The notes beneath the pieces were generated by a model. It did no database searches. It saw nothing but the letters and a program-made list of their open reading frames with translations, and was not told where the DNA came from. Shown in pieces: positions 1 through 42,631 of a stretch of 42,631 nucleotides of DNA; the first letter of the stretch is position 1, and each line of letters starts with the position of its first letter. The DNA lies in IMG/VR virus record IMGVR_UViG_3300021963_007070, positions 1 to 42,631 of that record. One strand, 5' to 3'. The DNA is from a virus. The translations under genes and the position numbers were made by a program.

Positions 1-8
1 AATCTAAT

Positions 9-3000
9 TTGAAAAAAAAAGTATCAGAGAAAAATAATGAAATTGCTGAAGATTTAAGAGGTCAGAAAGACAGTGAGGGGAATCAATTAGATGCCGAAAC
101 AACTGAAAATGGTTCTTTACTTATTGGAGTTGAACATGGGGAGGGAAATGAGAGTACAAAAAGTACAATAGATAAAATCAAATCACTTCCAAAGGATGCA
201 AAAGTAATGTTTGTTGGTGAAGGTGGAGTTGGTAAAGATGATAGTGGTAAAATTGACTTTGTAGGAGAGCAGGCTGAATTAAGAGATGCGTGTTTAGAAC
301 ATTTTGATGATGCAAGAGAAGAAAGTTGGGATGAAAATGGGGATGTTAAAGATTCAGATGCTCCTATATTTGATGAAATTGCTAAATCATTTGGAGGTGA
401 TAAGGAAAAAGCAATGGCATCAGTTTGGACTAATATGGTTGGACAAGGTGATGATTTAGACGCTGATGATTACCTTACTGAAGAAACAAAAGAATGGATT
501 AAGGGAGAAGCGAAAAAAGGTGGAAGTAAAGAATTTGATGGAGATGTAGATTGGAATAACCTTACATTAGAACAAAAAGAAGACCTTTATCAACTTAATT
601 ATAGAGATGACCAGAACTATGGAGAAACTGATTTATCCAAAGGTCAAAAAGCATTTAATGATTATAGACAGCAAGAGTTAGATAGAAAAATAAAAGAAGG
701 GGAAGAAAAAGGTTATACCGTTATTGCAACGATGGGTAATTCCCACGTTGGAATGTGGAGAGAAAGAAATAAAAAGAAAACTGATTCATTCAAACCTCAA
801 TCTTTAAGAAATTTACAAAAAGAATTACCTGAAGCAGATAAAGAAATATTCAATAAAGAATCAGATTTAGATAAAATACCTTCTGATAAAAAAGAAGAAA
901 TATCTATGAAGATTGATGAATTGGCGGATAAAGCATCTAAAGGAGAAGATTTTAACCTTTGTCAAATTACTGTTCCTGGAACTAACTTATATTGTGATGA
1001 TAATCAAGGAATTCCTAGAGAAGAAATGCCACAATTTAAAGGTAAGCCATTACCTGGAACACCAGCTGAAGAACTTCCAAAAGATAGTAAGGGTGAAGTA
1101 GATACCGAACCTCTTTTCAAAAAAATGTTAAAAGAGAAGGGTATTAAAACCGTAGAAACCGAATTACCTTCAGATAAATTAAAAGCAACACAAAGTGAAT
1201 TAGTTGGTAGTAAAGTAGCAGGAATGACGAAGGCTTTAGAAGAAGACCCTCAAAATCCTGGTATTACTGCACCAATTTATGTAAGTAGAGATGGATTCGT
1301 AATCGATGGACATCATAGATGGGCAGCCGTTACATCTGCCGCTATCAAAGCTGGAAAACCTGCAAATATGAAAGTTATTGTTGTGGATATGGATATTAAA
1401 GATGCTATCCCAATGTGTAATCAATTTGCAGAAGAACAAGGTATTGCGGCTAAAAAAGCGGATGCTAATGATGGTGAGCAACCAAAACCAAAAGAACCAA
1501 ACAAAAAAGAAGGTGGGGTAGTTTATCCTATCGGAGGAAACTATTATTCAGATACTCCTAATGGGCCTGCACAATATATTAAATCAGAGAGTGTAGTAAG
1601 AGAAGTATTTGAGAATGAAAATGAAAAGTTTTTAAAACTTTTGTTTGAAGCTAATGTTACAAAAAAATTACCTGATGGTGATACAATTAGAGTAACTCCA
1701 ATTGATGTAAAAGATCAACCAGAAGCAACTCAAAAAGCAGATGATGCAGAACCGGCATCTGATGAAACCTCTACAACTAATGTAACACCATTAGCAGGAA
1801 AAAAAGATTACAAAGATGTTGCGGCTAAACAAATAAATCAAACCAAATATAAAGATAGTATTTTGGATGATGAACTTAAAGAAAAAATATCTACCATTGT
1901 TGGTAAAATGACAAAAGGTGAAGATTTGACAGAAGAGGAGCAGGCTATTGCAAAGGATTATATTAAAATAGTAAATGATAAAAAGGTAAAAGTTTATATC
2001 GCATCAAAGAAAAAAGGTGATTGGTCTCCACAAGGATATATAAAAGCAGTAGAAGTGGGAGCGGGTAAAGCGAGTAAAGAGTGGGCTGATAGCGCGGGTA
2101 AAAAATATGGGGTAACAATTGGAAAATCCGGACAGGGAGCGGTGGGTAAAAAAGATCCAACTCCTGCTAAAATTGTAGGAGAGGAAGAGGAAGTTGAAAT
2201 AAAAGCAATTGATGAAAATACAGTTATATTTAATGGAAAAAAACATAAAAAAATACCTATTCCAACTGAAGATGCTTTAAGGGCTCAATTTAAGAAAAAT
2301 GAACCGAGTATTAGTGATGAGGAATTGGATAGTAAAGTAGCAATTGCTTTAAGAAAAATTAAAAAGCGTAACGATAATATTGATGAATTAATTGAAATTT
2401 CTAAAAAAAATGGTGGTAAATTTAAAACTGTAAATATCGGTGATACCTCAACTTCTGATGGAAGAAATGAAGCTAGGAAAAAACTATTAGATAAATCTAT
2501 TGATAAATTTACACAATTATTAGGCGATAAAAAAGATTTACCTGAAAACCAACAGGTGATGAAAACTCTTGACGAACTTAGAAATTTTGAAGGAGAAGAT
2601 TTGGAAACGAATTCCGAAAAACAAAAACAATATCAAGAACTTTTGAATAGACTTGAAATCGAAATGTTTAACAGTAAAGATTTTAGAGATGGGGTTCCCG
2701 ATTATGCTGAAGTTAAAGTAGCATTAGAATTATTATCAAAAGGTAATGCAGTTTATTTGCCAGCAGATGAAGCATTTAAAACCGCGGATGTACTAGTAAT
2801 AAATGAGATAGATGAACAAAATACAGATATACAATTTCTTTTGGTATCGTTAGAATTTTCTGGTGGAATTAGTGTAAAAGTACAAGGTGGTGCAGCCGGA
2901 ACAAGTGATGAAAAATGGAGACAGAGTAGATTTAAAACAAATGAAACCAGAAAAAGAGGTAATAGAATGTTATCATTATACGATAGTTTGTATCCGGAAA

Positions 3001-3509
3001 AACAAACTCCTCCCGATTTTCCTCCATCTGATGAACAACTTAATGAGCAAAAGGCAGCTCTAGAAGATGATAAAAAATGGATGGTGGAAAATGGAATCGC
3101 TACTGAAGAGGAGCTAAAAGCGGCTGAAGAGTGGGGTGAAAGAAGAGTTGCAGCAGTAATCGAGAAATGGAAGGATAATGGGGTATTTGATTGTTTGAAC
3201 GATGAAGAAAAGGTAAGATTTGAGGAAACAATGAAGATATATTATAAGAATCAAAAAATTTCTGAAATTCTCTACAACAACGATTTAGATTACACTAATT
3301 TTGGAAATTCTAATCAAAAATTCAGTATCAGTAAAGGTAAGGCAGTAAGATGTGAATCCGAAAATTTAGATGGTGTAGAAAAACCTTGCTATATGAAAAT
3401 TAAAGATGATGTTGGATTTAATTACTCAACGCAGGGTGATTGTACGGTAGTTAGACCTACAAACCGAAATCCATCGGAAATCCACAAAGAAAAACCAAAG
3501 GTAAAATAA
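9..3509 (+). CDS. Giant ParB-domain protein, probably virion-associated (5' end uncertain)
   Basis: At least 1166 aa. The frame is open to the left edge, so the TTG at base 9 may not be the true start and the gene may be partial. Residues about 36-250 contain a GVEHGEG motif and a later TMGNSHVGMW segment, a layout reminiscent of TraB/ChaN/EreA-type folds, but this is a weak guess. Residues about 385-480 look like a ParB/sulfiredoxin-type domain with DGHHRW at 433-438. The rest is charged and Lys/Glu-rich, with an LFEA site near residue 545 resembling a prohead-protease site. Size and mixed domains suggest a head-internal or injected protein. A promoter-like site follows immediately, so this gene ends a transcription unit. 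Overall function is unknown; only the ParB-like domain is reasonably sure. Confidence 0.6.
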   Translation: MKKKVSEKNNEIAEDLRGQKDSEGNQLDAETTENGSLLIGVEHGEGNESTKSTIDKIKSLPKDAKVMFVGEGGVGKDDSGKIDFVGEQAELRDACLEHFDDAREESWDENGDVKDSDAPIFDEIAKSFGGDKEKAMASVWTNMVGQGDDLDADDYLTEETKEWIKGEAKKGGSKEFDGDVDWNNLTLEQKEDLYQLNYRDDQNYGETDLSKGQKAFNDYRQQELDRKIKEGEEKGYTVIATMGNSHVGMWRERNKKKTDSFKPQSLRNLQKELPEADKEIFNKESDLDKIPSDKKEEISMKIDELADKASKGEDFNLCQITVPGTNLYCDDNQGIPREEMPQFKGKPLPGTPAEELPKDSKGEVDTEPLFKKMLKEKGIKTVETELPSDKLKATQSELVGSKVAGMTKALEEDPQNPGITAPIYVSRDGFVIDGHHRWAAVTSAAIKAGKPANMKVIVVDMDIKDAIPMCNQFAEEQGIAAKKADANDGEQPKPKEPNKKEGGVVYPIGGNYYSDTPNGPAQYIKSESVVREVFENENEKFLKLLFEANVTKKLPDGDTIRVTPIDVKDQPEATQKADDAEPASDETSTTNVTPLAGKKDYKDVAAKQINQTKYKDSILDDELKEKISTIVGKMTKGEDLTEEEQAIAKDYIKIVNDKKVKVYIASKKKGDWSPQGYIKAVEVGAGKASKEWADSAGKKYGVTIGKSGQGAVGKKDPTPAKIVGEEEEVEIKAIDENTVIFNGKKHKKIPIPTEDALRAQFKKNEPSISDEELDSKVAIALRKIKKRNDNIDELIEISKKNGGKFKTVNIGDTSTSDGRNEARKKLLDKSIDKFTQLLGDKKDLPENQQVMKTLDELRNFEGEDLETNSEKQKQYQELLNRLEIEMFNSKDFRDGVPDYAEVKVALELLSKGNAVYLPADEAFKTADVLVINEIDEQNTDIQFLLVSLEFSGGISVKVQGGAAGTSDEKWRQSRFKTNETRKRGNRMLSLYDSLYPEKQTPPDFPPSDEQLNEQKAALEDDKKWMVENGIATEEELKAAEEWGERRVAAVIEKWKDNGVFDCLNDEEKVRFEETMKIYYKNQKISEILYNNDLDYTNFGNSNQKFSISKGKAVRCESENLDGVEKPCYMKIKDDVGFNYSTQGDCTVVRPTNRNPSEIHKEKPKVK

Positions 3510-3510
3510 A

Positions 3511-3542
3511 TTTGGATAATTGAGTATTTTTTCGTATATTTG
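3511..3542 (+). promoter_or_regulatory. Bacteroidetes-type promoter, class A
   Basis: TTTGG starts at 3511 and TATATTTG at 3535, 24 bases apart start to start. This fits the Bacteroidetes primary-sigma consensus TTTG-N(about 20)-TAnnTTTG. The predicted start of transcription is near 3547, giving a leader of about 13 bases before the ATG at 3560. The same spacing recurs at four other sites in the window. Confidence 0.75.
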
Positions 3543-3559
3543 TAAAAACACAATATACA

Positions 3560-3916
3560 ATGGAAGATATTAAATTAGAAGAAAATGCAGTAACCTTTTG
3601 CGAGAGAGTTTATCCACAGACAACTGAAGAATTTAAGAAAATTTTAGATGAGATGTATGTTACCTTTTGTAAAAAACAGAGGAACTATGGGCCCGGTAAC
3701 ATTTCAGTAGGAACTGCATTGGAAACAAAAGATGATATAAAACTTTCACTTACTGGTCTTTGGTTTAGAATCAATGATAAAGTTCAAAGATTAAAACAAT
3801 TAGTTGTATTGGGGCAGCCTGATGAAGTAGGAGAATCTATTCAGGATACATACGAAGACCTTTCAGTATATGGTGTAATTGCACAATTAGTACAAAGAGG
3901 TAAATGGGCTAAATAA
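3560..3916 (+). CDS. Nmad1/DUF1599-like nucleotide-modification-associated protein
   Basis: 118 aa. The pattern NYGPGN, then SLTGLWFRINDKVQRLKQL, then an acidic ES.QDTYEDLSVYG helix and the ending RGKW matches the DUF1599 family, renamed nucleotide modification associated domain 1 because it co-occurs with DNA-base modification genes in phages. The fold is probably an all-alpha helical bundle; the biochemical role is not established. It is the first gene after a class A promoter and overlaps a 45-aa frame (TAATG), then dCMP deaminase, which fits a role in the dNTP pool. Family assignment is from motif memory. Confidence 0.7.
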   Translation: MEDIKLEENAVTFCERVYPQTTEEFKKILDEMYVTFCKKQRNYGPGNISVGTALETKDDIKLSLTGLWFRINDKVQRLKQLVVLGQPDEVGESIQDTYEDLSVYGVIAQLVQRGKWAK

Positions 3917-4053
3917 TGAAAATAACTTTATGTGAAGTGTGGGGGCAAATATATTTTCTTCCATACATTAAAATGACTCATACTCGAACACTTAATGGTA
4001 ACTTAGAGCTTATCATTGGGTATTTAAAGTGGGAAGTAGTAATTGGAGTATGA
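3916..4053 (+). CDS. 45-aa small protein between two overlapping stops and starts
   Basis: An ATG at 3916 overlaps the stop of the previous gene (TAATG) and the TGA at 4051 overlaps the ATG at 4050 of dCMP deaminase (ATGA). The predicted peptide begins MKITLCEVWG and is rich in hydrophobic and aromatic residues. The perfect overlap at both ends suggests it is translated, or at least keeps ribosomes moving so that the deaminase is translationally coupled. I do not recognise it. It is too short for most gene callers. Confidence 0.5.
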   Translation: MKITLCEVWGQIYFLPYIKMTHTRTLNGNLELIIGYLKWEVVIGV

Positions 4054-4493
4054 ATTGGACGGAATACTTTATCAATATAGCACAACAGGTAAAATTAAAA
4101 TCTAAAGACCAAAAGACTCAGATTGGAGTTGTAATTGTTGGTAAAGATAATGAAATAGTATCTACTGGCTATAATTCTTTTCCTCGCGGATTGAATGATG
4201 AAATTCAAATGAGGCAGGAAAGACCTGAAAAGTATTATTGGTTTGAACACGCTGAAAGAAATGCCATTTACAACGCAGCCCGAATAGGAGTATCCACATT
4301 AGGAACTACAATGTATATGACTTGTGATATGAGTTGTGCAGATTGTGCAAGAGGTATCATAAATGCGGGTATTAAAAAAGTAGTGTTTAGTAAGAGTAAT
4401 AAAGAGTGGCCTGAGATATGGAAAGAATCGGCAAAGCGAAGTGAGCAAATGTTCAGAGAAGCCGGTATTGAAGTGGAATATTTTGACTTGTAA
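4050..4493 (+). CDS. dCMP deaminase (deoxycytidylate deaminase)
   Basis: Deaminates dCMP to dUMP, feeding dTTP synthesis, in the cytoplasm. The zinc site is visible: HAERNA (His ligand and catalytic Glu) and SCADCARG (two Cys ligands). The usual Pro before the first Cys is Ser here. I chose the ATG at 4050 (MNWTEYF, 147 aa) rather than an in-frame GTG at 4029, because it overlaps the upstream stop as ATGA and matches where this family usually begins. No thymidylate synthase or dCMP hydroxymethylase is in the window, so the next enzyme is either elsewhere in the phage or supplied by the host. The family call is secure. Confidence 0.9.
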   Translation: MNWTEYFINIAQQVKLKSKDQKTQIGVVIVGKDNEIVSTGYNSFPRGLNDEIQMRQERPEKYYWFEHAERNAIYNAARIGVSTLGTTMYMTCDMSCADCARGIINAGIKKVVFSKSNKEWPEIWKESAKRSEQMFREAGIEVEYFDL

Positions 4494-4519
4494 ATTCTAA
4501 AAATAAATTTTCGTTTTTA

Positions 4520-4537
4520 TATATTTGTATATATTTA
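4520..4537 (+). promoter_or_regulatory. Promoter-like double -7 motif
   Basis: TATATTTG at 4520-4527 is followed by TATATTTA at 4530-4537, upstream of the ATG at 4566. There is no TTTGG 24 bases upstream (the bases around 4496 read TTCT), so this is not a class A site. The second copy continues to TATATTTATA, the class B motif seen before later genes. Confidence 0.45.
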
Positions 4538-4565
4538 TAGGTGAAATTCCACATCTCCATCTTAT

Positions 4566-4847
4566 ATGACACGCCTGTTACAAAAATTCCTAAATTGGGT
4601 TTTTCCTTTTAAAGAAGGTGAATTCCCTGCAACCCCTCAAGGTTTTAAAGCCGCACAAAAGTGGGCTCAATCTCAACCACATTCTTACTCCGAAAACCTT
4701 ACTCTTTGGGAAGAGGTTTATGATAACCATATGGATGGTTATTGGGTATTAGCTAAAATCAATGAACAAAAGAGATTAGCTGATAAGTACAAAGGGGTAA
4801 AAGAGAATCGTAAGCATACGAAAAAATATTCTCTAAAAAAATCTTAA
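4566..4847 (+). CDS. Hypothetical protein, 93 aa
   Basis: I do not recognise this protein. It has an aromatic N-terminus (FLNWVFPF), a central segment with a Trp-rich pattern (KWAQ, LTLWEEVYDN, DGYWVLAKI) and a strongly basic C-terminal tail ending in Lys-Lys-Ser. It could be a small nucleic-acid-binding protein, but only the basic tail supports that. It lies alone between two promoter regions, upstream of the gp32-like gene. Confidence 0.6.
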   Translation: MTRLLQKFLNWVFPFKEGEFPATPQGFKAAQKWAQSQPHSYSENLTLWEEVYDNHMDGYWVLAKINEQKRLADKYKGVKENRKHTKKYSLKKS

Positions 4848-4852
4848 AAACA

Positions 4853-4884
4853 TTTGGAACTTAGAAAGATATTTCATATATTTG
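4853..4884 (+). promoter_or_regulatory. Class A promoter upstream of gp32-like gene
   Basis: TTTGG at 4853 and TATATTTG at 4877, again 24 bases start to start. The predicted transcript starts near 4889, leaving an unusually long leader of about 73 bases before the ATG at 4962. The -7 box lies in the loop of an inverted repeat (4858-4866 with 4885-4893). Confidence 0.7.
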
Positions 4885-4893
4885 TTCTAAGTT
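4858..4893 (+). repeat. 9-bp perfect inverted repeat around the gp32 promoter
   Basis: AACTTAGAA at 4858-4866 pairs with TTCTAAGTT at 4885-4893; the 18-base spacer holds the -7 box. A T run (4892-4896) follows. As DNA it could be an operator overlapping the promoter; in a readthrough transcript it could act as a terminator for the preceding gene. Both readings are inference. Confidence 0.6.
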
Positions 4894-4904
4894 TTTGATT
4901 TACG

Positions 4905-4918
4905 AATATTTATATTTG
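4905..4918 (+). promoter_or_regulatory. Second promoter-like motif in the gp32 leader
   Basis: AATATTTATA at 4905-4914 overlaps TATATTTG at 4911-4918. No TTTG box lies 24 bases upstream; the nearest (4894-4897) is too close. It matches the class B motif and would give a second, shorter leader for the gp32-like gene. Confidence 0.4.
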
Positions 4919-4961
4919 TAAACACATAAACTTAAATTTTAAACTTTAAAAACTATAAATT

Positions 4962-5843
4962 ATGTCAACGAACATTGATGCAATCCGAGCTCGCCTTAAC
5001 AAATTGCAAGGCACTCAAAAGACAGCCGACAGTCTATGGAAACCCTCAGTCGGAAAACACCAATTGCGTTTAGTACCTTACAAATTCAACAAGGAAATTC
5101 CTTTTATTGAATTGTATTTTCACTACAACATCAACAACAAATCTTATCTCTCACCAGCTTCTTTCGGAAGACCTGACCCAATTGTAGAGTTTGCAGACAA
5201 ACTTAAAAGAATGGGTGGTAAAGATGATTATCGTGAAGCTAAAAAGATGGAGCCAAAATTGAGAACTTTCGTACCAGTTGTCGTAAGAGGATTGGAACAT
5301 GAGGGAGTTAAGTTTTGGGGATTTGGTAAAACCGTTTATCAAGAGTTATTAGGTTATTTTGCAGACCCTGATTATGGTGATTTATCTCATCCATTAAATG
5401 GTAGAGATATTGTAGTAGATTACACTGCACCAGAAGGTGGGGCATCTTATCCAACAACAACTATTAGAGTAAAACCTAACTCTACTAAATTACACGATGA
5501 AGATTCAAAAATCAGAGAGTTGTTGGAAAACCAAAAAGACATTACAACTATTTATTCTGAATTATCTTACGATGAGTTAAAGAAAATTTTGGAAAATTGG
5601 TTAAGTGGTAACACTACCGATGATACAGAAGAATCTGCAACTCAGGAAATCGTTGTTGCTAAATCCGAACAATCAGTAGCGGATTCATTTGATTTCGATT
5701 CTAAGCCTCATCAATTAGATGAAGTTGCAGAAACACCAAAAGCAAAAACAACTACATCTGAATTACCTTGGGATGATGAAAAACCAGCGGTAGCTAAAAC
5801 TACACAACAGGTAGCAGATGCATTCGAAGATTTATTCAAATAA
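4962..5843 (+). CDS. 32: gp32-like single-stranded DNA-binding protein
   Basis: Coats ssDNA at forks and recombination intermediates and recruits replication proteins. 293 aa, close to T4 gp32 (301 aa). The basic N-terminus (IRARLNKLQG) corresponds to the cooperativity region, the aromatic core (LRLVPYK, ELYFHYNINNKSYLSP) to the OB fold, and the acidic tail ending ADAFEDLFK to the protein-interaction tail. The protein has no cysteine at all, so the zinc-binding subdomain of T4 gp32 cannot be formed in the usual way. It is followed 8 bases later by UvsX. The start has the A-rich context typical of highly expressed Bacteroidetes genes. Confidence 0.88.
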   Translation: MSTNIDAIRARLNKLQGTQKTADSLWKPSVGKHQLRLVPYKFNKEIPFIELYFHYNINNKSYLSPASFGRPDPIVEFADKLKRMGGKDDYREAKKMEPKLRTFVPVVVRGLEHEGVKFWGFGKTVYQELLGYFADPDYGDLSHPLNGRDIVVDYTAPEGGASYPTTTIRVKPNSTKLHDEDSKIRELLENQKDITTIYSELSYDELKKILENWLSGNTTDDTEESATQEIVVAKSEQSVADSFDFDSKPHQLDEVAETPKAKTTTSELPWDDEKPAVAKTTQQVADAFEDLFK

Positions 5844-5851
5844 TATAGATT

Positions 5852-6970
5852 ATGGCAAAAACCGATTTAGCAGACATCCTGGTCGATAGTCTGAATAAAA
5901 AACAAAAAGACCAGAAAATCGCCTTTTTCTTAGATGATGATTCGGAAGGAGCTCCAACCAATGTTAATGGTTGGATTTCTACCGGAGCTGCTATGTTAGA
6001 TGTTGCTATCTCTAACCGACCTTATGGTGGAATACCTGTTGGTAGAATTACCGAAATAACAGGTTTGGAACAAAGTGGTAAATCACTTCTTTCTGCCCAT
6101 CTATTGGCAGAAACTCAAAAGCAGGGTGGTATTGCAGTATTAATTGATACTGAAACTGCGGTAAGTAGAGAATTCTTTGATGCTATTGGAGTAGATGTAT
6201 CCAAATTGTTATATGTTTCAGTAGATACGGTTGAGGATATTTTCGAAACAATTGAAACCATCATTGAAAAGGTTAGAGAAAAGGATGCACAAAAATTGGT
6301 AACAATTGTTGTGGATTCAGTAGCAGCAGCTTCTACTAAGAAAGAGATGGAGGCTGATTATGATAAAGATGGTTATGCAACTGATAAGGCAATTATCATT
6401 TCAAAAGCGATGAGAAAAATTACCAACACAATTGGTAGACAAAAAATCGCAGTTATCTTTACAAACCAATTAAGACAGAAATTAGGAGTAATGTTCGGTG
6501 ACCCTTGGACAACAAGTGGTGGTAAGGCTTTGGCATTCCACGCTTCAGTTCGTTTGAGATTAAAGAATGTTGGCCAAATTAAAATGAAAGTTGGTGGTAA
6601 CGATAAAGTGGTGGGTATATCAGTACGGGCACAAGTTGTTAAAAACCGATTAGGGCCACCACTTCGTTCAGCTGATTTTGAAATCTATTTTGATAGAGGA
6701 ATCGATAACTATGGTTCGTGGTTAACTGTAATGAAAGAAAATAAATTAGTAAAGCAAGGTGGGGCTTGGTATGAATACACCGATACTGATACCGGTGAGA
6801 TTATCAAATTCCAATCCAAAGATTTCATTAGGATGATGGTAGAAAAAGAAGATTTGAGAGAGCAAATTTATAAGAAGATTTGCGAACTTACAATTCTTCA
6901 ATACAAAAAAGACACCTATGATATTGAAGCTATGGAAGTGGATACTAATTTACCAAATGAAGTAGAATAA
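5852..6970 (+). CDS. uvsX: UvsX-like RecA-family recombinase
   Basis: ATP-dependent strand exchange protein for recombination-dependent replication and repair. 372 aa, near T4 UvsX (391 aa). Walker A GLEQSGKS is at residues 71-78; a Walker B-like strand (LVTIVVDSVAAA) lies near 150; FTNQLRQK and TTSGGKAL match the RecA L1/L2 area. It directly follows the gp32-like gene, its natural partner that it displaces from ssDNA. No UvsY loader is recognisable in the window. The stop overlaps the next start (TAATG). Confidence 0.93.
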   Translation: MAKTDLADILVDSLNKKQKDQKIAFFLDDDSEGAPTNVNGWISTGAAMLDVAISNRPYGGIPVGRITEITGLEQSGKSLLSAHLLAETQKQGGIAVLIDTETAVSREFFDAIGVDVSKLLYVSVDTVEDIFETIETIIEKVREKDAQKLVTIVVDSVAAASTKKEMEADYDKDGYATDKAIIISKAMRKITNTIGRQKIAVIFTNQLRQKLGVMFGDPWTTSGGKALAFHASVRLRLKNVGQIKMKVGGNDKVVGISVRAQVVKNRLGPPLRSADFEIYFDRGIDNYGSWLTVMKENKLVKQGGAWYEYTDTDTGEIIKFQSKDFIRMMVEKEDLREQIYKKICELTILQYKKDTYDIEAMEVDTNLPNEVE

Positions 6971-7695
6971 TGAATAAACTTTGGATATTCGGAGATTCAT
7001 ATTCAACATATAATAGAGAGAGGGGAGCGGATAATGTTTCCCTCTCCATTTATACAAAATTAGCAAATCATTTAAATTTAATTGAAACCAATAAATCAAT
7101 CTCAGGATTAGGAAATATTGATATATACAATAACTTATTAAAATTTTTACCAGAATATAATAGTGGGGATTGTATAATTTTTCAATTATCATTTTTGGAT
7201 AGATTTTCTTATATAGATGAAATTAAAAATAGAAAATTAAATGACCATGAATCCGATTTATTTTCAGTTAGTGGCAGATTTTTTTTACATCCCCAATATT
7301 ACTATAATTCTAATAAGAAGCTAACCGAAACTCAAAAGCAGGCATTTACTGATTTTATAAAAAATAATAGCAATAATCTAATTGATATTTACTTCAAATT
7401 TTTTATTCAATTAAAACACATAGTATTTTTTTTAGAAACTAAAGGTGTGAAATTTAAAATACTAATTTTGGAAGAACGAGATATGGATTATAATGGAGAG
7501 TCGATTCATATATCTACATTATTAAATAATAATGGATTAAAAAATAATTTGTTATTAATACAAGATAGAATGAGTATCCGTGCAGCTAGATTTTATTTAG
7601 AAGCGGAAGAATATGAATATCACCATTTTACATTAAACACTATTGAAAAATATGCGGAAGCATTAAAACAAAATTTTAATGAATTCAAAATATAA
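6970..7695 (+). CDS. SGNH/GDSL-like hydrolase family protein
   Basis: 241 aa. The start LWIFGDSYSTYN carries the block I GDS motif with the nucleophile Ser, and SISGLGN matches the block II/III region. The last block is weak: EYEYHHFTLN near residue 220 offers a His but no clear Asp-x-x-His. SGNH enzymes cut esters on lipids, sugars or peptidoglycan; the substrate here is unknown. Local base composition is even more AT-rich than in neighbouring UvsX. It starts inside the UvsX stop (TAATG) and its 3' end overlaps the next gene by 17 bases, so it is cotranscribed with recombination genes without an obvious link. Confidence 0.7.
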   Translation: MNKLWIFGDSYSTYNRERGADNVSLSIYTKLANHLNLIETNKSISGLGNIDIYNNLLKFLPEYNSGDCIIFQLSFLDRFSYIDEIKNRKLNDHESDLFSVSGRFFLHPQYYYNSNKKLTETQKQAFTDFIKNNSNNLIDIYFKFFIQLKHIVFFLETKGVKFKILILEERDMDYNGESIHISTLLNNNGLKNNLLLIQDRMSIRAARFYLEAEEYEYHHFTLNTIEKYAEALKQNFNEFKI

Positions 7696-8713
7696 AAATT
7701 TACTTAAAGAAATAGATATAGAGCATTCTACAATTAGAACCCGTAATTCAAAAGTACTATTTGTAGATGGCCTTAATACATTCTTTCGTTGTTGGAGTAC
7801 TAATCCTACAATGAATGAAGATGGAGAGCATGTTGGTGGAGTAGTTGGATTTCTTAAATCATTAGGAATGGTGATTCGTAATGAAAATCCTACAAGAGTG
7901 GTTGTAGTATTCGATGGTAAAGGTGGTTCTCAAAAAAGAAGACAAACTTTTTCAAATTATAAAGCGGATAGAAAAGTAAAATTCAGAGTCAATCGTCAAT
8001 ATGATGATATGATGAGTGAAGAAGATGAACAAATAAGTTTAAAAAGACAAATTAGTTGGTTAGGAAATATTCTAAGTATTTTACCTATTACAACTATGGT
8101 TTATGATAATATCGAAGCAGATGATGTTATTGGTTATCTATCTAAACAAGTTATTACCAATGAAGAAAATGGATTAATTCTTTCATCTGATAAAGATTTT
8201 CTTCAATTAGTTTCAGATAATATTCATGTTTGGAATCCTCTTAAAAAAGAAAAAATTACAAAAGAAAGATTAATTGAATTATATGGAATCCATCCTGAAA
8301 ATTTTATTTGGTATAGAGTTTTAGATGGTGATAAATCTGATAATATAGATGGAGTTAAAGGCTGCGGATTAAAAACACTTCAGAAAAGATTACCACTATT
8401 TGAGGGGGATAGGAGAGTAACAATAGATGAATTATTGGAAGCAGCTGAAGTTGAAAAAGATAAATATAAAGTTTTTCAGACAATAATAGATAGTAAAAAT
8501 ATTATTGAAAGAAATTTTGATTTAATGCAATTAGATAATCCTGATATAAGTGGGACAACTAAATTAAAAATAGTTGAAAGATTTAGAGAAGAAGTTGAAC
8601 CATTAGATAAAATGAAATTTATTGGATTAGGAATGAGATATAAGATTTTACAAAATTGGACAGATGTAAATGATTGGTTACGAAGCTCATTTGGAAATCT
8701 TATTCTTAAATAA
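7679..8713 (+). CDS. RNase H / 5'-3' exonuclease (FEN family, T4 Rnh-like)
   Basis: Removes RNA primers and 5' flaps from lagging-strand fragments. 344 aa. The acidic metal-site motifs of the PIN/FEN fold appear in order: FVDGLNTF, VVFDGKGG, EADDVIGYL, SSDKDFLQ, and DGDKSDNIDG followed by GVKGCGLKT, the helix-three-turn-helix DNA-binding element. Length is close to T4 RNase H (305 aa). It overlaps the SGNH gene by 17 bases and precedes the helicase promoter. Whether it acts as RNase H or a broader 5' nuclease cannot be told from sequence. Confidence 0.87.
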   Translation: MNSKYKNLLKEIDIEHSTIRTRNSKVLFVDGLNTFFRCWSTNPTMNEDGEHVGGVVGFLKSLGMVIRNENPTRVVVVFDGKGGSQKRRQTFSNYKADRKVKFRVNRQYDDMMSEEDEQISLKRQISWLGNILSILPITTMVYDNIEADDVIGYLSKQVITNEENGLILSSDKDFLQLVSDNIHVWNPLKKEKITKERLIELYGIHPENFIWYRVLDGDKSDNIDGVKGCGLKTLQKRLPLFEGDRRVTIDELLEAAEVEKDKYKVFQTIIDSKNIIERNFDLMQLDNPDISGTTKLKIVERFREEVEPLDKMKFIGLGMRYKILQNWTDVNDWLRSSFGNLILK

Positions 8714-8745
8714 TTTGGAAAATAAAAAAATATACCATATATTTG
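8714..8745 (+). promoter_or_regulatory. Class A promoter giving a leaderless helicase mRNA
   Basis: TTTGG at 8714 and TATATTTG at 8738, 24 bases start to start. The -7 box ends only four bases before the ATG at 8750, so the predicted transcript begins at or next to the start codon, implying leaderless translation. Confidence 0.7.
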
Positions 8746-8749
8746 TTCT

Positions 8750-10111
8750 ATGAGTGAAAATGTAGATAATTTATCAAAGTATGGGCAGAGCTATCAAACT
8801 AAGGTAGTTGCAAACTTAGTGGTTGATAGACCATTTTTAGAACAGGTATCTGATATATTGGAAACAAAATATTTTGAAGCAGATACAAATAAATGGATTG
8901 TTGATTTAACAAAAAGGTATTTCCACAAATATAAAAATACCCCTACTACTGATTATTTTAAAACCGAAGTTCAAAAAATTACCGATAATACATTGCAACA
9001 AAATGTATTAGGGCAATTAAAAGCAGTTTATCAAAATACACAACATACCGATAAGGAATGGGTTAAGAATGAGTTTCTAACATTTTGTAAGAATCAAAAT
9101 TTTAAAACAGTAATTTTAAATTCCGTTGAATTATTAAAAACCGGTCAATTCGATAAAATTGAAAAGATGGTTAGAGATGCGGTTAAAGTTGGACAGACTG
9201 CTGATTTAGGATTGGATTATAAAGAAGATATTGAAGTTCGCTTTGAAGAAGTAAATCGAAGAACCGTTGCAACCAATTGGGATGTGATTGACGACTTAAT
9301 GGATGGTGGATTGGGGCCAGGTGAATTAGGAGTTATTGTTGCACCATCAGGAATTGGAAAGACTTGGGTTTTATCTGCATTAGGGGCAGCGGCAGTTAAA
9401 GCCGGAAAAAATGTATTACATTATACATTAGAGCTTACACAAAATTATGTTGGACAGAGATATGATACCATCTTTACTTCAATCCCATCATCTGATTTGA
9501 GGGAAAATAAAGATGAAATTAAGGAAAAAGTAAGTAGATTAAAAGGTGGGTTGATGATTAAATATTATCCACCAAAAGGTATTACTGCAAATACAATTGC
9601 AGCTCATATTGATATGGTTAAACAAACTAAGTTTCAACCTGATTTAATTATTATTGATTACGCGGATTTATTGGTATCAACAAGTTCAAAGAATAATTCT
9701 GATTACGCTGAGCAAGGTGGTATTTATATTGATTTAAGAGGAATAAGTGGAGAGTATCAAATACCAATTTGGACAGCATCACAAACTAATAGAAGTGCAA
9801 TCGATTCAGAAGTTATTCAGGCTGATAAGATTGCAGATTCATACGCAAAAGTAATGAATGCAGATTTTATTATATCAGTAAGTAGAAAAGACGCTGATAA
9901 ATTAAATAATACTGCACGATTTCACGTGATGAAGAATAGGTTTGGACAAGATGGTCTAACTTTTCCTGCAAAAATGGATACTAATAAAGGTATGATTGAG
10001 GTATATGCAAACAATTCACCAAATGGAATCATAGCTACTAAGGAAGCTAAGAATGGAGAACTTTTACAAAAACAACTACTACATAAAAAATATGTAGATA
10101 ATATGGGATAA
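8750..10111 (+). CDS. 41: Replicative DNA helicase, DnaB/gp41-like
   Basis: Hexameric 5'-3' helicase that unwinds the fork. 453 aa, near T4 gp41 (475 aa). The N-terminal about 140 residues are helical as in DnaB; the RecA-like motor has Walker A APSGIGKT near residue 200, the DnaB pattern LHYTLEL (motif H1a), and Walker B LIIIDYADLL near 305, then WTASQTNR (sensor-like H3) and HVMKNRFGQDG (H4). No primase (gp61) is visible nearby. It begins a new unit behind a class A promoter and is followed one base later by a small unknown gene. Confidence 0.92.
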   Translation: MSENVDNLSKYGQSYQTKVVANLVVDRPFLEQVSDILETKYFEADTNKWIVDLTKRYFHKYKNTPTTDYFKTEVQKITDNTLQQNVLGQLKAVYQNTQHTDKEWVKNEFLTFCKNQNFKTVILNSVELLKTGQFDKIEKMVRDAVKVGQTADLGLDYKEDIEVRFEEVNRRTVATNWDVIDDLMDGGLGPGELGVIVAPSGIGKTWVLSALGAAAVKAGKNVLHYTLELTQNYVGQRYDTIFTSIPSSDLRENKDEIKEKVSRLKGGLMIKYYPPKGITANTIAAHIDMVKQTKFQPDLIIIDYADLLVSTSSKNNSDYAEQGGIYIDLRGISGEYQIPIWTASQTNRSAIDSEVIQADKIADSYAKVMNADFIISVSRKDADKLNNTARFHVMKNRFGQDGLTFPAKMDTNKGMIEVYANNSPNGIIATKEAKNGELLQKQLLHKKYVDNMG

Positions 10112-10112
10112 T

Positions 10113-10397
10113 ATGGAAAATAAAATGGAATTAGTAGATGAAATATGTGCTGGTATGGCGATATTAGATTATTTTGATGATGCAATCATCGGATATGATG
10201 TAGATACTAAAAAAATAATTTACGATTATAATCTTATGATTAAAGTTCTAATTGAAAACCATAAACTTCAGATAGATACTGCGGTTGATTATTTATCATA
10301 TAATGTATTAGGATTAAAAATTAAAAATGATGATGGAGAAGATATTTCTCCAATTATTATTAGTAAATTTGAAGATGAGCTAAATGATAAACTATAA
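10113..10397 (+). CDS. Hypothetical acidic protein, 94 aa
   Basis: I do not recognise this protein. It is acidic, predicted mainly helical, with no cysteine cluster or membrane segment. It begins one base after the helicase stop and overlaps the following methyltransferase by 14 bases, so it is clearly part of the helicase unit and may be translationally coupled to both neighbours. Confidence 0.65.
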   Translation: MENKMELVDEICAGMAILDYFDDAIIGYDVDTKKIIYDYNLMIKVLIENHKLQIDTAVDYLSYNVLGLKIKNDDGEDISPIIISKFEDELNDKL

Positions 10398-11442
10398 AAC
10401 TTTTTCAAAGTTTATAGAATGGGATGAGTTGGATTTGGAATATGAAAGAGTAACTCAAAATATAAAAGATGTCCACAATGTAATTGAGGCATTGGATATT
10501 ATATTTAGATATCATCGAAGAAAAGGATTCCCTCATTACCAATCAACCATTGATAATATGGTAAGCGATATGAAATCATTATCTGAATTTGACGAATCAA
10601 CTATATTCAGAGATGGTTACATTGACCAAACAATGCATTGTTTAGGTTTGGCATGGAGCTATTTCCCTCACTGGGTTGATGTTCAATGTGGTAATAGTAA
10701 AATGAGACCAATAGATTATTGGAACGATGATGATAAATTAAAAGAAATTATTAGGAAAACTTGGAATTGGCATCTTAAACATAGTGATGGTAAATTTACA
10801 TTAAATCGTTTAAGACAAAATTTCAAAATATATGGGGGTAATCAAACGGTAAGTAATTTTAGACCATCTGCCGCTAAATGGATTTATAACAATTACGGAG
10901 GAGAAACTGTTTGGGATATGAGCTGTGGTTGGGGTGGCAGGTTAATTGGTTTTTTAACGAGTAATTGTAAAACATATATTGGTACTGATCCTAGCAGTAA
11001 AACATTTGAAGGATTAGGTAAATTAAATAAAGACCTAAATTTCTATGGTAAAAATGTTATACTTCACCAATTGGGTTCAGAGGTATTTGTACCTGAAAAA
11101 GAAACTTTGGATTTATGTTTTACTTCTCCGCCTTATTTTAATACTGAGAAGTATAGTGAGGAAGAAACCCAATCATATAAAAAATATCCAACACCACATT
11201 TATGGGTAGAGGGATTTTTAAGGCAAACTATGGCAAATTGTCATATTGGCTTAAAAAATGGGGGGAAAATGTTATTAAATATAGCAAATACTCCTAAACA
11301 TAAAGATATAGAGAGTGAAACAATAAGGGTGGCAGATGAAGTTGGGTTTGTATTGAGAAATACTATAAAATTAGCACTTTCTTCAATCGCAGGAAAGGGT
11401 ATTAAATATGAACCAATATTCATTTTTGAGAAAAAAAACTAA
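10384..11442 (+). CDS. SPPY-motif methyltransferase, copy 1
   Basis: 352 aa. A SAM-binding motif I variant (WDMSCGWGGRL, about residues 178-188) is followed by YIGTDP (motif II) and TSPPYFN with the catalytic SPPY at 248-251, the order of amino-methyltransferases acting on DNA adenine N6 or cytosine N4. The segment FRPSAAKWIYNNY before motif I is shared with two longer paralogues at 21253 and 22461. The N-terminal about 150 residues differ from those copies. No recognisable restriction enzyme is adjacent, so it may be an orphan, anti-restriction or modification enzyme. The substrate is inferred, not shown. Confidence 0.78.
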   Translation: MINYKTFSKFIEWDELDLEYERVTQNIKDVHNVIEALDIIFRYHRRKGFPHYQSTIDNMVSDMKSLSEFDESTIFRDGYIDQTMHCLGLAWSYFPHWVDVQCGNSKMRPIDYWNDDDKLKEIIRKTWNWHLKHSDGKFTLNRLRQNFKIYGGNQTVSNFRPSAAKWIYNNYGGETVWDMSCGWGGRLIGFLTSNCKTYIGTDPSSKTFEGLGKLNKDLNFYGKNVILHQLGSEVFVPEKETLDLCFTSPPYFNTEKYSEEETQSYKKYPTPHLWVEGFLRQTMANCHIGLKNGGKMLLNIANTPKHKDIESETIRVADEVGFVLRNTIKLALSSIAGKGIKYEPIFIFEKKN

Positions 11443-11539
11443 AGAAAAAATGATTAAAAAATTTTCTAAAGAACCTAAAATTTTTTACGGTATATATCCT
11501 ATTTATTCTTACATTCAACCATAAAAAATCGTTTTAGAA

Positions 11540-12553
11540 ATGAGCAAATTATTTACAGAAAGAATACCGTTTAAACCTTTTGAATATCCTGAATATTATA
11601 CTGAAGGTTGGTTAAAGCAGATGCAAGCCTTTTGGTTGCATACTGAAATACCAATGCAGATGGATGTTAAAGATTGGAACGAAAATTTATCAAAAGAAGA
11701 AAAACATTTAGTAGGAAATATACTTTTAGGATTTGCTCAAACCGAATGCGCAGTATCGGATTATTGGACAGGTATGGTTACCAAATGGTTTCCAAAGCAT
11801 GAGATTAGACAAATGGCAATGGCATTTGGTTCACAAGAAACAATACACTCAGTAGCATATTCTTATTTAAATGAGACGTTGGGGTTAGATGACTTTGAAG
11901 GATTCTTACATGATGAAGCAATGAAGGAAAGGTTTGAATTATTAACAAACACTACCGCAGATTGGTCACCATCGGATTTAAAGAAAAATAAAAAAGCAAG
12001 AGTTGAAGTTGGTAGAAGCCTAGCAATCTTTTCGGCATTTGCGGAAGGTGTAGCACTTTATTCTTCATTCGCAGTTCTTTACTCATTCCAAATGAGAAAC
12101 TTATTAAAAGGAATTGGACAACAAATGAAGTGGAGTGTAAGAGATGAATCCCTACATTCTAAAATGGGATGTCAATTATTCCGTCACATGTGTTCGGAAT
12201 ATCCTGAATTATTAGAAGAAGCAAAAGCTGATATTTACAAAGCTGCAAAACTTATCATAGAATTGGAACACAAATTTATTGATAAGATTTTTGAAATGGG
12301 TGATTTAGAAAATCTTAAAGCGGCTGATTTAAAAGAATTTATCACAAAAAGAGTAAACGAAAAACTTGCAGAATTGGGATATAATCCTATTCCAGGTGGA
12401 GATGATTACTTTGAATATAATGATAAAAAAGCATCTCAATTAGATTGGTTCTACCATTTGACTGGCGGAGTAACTCACACCGATTTCTTTGCTATCAGAC
12501 CTACTGATTATAGTAAAGCGGGTGAAGGTGAGAATTGGGACGATATATTTTAA
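11540..12553 (+). CDS. nrdB: Class I ribonucleotide reductase, small (beta) subunit
   Basis: Houses the dinuclear metal site and radical that start ribonucleotide reduction. 337 aa. Ligands line up with E. coli NrdB: E69 (Asp84 position, here Glu), E100, H103, E169, E203 and H206, with the same 34-residue gap between the last two Glu ligands. The radical Tyr is present at Y107 (ETIHSVAY). It is 22 bases before NrdA. The 97-base gap upstream (11443-11539) holds a TATATATC box but no TTTGG, so the promoter is unclear. Confidence 0.95.
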   Translation: MSKLFTERIPFKPFEYPEYYTEGWLKQMQAFWLHTEIPMQMDVKDWNENLSKEEKHLVGNILLGFAQTECAVSDYWTGMVTKWFPKHEIRQMAMAFGSQETIHSVAYSYLNETLGLDDFEGFLHDEAMKERFELLTNTTADWSPSDLKKNKKARVEVGRSLAIFSAFAEGVALYSSFAVLYSFQMRNLLKGIGQQMKWSVRDESLHSKMGCQLFRHMCSEYPELLEEAKADIYKAAKLIIELEHKFIDKIFEMGDLENLKAADLKEFITKRVNEKLAELGYNPIPGGDDYFEYNDKKASQLDWFYHLTGGVTHTDFFAIRPTDYSKAGEGENWDDIF

Positions 12554-12574
12554 TAACAAAGAATTTATAGAATT

Positions 12575-14353
12575 ATGAAAAACTACGGCGAAGAATTTGG
12601 CTGGGAAGTAGATGTTGATTTCCCGTCTTGGGGAAACAATGAGATATATGTGAAAACTATATCAAAAACTTATTTACAACCAGGAGAAAAACCAAAGGAT
12701 GCTTATTGGAGAGTTGCAACTGCAGTTGCTAAAAGATTAGATAAACCACAATTGGCTACTAAATTCTTTGATTACATTTGGAAGGGATGGTTGTGTTTGG
12801 CGACTCCTGTATTATCAAATACTGGCACCGATAGAGGATTACCGATATCATGTTTTGGTATTGATGTTGGTGATAGTATTTTTGAAATTGGTTCAAAGAA
12901 CTTAGAACTAATGTTGTTAGCAAAGCATGGAGGTGGGGTTGGTATTGGATTAAATATGATTAGACCAGCTGGTAGCAAGATTACCGGTAACGGAACATCT
13001 GATGGTATTATTCCATTTGCTAAGATTTATGATTCAACTATTTTGGCAACAAATCAGGGAAGTGTTAGAAGAGGAGCCGCATCGGTAAACATTAAAATTG
13101 AACATAAGGATTTCGATGATTTCTTAGAAATTAGAGAACCAAAGGGGGATGTGAATCGTCAATCACTTAATTTACATCAATGTGTTGTAGTAAGTGATAA
13201 GTTTATGAAAAAATTAGAAGAAGGAGATGTTGAGGCGAGAAGAAAATGGGGTAAATTACTTCAGAAAAGAAAAGCAACTGGTGAACCATACATTATGTAC
13301 AAAGGTAATGTTAATAAACACAATCCTGAAATGTACAAAAAGAATGGATTGAAAGTACACATGACTAATATATGTTCTGAAATTGTTTTACATACTGATG
13401 AGCAACACTCATTTGTTTGTTGTTTGAGTTCATTGAATTTGGCAAAGTATGATGAGTGGAAAGATACCGATTTAGTTTATACTTCTACCATATTCTTAGA
13501 TGGTGTATTGGAAGAATTTATCCAAAGAGCTAAGAATATGAAAGGATTTGAGAATTCAGTTCGTTCAGCAGAAAGAGGTAGAGCATTAGGATTGGGTGTA
13601 TTAGGATGGCACACTTACTTACAACAAAAAGGATTACCATTTGAAGGTTTACAAGCTCAATTTGAAACCCGTAAGATTTTCTCTCAAATGAAAATAGAAT
13701 CTGAAAGAGCAAGTAGAGATTTGGCAGCAGAATATGGAGAACCGTTGTGGTGTAGAGAAAGTGGATTTAGAAACACTCATTTAAGAGCAGTAGCACCCAC
13801 TGTATCAAACTCTAAATTGAGTGGTAATGTAAGTAGTGGAATTGAGCCGTGGGCAGCAAATGTATTTACCGAACAAACATCAAAAGGAACTTTCATTAGA
13901 AAGAATCCTGAATTAGAAAGAGTACTTCGTAAGATTGGTAAGAATACAAAAGAAGTATGGGATAAAATCCTTGCTGATGGTGGTTCGGTGCAAGATTTGG
14001 ACTTCTTAGATGAGTGGTGTTTTGTTGATGGTAAATTAATTGAATGTAACGAAGTAGAAGGTGAGGTAAAGCATAAATGTAATTCAGTTAAAGATGTATT
14101 CAAAACATTCAAAGAAATTAATCAATTAGATTTGGTTAGACAAGCGGGTGTAAGACAACAATACATAGATCAGGCAGTTTCTCTAAACTTGGCATTCCCT
14201 GCAACTGCAGAACCAAAATGGGTTAATCAGGTTCACTTAGAAGCCTGGAAGCAAGGTGTGAAAACACTTTACTATATGAGAACTGAATCGGTATTAAGAG
14301 GTGATATTGCGGCAAAGGCTATGGATCCAGAATGTGTAAGTTGTGAAGGTTAA
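12575..14353 (+). CDS. nrdA: Class I ribonucleotide reductase, large (alpha) subunit, short form
   Basis: Reduces ribonucleoside diphosphates to deoxy forms. 592 aa, much shorter than E. coli NrdA (761 aa): the N-terminal ATP-cone is missing, so dATP feedback inhibition through that domain is probably absent. Active-site residues are kept: C93 (LPISCF), N265/C267/E269 (NICSE), C283, the radical-transfer pair Y566-Y567 (TLYYMRTES), and the C-terminal redox pair C587/C590. A thioredoxin follows directly and probably reduces that pair. The order NrdB-NrdA-thioredoxin is a self-contained reduction unit. Confidence 0.95.
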   Translation: MKNYGEEFGWEVDVDFPSWGNNEIYVKTISKTYLQPGEKPKDAYWRVATAVAKRLDKPQLATKFFDYIWKGWLCLATPVLSNTGTDRGLPISCFGIDVGDSIFEIGSKNLELMLLAKHGGGVGIGLNMIRPAGSKITGNGTSDGIIPFAKIYDSTILATNQGSVRRGAASVNIKIEHKDFDDFLEIREPKGDVNRQSLNLHQCVVVSDKFMKKLEEGDVEARRKWGKLLQKRKATGEPYIMYKGNVNKHNPEMYKKNGLKVHMTNICSEIVLHTDEQHSFVCCLSSLNLAKYDEWKDTDLVYTSTIFLDGVLEEFIQRAKNMKGFENSVRSAERGRALGLGVLGWHTYLQQKGLPFEGLQAQFETRKIFSQMKIESERASRDLAAEYGEPLWCRESGFRNTHLRAVAPTVSNSKLSGNVSSGIEPWAANVFTEQTSKGTFIRKNPELERVLRKIGKNTKEVWDKILADGGSVQDLDFLDEWCFVDGKLIECNEVEGEVKHKCNSVKDVFKTFKEINQLDLVRQAGVRQQYIDQAVSLNLAFPATAEPKWVNQVHLEAWKQGVKTLYYMRTESVLRGDIAAKAMDPECVSCEG

Positions 14354-14375
14354 AAAATAAATAAAAGAAAAGAAT

Positions 14376-14636
14376 ATGATTACTGTAAAAAAATTTAGTG
14401 CAAGTTGGTGTGGCCCTTGCAAAGCGTTAAAACCAATTTTTGAAGAAGTTAAAGGTGGATTTTCAAATGTAAAGTTTGAAGATGTAGATGTTGATGAACA
14501 ATTTGAATTAGCATCTCAATACGGAGTTCGTTCAGTTCCAACGGTGGTAATTGAAAAAAATGGAGTAGAAGTAAGTAGATTTACAGGTCTACAATCAAAA
14601 TTAGCATATACTAATGCAATTAATGAAAATCTCTAA
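14376..14636 (+). CDS. Thioredoxin-like protein
   Basis: 86 aa, a compact thioredoxin fold. The active site WCGPC lies near residues 11-15, and VRSVPTVV contains the cis-Pro typical of the family. It is shorter than bacterial thioredoxin (about 108 aa), as phage thioredoxin/glutaredoxin-like proteins often are. Its position 22 bases after NrdA supports a role as the electron donor for ribonucleotide reductase; other disulfide-reducing roles are possible. Confidence 0.92.
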   Translation: MITVKKFSASWCGPCKALKPIFEEVKGGFSNVKFEDVDVDEQFELASQYGVRSVPTVVIEKNGVEVSRFTGLQSKLAYTNAINENL

Positions 14637-14651
14637 TATAGTTGGAGATTT
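14627..14651 (+). repeat. Small inverted repeat at the end of the thioredoxin gene
   Basis: AAATCTC at 14627-14633 pairs with GAGATTT at 14645-14651, with the stop codon in the 11-base loop. There is no T run after it, so it is a weak terminator candidate. Its right arm overlaps the TTGG box of the next promoter. Confidence 0.3.
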
Positions 14652-14672
14652 CAAAAATTCTTATTATATTTG
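14641..14672 (+). promoter_or_regulatory. Class A promoter for the polymerase gene
   Basis: GTTGG at 14641 (one mismatch to TTTGG) and TATATTTG at 14665, the same 24-base start-to-start distance as the other class A sites. Predicted leader about 12 bases before the ATG at 14689. Confidence 0.65.
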
Positions 14673-14688
14673 CTAATTAAAAGTTACG

Positions 14689-17229
14689 ATGTATCAAAAT
14701 ATATATTATCAGAGAAATACAAATACTATCCATATATGGGATGATGTAAAGGGATACTTTACAATGCCATATCAAAGATACGCATTTAAACCTGCGTTAA
14801 ATGGTGAATGGACTTCCATTTATGGTGATAAATTAACAAAGGTATTTAAGTATGAAAAAGATGATTCATCGTTATTTGAATCAGATGTACCTGAAATTAC
14901 CAGAGTATTAGTAGATTTATATACCAATTCAGATTTACCATCAGATGGTCATAAGATACTTACTTTTGACATTGAGGTTGAAATGAATTCTGGTTTGCCT
15001 GATACTGAAAAGGCAGAAAACGAAATAACATCAATTGCTGTACATGATTCAGTTGAAGATTTTTATTATGTATTAATCTTAGATAAAAATCGTACCATTC
15101 AACCATCTAAATCTGGAAATAGATTAGTGGCTCCATTCGATACTGAAAAGGAGATGCTTAATAAATTTTTGGATATATACGAATCAATATCTCCTACAAT
15201 CATAACAGGATGGAACATAGATTTTTTTGACGTTCCGTATCTATTTAATCGCTTGAAAAATCTTTTGGGTGAAAGGCAAGCAAAAAGATTATCTCCTATT
15301 AGAGAGGTATTCTTTTCACCTTATAGAAAAAAATGGTTTATCGGAGGAGTATCTGCTTTAGATTATTTAGTTCTTTACAAAGAATACAATTATACTGAAT
15401 TAGATAATTACCGATTAGATACCGTTGCTAAAATAGAATTAGGTAGAGGTAAAGTTGAATACACTGGAAACTTAGATGAATTATTTGAGAAGGATAAAGA
15501 AAAATTTATTGAGTATAACTTAGAAGACGTTCGATTGATTGTAGATATGGATAAGAAACTACAATTTATCGATTTATGTAGAGGTATCGCTCACGCCGGT
15601 CATGTTGCTTATGAAGATGTATTTTTTACATCGAGGCCATTAGAAGGAGCATTGTTATGCTTCTTGCGCCAGAGAGGATTAGTTGCACCCAATAAAATGA
15701 AGAAAGAAGATTCTGATAGAATGATTGATTCTATGAGAGAAACTGGCGGAATTGATGAAAGTGCAAAAGATGAAAAATTTATTGGAGCGTATGTAAAAGA
15801 CCCGATTGTTGGTAAATATGATTGGGTATATGACTTGGATTTGACATCACTCTACCCATCTATAATTATGACCCTAAATATTTCTCCTGAAACTAAAATG
15901 GGTAAGGTTGATAATTGGGATATACAAAGATATTTAAAGGGATTGGATGATTTCTATTCAATACAAGGAAAACAAATTTCAAAAGAAAAGTTTAAAGACT
16001 TTCTTAAAGATAGTGGATACTCAATTGCTTCAAATGGTGTAATTTATAGAAACGATAAAATAGGGTGTATTCCCGCTATATTAGATGAGTGGTTTCAAAA
16101 GAGGGTGGAGTTCCGAAAATTAGAAAAACAATTCGGAGAAGCGGGTGATAAAGAAAAATATGCATTCTATAAGAAAAGACAACTTGTACAAAAGATTCTT
16201 CTTAACTCTCTATATGGTGTATTAGGTTTACCATCATTTCGTTTCTATGATATTGATAATGCAGAAGCAGTAACGATTACCGGTCAGACCGTAATTAAAT
16301 CTACTGCGGATATGACAAATATAAAATACAATAAAGAGTTGGGAACACAAAATGCAGATTATAACATCTACATTGATACCGATTCAGTATTCTTTTCAGC
16401 AGTACCTCTTTTAGACCATAGGCATCCAAATTGGAAACAAATGAGTGATGCGGAAGTTGCTAAATTAGTAGATGGAATTGCAGGTGAAACACAGGATTAT
16501 CTCAACAATTTTTATGATATACTATCTGAAAAATTAATAAATGTTCCAAAGGATAAACATCGTTTTCAGATTAAAAAAGAGTTTGTTGCTAGGGCTGGAT
16601 TATGGATTGCAAAGAAACGATATGCACAATGGATTATTGCTGAAAATGGTGTGCCAGTAGATAGGCTAGATGTTAAGGGTTTAGATGTGGTTCGTTCTTC
16701 CTTTCCTCAATCATTTAAAGATTTTATGAAGCAAACTCTTATTGATATATTAAGAGGTGAAACAAAGGAAACAATGGATGAAAAGATTATTAATTTTAAA
16801 GGTTCACTTCCATTGGTAAAGCCTTATAATATCGCAAAAAGTAGTTCCGTAAAAGAACTTTCAAAATACACTCCCGCAAAAGGCGCAATGTTCCAATTCC
16901 TTAAAGGAACTCCCGCGCATGTTAAAGCTGCTTGGACTTACAATCAATTGTTGAAGCACTTTAACTGTGGGTTTAAATATTCACCTATGAGGAATGGTGA
17001 TAAAATGAAATGGGTATATCTAAAACAAAATCCATTAGGATTAGATACAATTGCATTTAAAGGAGCAGATGATCCAGAAGAAGTGGAATCTTTTATCAAA
17101 AATTACATTGATTATGATAAGATTTTTGAAAGCGAAATGCAAAATAAATTAGAAGATTTTTATAGAGCATTAAGTTGGGGAAATCTTCAATTAAAAATTA
17201 CGAAATCAGATAAATTTTTCTCTTTTTAA
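14689..17229 (+). CDS. 43: Family B DNA polymerase, gp43-like
   Basis: Replicative polymerase with proofreading. 846 aa, near T4 gp43 (898 aa). Exonuclease motif I is FDIEVE (D94, E96). Polymerase motif A is DLDLTSLYPS at 382-391, motif B is seen as KILLNSLYGVLG, and motif C is YIDTDSVFF with D563 and D565. The C-terminal end DKFFSF could be a clamp-binding peptide, by analogy with T4. It heads the unit polymerase, clamp, clamp loader; the T4 order differs (45-44-62-regA-43). No RegA-like repressor is seen. Confidence 0.96.
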   Translation: MYQNIYYQRNTNTIHIWDDVKGYFTMPYQRYAFKPALNGEWTSIYGDKLTKVFKYEKDDSSLFESDVPEITRVLVDLYTNSDLPSDGHKILTFDIEVEMNSGLPDTEKAENEITSIAVHDSVEDFYYVLILDKNRTIQPSKSGNRLVAPFDTEKEMLNKFLDIYESISPTIITGWNIDFFDVPYLFNRLKNLLGERQAKRLSPIREVFFSPYRKKWFIGGVSALDYLVLYKEYNYTELDNYRLDTVAKIELGRGKVEYTGNLDELFEKDKEKFIEYNLEDVRLIVDMDKKLQFIDLCRGIAHAGHVAYEDVFFTSRPLEGALLCFLRQRGLVAPNKMKKEDSDRMIDSMRETGGIDESAKDEKFIGAYVKDPIVGKYDWVYDLDLTSLYPSIIMTLNISPETKMGKVDNWDIQRYLKGLDDFYSIQGKQISKEKFKDFLKDSGYSIASNGVIYRNDKIGCIPAILDEWFQKRVEFRKLEKQFGEAGDKEKYAFYKKRQLVQKILLNSLYGVLGLPSFRFYDIDNAEAVTITGQTVIKSTADMTNIKYNKELGTQNADYNIYIDTDSVFFSAVPLLDHRHPNWKQMSDAEVAKLVDGIAGETQDYLNNFYDILSEKLINVPKDKHRFQIKKEFVARAGLWIAKKRYAQWIIAENGVPVDRLDVKGLDVVRSSFPQSFKDFMKQTLIDILRGETKETMDEKIINFKGSLPLVKPYNIAKSSSVKELSKYTPAKGAMFQFLKGTPAHVKAAWTYNQLLKHFNCGFKYSPMRNGDKMKWVYLKQNPLGLDTIAFKGADDPEEVESFIKNYIDYDKIFESEMQNKLEDFYRALSWGNLQLKITKSDKFFSF

Positions 17230-17261
17230 TTTGGAAAATCGAAATAAAACACATATATTTA
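17230..17261 (+). promoter_or_regulatory. Class A promoter for the sliding clamp
   Basis: TTTGG at 17230 overlaps the polymerase stop region, and TATATTTA at 17254 is the -7 box (last base A, not G). Start-to-start distance is 24. Predicted leader of about 30 A-rich bases before the ATG at 17296. Confidence 0.65.
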
Positions 17262-17295
17262 CAAAAATAAAAAAATAAAAATTAAAACAATTATT

Positions 17296-18012
17296 ATGGA
17301 CAAAAATCGTTTAAGCCGCTTTATCTCAAAGTATAATTTGGCAGGATTAGTTGAATCAGTTTCTTGGAAAGCAGAAAACAAAACATTAACAACCCGTTTT
17401 ATCTCTGATGATAAAACTGTTTTAGGTTCAGTTAGTGTAGTTGATTTTGATTTCGAAGACTCTACTGTTGGTGTTTATAACACAAACACTTTAAAAAGTT
17501 TATTAGGTGTATTGGGTAATGATGTAAACATCTCATTAAAAAGAGTTGATGAAAAACCAATTTCATTATCTTTAACATCCGATTCTACAACTATTCAATA
17601 TCAGTTGGCAGATTTGGCTGTTATTCCAAATGTACCAGATTTGAAACAATTACCTGAATTCGGTATCAGTATTGATATGGATGGTAATTTTATTGAAAAG
17701 TTCATCAAAGCTAAATCAGCATTGAGTGATATTGATAACTTTACTGTTTTGACTGAAAAAGGTAAATTGAAAATTGTTATCGGTTATTCTAACATCAACA
17801 CTAATAGAGTTGAGTTGGTAGTTAATGATAACTTTGATGGAGAAGTAAAACCAATTTCATTCTCTGCAAAGTATTTTAAAGAGATTCTTTCTGCTAACAA
17901 AGAAGCTAACAAAGCGACTTTGAAAGTATCAAAAGAAGGATTAGCAAATGTAGATTTCTCAGTTGATGGATTTACTTCATCTTATTTCTTAGTAGAAGTA
18001 CAATTATCATAA
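17296..18012 (+). CDS. 45: Sliding clamp, gp45-like
   Basis: Processivity ring that tethers the polymerase to DNA. 238 aa, close to T4 gp45 (228 aa). Sequence motifs are diffuse in this family; the call rests on length, the clamp-like beta-strand-rich pattern (for example LSGVLGNDVNISLK-like strands and the closing SYFLVEVQL), and its place between polymerase and clamp-loader ATPase. It has its own promoter, which suits a protein needed in high amounts and, in T4, also for late transcription. Confidence 0.85.
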   Translation: MDKNRLSRFISKYNLAGLVESVSWKAENKTLTTRFISDDKTVLGSVSVVDFDFEDSTVGVYNTNTLKSLLGVLGNDVNISLKRVDEKPISLSLTSDSTTIQYQLADLAVIPNVPDLKQLPEFGISIDMDGNFIEKFIKAKSALSDIDNFTVLTEKGKLKIVIGYSNINTNRVELVVNDNFDGEVKPISFSAKYFKEILSANKEANKATLKVSKEGLANVDFSVDGFTSSYFLVEVQLS

Positions 18013-18030
18013 TACTAAACAATTCAAAGT

Positions 18031-18975
18031 ATGAGTTTTTTTGAACAACAAGAAGAACAAGTTCACTCACTTTGGGTTGAGAAGTATAGACCTACAAAGT
18101 TAGATGACTATGTAGGTAATGAGAATCTCAAAGCAAAAGTAAAGGGGTATATCGAAAGCGGGGATATACCTCACTTACTTTTTTTTGGTAAAGCGGGAAC
18201 GGGTAAAACAACTCTCGCCAAACTAATTGTAAAAAACATTGAGTGTGATGTAATGATTATCAATGCATCCGATGAAAACAATGTTGATACCGTTCGTAAT
18301 AAAGTTAAAAACTTTGCGAGTGGAGTAGGTTTCAAACCATATAAGATTATCATTTTAGATGAGTTTGATTATATGACACCAAACGCACAGGCATTGTTAA
18401 GAAACTTAATGGAAACATTTAGTAAACACTGTCGCTTTATTTTGACGTGTAATTACATAGAGAAAATTATTCTCCCAATTCAAAGTCGTTGTCAATCGTT
18501 TCAGATTGTTCCACCAACTAAAAAGGATGTAGCAGTTCAAATTGCATCTATCCTAAAGAAAGAAGATATACAATTTAATCCTGCTGATTTAGTTCCAATA
18601 GTGGATGGATATTATCCTGATATTCGTAAGATTATCAACACTACCCAATTGGCGTGTGTTAATGGCGTATTGAAAACCGAAAGTGCTACAATTGTAGATT
18701 CCGATTTTAGATTAAAATTAGTTGAAATACTAAAATCAAAAGATGAAGTTAGGAATAAGTTTATGACAATAAGACAATTGGTAGCGGATAATCGTATTTC
18801 AGATTTCACCGATGTTTACTCATTTTTATATGATAAGTTGGATGATTACGCAAAAGGTAATACTGCAAATGTTATTATTGCATTAGCGGAGGGTACTTCA
18901 AAAGATGCTTTAGTAGTAGATAAAGAAATTACATTTATGGCAACTATTATTTCAGTAATACAATTGGTTAAATAG
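18031..18975 (+). CDS. 44: Clamp loader large subunit, gp44-like AAA+ ATPase
   Basis: Opens and loads the clamp at primer ends. 314 aa, near T4 gp44 (319 aa). VEKYRPTKLDDYVG at the N-terminus is the loader signature; Walker A GKAGTGKT is at 54-61 region, Walker B is IILDEFDYM, sensor 1 is ILTCNYIEK, and the Arg-finger SRC motif appears as IQSRCQSF. In T4 the small subunit gp62 follows directly; here eight other genes intervene before a gp62-like gene at 25473. Confidence 0.95.
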   Translation: MSFFEQQEEQVHSLWVEKYRPTKLDDYVGNENLKAKVKGYIESGDIPHLLFFGKAGTGKTTLAKLIVKNIECDVMIINASDENNVDTVRNKVKNFASGVGFKPYKIIILDEFDYMTPNAQALLRNLMETFSKHCRFILTCNYIEKIILPIQSRCQSFQIVPPTKKDVAVQIASILKKEDIQFNPADLVPIVDGYYPDIRKIINTTQLACVNGVLKTESATIVDSDFRLKLVEILKSKDEVRNKFMTIRQLVADNRISDFTDVYSFLYDKLDDYAKGNTANVIIALAEGTSKDALVVDKEITFMATIISVIQLVK

Positions 18976-19244
18976 TGAATGATTTTTTAGTTTATTTATT
19001 TGTTGTATTTTCTCAACTAGCATTAGCCGTATTTAAAGTTTTAGAAATAAAATGGGTGGTTGAAAATAATATAACAAAATCAGTTTTATTATTTAATATA
19101 CAAACTGCCTTTTGGATTGCATCAACGGCATATTCAGTAGATAGTTTTTTAAAGGGTGATTGGACTACAATTATCCTATTTCTTTTATCTGGCTCAATTG
19201 GTAAGATTATAATCTTAAAGTATTATAAGAAAAAAGAAAAATAG
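18975..19244 (+). CDS. Small integral membrane protein, 89 aa
   Basis: Starts with GTG overlapping the gp44 stop (TAGTG); the nearby ATG in another frame stops at once. Two to three hydrophobic segments are visible (about residues 4-24, 37-55 and 64-80) and the C-terminus is basic (KYYKKKEK), suggesting a cytoplasmic tail. I do not recognise the family. It is the first gene of the accessory cassette and stands two bases before the asparagine synthetase start. Confidence 0.65.
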   Translation: MNDFLVYLFVVFSQLALAVFKVLEIKWVVENNITKSVLLFNIQTAFWIASTAYSVDSFLKGDWTTIILFLLSGSIGKIIILKYYKKKEK

Positions 19245-19246
19245 TA

Positions 19247-20707
19247 ATGTGCGGAATAATAGGAGGAAATTGGTTTAAATCGGATGAACAAACTAATATT
19301 CATTTACAAAAAATAATTCATAGAGGTAGAGATGCTTCTATTGTAGATAAGATAGACAATGTCTTTGTTGGGCACAATCGTCTTTCAATTCAAGATTTAT
19401 CTTCAACTGCAAACCAACCAATGTGGAATAGTGATAAAACTATTTGCTTGGTTTACAATGGTGAGTTGTGGGATAGTCAATACACAAAAGAATTAAAAGA
19501 AAAAATTAATTTACCTTTCCGAACAAAATCTGACACCGAAATAATACTCAATGGATATGAACAATTTGGGGTAGATGTGTTTAAGGAACTGGATGGTATG
19601 TTTTCGTTTGCAATTGTTGATACTAAACTTAATAAAGTATTTGTAGTTAGAGATTATGTAGGCGAACTTCCATTGTGGTATGCTATCGATAATGATGGTA
19701 AGTTAGTATTTTCTTCAGAAAAGAAAGGCCTTCCACTTAATGATTTATATGAAACTCAGGTTAAGGCAATTTATCCAGGCACTTATTTAGAATACAATTA
19801 TAAAACATTAGAACATTCAACACAAACTTATTACACACTTCCAACTGAAATTATTAACGATGATAGAGAAACAATTGTTAAGAATATCAGAACAATGTTG
19901 GAAGAAGCTGTTAAAGTAAAGATGGTATCGGACGTTCCAATCTGCACCATTTTAAGTGGGGGTATTGATTCGGTGATAACAACTTACATACTTTCAAAGA
20001 TAAACCCTAATATTGAGGCATTTGTAGTTTCAATGGGTGATGGTGATACAAAGAACGATGATATAAAATATGCCAGAATTGCAGCTAAAGAGTTTGGTGT
20101 TAAATTGCATGAAATTATACTAACTGAAAAAGATGTTGAAGATGCGATTGAAGAAACACTTTATGTGATTGAGCAGAGTAGATGGCAGAATGTAGGTTCA
20201 GCAATTGCACAAATAGCCCTTTCAAAGAGGATAAATGAATTGGGTTTCAAAGTTGTGTTTAGTGGTGACCTATCGGATGAGATATGGGGAAGTTATGGGC
20301 ACATTCAGGCGTTTCATTGGAGACCAGAAGATTATGATGTAGCTAGAAGGAAATTAGTAGAGGATGTACATAAGACAAATTTCTTAACCACCAATCAATC
20401 TATTATGTGGGGTGGAACGGTAGAGGTGAGAACTCCTTATAGTTGGAGACCGTTTGTAGAATATACACTTAATATCCCTCCATTATATCAAAAAGAAAAC
20501 GGACACATGAAACCTCTATTGAGAGCAGCGTTTAAGGGTGAAATTTCCGATGAACTTTTGTATAGACCTAAAGTTTATTTTGCTAAAGGTTGTAGAACAG
20601 GTGATATGATGGAACATCGAAAAGACATTTTGAAATCTCAATTAAAATCCTTATATTCGTATAAGAATGATATTTTACTTAATAAATTTTTCTCAATAAA
20701 TGGTTAG
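19247..20707 (+). CDS. asnB: Asparagine synthetase, glutamine-hydrolysing type
   Basis: Class II glutamine amidotransferase joined to a PP-loop ATP pyrophosphatase, which together convert aspartate to asparagine or amidate another carboxylate. 486 aa against 554 for E. coli AsnB. MCGI at the N-terminus exposes the C2 nucleophile; HRGRD, GHNRLSI and YNGELW are glutaminase motifs; SGGIDS at 237-242 is the PP-loop. Both active sites look intact. Phage copies are uncommon; here it sits with a GNAT and methyltransferases, so it may amidate something other than aspartate. That alternative is inference. Confidence 0.9.
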   Translation: MCGIIGGNWFKSDEQTNIHLQKIIHRGRDASIVDKIDNVFVGHNRLSIQDLSSTANQPMWNSDKTICLVYNGELWDSQYTKELKEKINLPFRTKSDTEIILNGYEQFGVDVFKELDGMFSFAIVDTKLNKVFVVRDYVGELPLWYAIDNDGKLVFSSEKKGLPLNDLYETQVKAIYPGTYLEYNYKTLEHSTQTYYTLPTEIINDDRETIVKNIRTMLEEAVKVKMVSDVPICTILSGGIDSVITTYILSKINPNIEAFVVSMGDGDTKNDDIKYARIAAKEFGVKLHEIILTEKDVEDAIEETLYVIEQSRWQNVGSAIAQIALSKRINELGFKVVFSGDLSDEIWGSYGHIQAFHWRPEDYDVARRKLVEDVHKTNFLTTNQSIMWGGTVEVRTPYSWRPFVEYTLNIPPLYQKENGHMKPLLRAAFKGEISDELLYRPKVYFAKGCRTGDMMEHRKDILKSQLKSLYSYKNDILLNKFFSING

Positions 20708-21275
20708 AATACTTAATATACAAAATGATGGGGATGAAATGGAAGCAGCCATCAGAGAAGCAATGGAAATAATTGATTTATATCCAAAAGTATTTCCTCA
20801 TTTAGCGGGGCAAGGATTTAAATTAAAAAAGTATTTTAGTAAACCAAATGGTGGAGTTGTATTACAAGATGGTGTAGTTATAACCTTTGAGAAAAGCAAG
20901 GGTAATTCTAAAATTGCAAGAAAGACATTTGCTAGAAAGAAGAAGGGAGATATGATAATTCATCAGATTGCATCAAAGGAAAGAAATGGCTCTGCTCAAA
21001 GAGTTTTTAATCAATTCGTTGAGTATTGCAAATCAAAGCAGTGTGAGAATATTATTTTATCGGTTAGAACTGCAAATGAAACCGCTAGAAAATTTTACGA
21101 AAGAAATGGATTTCAATTAGTAGATGAAAATAGTGAAATGTGGCATGGTAAAAAAGAAGGATTTATATCAGGCTCAATTTATAAACTAAGATTGCCGGCT
21201 GATAAAAACATTGAAACTATCACCGATAATAAAAAATATAACTTTATAAGAAATGTATTTAGATTATTTCGATAA
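20700..21275 (+). CDS. GNAT-family N-acetyltransferase-like protein
   Basis: 191 aa. The C-terminal half has the GNAT core: MIIHQIASKERNGSAQRVFNQF (acetyl-CoA-binding region with an altered Q/RxxGxG/A loop), LSVRTANETARKFYERNGF (the usual strand 5/alpha 4 signature) and a closing strand SIYKLRL. The N-terminal about 70 residues are less clear. It starts inside the asparagine synthetase gene (8-base overlap) and its end overlaps the next methyltransferase by 23 bases, so the three are tightly coupled. The acceptor is unknown; a Mom-like DNA modification role is possible but unproven. Confidence 0.75.
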   Translation: MVRILNIQNDGDEMEAAIREAMEIIDLYPKVFPHLAGQGFKLKKYFSKPNGGVVLQDGVVITFEKSKGNSKIARKTFARKKKGDMIIHQIASKERNGSAQRVFNQFVEYCKSKQCENIILSVRTANETARKFYERNGFQLVDENSEMWHGKKEGFISGSIYKLRLPADKNIETITDNKKYNFIRNVFRLFR

Positions 21276-22482
21276 ATTTAAGGGAATGACTCCCTATCTT
21301 CATATCGGTAAAGAAGAATGGACTTATATAAAAAATACATTCGACCTTATCGATGTAAAAGAATCATTGGCGGATATTCTTATGGAGTATCCAATTCCTT
21401 ATGCGGATATTTCTGAATCAGAGGCATTAGATGCTTACAAAAAACTAAAAGGAACTTGGTGGGCTGATATTCTTAAAGAAGGAGAGTGGTTTCCTAGAAA
21501 AGCATCTGAAAGTAGATACCCATTAACATTTAGAGGTAAACAACAATACTTTAGTAGAAACAATGTTGGTAATGAATCATCTAATTTTTTCCAACAAGCA
21601 AATCGTTGGAGTGTAGATGGAACCGTTTCACCTGGCCCAAAAAGAACTTGGGAAACGAGAGAGTTTATGGTTTCACTTATGGGTGGGTTATATACTCTTA
21701 AATTTGATGAGATAGATAGAAACTCTTTAAGAACTTGTTTAGGTTTAAGAAAATACATTTGTGCACAATTCAAACCTAATGTAGCAAAGGCATTATATGA
21801 TTACCTTAAAGTGGAGAATGTATTGGATTTCTCAGCAGGGTGGGGAGACCGTTTAGCGGGATTCTATGCGAGCGAAGGTGGAAAGCATTATGTAGGTGTA
21901 GACCCTAGAAAAGAAAACCACCCAATATACCGCCAACAGGCAGATTGGTATGAAAAACACCGAACATTTTTTGAAGTAGAAAAGAGAGCCGATTTTCACT
22001 GTTCACCTGCGGAAGATTTAGATTTTTCACAATACACCGACCATTTTGATATTGTGTTTACTTCACCTCCTTATTTCAATGTAGAAAGATATTCATACGA
22101 TGATACCCAGAGTTGGGTAAGATATAAATCAATTGATGCGTGGAATGAACAATTTTTACATAAAGTAATTCATAACCTATGGCCTACAATTCGTAAGGGT
22201 GGATATTTGGCAGTAAACATTGCGGATGTATATGCTAAATCAAATGATAGAGAGAAGGGATATGTGGAGATTACAAACCCTATGAATGATTATATTCAAA
22301 CATTAGGTGCAGAATACGAAGGATGTTTAGGCATGGAGATGGCTAAGAGGCCAGGTTCAGCAGGAGCAGGTGCTATCATCGAAGGTGATGAAGACCGTTA
22401 TACCGAAGAGGCTTTGGAAAAAGCAAAAGAAGCAGAAGGTAAAAGATTTTGTGAACCTATTTGGATATGGAAAAAACTATAA
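21253..22482 (+). CDS. SPPY-motif methyltransferase, copy 2
   Basis: 409 aa. QFKPNVAKALYDY leads into SAM motif I (LDFSAGWGDRLAGF), then YVGVDP and TSPPYFN with SPPY at 271-274. This is the layout of DNA amino-methyltransferases. The N-terminal about 180 residues form a conserved domain shared with the next gene (for example LKGTWW, EWFPR, YPLTF), which may recognise the target. It is roughly half identical to copy 3 by eye over the whole length, including the C-terminal MEMAKRPGS motif and the W-I-W ending. Target base is not determined by the sequence. Confidence 0.82.
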   Translation: MYLDYFDKFKGMTPYLHIGKEEWTYIKNTFDLIDVKESLADILMEYPIPYADISESEALDAYKKLKGTWWADILKEGEWFPRKASESRYPLTFRGKQQYFSRNNVGNESSNFFQQANRWSVDGTVSPGPKRTWETREFMVSLMGGLYTLKFDEIDRNSLRTCLGLRKYICAQFKPNVAKALYDYLKVENVLDFSAGWGDRLAGFYASEGGKHYVGVDPRKENHPIYRQQADWYEKHRTFFEVEKRADFHCSPAEDLDFSQYTDHFDIVFTSPPYFNVERYSYDDTQSWVRYKSIDAWNEQFLHKVIHNLWPTIRKGGYLAVNIADVYAKSNDREKGYVEITNPMNDYIQTLGAEYEGCLGMEMAKRPGSAGAGAIIEGDEDRYTEEALEKAKEAEGKRFCEPIWIWKKL

Positions 22483-23690
22483 AAGAATACTTTAGTAAGT
22501 TCTATGATATGAAACCATACCTCACTATTGATGAAGAGGAATGGGCATATATTTTAAAAACTTATGATAAAGAAGAAATTATAGAAACCCTTTCAGAAGT
22601 TTGTCATACATATCCACTTCCGATACCGGTTTATACAAATGAAGAAGTATTAGAAGATTATAAAAAATTAAAAGGAACTTGGTGGCCTGATATACTAATT
22701 GAAGGTAATTGGTTTCCACGCAATGGTAGAGAAAGTAAATATCCACTTACATTTGATGGTAAGTTTATGTACTTTAAAAAATATACCGTTGGTAATAAGG
22801 CATCTAATAAATTTCACGTAGAGAACCGATATAAAGTTGATTGGGTAAGAGGCCCATCTGGTTGGAGAACGTGGCAGACAGTTGAAGGAATAAAGACTAT
22901 CGTAAGAGCATTCTTTACTTTGGATAAGGTATTAACTGATGTAAACATTAATACTTTGAAGATGGCTATGAATTTAAGAAAATATGTAGCTTCTCAATTC
23001 AAACCTAATGTAGCAAAAGCACTTTATGATTATTTCAAATCTGAATACATATTAGATTTTTCTGCAGGATGGGGTGATAGATTTGCCGGATTTTATGCGG
23101 CAGATAATACTAAACATTATGTTGGTATTGACCCAAACTTAAACAATCATCAAAATTATCTTTTGCAAGAAGAATACTATAAAACTAATCAAACATTTTT
23201 TGAGAGTGAAAAAAATGCTACATTTATTCCACAACCAGCGGAAGATGTAGATTATTCAGAATATGAAAATTATTTTGATACTATCTTTACTTCACCACCG
23301 TATTTTAATACCGAAAGATATTCTGATCACGAAACTCAATCTTATTTGAGATATAAACAAATAGATGATTGGAACACAAACTTTTTACACAAAGCATTAG
23401 ATAAAATGATTCCAACTCTTAAAAAGGGCGGAGTGTTAGCAGTTAATATATCAGATGTGTTTTCTGCACCTGATGGAGGTTATGTAGATATTACTAATGC
23501 TATGAACGATTTTCTTCATTCTAAGGGGTTAAAATATAGAGGGTGTATTGGTATGGAAATGACGAAAAGACCTAACAGTGGAGGTGCTGGTACTGCTGTA
23601 AGTGATTATTACTCAGAGGATTCGAAGAAGCAAGCGGAAGAAGGAAAAAATCAAGCATTTGGAGAACCAGTATGGATATGGGAAAAATAG
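22461..23690 (+). CDS. SPPY-motif methyltransferase, copy 3 (tandem paralogue)
   Basis: 409 aa, the same length as copy 2 and collinear with it: EEWAYILKTYD, LKGTWWPDIL, QFKPNVAKALYDY, LDFSAGWGDRFAGF, TSPPYFN (SPPY at 278-281), MEMTKRPNS and a W-I-W ending. It starts 22 bases inside copy 2, and the aligned N-termini support this start. Two intact copies with kept catalytic motifs suggest different targets or a heteromer rather than decay. Confidence 0.82.
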   Translation: MDMEKTIKEYFSKFYDMKPYLTIDEEEWAYILKTYDKEEIIETLSEVCHTYPLPIPVYTNEEVLEDYKKLKGTWWPDILIEGNWFPRNGRESKYPLTFDGKFMYFKKYTVGNKASNKFHVENRYKVDWVRGPSGWRTWQTVEGIKTIVRAFFTLDKVLTDVNINTLKMAMNLRKYVASQFKPNVAKALYDYFKSEYILDFSAGWGDRFAGFYAADNTKHYVGIDPNLNNHQNYLLQEEYYKTNQTFFESEKNATFIPQPAEDVDYSEYENYFDTIFTSPPYFNTERYSDHETQSYLRYKQIDDWNTNFLHKALDKMIPTLKKGGVLAVNISDVFSAPDGGYVDITNAMNDFLHSKGLKYRGCIGMEMTKRPNSGGAGTAVSDYYSEDSKKQAEEGKNQAFGEPVWIWEK

Positions 23691-24574
23691 ATAAAGTTAT
23701 ATTATGGGGATGTTCTATCAGCTATGGATTAAATGCTGATAAAGATAAAATCTATGGGCAAAGAATTGCCGATTGGTTAGAAGTTCCTCTAATCAATTTG
23801 TCTATATCAGGAGCAGGGAATATTGTAGGGAGTAACATCTTATTAAATAAACCAATAGAATTTTTTGAAAATGCATTAGTTCTTTTTCAAACTACATATT
23901 TTGAAAGGCAGATTGATAAAGAAATAATACCAAATCCTTTCTATGGAAATAGATTTTATAAAGATGTAAATTCAAACAGTTTTAGAGTTGATGATTTTAG
24001 AAATGAATATCATATAAAAGAAGATATTCTAAGAATTGATGATTGGGTAGGATATTGGACGGAATATGAAAACTTTTATAACCGAAAGTATTGGAAATAT
24101 GAAAAAGATTTTGACCATACAAAATGGATTTCTTATTTAAAAGAATTATTTAAACAAAATTCTTACTCACTTTATTTAGTTCATAAGTGGTTCATCAAAA
24201 ATGATGTTCAGCATTTATTTTTTGATATACCTATACCAATTATGGGATATAAATTAAACTATAAAGATTATCAGATTTTAGATTCTAATTTTTTTGCTAA
24301 CACTATGATAGATTTTTTGACAGGTGATAGTGATAAAAAAAATTGTTTTTATGATACATTTAAAGATGAAAATTTTTTCTTTATTGATGAGATTAATAAT
24401 GAAAATAAAATAACAGATATTCTGATTGAACCATTGTATAGTGGAAATGATACTACTATATGGAAAGAGTGGTTAAAAGAAGATAGACCCTATGGAACAC
24501 CTGACCCCTGTCATCCAAATGAAAGGGGGCATGAAAAAATATTTGAAGTATTAAAAAAATATATTAAAAAATAA
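23672..24574 (+). CDS. SGNH-like hydrolase, GCS variant
   Basis: 300 aa. Block I reads LWGCSISYG, so the nucleophile Ser is kept but the Asp of GDS is Cys, as in the GCSxT-type SGNH proteins often found in marine phages. ISGAGN supplies the Gly/Asn oxyanion positions and DPCHPNERGH near the C-terminus gives the catalytic Asp and His. The triad therefore looks complete, unlike the SGNH protein at 6970. It starts 19 bases inside methyltransferase copy 3. An esterase or acyl-transfer role on sugar or lipid is likely; the substrate is unknown. Confidence 0.75.
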   Translation: MDMGKIDKVILWGCSISYGLNADKDKIYGQRIADWLEVPLINLSISGAGNIVGSNILLNKPIEFFENALVLFQTTYFERQIDKEIIPNPFYGNRFYKDVNSNSFRVDDFRNEYHIKEDILRIDDWVGYWTEYENFYNRKYWKYEKDFDHTKWISYLKELFKQNSYSLYLVHKWFIKNDVQHLFFDIPIPIMGYKLNYKDYQILDSNFFANTMIDFLTGDSDKKNCFYDTFKDENFFFIDEINNENKITDILIEPLYSGNDTTIWKEWLKEDRPYGTPDPCHPNERGHEKIFEVLKKYIKK

Positions 24575-24585
24575 AAACAAAAACT

Positions 24586-24894
24586 ATGGCACAAATTTTA
24601 GGAAACCAACCTCAACAACCGAGACTAGATTGGTCACAGGCACAAGATTTTAATTGTTCACATTGTGGTGGAGAATATTTTATTCCCGCAGTTGTGATTA
24701 AGAAATTTTCAAAATTAGTAACCGGAACATCAAAAGATGCGGTTATTCCAGTTGATATATTGTTGTGTGGAAATTGCGGGAAACCAGTTGATGAATTAAT
24801 ACCAGCTGAAATTAGAAAGGCAAAGCAAGATAAAGAAGAAGTTAAGACTCCACCTCCACAAGAAAACCAAAGTAATTTAACATTAGAATTATAG
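24586..24894 (+). CDS. Zinc-ribbon protein, 102 aa
   Basis: Two CxxC knuckles, FNCSHCGG near residue 23 and LLCGNCGKP near residue 64, form a probable zinc ribbon with a 38-residue insert containing basic residues. The tail is charged and proline-rich. No enzyme motif is visible. It may bind nucleic acid or a protein partner; I cannot name the family. Start is preceded by an A-rich stretch and no Shine-Dalgarno. Confidence 0.7.
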   Translation: MAQILGNQPQQPRLDWSQAQDFNCSHCGGEYFIPAVVIKKFSKLVTGTSKDAVIPVDILLCGNCGKPVDELIPAEIRKAKQDKEEVKTPPPQENQSNLTLEL

Positions 24895-24900
24895 TAGATT

Positions 24901-25473
24901 ATGAAAGTATTATTTGTTTGTGCATTAAAAGAAGAATCAGATGGATATGATACTTTATTTGACTATCCAATTATCCACACTGGCGTAGGGAAAATAAATG
25001 CGGGATATAAAACTGCAATGGGCATTCTAAAACATCAACCTGATTTGGTGTGTAACTTTGGAAGTTGTGGTAGTTTCACACTGGATAAGGGAATGTTGTT
25101 AAAGGTAAAAGATGTCTATAATGGAGATATGGATGCTGAACCATTAGTTCCTTATTCTGTCACCCCATTCGATACTGATGGTGATTACTTAGAGATTGAA
25201 ACTGAAGGAGTTAGCTGCTTTACCACCGAAACCTTTATTACGAAAGAAAAAGTTAAAAACTTTCACTCTCAAAAGTTGGAATTGTTAAATAAATGTAGTA
25301 TATTTGAGATGGAACTTTATTCAGTTACGAGAGTATGTAAAGAGTTTAAGATACCAATTGTTTCTTACAAATGGGTAAGTGATGATGGTGGATTAGAGGA
25401 TTGGCAGAACAATTGTAGAATAGGGTATTCCCAATTTAAATTAGAATTTTATAACAAATATATTGCTGGATAA
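24901..25473 (+). CDS. MTA/SAH nucleosidase-like phosphorylase superfamily protein
   Basis: 190 aa. FVCALKEES matches the start of MTA/SAH nucleosidase (with the catalytic Glu), TGVGKINA is the following loop, FGSCGSF replaces the usual GxAGG, and MELYSVTRVC plus KWVSDDG match the substrate-binding Met-Glu and the catalytic Asp. It is shorter than E. coli Pfs (232 aa). It could cleave S-adenosylhomocysteine made by the three neighbouring methyltransferases, but a nucleotide-salvage or other N-glycosidic substrate is equally allowed. It ends in a TAATG overlap with the gp62-like gene. Confidence 0.75.
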   Translation: MKVLFVCALKEESDGYDTLFDYPIIHTGVGKINAGYKTAMGILKHQPDLVCNFGSCGSFTLDKGMLLKVKDVYNGDMDAEPLVPYSVTPFDTDGDYLEIETEGVSCFTTETFITKEKVKNFHSQKLELLNKCSIFEMELYSVTRVCKEFKIPIVSYKWVSDDGGLEDWQNNCRIGYSQFKLEFYNKYIAG

Positions 25474-25931
25474 TGGCTAAAACGCTTTTCGACCATCTTA
25501 ATGCTATAACAAGAGACCAGGATCCTAATTACTTTGATAAGTTATCAGAAGAGGATTTAAAAACTTGGAGTAATTATATGATTCATCGATTTCTTTCTAT
25601 GAATTATGATTTTGTTGAAACTATTGCCCAATTTCAATCTCTTACTCAAACGATGGAGCCTAAATTTTACTATCTTTTTATGATAGGGGTTTTACCAAAA
25701 GGGAAACAATATCTTCGTTATATTAAGGGTAAGGGTGAAGAGAATGCTAATGAAAAATTAGTAGAACTCATTATGGTAGAATATAACTGCTCAAAGACAA
25801 CTGCACTTGATTATTATAATATTCTCACTCACATCAAAGAAGGCGATGAATACTTTTCTTATTTAAAAACAAAATATGGAGAAGTAGATAAGGAAAAAAA
25901 ATCTACTAAAACAAAAACAAAAAAGAAATAA
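25473..25931 (+). CDS. 62: Clamp loader small subunit, gp62-like
   Basis: 152 aa against 187 in T4. The central segment FMIGVLPKGKQYLRYIK, then a helix ending with TTALDYYNIL, lines up with the T4 gp62 pattern around AVPRGKRYGKW and DAINYKSIL. The C-terminus is a Lys/Thr tail. It would complete the gp44/62 loader, although it lies about 6.5 kb from gp44 instead of next to it. Similarity is by recall and modest, but placement and pattern support it. TAATG overlaps link it on both sides. Confidence 0.72.
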   Translation: MAKTLFDHLNAITRDQDPNYFDKLSEEDLKTWSNYMIHRFLSMNYDFVETIAQFQSLTQTMEPKFYYLFMIGVLPKGKQYLRYIKGKGEENANEKLVELIMVEYNCSKTTALDYYNILTHIKEGDEYFSYLKTKYGEVDKEKKSTKTKTKKK

Positions 25932-26791
25932 TGGCAAGAGTATCATTCTCTCAATATTCAATGTGGACATCTTGCCCTCAACAATATAAGTTATCTTATA
26001 TTGATGGGCTATCAATATCAAATGCAAATATTAATTTGATATTTGGTACGGCAATGCATGAAACACTACAAAAGTTTTTAGATGTAATGTATAATGCAAC
26101 TAAATCTTCTGCATTAGCAATGGATTTAGATATGCTATTAAAAGATAGATTAGTTGAAAACTTTAATAAAGAGAAAGAAAAATTAGAAGAGAATGAATAT
26201 CCGTGTACAAAAGAAGAGTTAGAAGAATTTTTTGGAGATGGAAGAAAGATATTACAATACTTTAAAAGTAAATTGGTATTATTCTTTTCTAAAAAAGGAT
26301 ATGAATTAGTGGCGATAGAATTACCACTTAACATGCCTATAAAAGATAATGTTCATTTTATTGGATTTGTAGATATTATTATCAAAGAAATTGCTACAAA
26401 GAAAATCACAATTATAGATTTCAAAACATCAACCGCTGGCTGGAGTAAATATCAGAAATCTGATCCGGTTAAGAATGCACAAATTTTATTATACAAAAAG
26501 TTTTATGCTGAAAAATATAAAATTGATGAAGATAAGATTAATGTAGAATTCCACATTCTTAAACGAAAAGTTAAGGAAGATGCTGATTATCCTATTCCTC
26601 GTATTTCAAAGCATATACCAGCAAGTGGTAAACCATCCATAAACAAAGCATGGAAAGGATTTATGGATTTTGTTGAAACCGTATTTGATGAAGAAGGAAA
26701 ATATAGAGATATAGATTATCCTACTAACAAAGGTAAACAGTGTGATTGGTGTGAGTTTAAAGAGAGAAAAATTTGTTCACTTTGGAATTAA
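25931..26791 (+). CDS. PD-(D/E)XK nuclease, RecB/Cas4/AddB-like with Fe-S cysteines
   Basis: 286 aa. SFSQYSMWTSCPQQYKLSY at the N-terminus and GTAMHETLQ (conserved His) are RecB-family motifs; FIGFVDII and IIDFKTS supply the catalytic Asp and Asp-x-Lys. C15 together with C271, C274 and C282 match the four-cysteine iron-sulphur arrangement of Cas4 and AddB. It probably degrades or processes DNA ends in recombination. No CRISPR array or other cas gene is nearby, so a CRISPR role is not supported. Confidence 0.87.
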   Translation: MARVSFSQYSMWTSCPQQYKLSYIDGLSISNANINLIFGTAMHETLQKFLDVMYNATKSSALAMDLDMLLKDRLVENFNKEKEKLEENEYPCTKEELEEFFGDGRKILQYFKSKLVLFFSKKGYELVAIELPLNMPIKDNVHFIGFVDIIIKEIATKKITIIDFKTSTAGWSKYQKSDPVKNAQILLYKKFYAEKYKIDEDKINVEFHILKRKVKEDADYPIPRISKHIPASGKPSINKAWKGFMDFVETVFDEEGKYRDIDYPTNKGKQCDWCEFKERKICSLWN

Positions 26792-26794
26792 TCT

Positions 26795-27133
26795 ATGAAA
26801 GAATTAATAGCACTTTCACTTCTTGTTTTATCTCAGGTAGTTTCTTTTTACCAACTGCAGGGGCATTTATTTTCAAAATGGATAGATAAGCATCCTTTTC
26901 TAATGGTGCTGATTGGTATCCCATTCGGCTATTCAGTTATATGGAGTACCAAAATTTTAATAGAATATTTTGATGGATTAACATGGCCTAATCGTTTGAT
27001 TGGGTTTTGTATTTCTATATTAGTATTCACTCTTATGACTTGGTTTTATTTAAAAGAACCAATCACTCCAAAAACTCTTGTAAGCTTAATTCTTTGTATT
27101 ATAATCTTAGGAATACAAATTTTTTGGAAATAG
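26795..27133 (+). CDS. Small multi-pass membrane protein, 112 aa
   Basis: Four hydrophobic segments (about residues 3-20, 33-52, 66-86 and 93-110). The end LKEPITPKTLVSLIL... resembles the last helices of DMT/EamA or small-multidrug-type transporters, where an E-P pair before the final helix is common. The resemblance is weak. It starts three bases after the nuclease stop and ends the unit, just before a class B motif. Confidence 0.65.
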   Translation: MKELIALSLLVLSQVVSFYQLQGHLFSKWIDKHPFLMVLIGIPFGYSVIWSTKILIEYFDGLTWPNRLIGFCISILVFTLMTWFYLKEPITPKTLVSLILCIIILGIQIFWK

Positions 27134-27159
27134 ATATCGTTTTCTAAAAAATAAATATA

Positions 27160-27171
27160 TATATTTATATA
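27160..27171 (+). promoter_or_regulatory. Class B promoter-like motif
   Basis: TATATTTATATA, 17 bases before the ATG at 27189. There is no TTTGG 24 bases upstream. The same core appears before structural genes at 36504, 37326 and 40217. Confidence 0.4.
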
Positions 27172-27188
27172 TACAAATAGAAAATGAT

Positions 27189-27380
27189 ATGGATGTTAAA
27201 TTAACAAGTGTAAAGATTCTTAAAGACCTTTACTCTCAATTCAAAAGGGTTACATTAGATGATAAAATGAGTTTACAAAAGTTAGTAAACCGCTCTCTCA
27301 CTCTATATGTAGAAGACCCAAAATTTAAAGATAAAATTGATTCATTTGCTGAATTACAAGTTTCAGGTTCACAGTTTTAA
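27189..27380 (+). CDS. Ribbon-helix-helix-like small regulator, 63 aa
   Basis: VKLTSVKILKDLYSQFKR gives a strand followed by a helix, and MSLQKLVNRSLTLYVED a second helix, the pattern of ribbon-helix-helix (MetJ/Arc-type) DNA-binding proteins. Size fits. It lies behind a class B motif at the start of the sugar cluster, so it may regulate that cluster or phage timing. Function is inferred from fold pattern only. Confidence 0.65.
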   Translation: MDVKLTSVKILKDLYSQFKRVTLDDKMSLQKLVNRSLTLYVEDPKFKDKIDSFAELQVSGSQF

Positions 27381-27383
27381 TTT

Positions 27384-28772
27384 ATGAGTAACAACAAAAA
27401 AACAATCCTCCTTTTATCAGATGATTTAAGAATGCATAGTGGTATAGCTACTATGTCAAAAGAAATAGTTTTAGGTTCAGTTCACGAGTACAATTGGATT
27501 CAAGTTGCCGCGGCAGTTCAACATCCTGATTATGGGAAAATTATAGATGTTTCCGATGATGTAAAAAATAACACAGGAGTTTCAGATGCAAGCGTAATTC
27601 TTTATCCAAATAATGGATATGGGACACAAGAATTAATAAGAGAACTTTTATCTAAACATAAGATTGATGCAATCTTACACTTTACTGACCCTCGTTATTG
27701 GATTTGGTTATATGATATGGAGCATGAGATAAGACAAACTTGTCCATTATTCTTCTATCATATTTGGGATGATTTGCCAGACCCGCATTATAATAGAGAT
27801 TATTATGAAAGTTGTGATTGGTTGGGATGTATTTCCAAACAAACTTATGGTATTGTTAAACGAACTGGGGCATTGAAAAATGGAAAAACGTGGAAGCCAT
27901 TAGAAGATTGGCAAGTAAGTTATGTACCTCATGGTGTTTCTAAATTATTCAACCCAATAGAAGTTGAAAACTCAGAACTAAAACAAAAATTATTTGCTGG
28001 AAGCGATTATGAATTTATCATCTATTGGTCAAATAGAAACATTAGAAGAAAACAACCATCTGATGTAATTTGGGCATATAAAATGTTTGTTGATTCATTG
28101 CCTGAAGAAAAAAGAAAGAAAGTTTTACTTTTGATGCACACTCAGCCAGTTGATGAAAACGGAACTGATTTAGTTGCGGTGGCAAGTAGAATAGCACCTG
28201 ATACTGAAATTAAATTTTCAACTAATAGATTATCAACCGAACAAGTAAATCAATTACTTAATCTTTGTGATATATCAGTAAACATCGCAGGTAATGAGGG
28301 ATTTGGATTGACAACTTGTGAGGGAATAATGGCTGGATTACCATCTATTGTTTTGGTAACGGGTGGATTACAAGACCAATGTGGATTTACAAAAGATGGC
28401 AAACTATTAACCGCAGATGATTATGTAGAGATTGGTTCACTTCATGATTGGAGAAAATGGGAAGGTAAAGTTGAGCACGGTGAATGGGTAAAACCACTTT
28501 GGGCTAGAGCACAAAATATGAATGGTTCAGTCCCTACTCCATACATTATTGATGATAAAGTTGATGTGTATGAATTGGCAGATGCTATGAAATATTGGTA
28601 TGATATTCCAAAAGAAAAACGAAAAGAAATGGGATTAAAAGGTAGAGAGTTTTTCCTTTCTGAAAATGGATTCTATTCACAAAGAATGGCAGATGAAATG
28701 ATTAAGGGAATGGAAAGAGCTTTTGAAAATTGGAAACCAAAGGAAAGATTTGAATTATATAAAATAAAATAA
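27384..28772 (+). CDS. Glycosyltransferase, GT-B fold (family 4-like)
   Basis: 462 aa. The N-terminal LLLSDDLRMHSGIATMSKE has the glycine-containing acceptor loop; the C-terminal half has NEGFGLTTCEGIMAGLP, the E-x7-E nucleotide-sugar motif of GT4. VPHGVSKLFNP is the typical linker. It transfers a sugar from an activated donor; acceptor unknown. First large gene of a nine-kilobase carbohydrate cluster, four bases after the regulator. Confidence 0.85.
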   Translation: MSNNKKTILLLSDDLRMHSGIATMSKEIVLGSVHEYNWIQVAAAVQHPDYGKIIDVSDDVKNNTGVSDASVILYPNNGYGTQELIRELLSKHKIDAILHFTDPRYWIWLYDMEHEIRQTCPLFFYHIWDDLPDPHYNRDYYESCDWLGCISKQTYGIVKRTGALKNGKTWKPLEDWQVSYVPHGVSKLFNPIEVENSELKQKLFAGSDYEFIIYWSNRNIRRKQPSDVIWAYKMFVDSLPEEKRKKVLLLMHTQPVDENGTDLVAVASRIAPDTEIKFSTNRLSTEQVNQLLNLCDISVNIAGNEGFGLTTCEGIMAGLPSIVLVTGGLQDQCGFTKDGKLLTADDYVEIGSLHDWRKWEGKVEHGEWVKPLWARAQNMNGSVPTPYIIDDKVDVYELADAMKYWYDIPKEKRKEMGLKGREFFLSENGFYSQRMADEMIKGMERAFENWKPKERFELYKIK

Positions 28773-28779
28773 GTTACGA

Positions 28780-29112
28780 ATGGGAAAGCAATTAGAATTA
28801 TTTGAAACACCTGCATCATTTGATAAATTAATTGAAAATGTTGTGGGTTGGGCAGCTGATAAAGACATCTTAAAGAAAGAAAATGCACCAAAACAGTTAT
28901 TAAAAGTTTTGGAAGAAGTGGGTGAAACCGCAGGTGCATTATTGAAATCAAAGAATGATGAAGTTAAAGATGGAATTGGTGATTCATTTGTAACACTTAT
29001 CATTTTAGCTAAACAATTGGGTTTAGAGCCATCTGAATGTTTAGAAGCAGCTTGGAATGAAATTAAAGATAGAACAGGTAAAACTGTTGGGGGAGTATTT
29101 GTTAAAAATTAA
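28780..29112 (+). CDS. MazG-like nucleotide pyrophosphohydrolase
   Basis: 110 aa. LLKVLEEVGETAGALLK contains the ExxE metal motif and DGIGDSFVTLI the second acidic pair, the four-helix all-alpha NTP pyrophosphatase pattern. Enzymes of this group hydrolyse non-canonical or excess (d)NTPs to monophosphates. It is embedded between two glycosyltransferases, so it could act on nucleotide by-products of a modification pathway, or simply be a pool cleaner. Length is typical for single-domain phage MazG-like proteins. Confidence 0.85.
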   Translation: MGKQLELFETPASFDKLIENVVGWAADKDILKKENAPKQLLKVLEEVGETAGALLKSKNDEVKDGIGDSFVTLIILAKQLGLEPSECLEAAWNEIKDRTGKTVGGVFVKN

Positions 29113-29114
29113 TT

Positions 29115-30350
29115 ATGAGTAAACCATTTTTATTATATCAAGCTCCGGTAGCAACTAGGAGTGGTTATGGAGATCACGCGAGAGACCTTCTTAAATCTTT
29201 TAGAGATTTAAATTATTATGATATCAAAATTGTTTCAACTAGATGGGGTTCAACTCCGATGGATCAATTAAATCCAGATAATGAGTTTGATAAATGGGTT
29301 ATAGATAGTATCGTAACTCAGATTACTCAGCAACCTGATGTATATGTTCAAATGACAGTTCCTAATGAATTTCAAACAATAGGAAAAATTAATATAGGGG
29401 TTACTGCAGGAATAGAAACAACAATAATACCAAAAGATTGGGTTGATGGTTGTAACCGAATGGATTTGGTTATTACTACATCTCAGCATTCAAAAGCTGG
29501 AATTACCGGAACTGCATGGACAGAAAGGCAAAAAGATACGCAAGCGGTTGTTGCGGAGCATAGAGTAAATAAACCTGTTGAAGTTTTATTTGAAGGAGCG
29601 GATTATAAACAAACCGATGGATTATCAAAGTTAGATAGTATAGAAGAAGATTTTTGTTTTCTTTTTGTAGGCCATTGGTTGCAAGGTAATCTTTATCATG
29701 ATAGAAAAGATGTTGGCGGAATGATACAATCATTTTTATCTGCATTTAGTAGAGCAAAGGGGAAAAAACCTGCACTTATTCTTAAAACTTCATCGGCTAA
29801 TTTTAGTATTAGAGATAGAGAAGAAATTCTTAAAAAAGTAAATGATGTTGCATCAAAGGTAAACAGTGATTTATCTATTTACTTATTACATGGTGATTTA
29901 AGTCCAGAAGATATGTGGAAACTTTACAATCACCCAAAAGTAAAAGCGAGTTTATCATTTACTCATGGTGAAGGATTTGGTAGACCACTATTAGAATTCA
30001 GTTTGACAGGAAAGCCAGTAATTGCATCTAATTGGAGTGGACATGTTGATTTTTTAAGTAATGATGGTTCAGTTTTATTAAAAGGTGATTTAAGGCCAGT
30101 AGATCCATCTGCAGCAAATCAATTTCTATTAACTGATTCACAATGGTTTTATGTAAATTATTCCGATGCAGCATTAAAACTAATTGATGTTCACAATAAT
30201 TATGATAGATACCTAACGAATTCAACAAAGTTAGGAAATGAAAACCGAATTAAGTTTTCACATAATAAAATGACGGAAGCATTGAGAGATATTTGTGATA
30301 GATACATTAAGGTTGCGAAGCATGTAGATTTAGTTTTACCTGAATTTTAA
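29115..30350 (+). CDS. Glycosyltransferase, GT-B fold (family 4-like)
   Basis: 411 aa. APVATRSGYGDHARDLL is the N-terminal acceptor region and FTHGEGFGRPLLEFSLTGKP the donor motif with two spaced Glu; ASNWSGHVDFL follows, as in many GT4 enzymes. HWLQGNLYHDRKDVGG supplies the conserved phosphate-binding segment. Two bases separate it from MazG-like and three from the next gene. It resembles the GT at 27384 only in general layout, so it probably adds a different sugar. Confidence 0.85.
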   Translation: MSKPFLLYQAPVATRSGYGDHARDLLKSFRDLNYYDIKIVSTRWGSTPMDQLNPDNEFDKWVIDSIVTQITQQPDVYVQMTVPNEFQTIGKINIGVTAGIETTIIPKDWVDGCNRMDLVITTSQHSKAGITGTAWTERQKDTQAVVAEHRVNKPVEVLFEGADYKQTDGLSKLDSIEEDFCFLFVGHWLQGNLYHDRKDVGGMIQSFLSAFSRAKGKKPALILKTSSANFSIRDREEILKKVNDVASKVNSDLSIYLLHGDLSPEDMWKLYNHPKVKASLSFTHGEGFGRPLLEFSLTGKPVIASNWSGHVDFLSNDGSVLLKGDLRPVDPSAANQFLLTDSQWFYVNYSDAALKLIDVHNNYDRYLTNSTKLGNENRIKFSHNKMTEALRDICDRYIKVAKHVDLVLPEF

Positions 30351-30353
30351 AAA

Positions 30354-30887
30354 ATGGCAACAAACAGAATTTTTACACCAAAGTGGACTAATATCATAGC
30401 GGAATTAAAACCGATTGCACATGGTATGATGAAGCCTGGTAATTTTTATAAAGTTGTTGTTTACAAATATGCTGACCCATCTCAAACAAAAGTATTGGCA
30501 GGATTAGATACTGCTTATATTTTTTTAATCGGAAGATTTACTGATAAAAAAGTTTTCTTCCCATCTATCAAATTGAAGCATGTAAATCCAGAATTATTTT
30601 TTGATAGTTTAAGGCTTACAATAGATAATATTAGTGAAGAGTTGATAGATCAATCGGAAGAGTTCAGATTACTTTTAAGAAAATTTCCAATTGATGGTAA
30701 ACCATTATTTAATATCTTAAAACGAAAGCCGTTGATTTATGAAGGAAATTATAGAGAATATAAAATGACTTCAATTAAAAGTGTTGAATTAATTCAAATA
30801 GATAAAGAATATCTTAAAGATAAATTTCTACCTGGCTATAACACATCTCAAAAAGCTAAGGAAAGAAAAGAAAATTTAAATGATTAA
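30354..30887 (+). CDS. Hypothetical protein, 177 aa
   Basis: I do not recognise this family. The N-terminal part (IFTPKWTNIIAEL, GMMKPGNFYKVVVYKYAD) and the mixed alpha/beta pattern suggest a compact globular domain; the tail is basic (KAKERKEN). No catalytic motif or membrane segment is visible. It sits inside the sugar cluster but the sequence does not tie it to carbohydrate chemistry. Confidence 0.6.
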   Translation: MATNRIFTPKWTNIIAELKPIAHGMMKPGNFYKVVVYKYADPSQTKVLAGLDTAYIFLIGRFTDKKVFFPSIKLKHVNPELFFDSLRLTIDNISEELIDQSEEFRLLLRKFPIDGKPLFNILKRKPLIYEGNYREYKMTSIKSVELIQIDKEYLKDKFLPGYNTSQKAKERKENLND

Positions 30888-30892
30888 AAGTT

Positions 30893-31216
30893 ATGACATC
30901 CAAAGAATATGTTATATGGCTTAGAGGCTTTGTAGAAGCCTGTCACGAATACGCACCCACACCAAAGCAGTGGGATGCCTTAAAGGATAAATTAGCAGAA
31001 GTAAATGATAATGATTCAATTATCGTTAATACACCTAACACTTTACCTATTCAGCAACCACTTCCTTATGTAGACCCATATAATCCATATAGGATAACTG
31101 GTACATCAATTACATACGGATATCCAAGTGGTAGTAGTTGGAATTATACAAATTCTACAAATACAAAGCCTATACAAACAGAAGAACATTCTGAAAAACA
31201 CCACAACGAAGATTAA
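30893..31216 (+). CDS. Hypothetical protein with conserved phage N-terminal motif, 107 aa
   Basis: Residues 1-36 (SKEYVIWLRGFVEACHEYAPT then KQWDALKDKL) match a short helical module recurrent in tailed phages of diverse hosts. The remainder is Pro/Tyr/Asn/Thr-rich and low in complexity, ending in a His/Glu-rich tail, so it is probably disordered. Function is unknown; this module is often found as a small stand-alone protein. Confidence 0.6.
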   Translation: MTSKEYVIWLRGFVEACHEYAPTPKQWDALKDKLAEVNDNDSIIVNTPNTLPIQQPLPYVDPYNPYRITGTSITYGYPSGSSWNYTNSTNTKPIQTEEHSEKHHNED

Positions 31217-31218
31217 GT

Positions 31219-31842
31219 ATGAAAATAAGTTACGCTATAACTGTTTGTGATGAGTTAAAAGAACTTACCTCATTAATTAACTTTCTCCTCGTGCGTGTAG
31301 ATAGCGAGGATCAAATTGTAATTCAATATGATACTGATTCCGTTACAAAAGAAGTTGTGGATTATCTTACAATCATTGGAGATATACAAAAACAAATTAA
31401 AGTTATATCTTTTCCACTTAATAAAGATTTTGCATCCTTTAAAAATAATTTGAAATCACATTGTGAAGGGGATTATATTTTTCAAATTGATGCAGATGAA
31501 GAGCCCTCCGAAATTTTATTAGAAAGATTAAAACAAATATTGACTGTAAATGAAGTTGATATTATTTTTGTACCGAGAGTTAATACCGTAAAAGGATTAA
31601 CTGAAACACATATTCAACAATGGGGGTGGAGAGTTGATGAAAAAGGTTGGGTTAATTGGCCTGATTACCAAACAAGAATCTATAAAAATACTGAAGAAGT
31701 CCAATGGCATGGTAAAGTTCATGAAAGAATAACAGGATATACTACATTCACAAATTTTCCTGCGGATGAAAAATACTCTTTATATCATCACAAGGAGATA
31801 AAAAGACAAGAAAAACAAAACGATTTTTATAATAAAATTTAA
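31219..31842 (+). CDS. Glycosyltransferase, GT-A fold (family 2-like)
   Basis: 207 aa. SYAITVCDELKELTSLI begins a GT2 domain and FQIDADEEPSE carries the D-x-D metal/nucleotide-sugar motif; QTRIYKN and WHGKVHERI match the C-terminal part of short GT2 enzymes that use a Trp-His-Gly-x-x-His-Glu pattern. It has no membrane anchor. It is the first of six tightly packed sugar genes. Confidence 0.8.
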   Translation: MKISYAITVCDELKELTSLINFLLVRVDSEDQIVIQYDTDSVTKEVVDYLTIIGDIQKQIKVISFPLNKDFASFKNNLKSHCEGDYIFQIDADEEPSEILLERLKQILTVNEVDIIFVPRVNTVKGLTETHIQQWGWRVDEKGWVNWPDYQTRIYKNTEEVQWHGKVHERITGYTTFTNFPADEKYSLYHHKEIKRQEKQNDFYNKI

Positions 31843-31846
31843 TAAA

Positions 31847-32530
31847 ATGCAAAAAGACATATTAATTGTAGTTCCATCGAGAAGTGGAAATAGTGAAAGA
31901 TACCCAAATGTAGATAGATTTATCGAAAATTGGAAAACCAATACGGAAGGATTAAGTGATTTGTGTATTGGATTAGATGATGATGATTCACATAAATATC
32001 CTATAAGAGATGGGGTTATTTACGAAATCAATCCTAGAGTTAGAATGATTCCTACATTGAATCAAATTGCTATGAAATATAGAAATTCATATAAATACAT
32101 AGCATTCTTTGGAGATGATCATGTTATTAAAACTAAATGGGAGAGCACATTTATCAATTTCTTTAATGAAAATAATGGAATAGGAATTGCGTATGGAAAC
32201 GATTTATTACAAGGTGCTAAATTACCAACTGCTGTGTGTCTAACTTCCAATATAATTGATACACTGGGATTTATGGTTCCTGAATGTTTGATTCATATGT
32301 ATGCAGATAATTTTTGGTTAGATTTAGGAAACACTTGTAATATCATAAAATATTTTGATGAAATTATATTTGAACATATTCATCCAGATAATGGTAAAGC
32401 CGAAAGAGATTCTCAATATGTAGATGCTGCATCAGTAGCTTATGTAGATCAACAAAGATATATGGAATACAGGGGTGGTTTTGATTTTTTAAACGATGTG
32501 AATAGGATAAAAGATTTAATAGAAGGATAG
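31847..32530 (+). CDS. Glycosyltransferase-like protein, GT-A type
   Basis: 227 aa. ILIVVPSRSGN then CIGLDDDDSHKYP and FFGDDHVIKTKWE give the two acidic clusters expected around the nucleotide-sugar site of a GT-A fold. IHMYADNFWLDLG further on resembles the acceptor-side motif of related phage enzymes. Assignment is by pattern and neighbourhood; it could be an unusual GT2 relative. It lies four bases after a GT2 gene and two before the FkbM methyltransferase. Confidence 0.65.
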   Translation: MQKDILIVVPSRSGNSERYPNVDRFIENWKTNTEGLSDLCIGLDDDDSHKYPIRDGVIYEINPRVRMIPTLNQIAMKYRNSYKYIAFFGDDHVIKTKWESTFINFFNENNGIGIAYGNDLLQGAKLPTAVCLTSNIIDTLGFMVPECLIHMYADNFWLDLGNTCNIIKYFDEIIFEHIHPDNGKAERDSQYVDAASVAYVDQQRYMEYRGGFDFLNDVNRIKDLIEG

Positions 32531-32532
32531 TT

Positions 32533-33165
32533 ATGAAATATTCTCAGCATGATGAAGATGGAATAATACTTAGTTTGTTAGAAAAAGAAGGAAAAGAATT
32601 TAATGGTGTTATTTTAGATGTAGGCGCTAATGATGGTATTATGTATTCTAACTCTAGAATGTTTATAGAGGATTATAATTGGAAAGGTGTTTTGATTGAA
32701 CCTACAAAAGATTGTGTAGATAAATTAAATGAATTGTATAAAAATAATCCAAATATAGAAATTTTTGATGTAGCTATTGATAATGAAGAAGGTGAAAAAG
32801 AAATACATTTGGGAACATTAAGCGGAGAAGGTATAAATCAAATTTCAACTTTAAATGATGCGGATAAATTATTTTGGGAAACTAATAGAAAAGTTAAATA
32901 TAAAAATGAAATTATTAAAACAACTACTATAAAAAAAGTATTAGAAAAATCTTCTTATAAAACTTTTGATATTGTGAGTATTGATACTGAAGGAAATGAC
33001 TTAATTGTATTATCTCAGCTAGTAAATGAAAATATTTACCCAACATTTATTATATTTGAACATAATGATAATCGCGATTTTTTGCGTAACGCTATGAATT
33101 TATTAAATGATAAATATGAAACTATATGTAGAAATACTGTAAATGTTATTTTAAAATTAAAATAA
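32533..33165 (+). CDS. FkbM-family methyltransferase
   Basis: 210 aa. ILDVGANDGIMYSNS is SAM motif I; GVLIEPTKDC follows as motif II; VSIDTEGNDLIVL is the FkbM signature near the C-terminus. This family O-methylates sugars and polyketides. In a cluster of glycosyltransferases, methylation of a glycan is the simplest reading. Its end overlaps the next ATG in the sequence TAATG. Confidence 0.88.
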   Translation: MKYSQHDEDGIILSLLEKEGKEFNGVILDVGANDGIMYSNSRMFIEDYNWKGVLIEPTKDCVDKLNELYKNNPNIEIFDVAIDNEEGEKEIHLGTLSGEGINQISTLNDADKLFWETNRKVKYKNEIIKTTTIKKVLEKSSYKTFDIVSIDTEGNDLIVLSQLVNENIYPTFIIFEHNDNRDFLRNAMNLLNDKYETICRNTVNVILKLK

Positions 33166-34034
33166 TGAAAATTCTTTTAGGCTGTTTAAATGTAAATGGA
33201 TTGGGTGGTAGTGAGTTGTATCACTATGAGCTTGCTAAAGAATTACATTTATTAGGAAACGATATTACATTATTTACTGCTAGACAAATTGATGAAACTG
33301 ATATAGTTAGAAAAAAACTATATCAATTAGGTATAAAACAAATTGATTTGAGTAGCATTGATACAACTGAAAAATTTGATATAATAGTTGCAAGCCAACC
33401 TCAAGTTAATCAATTTTTTATACAATACTTTCCACACATTCCAAAAGTTAGTATAATACATTCTGAAATACGAAGTGAAGACCCAATTCTTAATGATAAT
33501 ATAGAACATTATATTGCTATTAGACAATCAATAGTAGATATGCTGATAAACGATTATAATATATCTTCTGATAAAGTTTCACTTATATATAATCCAATTG
33601 ATAGAAGCAGGTTTAATAATGAAAATAGCTTAAAACACCAAAAGAAGAGTGGTATATTTGTGGGAGAAGTATTGGATAACATTAGATTCAAAGCAGTATC
33701 GCATATAGTTAAAAACTGCATAGATAAAGATTGGGATTTATATCTAATGAGTGATAGCAAATATGATTTTGGACACCCTAATATAAAATATATTGATAAA
33801 AGATGGGATACCGAAACCATAGTTAAAAATATGGATTTTACCGCTGGTATCTTATTAGGTAGAACTACATTAGAAGGATGGTGTTGCGGAGTTCCTGGAT
33901 ATATGTATTTAATTAATATCAATGGAGATATTATTGGAATAGATGTGGAAAAGCCTGATAACATAGAAGAGTTATGTGATTCTAAAAATGTAGCAAAACA
34001 ACATATTGAATTATACAATAAAATAATAAAATGA
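33165..34034 (+). CDS. Glycosyltransferase, GT-B fold
   Basis: 289 aa, shorter than usual GT4 enzymes (350-400 aa). LLGCLNVNGLGGSELYHYELAKEL is the N-terminal acceptor loop with paired Gly; SLIYNPIDRSRF is the interdomain linker; the C-terminal domain has GRTTLEGWCCGVPGYMY, where the usual two-Glu donor motif is reduced to one Glu. Activity may be altered or donor specificity unusual. It overlaps the epimerase by four bases (ATGA). Confidence 0.78.
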   Translation: MKILLGCLNVNGLGGSELYHYELAKELHLLGNDITLFTARQIDETDIVRKKLYQLGIKQIDLSSIDTTEKFDIIVASQPQVNQFFIQYFPHIPKVSIIHSEIRSEDPILNDNIEHYIAIRQSIVDMLINDYNISSDKVSLIYNPIDRSRFNNENSLKHQKKSGIFVGEVLDNIRFKAVSHIVKNCIDKDWDLYLMSDSKYDFGHPNIKYIDKRWDTETIVKNMDFTAGILLGRTTLEGWCCGVPGYMYLININGDIIGIDVEKPDNIEELCDSKNVAKQHIELYNKIIK

Positions 34035-34906
34035 AAATATTAATAACCGGACATTTAGGATTTGTAGGTAGATCATTTTTACGATACTTTGGTGATAAGC
34101 ATGAAATTACTGGAATAGATTTAAAAGAAGGAAATGATTGCAGAGATTATTTTAAACAATCATCTGAAGTATTTGATTTAATCATTCATTTAGCTGCTAT
34201 TGTAGGTGGAAGAGAAACAATTGAAAAAGAACCACTATCAGTTGCAGCGGATTTATCAATTGATTCTGAATTCTTTAATTGGGTAATTAAGACAAAGCAA
34301 AAGAGAGTTGTCTATTTCAGTAGTAGTGCCGCATATCCAACATATTTACAACATCCGGATTCAAAATATAGATTAAAGGAAAGTGATATTAATTTAGATG
34401 ATATCAGATTACCAGATTACACTTATGGATGGTCTAAATTAACAGGTGAATACTTAGCTAAATTCGTTAGACAGAGTGGAACAAAGGTTTATGTTTTCAG
34501 ACCATTTAGTGGATATGGTGAGGATCAAGATTTAACATATCCATTCCCATCATTTATTGATAGAATTAAAAGAAAGGTTGATGAATTTGAAATATGGGGA
34601 GATGGAACTCAGGTTAGAGATTTCATTCATATGGATGATATTGTGGAAGCAGTTATGACGGTTGTTGATAATGATGTTGAAGTAGATGCTTTAAATTTAG
34701 GTTGTGGTATTGCAACTCCATTTAATGAATTAGCAAAAACAATGTTTAAAATAAGTGGTCATACTCCATCAAAAGGAATAAAGCATTTATTAGAAAAACC
34801 AATTGGAGTATCATATAGAGTATGTGACCCAACTTTATTCAATTCTATTTATACTCCAAAATATGCATTAGAAGAAAGAATTGAAATGATATTAAAAAGA
34901 AAATAG
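34031..34906 (+). CDS. NAD(P)-dependent sugar epimerase/dehydratase (extended SDR)
   Basis: 291 aa. ILITGHLGFVGRSF is the GxxGxxG dinucleotide site, LAAIVGG follows, SSSAAYP contains the catalytic Ser/Thr position and YGWSKLTGE the Tyr-x3-Lys pair. RPFSGYGEDQD is the substrate loop of UDP/GDP-sugar epimerases and reductases. It makes or edits a nucleotide sugar used by the neighbouring transferases. Which sugar cannot be said; GDP-fucose synthase and UDP-glucose epimerase relatives are both possible. Confidence 0.88.
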   Translation: MKILITGHLGFVGRSFLRYFGDKHEITGIDLKEGNDCRDYFKQSSEVFDLIIHLAAIVGGRETIEKEPLSVAADLSIDSEFFNWVIKTKQKRVVYFSSSAAYPTYLQHPDSKYRLKESDINLDDIRLPDYTYGWSKLTGEYLAKFVRQSGTKVYVFRPFSGYGEDQDLTYPFPSFIDRIKRKVDEFEIWGDGTQVRDFIHMDDIVEAVMTVVDNDVEVDALNLGCGIATPFNELAKTMFKISGHTPSKGIKHLLEKPIGVSYRVCDPTLFNSIYTPKYALEERIEMILKRK

Positions 34907-34908
34907 TT

Positions 34909-36069
34909 ATGAATATTTCTACCTTAGTAGGTTTAAAAAATAATTTAGATTATTCTCAAAAGTTTTATAAAAGATTCAGAGAGGTATATCCTGCTGAAGA
35001 ATTATGTTTTGTAAGTTATGGTTCGAATGATGGTACACATGAATGGTTGGATTCTTTAAAAGATGAAAATTTAAAATACTATTATTCTGAAGAAAAAAAG
35101 ACTTTTTCTGATACATTTAATAAATGTGCAGAGATTGCTACAAAAGAATATATTGTATTCTGTCATAACGATATCGTGATGTTGAAGGGTTGGTTAGAAA
35201 ATATTGAAAAACATCTCAACAAGTCAACCGCCGTAACATATACTACTATTGAACCTCCTATATTCGCGGGGCATGACAGACCAGGTAAAATTATAAAAGA
35301 TTTTGGATTAGAATTCGATGATGTGAATTATGAAGAATTGGAAAAGTTTGCAATAGAAACACAAACACAATATAGAGATAAAACATCAAATGGTTCTGCT
35401 TTTTTTATTGCACAACATAGAGGATTATATCTTTCAATAGGGGGTATGGATAATCTATATTCTCCGATGTTTTGTGAAGATGATGATATACTTTATAGAT
35501 TAGAATTATTAGGTATTAAAACTATTGTAAGTTTAGATAGCGTTGTTTATCATTTTGTCTCAAAAACATCTAGATTTTCAGAAGAACATAAAAGCAATAC
35601 AAAAATTATTGAAAATAAATCTATTCTCAATAAGGTTAGAAAATGGGGAAGATTGAGTTTGGATAAGAAGTCACATACATACGATGTTGGGTTAATTATT
35701 CCTAATTGTAATTTAGAATTATTAAAAAGCGTTGAACCCTTTGTATCCAATTTATATGTAGATTGTGATTTTATTAAATTTATAGATGAAGAACAATCTA
35801 ATACTAAAATAAATTTATCCAAAAAAATTAAAACAATCAATAGTGTAAGAGAAAATGATATTATCGTTTTAGTAAAAGATGTGACTAAATTTGATAATAA
35901 CGATTTTTCCCTCATAGTAAATCTATCTTCGTTTATTTCTAATGAGCAAGTAAGAATTGGAAGTACATTCGATTTTCAAAATTTTACTTTTAATATCAAA
36001 AACAAAAATACATACGAACATAAATTGGTGACAACCAAATCAAATTATTATTTAGACAAATGTATTTAA
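34909..36069 (+). CDS. Glycosyltransferase, family 2-like, with extra C-terminal domain
   Basis: 386 aa. Residues 1-about 230 form a GT-A domain: SYGSNDGTHEWL, FCHNDIVML (acidic metal-binding position as N-D), GSAFFIAQ and MFCEDDDILYRLELLG, the late acidic motif of GT2. Residues about 250-386 are an AT-rich-coded, Lys/Asn-rich domain of unknown function. It overlaps the following gene by 10 bases. The acceptor is unknown. Confidence 0.78.
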   Translation: MNISTLVGLKNNLDYSQKFYKRFREVYPAEELCFVSYGSNDGTHEWLDSLKDENLKYYYSEEKKTFSDTFNKCAEIATKEYIVFCHNDIVMLKGWLENIEKHLNKSTAVTYTTIEPPIFAGHDRPGKIIKDFGLEFDDVNYEELEKFAIETQTQYRDKTSNGSAFFIAQHRGLYLSIGGMDNLYSPMFCEDDDILYRLELLGIKTIVSLDSVVYHFVSKTSRFSEEHKSNTKIIENKSILNKVRKWGRLSLDKKSHTYDVGLIIPNCNLELLKSVEPFVSNLYVDCDFIKFIDEEQSNTKINLSKKIKTINSVRENDIIVLVKDVTKFDNNDFSLIVNLSSFISNEQVRIGSTFDFQNFTFNIKNKNTYEHKLVTTKSNYYLDKCI

Positions 36070-36491
36070 TTTCTTTAAGAGGTAATATATTAGGAGTTGA
36101 TTCCAAAAAAGAAAATAAGCCCTATCAAATTCAGGAAGTAATTAGAATGGGATTACATTGTTGGGTAGATGTTTGGTGGCATAATAATGAATTCTATTTA
36201 GGAACTAATGAACCCTACTACCCAATAAAGCCAACATTTCTGAATATGTTTGCTCTTTGGTGTAATGCAATGAATTTTGAAACTCTTATTAAATTAAAAG
36301 AACAAAAGGCTCCACATTATTTTATATGGAAAGGAGAACCTTTGATGACAAATACTCAGCATATTATAACGGATACTATTTCTGAAATTGGAATAGAGGA
36401 TACACTGCTTATTACCGATGAGTATGATTCCTTAAATTTACCACTAAAGGGTATTATATCAGACAATATCGCATCATTTAAGGAAGGGTAA
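36060..36491 (+). CDS. GDPD-like protein with lost catalytic residues
   Basis: 143 aa. The order SLRGNILG, ENKPYQIQE, WVDVWW, FYLGTNEPYYPI, LWCNAMN and HYFIWK parallels a small glycerophosphodiester phosphodiesterase-like family of phages and bacteria, whose usual motifs are SHRGN, EIDVW, LGHDEP and WCHAKN. Here His of HRGN is Leu, Glu of EIDV is Trp or lost, and the HD of LGHD is TN. If the family call is right it cannot be an active GDPD. It closes the sugar cluster, and its start lies within the preceding glycosyltransferase gene. Confidence 0.6.
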   Translation: MYLISLRGNILGVDSKKENKPYQIQEVIRMGLHCWVDVWWHNNEFYLGTNEPYYPIKPTFLNMFALWCNAMNFETLIKLKEQKAPHYFIWKGEPLMTNTQHIITDTISEIGIEDTLLITDEYDSLNLPLKGIISDNIASFKEG

Positions 36492-36503
36492 ACTAAATTA
36501 ACA

Positions 36504-36513
36504 TATATTTATG
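36504..36513 (+). promoter_or_regulatory. Class B promoter-like motif overlapping a start
   Basis: TATATTTATG at 36504-36513, whose end overlaps the ATG at 36511. If the spacing rules of Bacteroidetes promoters apply, transcription would start near 36516, right at the second ATG (36517). No TTTGG lies upstream. Confidence 0.4.
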
Positions 36514-36516
36514 TAT

Positions 36517-37308
36517 ATGAGTTGGTCTACCAAATATAAAAAAAGTATAGATTGTGATAATCCGAAAGGGTTTTCACAAAAAGCACATTGTGATGGTAGA
36601 GATGCAAGAAAAAGAGGAGAAGAAACAAAATCGAAATCTCCATTTAATGAGGATATAATTTCAACTGCAAAAGATAAATTGGCAAATTGGTTAGAAAGAG
36701 CAAAAAACTTCGTAAAAAATAATTGGGAAGAATTTAAATACGCTTCCAATAGGGAAAAAAGAGAAACTATTGTTGCAATGCATATATTTCAACGAATGGT
36801 TTCAGGTGTTCCCGTATCTGATGCAGAAAAAAGATTTTTAAAAACACAATCGGCAGATTTAGTAAAGATTATTTTTTTAGTTGGTTTTAAATTTATTCCA
36901 ACTCCTATTCCCATAACTCCAATTACGATTTTTTTAGGTAAAAAAGTAGGTATAAATGTTTTACCGATGTCCCAAACTTTAGCTACAAATGAAGACCTTC
37001 GTAAATGGTTTGGAAGTGGTAAGTGGGGAGGAAAAGGCGGTGGTGGCTGGGATAGGTATAATAGTAAAGGTGAAAGAATTGGTAAATGTGGCGCAGGGGA
37101 AGAGGGTGAGGCGTATGCGGCGTGCTTGAGCTCAGCGGCTGCAGAGAAATTAGGAAAGAAAGGTAGAGCGAACTTTGTTAATAGAAAAAGAGCAGCTCAA
37201 AAAGCTGGAGGTGATGCTAAAAAGGGTGGTGAAAAAACCGATGGTGATAAACCAATTAGAGTAAGTTGGGATAAAAGCGGTAAAAAAGATTTCAATCCAC
37301 CATCATAG
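36517..37308 (+). CDS. Putative structural protein with Cys/His and LETM1-like segments
   Basis: 263 aa from the ATG at 36517; an in-frame ATG at 36511 would add two residues. I chose 36517 because a promoter-like box overlaps 36511 and the recurrent phage motif normally starts about here. Residues 1-30 hold KKSIDCDNPKGFSQKAHC, a short Cys/His module repeated across marine T4-like phages. About residues 95-150 are hydrophobic with P-rich turns (FIPTPIPITPITIFLG), resembling LETM1-like domains. The C-terminal part has a Gly-rich GKWGGKGGGGW region, then GERIGKCG and a basic tail. Likely virion-associated; function unknown. Confidence 0.6.
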   Translation: MSWSTKYKKSIDCDNPKGFSQKAHCDGRDARKRGEETKSKSPFNEDIISTAKDKLANWLERAKNFVKNNWEEFKYASNREKRETIVAMHIFQRMVSGVPVSDAEKRFLKTQSADLVKIIFLVGFKFIPTPIPITPITIFLGKKVGINVLPMSQTLATNEDLRKWFGSGKWGGKGGGGWDRYNSKGERIGKCGAGEEGEAYAACLSSAAAEKLGKKGRANFVNRKRAAQKAGGDAKKGGEKTDGDKPIRVSWDKSGKKDFNPPS

Positions 37309-37325
37309 TTCTTATATAAAAAAGA

Positions 37326-37337
37326 TATATTTATATA
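37326..37337 (+). promoter_or_regulatory. Class B promoter-like motif
   Basis: TATATTTATATA four bases before the ATG at 37342. It lies partly within an AT-only inverted repeat (TATATAAA at 37313-37320 with TTTATATA at 37330-37337). No TTTGG box upstream. Confidence 0.4.
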
Positions 37338-37341
37338 CATT

Positions 37342-38025
37342 ATGGATATGAAAGAAAGTATTACTTTATTTTTAGAAAAAAATGTACCTACTGACCCTTC
37401 AAAGTGGCAGTATTATGTTTCTCAGGCAAAAAAGAAATTTGATGTGTACCCATCCGCTTATGCAAATGGTTGGGCTGCAAAACAATATAAAGATGCAGGA
37501 GGGGGTTGGAAAACTGAAGGAGTTGATGAACCTCAGCATGTTGCACAAGGATTGCCACAAACAAAAGAATTAAAAGGTAAATTAATCGGTGAAAAACTCA
37601 TTAAATACTTCTCTGAAATAGGATTAAAGCATGCTTGTTATCAAAATGAAAATGGAGATATAAAAGTAATAGGATTAAATAAGGAGCAAGTTAAAGAAGC
37701 AATTAATAAAGTAGTAGAAGAATATAAAAGAATTAAGGAATCCGCAGAGGGTGATAAAATTCAAAAGTTAAATGATAGGATTAAAGCATTGAAGGATAAA
37801 ATTTCTGCTACAAAATCTTCAGAACAAAAAAACTTACTTCAACAAAGATTAAAAAATGCTTTACAAACTCTTTCAAACTATAAAAAGGGATTTGGTATAA
37901 AAGCTCCGCATACTGAATCATTTCCAGGTGGAGCAGGAGTAGGATTATCTTTACCAGGAGGATACATTAACGGGTCACCATCAGAAGAAGATAGAGAAAA
38001 AATCAAAAATAAATTAGGAAGATAA
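37342..38025 (+). CDS. Putative structural protein with YPSAYANGWA motif
   Basis: 227 aa. Residues about 24-52 (YVSQAKKKFDVYPSAYANGW then AAKQYKDAGGGWK) form a short basic module common in large phages, usually in virion or DNA-associated proteins. A helical, probable coiled-coil stretch follows (about 120-180, rich in Lys, Glu and Leu). The C-terminus is Gly/Pro/Ser-rich. The specific role is unknown. A class B motif precedes it. Confidence 0.6.
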   Translation: MDMKESITLFLEKNVPTDPSKWQYYVSQAKKKFDVYPSAYANGWAAKQYKDAGGGWKTEGVDEPQHVAQGLPQTKELKGKLIGEKLIKYFSEIGLKHACYQNENGDIKVIGLNKEQVKEAINKVVEEYKRIKESAEGDKIQKLNDRIKALKDKISATKSSEQKNLLQQRLKNALQTLSNYKKGFGIKAPHTESFPGGAGVGLSLPGGYINGSPSEEDREKIKNKLGR

Positions 38026-38678
38026 TGAATATGAATTTAAAAGGAATAATGCCAACATTAGGAGCTAAGCCTGGACAAGTGGTATCAGACCCTTATGCAA
38101 GAGCTTTCGCACCTCAACCAAAAGTTGAAGTAGTAAAGGAGGCGGAAGATCACGAAGTTTCTATGGCTCAAAATTCATTGGATACTATCATTAAGATGGC
38201 AACTGAATTGAAAGCCAAAATGGGTGAAAGCGAAAAGGATATTCCAGCTTGGATTCAGGATCACATCACTAATGCTGAAAATTTTATTTCACAGGCATCT
38301 TCTAACTATCACGAATATGGGAATTCAAATGAAGTAAAGGCTGATGAAATTAAGGTTTTATCTAAAGAAGAATTTATAAAAGAAGCAAGATTAACCGATA
38401 TAGTTCGTTCAATTGTAGAAACACCTGCAATAGGTAAACCCATTCATTCTAAAATGAATGAAGCAAAAAAATATGATATAGGATCTGGATATATGGGAAA
38501 TGGTTTAACCATTTGGAATAGAGCCGAAGAAGAACATGGTGATTACAAAATAATTGCTCATATTTCTCCACAAGGTAAGTTATCAGTTAGAGATAAACAA
38601 TTACCAGCCGATTTAAAGAAGACGTTCCAAATATGGGCGGATTCAATGGCTAAGGGCAATATGGGCCCAAAATATTAA
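38025..38678 (+). CDS. Putative head-associated protein, 217 aa
   Basis: The middle part (DHEVSMAQNSLDTIIKMA, then IPAWIQDHITNAENFI) matches a helical module found in prohead or capsid-associated proteins of marine T4-like phages. IKEAR and MNEAK contain I/M-x-E-A sites resembling those cut by T4 prohead protease gp21. Its start overlaps the preceding stop (TAATG). Assignment to the head is inference; the protease gene itself is not in the window. Confidence 0.6.
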   Translation: MNMNLKGIMPTLGAKPGQVVSDPYARAFAPQPKVEVVKEAEDHEVSMAQNSLDTIIKMATELKAKMGESEKDIPAWIQDHITNAENFISQASSNYHEYGNSNEVKADEIKVLSKEEFIKEARLTDIVRSIVETPAIGKPIHSKMNEAKKYDIGSGYMGNGLTIWNRAEEEHGDYKIIAHISPQGKLSVRDKQLPADLKKTFQIWADSMAKGNMGPKY

Positions 38679-38679
38679 T

Positions 38680-38994
38680 ATGGAAAATTTATATTCAGTT
38701 CTTATTACCGCAATTACAGTTTTAGGAGGAAGTGCGGCTTTTCGTTTTTATGAAAAGAGATACCAGAAAAAAGAAAGAGATGATGATTTCATCAGACACG
38801 ATTGTAAAGACCGTATCTCTAAATTAGAAGCACTTTTAGCTCAATCATCAAAAGAAAAAGATGAATTGAGAGTTATGGTATTAAACCTTACAAAAGAAGT
38901 AGCAGCCCTATCGGTTAAAGTGGAATACCTAACTAAGGAAAATGAGGAGTTGCATAAAAAAGCCGGAAAAACACGTAAGATTATTAATGGTTAA
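38680..38994 (+). CDS. Membrane-anchored coiled-coil protein, 104 aa
   Basis: Residues about 4-22 form one hydrophobic segment (LYSVLITAITVLGGSAAF), followed by a basic stop-transfer region (EKRYQKKER) and a long helix with heptad-like Leu/Val spacing (about 48-95). This is the layout of phage inner-membrane spanin components and some holin partners, but also of generic coiled-coil proteins; no lysis gene is next to it. It begins one base after the previous stop. Confidence 0.6.
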   Translation: MENLYSVLITAITVLGGSAAFRFYEKRYQKKERDDDFIRHDCKDRISKLEALLAQSSKEKDELRVMVLNLTKEVAALSVKVEYLTKENEELHKKAGKTRKIING

Positions 38995-39521
38995 TGATAG
39001 CAAGAAGTTTATTTGTAGAAGATAAAAAACTTAGAGTTTTTGATTTTGATGATACACTTGTCAAAACATCTTCTTATATCTATGTGAAACATAAAGACGG
39101 AAAAGAATCTAAACTTACACCAGGTCAATATGCCGTTTATAAAGAAAGACCAGGAGACGAATTTGATTTTAGAGATTTTGAAAAAGTAAAAAATCCAAAG
39201 GTAATCAAAGGGTATTTTCAATTATTAAAAAATATGGCTGCCACATCAGATAGAGCAGTTTACATATTAACCGCCCGTTCAGCGTACAAGCCTGTATATG
39301 ATTTTATTAAAGATAGTGGTATAAAAGATGTATTCGTAGTAGCATTAGGCGATAATAATCCAGAAACAAAAGCGGATTGGATAGAAAGAGAGATGAAAAA
39401 TCAAGGATATGATAACATCTATTTTGTTGATGATTCCCCTAAAAATGTTGATGCGGTTAGAAAAAGATTAAATAAATACCCAAATATAAGAAAGAAAGTG
39501 CAACTTGTAAAGCATGGTTAA
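38994..39521 (+). CDS. HAD-superfamily phosphatase
   Basis: 175 aa. VFDFDDTLVKT is HAD motif I with the nucleophile and acid/base Asp, ILTARSAY is motif II, and YFVDDSPKNVDA is motif IV with metal-binding Asp. The insert before motif II (residues about 25-70) is unlike simple nucleotidases. Possible substrates include nucleotides, DNA 3' or sugar phosphates; T4 has a HAD 3'-phosphatase in polynucleotide kinase, but no kinase domain is seen here. TAATG overlap upstream, and 8-base overlap with the following oxygenase. Confidence 0.82.
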   Translation: MIARSLFVEDKKLRVFDFDDTLVKTSSYIYVKHKDGKESKLTPGQYAVYKERPGDEFDFRDFEKVKNPKVIKGYFQLLKNMAATSDRAVYILTARSAYKPVYDFIKDSGIKDVFVVALGDNNPETKADWIEREMKNQGYDNIYFVDDSPKNVDAVRKRLNKYPNIRKKVQLVKHG

Positions 39522-40218
39522 GAAAGAATTACAAACAAATGGTTGTTATTTTGGTCATATTTCAGAAATAAATCCAGAACTTTTAAATAGATTACAAAAT
39601 CTAGAACCTTTATTGGATAGAGAATTTTATACTAAGGTTACTCATTCATATTTAGGGCAATCTGAAAACAAAATAGAGTGCACTCAAACTAATACATTTA
39701 TAGAGGCTGAGGCAATAAAAAATGAATGGTTGTTGAAAAAGAAGAATGGGTTAGATGTTTGGCAAATTTTTTATACATTTAATAACGATAATGATAAGGG
39801 AAGTAGAATTTTACAAAATCTATTGCCAGATATAAAAGAACTATTTATCCCTATAATTGAGTATTGTTATGGAAGTGAAATGTTAGATAAAATTTGGAAT
39901 ATAAGTAGAAATGTAATAAATCTAACTAATTTTACAGAAGGTTGTTTCATAGATAATCATTCAGATGGCGGAAGTCCTCACATGGTTTGTAATATTTTAA
40001 TCTATTTAAATAATAATTGGGAAGAAGGTGATGGTGGCGAATTGATAATAAAAGAACAATTTAAACAATCTCCAAAATGGGGTAATTTTGCAGTATTAGA
40101 TTTTACAAAACACAACCCTTCTCATTTAGTTACTACCATAGAAAACCCAAATTTGAATAGATTTGCAGTATTAACAGGCGTTCTCCTTAAAGAAAATAGG
40201 TTTATTTCTACAATATAA
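39514..40218 (+). CDS. 2-oxoglutarate/Fe(II)-dependent oxygenase
   Basis: 234 aa. The iron ligands are visible as H149-x-D151 (DNHSDGG) and H204 (PSHLVT), and R216 (NRFAV) is 12 residues later, the usual place for the 2-oxoglutarate-binding Arg. GDGGELII lies between, as in prolyl-4-hydroxylase-like proteins. Such phage enzymes may hydroxylate proteins, sugars or nucleobases. Its place among structural genes favours a virion protein or tail target, but there is no direct evidence. Common in marine T4-like phages. Confidence 0.82.
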   Translation: MVKKELQTNGCYFGHISEINPELLNRLQNLEPLLDREFYTKVTHSYLGQSENKIECTQTNTFIEAEAIKNEWLLKKKNGLDVWQIFYTFNNDNDKGSRILQNLLPDIKELFIPIIEYCYGSEMLDKIWNISRNVINLTNFTEGCFIDNHSDGGSPHMVCNILIYLNNNWEEGDGGELIIKEQFKQSPKWGNFAVLDFTKHNPSHLVTTIENPNLNRFAVLTGVLLKENRFISTI

Positions 40219-40226
40219 TATTTATA
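40217..40226 (+). promoter_or_regulatory. Class B promoter-like motif
   Basis: AATATTTATA, 23 bases before the ATG at 40250, with an A-rich spacer. Differs from the TATATTTATA copies at the first base only. No TTTGG box upstream. Confidence 0.35.
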
Positions 40227-40249
40227 TGTAAGTTTAAAAAGAAAAAAAT

Positions 40250-40507
40250 ATGACAGTATCAGAATTTAAAATAGAAAATCATAAAAGTATAAGTGCAGAA
40301 GTGGCAGAATCATTCGCTTTATACGATGGAACTTTTGCAAAAGAAGGTGATAAGTTAATCGATGCATTCTTAGTGCAAGAAGATGATAGCTTTAGCCTTA
40401 TACATTTTGTGCCTGAGCAAATTTCAAACTTTGAAATAGTTGAGGATCCTGAATATGATATATTTCTTCCGTTATCTGAACAAAAATTTAAAGTAAAATT
40501 AAAATAA
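40250..40507 (+). CDS. Small acidic protein, tandem paralogue 1
   Basis: 85 aa. It shares its start (VSEFKIEN), an EDPEYD segment and its ending (LSEQKFKVK) with the next gene, and similar length, so the two arose by tandem duplication. The protein is acidic apart from its basic end and has no known motif. The identical end suggests a conserved binding element. Probably a minor structural or accessory protein by location. Confidence 0.6.
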   Translation: MTVSEFKIENHKSISAEVAESFALYDGTFAKEGDKLIDAFLVQEDDSFSLIHFVPEQISNFEIVEDPEYDIFLPLSEQKFKVKLK

Positions 40508-40508
40508 G

Positions 40509-40784
40509 ATGAAAGTATCTGAATGGAAATTAGAAAATTCTGTTGTAGTAACCGATGAAAATTACGATTTTTTAAAGGATACTCAATTGTATTCACTTGC
40601 AGAACTTCAAAAGGGTTCTAAATTTGTTGAGGCTGTTTTAGATGATATACACAACCCTTATAATGGGGCTAGTATATATTTTATGGATTCCGAAATTGGT
40701 TTATTTGAGATTACTGAAGATCCTGAATGGGATGAATACTTACCAGTAGCAGATCAAAAATTTAAAGTAAAACCTAAAGTTTAA
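40509..40784 (+). CDS. Small acidic protein, tandem paralogue 2
   Basis: 91 aa, one base after paralogue 1. It matches at VSEWKLEN, EDPEWDEYLP and ADQKFKVK. The middle segment has diverged (DIHNPYNGASIYFMDSE), suggesting different partners. Function is unknown. Confidence 0.6.
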   Translation: MKVSEWKLENSVVVTDENYDFLKDTQLYSLAELQKGSKFVEAVLDDIHNPYNGASIYFMDSEIGLFEITEDPEWDEYLPVADQKFKVKPKV

Positions 40785-40789
40785 TTAAA

Positions 40790-42118
40790 ATGCCAGCAGT
40801 ATCCAAAGCACAGCAAAGATTTATGGGTATGGTTCACGCTACTCAAAAGGGTGATATGGAATCTCCATCTAAAGAAGTTGAAAAAGTAGCGGATACTATG
40901 AAAAAAGTGGATGCAAAAGATTTCGCATCAACTAAACACAAAGGATTACCTGCACACGTTAAAGAAAGATTAAAAGAAATCATAAGAGGTGTAATGAGAG
41001 CGGAGGGAGCTTTCGGATCAGTAATAGGTGGGCCAGAAGATGGTAGAAACCTTACTGAAATGTCTCCTAATGATACTCATTTTAAGGGTATAATGGCGAT
41101 GTATGATAAAGGTGGTTCATTTGCTAAAAAGAAAGTAGGTGCAGCCGTATCTAAAAATCCAAATGCAAGTAGAAATCAAATTGTTGATGATTTAAAGGAT
41201 TTAGATTATCAAGAAATTTTAGATACTGAAGCTCAATTAGGTTTAGATGAAACGATTACTGAAGAATTTAAACACCTTATATCAGTAGAAACTCCAACTC
41301 AGATAGTCTCTAAACCAATTGCGGCACAAATCCTTGCATTAGCTAAAAAAGGAGTTCGTTCTTCGGAAATAGGATTAAAAATGGGATTTGTTGGAAACCA
41401 AAAAGCAGCTACTGATGCATTCCAAAAGGTAAAAAATAAAATTTATTTTTCATTAGATAAAAGAAACGAATCTATCAACGAAATTGAATATAAAGATGCA
41501 GTTGAAAAATTCAATGCAGATTTGATGAAAAACTCACAAGTTGAAAGAATTGCTAAATTCCACAAAAAATCAATTAAAGACGTGGTAAAAGCATTACAAC
41601 CATATTTAAAAGTTTTAAGATATAGTGATAAATCAATTAAAGTAATTTCAATTGATTTTAGAGATACTAATAGTGATGTAAAAGTTCACGTTTCTCAAAC
41701 TTACAAACAAAACGAATCAGTAAACGAGGCATTTAATGTAAGAGATTTACCAACTTGGCTATTTGATGACCCAGTTGATTTTGAAGATTGGTACGAAGAT
41801 GGAATGAAACTAGATAAAGGTAAAGGTAAACTTGCTCCATTTAGTAGTTCCGATGAGAAAAAACTATTTCAGTTAGTTGGAATATGGCAGGATTCTGAAG
41901 GTGATTATCAATTCGGAAGAGGAGATTACGGAACTGGTAAAACTACTGGTGCCCGTTCTGCTTCTTATACCGCACAAGATGATATCAAAAAGTTCTTAAC
42001 TCAAAAGGGAAAAGTTGTTGATGAATCATTAAGTGAAGCAAAATATCCAACCGAAGAGCATGATTGTGGTTGTAATGAAAACTATGATTGTGGTTGTGGT
42101 GGATTACATACACATTAA
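40790..42118 (+). CDS. DUF3008-type, probable processed head protein with Cys-rich tail
   Basis: 442 aa. The N-terminus (MPAVSKAQQRFMGMVHATQKG, shown here only to its core AVSKAQQRFMG, and later DFASTKHKGLP) is the DUF3008 module found in phages. Three ExxxEx sites, ESINEI (about 41466), ESVNEA (about 41714) and ESLSEA (about 42021), follow the I/L/V-x-E pattern of T4 gp21 prohead-protease sites and separate putative domains, including one with LFDDPVDFEDWYEDG. The C-terminus has CGC and CGCGG followed by HTH, possibly a metal-binding tail. Role inferred as an internal head protein. Confidence 0.6.
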   Translation: MPAVSKAQQRFMGMVHATQKGDMESPSKEVEKVADTMKKVDAKDFASTKHKGLPAHVKERLKEIIRGVMRAEGAFGSVIGGPEDGRNLTEMSPNDTHFKGIMAMYDKGGSFAKKKVGAAVSKNPNASRNQIVDDLKDLDYQEILDTEAQLGLDETITEEFKHLISVETPTQIVSKPIAAQILALAKKGVRSSEIGLKMGFVGNQKAATDAFQKVKNKIYFSLDKRNESINEIEYKDAVEKFNADLMKNSQVERIAKFHKKSIKDVVKALQPYLKVLRYSDKSIKVISIDFRDTNSDVKVHVSQTYKQNESVNEAFNVRDLPTWLFDDPVDFEDWYEDGMKLDKGKGKLAPFSSSDEKKLFQLVGIWQDSEGDYQFGRGDYGTGKTTGARSASYTAQDDIKKFLTQKGKVVDESLSEAKYPTEEHDCGCNENYDCGCGGLHTH

Positions 42119-42128
42119 TATAAATGAT

Positions 42129-42631
42129 ATGAAATTAATAAATTTATTAAAAGAACAAAAAGTAAACGAAGGTAAACTTGGAGATACTTGGAGAAAAAAT
42201 AATAAAAAAGGATTCGTTCTTAAAGTAGGTAATATAGAACTCAAATCAGCGGGGCCTTCAAACTCACATGATATACTTGTAGACCGTATGCCGTGGGGAA
42301 CTTTTATGATGGATTATGAAGCTGGTGGGGATGATTGGTGGGTAAAACCATTAAGAGGAAAAGATTTTTGGGTAGATTCAATTGATGATTTAGTAAAAAA
42401 AATAAAAGGTGATTCACGAATTAAAGAATCAATAAACGAAGCATCTAAAATAGACTACGAAGAATTGGATTTACCCAAACAGATATTAGTTACAAAACTT
42501 GAAGGGTTTTTTGATGGTAGAATGCAAACTCTTTATGGTGGTATTCATGGAAATATTGTAGAAATTAAAGTGGGAATCGGCGGGACTAGACTTACAAAAG
42601 GCGATTTAAAAGAATTAGCTACAATGAATAT
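42129..42631 (+). CDS. Putative head protein, 3' end cut by the window edge
   Basis: An open frame runs from the ATG at 42129 to the last base, at least 167 aa (partial). It begins MKLINLLKEQKVNEG, contains a Trp-rich segment (DDWWVKPLRGKDFW) and an ESINEAS site near residue 101 of the same type as in the preceding gene. I do not recognise the rest. The repeated motif supports membership in the same group of processed head-associated proteins. It lies 10 bases after the previous gene. Confidence 0.55.
   Translation, partial: MKLINLLKEQKVNEGKLGDTWRKNNKKGFVLKVGNIELKSAGPSNSHDILVDRMPWGTFMMDYEAGGDDWWVKPLRGKDFWVDSIDDLVKKIKGDSRIKESINEASKIDYEELDLPKQILVTKLEGFFDGRMQTLYGGIHGNIVEIKVGIGGTRLTKGDLKELATMN

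Follow-up and report, generated by a model that had tools for sequence, protein, structure and literature searches.

A variable cargo slot in the clamp-loader operon of T4-like phages, here occupied by predicted orphan DNA methyltransferases

In bacteriophage T4, the replication genes lie in the order 45-44-62-regA-43, with 45, 44 and 62 contiguous (T4 record). The gp44 and gp62 genes are split in the cyanophages Syn19, S-RIM12, ACG-2014j and S-T4, where the insert includes a Dam-type methylase, and in the Pelagibacter phage HTVC008M, where it includes a 2OG oxygenase; these inserts consist of two to four genes (about 1.0–1.7 kb). In the Microcystis phage Mel-JY01, a small zinc ribbon gene (ZnR) is the sole occupant of the space between gp44 and gp62. 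Elsewhere in the genomes of T4-like phages, hyperplastic regions, such as cyanophage g15–g18, hold variable host-adaptation cargo between conserved core genes (PMC2984593).

The window analyzed here is the whole 42 631-nucleotide stretch of the IMG/VR virus record IMGVR_UViG_3300021963_007070 (positions 1 to 42 631), which represents a large group of uncultivated T4-like phages, most likely with Bacteroidota hosts, although this assignment is indirect. It encodes homologs of gp45, gp44, gp62 and the polymerase of T4 but, unlike in T4, a tightly packed run of eight genes divides gp44 from gp62. The location also differs from the cyanophage g15–g18 region, which belongs to a structural module (PMC2984593), whereas the present interval lies inside the clamp-loader pair of the replication module. 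The open reading frames and coordinates given in a first-pass annotation, with eight genes between gp44 (18031) and gp62 (25473), were confirmed; all features are on the + strand.

17230..17261, +, promoter-like motif TTTGGA-N18-TATATTTG, 1 mismatch, in the gap before gp45
17296..18012, +, gp45-like sliding clamp (phrog_12062, 1.7e-8; phrog_947, processivity factor, 2e-4), between pol and gp44
18031..18975, +, gp44, clamp-loader large subunit (AAA, 1e-17; phrog_168, 5e-85)
18975..19244, +, memA, small hydrophobic membrane protein of 89 aa, no family match, in the same place across the clade of the window
19247..20707, +, asnB, glutamine-hydrolysing asparagine synthase family (TIGR01536; N-terminal MCGI)
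20700..21275, +, gnat, GNAT-fold acetyltransferase-like protein (PF00583, above cut-off)
21253..22482, +, mt1, SPPY methyltransferase with DFSAGWGDR and TSPPYFN motifs
22461..23690, +, mt2, paralog of mt1 (51% identical)
23672..24574, +, sgnh, SGNH-like protein (weak Pfam GDSL match only, E=0.26), conserved in the clade of the window
24586..24894, +, ZnR, zinc ribbon, backbone gene between gp44 and gp62
24901..25473, +, mtn, MTA/SAH-nucleosidase-like (PNP/MTAN-like) protein (PF01048)
25275..25306, +, promoter-like motif within mtn, 1 mismatch, 167 nt before gp62
25473..25931, +, gp62, clamp-loader small subunit (PF16790, phrog_225, PDB profile match)

The assignment of the gene at 25473 to gp62, on which the notion of a split pair depends, was borne out by profile searches and by a structure-linked match. 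The candidate is matched by phrog_225 at 1.4e-15 and scores 35.8 bits against PF16790 (Phage_clamp_A), above the curated cut-off of 27; the profile of its family matches T4 gp62 in the PDB (3u5z_A, 1.2e-8; 3u60_A, 1.1e-8) and recovers T4 gp62 itself at 9e-11. The split is therefore real in this genome, as opposed to the contiguous arrangement of T4, but it is not special, being found in nearly all relatives as well as in the cyanophages and the pelagiphage.

The zinc ribbon, which had initially been counted as cargo, belongs instead to the backbone. Among 54 non-redundant loci, ZnR is present in 53, in the order gp44-ZnR-gp62, and it also lies beside annotated clamp-loader genes in the cultivated phage Mel-JY01 and occurs in other named phages; in the cyanophage and HTVC008M inserts, it is not annotated. 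Two CxxC pairs (four cysteines) are invariant in 20 relatives, and a fold search with ZnR yielded no significant PDB match. A clamp-binding C-terminal tail was considered and discarded: a short hydrophobic end is confined to the clade of the window, and most relatives are without a tail. The main point of entry for cargo into this gp45-gp44-ZnR-gp62 backbone is the gp44-ZnR junction; some inserts lie past ZnR, before gp62, and the gp45-gp44 junction takes up cargo as well.

The content of the interval is highly variable, in support of the original proposal of a cargo hotspot. In the relatives, conserved flanks enclose differing cargo and gene order varies: across the 54 loci, the gp44-gp62 gap spans 8 bp to 7.2 kb, and depending on the lineage, it holds the chaperonins GroEL and GroES, a TonB-dependent receptor, 2OG oxygenases in tandem, PfkB or the methyltransferase set, with a QueC-like protein and a radical-SAM protein in other lineages. 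At the opposite extreme are near-empty sites, namely many with ZnR alone, one with a gap of 8 bp (L042) and one with gp44 and gp62 adjacent (L045); the latter two are the only fetched loci in which gp62 adjoins gp44, the arrangement that would have spoken against an insertion-prone site had it been the rule among relatives. The gp44 tree requires at least 9 changes between cargo and no cargo and at least 14 changes of cargo type. Host-adaptation genes have thus settled repeatedly in the clamp-loader operon, which is among the most conserved in T4-like phages. Neither flanking repeats nor a mobility gene could be detected for the cargo interval, family searches against Pfam and PHROG detected no HNH, GIY-YIG or LAGLIDADG genes in the interval of the window, and tRNA and Rfam RNA searches returned nothing useful.

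The set of 54 loci was pooled from gp44, mt1 and asnB finds and favors mt1 carriers; therefore, the junction counts were repeated on the gp44 scan alone. In this count, the gp44-ZnR gap is at least 1 kb in 8 of the 16 gp44 clusters, whereas the exo-o27 and o27-gt1 junctions never reach 500 bp (13 clusters each). The gp44-gp62 gap is not a unique hotspot, however, because the gap between gp45 and gp44 varies no less, measuring at least 1 kb in 11 of 16 clusters.

A single old rearrangement that split gp44 from gp62 in the clade of the window, with essentially fixed content thereafter, would account for the observation that the five members of this clade on the gp44 tree have memA-mt1-sgnh-znr-mtn in common, in the same order. 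Even within the clade, however, the presence of asnB-gnat as opposed to a PLP enzyme varies, as does that of mt2, which is missing in part of the members, and the more distant relatives hold other cargo or ZnR alone. Given the gap survey and the gp44 tree, this scenario is highly improbable. Nor is the cassette a single unit, as had been envisaged; it resolves into three parts or more, with asnB, gnat, mt1 and mt2 as one block, sgnh together with mtn, and ZnR as a core gene. Taken jointly, the evidence makes it probable that the replication operon contains a hypervariable cargo slot which, in this phage, carries orphan methyltransferases acting on phage DNA, a nucleosidase for SAH clearance, and asnB-gnat in a supporting role.

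The main payload would be the two SPPY amino-methyltransferases (N4C/N6A-type), most likely methylating newly made phage DNA, which would shield it from host restriction. Most positions of the SAM-binding DFSAGWGDR motif and of TSPPYFN are invariant or nearly so in 32 sequences. The eight genes include no cognate restriction endonuclease detectable with Pfam, PHROG, NCBIfam or PADLOC, and mt1 and mt2 are therefore classified as orphan methyltransferases. The mt1 protein is 61–98% identical across lineages and, in marine lineages, where it lies between gp45 and gp44, is more conserved than gp45 or gp62. Along with ZnR, this SPPY methyltransferase is one of two uncharacterized conserved genes that the comparison brings to light in this phage group. 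A cellular origin of mt1 was considered and dropped, the scan of genome contigs having yielded just four loci, one close (62%), in a Flavobacteriales bin, and three distant (about 30%).

The substrate could instead be RNA or protein. PDB fold matches of mt1 include tRNA, protein and small-molecule methyltransferases, with nothing aligning beyond the common methyltransferase core, and neither mt1 nor mt2 has a recognizable target-recognition domain. Against this, the TSPPY motif, the operon context and the PADLOC matches to type II methyltransferases all point to DNA, and mt2 scores above the cut-off of Pfam N6_N4_Mtase (28.3 bits vs 26.7; mt1, at 22.8, falls below). Furthermore, the AlphaFold model of mt1 (pLDDT 87) matches Pithovirus and Satyrvirus methyltransferases over its full length, N-terminal domain included (TM-score 0.57–0.70 by query length), at about 17–20% identity, and several of these homologs are annotated as N4-cytosine-specific DNA methyltransferases. 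An RNA or protein substrate accordingly appears unlikely. The one cyanophage Dam-type methylase that was tested shows no sequence similarity to mt1; the occurrence of dissimilar methyltransferases between the same clamp-loader genes in different phage groups suggests selection for DNA modification in step with replication.

The gnat gene adjoins a member of the asnB family in 88 of 88 loci (not de-duplicated), and the pair nearly always lies beside mt1, at two genome locations: asnB-gnat-mt1(-mt2) forms a block of its own, which other lineages carry upstream of gp45. This tightly linked pair would support nucleotide or amino-acid supply or a further modification step. AsnB, which begins with MCGI (N-terminal Cys), scores 287 bits against the TIGR01536 equivalog (cut-off 267). 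This family score, together with the functionally mixed cargo of the relatives (for example, GroEL, GroES, the TonB receptor and PfkB), is compatible with asnB-gnat and the other cargo being plain auxiliary metabolic genes for asparagine and nucleotide supply, with the methyltransferase neighborhood merely an insertion-tolerant slot. This is a tenable reading that nonetheless falls short of probable, given that the fixed asnB-gnat-mt1 order at two locations argues for a linked unit. A recent transfer of asnB between clades is not claimed: its identity is oddly high (87–90% vs 66–68% for gp44), yet its synonymous sites approach saturation, and in the AU test, the clade of the window is not rejected (p about 0.3).

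The same linkage is what a dedicated DNA hypermodification pathway would predict, with MT1 and MT2 installing a base adduct, AsnB amidating it, GNAT acylating it and the nucleosidase removing by-products, possibly analogous in function to Mu Mom or thymidine hypermodification with other enzymes. All genes are co-oriented with the replication genes, and the cargo in the same slot elsewhere includes 2OG oxygenases and the QueC-like and radical-SAM proteins. However, AsnB passes the curated cut-off for ordinary asparagine synthase, marine lineages commonly carry mt1 without asnB-gnat, a PLP enzyme substitutes for the pair in L009, L015 and L094, and no library connects AsnB, GNAT and methyltransferase genes. 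The Mom family is absent from the Pfam, PHROG and NCBIfam matches of gnat, and a literature search on phage AsnB/GNAT modification found no such system. The pathway is quite unlikely, and an extended version, in which AsnB-GNAT-SPPY hypermodification is coupled to the clamp loader and mobile between sites while ZnR, fixed in its place between the two clamp-loader genes, acts as a hitherto undescribed accessory protein of the replisome or of transcription, is more doubtful still. That all eight genes act as a coordinated modification system, as the first-pass annotation had suggested, is best treated as a working hypothesis.

Under the preferred reading of a cargo slot with DNA methyltransferases, the nucleosidase most likely clears the inhibitory by-product S-adenosylhomocysteine. 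The top PDB matches of mtn are MTA/SAH nucleosidases; the curated NCBIfam cut-offs for MTAN are missed (TIGR01704, 33.6 vs 73.8; NF004079, 37.1 vs 169), and the protein is therefore denoted MTAN-like. Such genes recur in the operon, in L123 and, beside an APRT-like phosphoribosyltransferase, in L078; a literature search on phage MTAN retrieved nothing relevant.

Expression of the cargo together with the replication genes, from no cassette-wide promoter, had been anticipated, and both the tight gaps and the motif positions favor it. The gaps from gp45 to exo range from −23 to +18 bp; with almost no intergenic space and no cassette-wide promoter, read-through from the gp45 promoter is therefore probable, which would time the cargo with DNA replication. 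The promoter-like motif recurs in the window and precedes pol and gp45; besides the copy before gp45, it is seen at 3511, 4853, 8714 (0 mismatches) and 14641 (1 mismatch). Allowing up to 2 mismatches, there are 7 copies against 2.2 expected, a number reached in none of 100 shuffles. In most relatives where it is seen, the motif sits 31–35 nt before gp45, and this copy is the likely source of the cassette transcript. The copy inside mtn occupies the same place in L001, L179, L164, L094 and L009; it may serve gp62 or, as it overlaps conserved coding sequence, could be a coding coincidence.

The 42.6-kb window comes from a T4-like virus and carries genes for a polymerase, a RecA-like protein, a gp32-like protein, a helicase, gp45, gp44 and gp62. 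The ORFs, gene order and coordinates of the first-pass annotation proved correct when the window sequence was re-checked:

17296..18012, (+), gp45, clamp
18031..18975, (+), gp44, clamp loader
25473..25931, (+), gp62, clamp loader

The key call, gp62, is upheld by a PF16790 score above the cut-off and a phrog_225 match; a 14-sequence gp62 profile matches the T4 gp62 structures at about 1e-8, and the T4 gp62 gene itself is recovered by the gp62 profile at 9e-11. In T4, genes 44 and 62 are contiguous, whereas in the window they are separated by 6.5 kb and eight genes: memA (small hydrophobic protein), asnB, gnat, mt1 and mt2 (SPPY methyltransferases), sgnh (SGNH-like), ZnR (zinc ribbon) and mtn (MTAN-like nucleosidase). 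From gp45 to exo, the intergenic gaps range from -23 to +18 bp.

Such separation has parallels in the public records examined: as in the window, gp44 and gp62 are split in cyanophages, by a Dam-type or other methyltransferase (the one Dam protein tested has no sequence similarity to mt1), and in pelagiphage HTVC008M, by a 2OG oxygenase. Enterobacterial phages, unlike the window, keep the pair adjacent where the span shows it (sample of 60 records). Hyperplastic regions of T4-like phages are known, one example being the cyanophage region flanked by g15 and g18 (PMC2984593); no paper treating the gp44-gp62 interval as a cargo site was found in the open-access literature.

Relatives were fetched via gp44 (80 loci), mt1 (80) and asnB (40), and those with both gp44 and gp62 were condensed to 54 representatives, in which the gap spans 8 bp to 7.2 kb. 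Direct adjacency occurs only in L042 and L045 among the fetched loci. ZnR, originally counted as cargo, is instead backbone, because it lies inside the gap in 53 of the 54 loci (52 by tblastn, L120 by profile) and also separates the clamp-loader genes of Mel-JY01, a cultivated Microcystis phage, and those of phage LR756508 (484 kb). The ZnR profile also finds the gene in a Lak phage and matches one in Flavobacterium phage immuto, with a family-A polymerase annotated nearby and no clamp-loader gene within the region shown.

The remaining gap content varies by lineage. The window clade has the order memA, asnB-gnat or a PLP enzyme, mt1, sometimes mt2, sgnh, ZnR, mtn; other relatives carry:

gp44-gp62 gap, L030 and L068: GroEL
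gp44-gp62 gap, L040 and L076: GroES and a kinase-like AAA protein
gp44-ZnR gap, L069:9340-12057: complete TonB-dependent receptor, then a family-2 glycosyltransferase and a metallophosphoesterase
ZnR-gp62 gap, L143, L146, L150, L154, L155 and L156: Hint-domain proteins and tandem 2OG oxygenases
gp44-gp62 gap, L131 and L140: class-II aaRS-like protein and Hint-cluster protein
gp44-gp62 gap, L078: phosphoribosyltransferase adjoining an MTAN-like gene
gp44-gp62 gap, L148: PfkB
gp44-gp62 gap, L149: radical SAM/SPASM

The gp44 tree requires at least 9 cargo/no-cargo changes and at least 14 changes of cargo type. In the gp44-anchored sample alone, counted by clusters, gp44-ZnR reaches at least 1 kb in 8/16 clusters and gp45-gp44 in 11/16; exo-o27 and o27-gt1 do so in 0/13 each. 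The counts therefore indicate a hotspot, yet on both sides of gp44. The split pair with its cargo interval, as first described, is thus a real variable-cargo site. The L069 receptor has CarboxypepD_reg, plug and barrel domains; a TonB-dependent receptor has been reported in a megaphage (PMC9723777). The 2OG-Fe(II) oxygenase-like genes of the six ZnR-gp62 loci form rows of several paralogues beside a Hint-domain-cluster protein, with a sulfotransferase-like gene in L143, L146, L155 and L156 and a QueC-like gene in the same gap of L155.

The window clade has the asnB-gnat-mt1(-mt2) unit (METHYLTRANSFERASE block) within gp44-gp62, and other lineages have it between thioredoxin and gp45; in many marine relatives mt1, with or without mt2, sits between gp45 and gp44. 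In 88/88 loci, redundant ones counted, asnB adjoins gnat. The block is not tied to clamp genes, since nothing matching gp45, gp44 or a polymerase turns up in the 8-10 kb after it on the thioredoxin-(asnB-gnat-)mt1 contigs L116 and L119/L186. The paralogues mt1 and mt2 (51%) are orphan methyltransferases, as no restriction endonuclease was found near them. Searched with the AlphaFold model of mt1 (pLDDT 87), the PDB yields matches to the common methyltransferase core; giant-virus proteins match over their full length, and several of these carry an N4-cytosine methyltransferase annotation. From known biochemistry, an MTAN-like nucleosidase would fit as clearing the SAH that mt1/mt2 produce; the mtn protein scores below the curated MTAN cut-offs. 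A coordinated modification system, as proposed, is a plausible reading of the methyltransferases but is unproven for the set in full. One in-frame stop codon interrupts mt1 at L009:4667-5893, through sequencing error or decay. A third SPPY methyltransferase-like gene lies upstream in the window (10384-11442); its distant relatives (27-32%) in other lineages are located between gp45 and either pol or gp44.

A promoter-like motif, TTTGGA-N18-TATATTTG, occurs with 0-1 mismatch in intergenic gaps of the window and once inside mtn:

3511, before 3560
4853, before 4962
8714, before 8750
14641, before pol
17230, before gp45
25275, inside mtn, 167 nt upstream of gp62

It precedes replication genes and is common to many related contigs; many relatives retain the gp45 copy at its position, and five close relatives do so for the mtn copy. 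Because no motif at 0-1 mismatch was found between these two copies, the simplest model is that the cassette would be transcribed by read-through from gp45; gp62 might also have a separate internal start from the mtn copy.

Indirect signs suggest, without proving, a Bacteroidota host: the motif, which resembles the Bacteroidota -33/-7 promoter; the nuclease-small gene-glycosyltransferase-glycosyltransferase order, also present by annotation in phage immuto; a Flavobacteriales bin that contains a near relative; and the L069 TonB receptor with its CarboxypepD_reg domain. A glycosyltransferase run with an epimerase (27384-36069) lies 3' of the replication genes. Ahead of this run stands a gene of 63 aa; its arrangement relative to the PD-(D/E)XK nuclease is also seen in relatives and, as far as annotation shows, in immuto.

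Follow-up and report, generated by a model that had tools for sequence, protein, structure and literature searches.

An asparagine synthetase homologue, a GNAT-fold protein and two DNA methyltransferases in a T4-like phage replication operon as a candidate variant of DNA-base hypermodification

Described systems and their relation to the cassette

According to its first description in late 2025, the CmoA-CmoX-CmoY carboxymethylcytosine chemistry includes CmoY of Synechococcus phage S-B43, an asparagine-synthetase homologue that couples glycine to 5-carboxymethylcytosine within DNA, and the same report predicts the use of ammonia for a glutaminase-bearing cluster (PMC12783734). TurkishDelight gp124, which among named phages best matches the asparagine-synthetase homologue studied here (AsnS), has a glutaminase domain and is flanked by a C5 methyltransferase and a CmoA homologue, a combination that fits the predicted ammonia-using cluster. 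In Motura, an asparagine-synthetase homologue is located among 7-deazaguanine DNA modification genes, and the homologue of phage S-SCSM1 lies in a glycan locus. Mom of phage Mu has a GNAT fold, and Mom-type and other predicted GNAT DNA modifications are described in jumbo phages (PMC7824862). In the open-access literature, PMC12783734 was the sole relevant precedent found: no paper was found that tied a phage asparagine synthetase, a GNAT and a methyltransferase to DNA modification, or that dealt with an acetyltransferase or GNAT and hypermodified phage DNA, and among titles and abstract beginnings on DNA-modifying amidotransferases, asparagine synthetases or acetyltransferases none concerned the cassette.

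The window, the whole stretch of DNA analysed, is a virus contig of 42,631 bases carrying a four-gene cassette inside a T4-like phage replication operon. The cassette resembles CmoA-CmoX-CmoY in that its phage operon contains an AMP-forming asparagine-synthetase homologue close to a DNA methyltransferase, but it has methyltransferases of the TSPPYF exocyclic type and an additional obligate GNAT, and its AsnS bears the glutaminase domain that S-B43 CmoY (271 aa) lacks. CmoA (TIGR00740) was detected in 0 of 50 records, including contigs of 274, 237 and 209 kb, with the S-B43 CmoA as positive control (E 2.5e-34), bearing in mind that the records are possibly fragments and that a host enzyme could serve. 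None of 31 records had a C5 methyltransferase (PF00145, the CmoX family), again with a positive S-B43 control. Membership in the CmoA/CmoX/CmoY system as defined was therefore rejected; since no CmoA was found, a carboxyl handle on the base would lack a known source, and by analogy AsnS may at most work like a CmoY-type ligase. In support of the original prediction, phage asparagine-synthetase homologues have a proven role in DNA modification in S-B43 and one placed by neighbourhood in TurkishDelight and Motura; the CmoA and C5 methyltransferase of the proven pathway were not found here.

Comparison with Motura revealed a further difference, as no 7-deazaguanine genes were seen around the window AsnS; the transglycosylase PF01702 was found in none of 16 records, by a model that also missed Motura's own gene. 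Thymidylate-synthase-type enzymes are not a consistent cassette partner: among 16 records they occurred in two, Motura and a 274-kb relative. With Mu Mom the cassette shares the GNAT fold, and an amide-bearing adenine would be a conceivable product. Nevertheless, the proposed Mom parallel did not hold at the level of the protein, as the GNAT showed no detectable relation to Mu Mom by BLASTP (E 4.0) or by hhalign (probability 0.35 of 100, with a thin profile and a single Mom sequence), and the candidate Mom membership was dropped. Mu Mom is not known to have an AsnS partner.

The cassette genes and their operon

Features of the window used in the analysis (positions in nucleotides)
Feature	Position	Strand	Length	Description
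MT3	10384..11442	+		distant third TSPPYF methyltransferase; candidate partner, its link to the cassette putative
Polymerase	14689			replication block
Clamp	17296			named by region homology and position
Clamp-loader ATPase	18031			named by region homology and position
AsnS	19247..20707	+	486 aa	glutamine-type, AMP-forming asparagine-synthetase homologue
GNAT	20700..21275	+	191 aa	acyl/acetyltransferase-fold protein, directly behind AsnS in relatives
MT1	21253..22482	+	409 aa	TSPPYF-type DNA methyltransferase homologue
MT2	22461..23690	+	409 aa	tandem paralogue of MT1; likely ATG start at 22467
Following ORF	23672-24574			no Pfam match
MTA/SAH-type nucleosidase	24901..25473	+		candidate recycler of the methyltransferase by-product, its link putative
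Clamp-loader subunit	25473			replication block
Glycan cluster	27384-36069			several glycosyltransferases, epimerase, FkbM-type methyltransferase
MazG-like gene	28780-29112

All four cassette ORFs were present and open, and their families were confirmed, so that the predicted four-gene chain with overlaps of 8, 23 and 22 nt (annotated starts) was borne out. The annotated MT2 start is a TTG, and homologues align from the in-frame ATG six bases downstream, which would reduce the MT1/MT2 overlap to 16 nt. The chain runs on into the following ORF, which overlaps MT2 by 19 nt; among the MT1-relative loci, homologues of this ORF were confined to the lineage of the window, where they come after MT1 or MT2. 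The overlaps of 23, 22 and 19 nt are the largest in the window. However, genes overlap in 16 of its 49 neighbouring pairs and lie within 10 nt of each other or overlap in 33 of 49, and with such tight packing throughout the operon overlap by itself is weak evidence for a functional link.

Upstream of the cassette are RecA-like, helicase and ribonucleotide reductase genes, with MT3 located between the last two. By polymerase, the nearest named phage is Microcystis phage Mel-JY01 (49%), which was absent among the matches of both AsnS and MT2. A photosystem gene, sought as a host clue, was missing from all 20 IMG/VR relatives; S-B43 alone was positive among 22 records. Among PADLOC defence models, MT1, MT2 and MT3 matched solely those of methyltransferase type, and the matches of AsnS were weak.

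AsnS matched PF00733 (Asn_synthase, E 7e-48) and the glutamine amidotransferase family, and its N-terminus is a class II glutaminase domain. It scored 287.2 bits on TIGR01536 and passed this asparagine-synthase equivalog (cut-off 267.1), while an identity as N-acetylglutaminylglutamine amidotransferase was rejected (TIGR03104, 182.7 bits against a cut-off of 570.1). It shares family and intact glutaminase site with E. coli AsnB, but is shorter than that enzyme (554 aa) and has changed synthetase-site residues. In an alignment of 13 phage homologues, numbered as in E. coli AsnB with Cys as 1, the glutaminase residues C1, R49, N74, G75, E76 and D98 were kept in all 13, as were S234-G235-G236, D238 and S239 (the SGGxDS loop), D351, E352 and K449. 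The same 13 proteins carried T321Q, T322N, R324G, E348D and G349L relative to AsnB. Exceptions were found elsewhere: the TurkishDelight homologue keeps E348 and misses TTxR, and some cellular amidotransferases are without TTxR or have D348.

For human ASNS, the report describes E364A and E364Q as inactive and T336I as nearly dead, and patient-variant residues including T336 and R339 as seemingly not adjacent to aspartate or ATP (PMC6748925). Our own alignment placed E364 at E348 and T336 at T321; as T336 and R339 apparently lie away from the substrates, the TTxR change carries less weight than that at E348, where E348D retains the negative charge. The five changed synthetase-site positions make plain asparagine supply less likely, and as read from the alignment the synthetase site makes aspartate a less likely substrate, with the E348-keeping and TTxR-less exceptions given above. 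Cellular relatives of AsnS (80 loci) were 25-39% identical, 59 of the 80 giving a usable frame in the alignment.

MT1 and MT2 are tandem paralogues with 51% identity, both with the SAM motif I DFSAGWGDR and the motif IV TSPPYF. By this combination of motif I with a [S/D/N]PP[Y/F/W] motif IV they are classified from sequence as probable m4C/m6A exocyclic-amino DNA methyltransferases. An SPPY motif points to N4-cytosine. The N6_N4_Mtase profile gave 28.3 bits for MT2, above the cut-off of 26.7, and 22.8 bits for MT1, below it. The predicted MT1 model (pLDDT 87.1) showed a Rossmann methyltransferase core by Foldseek, and a sequence search of solved structures with MT2 returned nothing.

The GNAT matched PF00583 (27.1 bits, cut-off 20.7) and weakly the RimI, N-alpha-acetyltransferase and PseH profiles; its predicted model (pLDDT 84.5) has the usual GNAT fold. 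Its nearest folds and profiles are those of protein N-acetyltransferases. The idea of a degraded acetyl-CoA loop was dropped, as the loop reads ERNGSA in the window and varies around xxxGxA among relatives.

Linkage across viral loci and recombination of AsnS

Searches of viral contigs yielded 240 relatives of MT1 (80 kept), 40 of AsnS, 112 with an AsnS profile (80 kept) and 97 with a GNAT profile (80 kept), the same contigs recurring between the MT1-, AsnS- and GNAT-found sets. Among the 80 kept AsnS-profile loci, the GNAT stood directly behind AsnS in all 77 with at least 200 nt downstream (three had no room), a methyltransferase-family gene lay no more than 4 kb behind AsnS in 55 of the 57 loci with that much room, and a methyltransferase directly followed the GNAT in 50 of 67 loci with room; many of these loci are near-identical, so the counts do not represent independent events. 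The order AsnS-GNAT was kept while polymerase, clamp and loader genes were rearranged around it: the window lineage has polymerase-clamp-loader-AsnS, and other lineages have AsnS-GNAT-MT-clamp-MT-polymerase. Several loci (of L266-L299) have a methyltransferase about 1.7-3.6 kb from AsnS-GNAT, and in L119 an HNH-like ORF rather than a methyltransferase comes directly after the pair. The 77/77 adjacency indicates that AsnS-GNAT is a real unit. The tight linkage put forward in the original prediction therefore carries weight through its conservation across rearranged genomes, and less through the overlaps, which are partly operon-wide.

Methyltransferases were also common on their own. All 33 loci L048-L080 had a methyltransferase but neither AsnS nor GNAT within the stretch retrieved, and the GNAT profile gave no convincing match in 36 cassette-free records, with one 15-bit hit. 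Two of 23 records, from the L043 and L045 lineages with a methyltransferase and no cassette, had a separate, longer AsnS homologue. Conversely, among 19 distant GNAT loci free of AsnS, 11 had a TSPPY-type methyltransferase adjacent or one gene away, which extends the GNAT-methyltransferase linkage beyond the AsnS-GNAT unit; no methyltransferase was seen in the other 8, some of which are contig ends, and Asn_synthase was found in 0 of the 15 records searched out of these 19.

Other genes were observed at related positions. PF05118 (Asp/Asn beta-hydroxylase, of 2-oxoglutarate oxygenase type) precedes the distant GNAT at L359:4348-4935 and L367:3757-4944, and an AdoMet decarboxylase gene precedes it at L365:4556-4993. 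At the AsnS-GNAT spot, L012:7182-7985 and L014:7222-7986 have a PALP-family PLP enzyme, the best PHROG of the L012 protein being 'threonine dehydratase', and L016 has the same spacing; no Asn_synthase was found elsewhere in these three records.

The relative L001 shared 97-99% identity with the window in GNAT, MT1, MT2, polymerase, clamp and loader, but 93% in AsnS; compared with L046 and L024, AsnS was 89-91% identical, the GNAT 48-49% and MT1 72-74%. When compared in pieces of 250 nt, the AsnS region 19250-20500 had its best matches mostly in other lineages, and most flanking pieces in L001 or close kin. The polymerases of L024-L026, which belong to these other lineages, were only 56-57% identical to that of the window. 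Together, these identities and piece matches indicate that AsnS was swapped by recombination separately from the GNAT and the methyltransferases. Such swapping fits an enzyme without a tight GNAT interface and is some evidence against a co-adapted complex. The separately recombining AsnS alleles also fail to support the original interpretation, and a single fixed pathway of the four genes is not supported, since many phages have the methyltransferases without AsnS and GNAT.

Candidate functions

The best explanation, in our view, is that the cassette is a variant of phage DNA-base hypermodification related to, and distinct from, CmoA-CmoX-CmoY; we hold this reading, drawn from sequence comparison, with a little less than even confidence, and the original interpretation is partly supported. 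The substrate of GNAT and AsnS would be DNA, with the steps and product that we infer as follows. MT1 and MT2, perhaps with MT3, would act as DNA methyltransferases on exocyclic amino groups, either cytosine N4 or adenine N6; the GNAT would attach an acyl group at this target or beside it; and AsnS would take ammonia from glutamine and, by an acyl-adenylate route, convert a carboxylate of the adduct or of the GNAT acyl donor into an amide. The location inside the replication module, the AsnS-GNAT-methyltransferase linkage kept in rearranged genomes together with the 11 AsnS-free GNAT loci, the altered AsnS synthetase site beside intact glutaminase residues, and the S-B43, TurkishDelight and Motura precedents all favour hypermodification. 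It is weakened by the missing CmoA and C5 methyltransferase, by the likeness of the GNAT fold to protein N-acetyltransferases with no Mom match, by methyltransferases without AsnS or GNAT and distant GNAT loci without a methyltransferase, by AsnS recombination and the S-SCSM1 homologue in a glycan locus, and by the charge kept in E348D and the TIGR01536 score. A specific CmoA-independent route, in which methyltransferase and GNAT would furnish N4-cytosine or N6-adenine with an acyl or carboxyalkyl group for AsnS to amidate into a Mom-like carbamoyl base, appears unlikely.

The main rival divides the cassette into two unrelated functions, in which the methyltransferases would methylate DNA plainly (m4C/m6A, for restriction evasion) and AsnS-GNAT would amidate or acylate a small molecule or protein. 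We regard this as a serious, if doubtful, alternative. It would account for the methyltransferases standing alone, the protein N-acetyltransferase character of the GNAT, the independent recombination of AsnS, the replacement of AsnS-GNAT by an amino-acid-type PLP enzyme in two loci and the HNH-like ORF at the methyltransferase place in L119, but not readily for AsnS-free GNAT relatives that neighbour TSPPY methyltransferases or for a methyltransferase within 4 kb of nearly every AsnS. A working asparagine synthetase for viral protein synthesis, with the GNAT and methyltransferases as unrelated neighbours, is quite improbable: the TIGR01536 score, the kept glutaminase and ATP-site residues, the conservative E348D and an asparagine share of 5.7% among the 13,679 residues encoded by the listed genes of the window agree with it, whereas the five positions replaced in every phage homologue and the obligate GNAT partner do not. 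Modification of a sugar by AsnS-GNAT (uronic acid amide, N-acetylation) destined for a glycan of the virion or the host surface is very unlikely, as the pair stays with replication genes and methyltransferases rather than glycan genes in rearranged genomes, despite the downstream glycan cluster, the S-SCSM1 locus and the weak PseH match.

Should DNA be the substrate of AsnS and GNAT, as hypermodification would have it, asparagine-synthetase-type amide chemistry in phages would be wider than the carboxymethylcytosine route and could couple to exocyclic-amino methyltransferases and acyltransferases, in four genes that are compact and conserved in many environmental phage contigs. Even if DNA is not the substrate, the family needs renaming, since profile libraries label AsnS asparagine synthase. 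In Microcystis phage Mel-JY01, an S-adenosylmethionine synthase gene (L134:17590-18792) lies shortly behind the clamp-loader subunit gene; together with the SAH-nucleosidase-like gene of the window, it may point to heavy SAM use.
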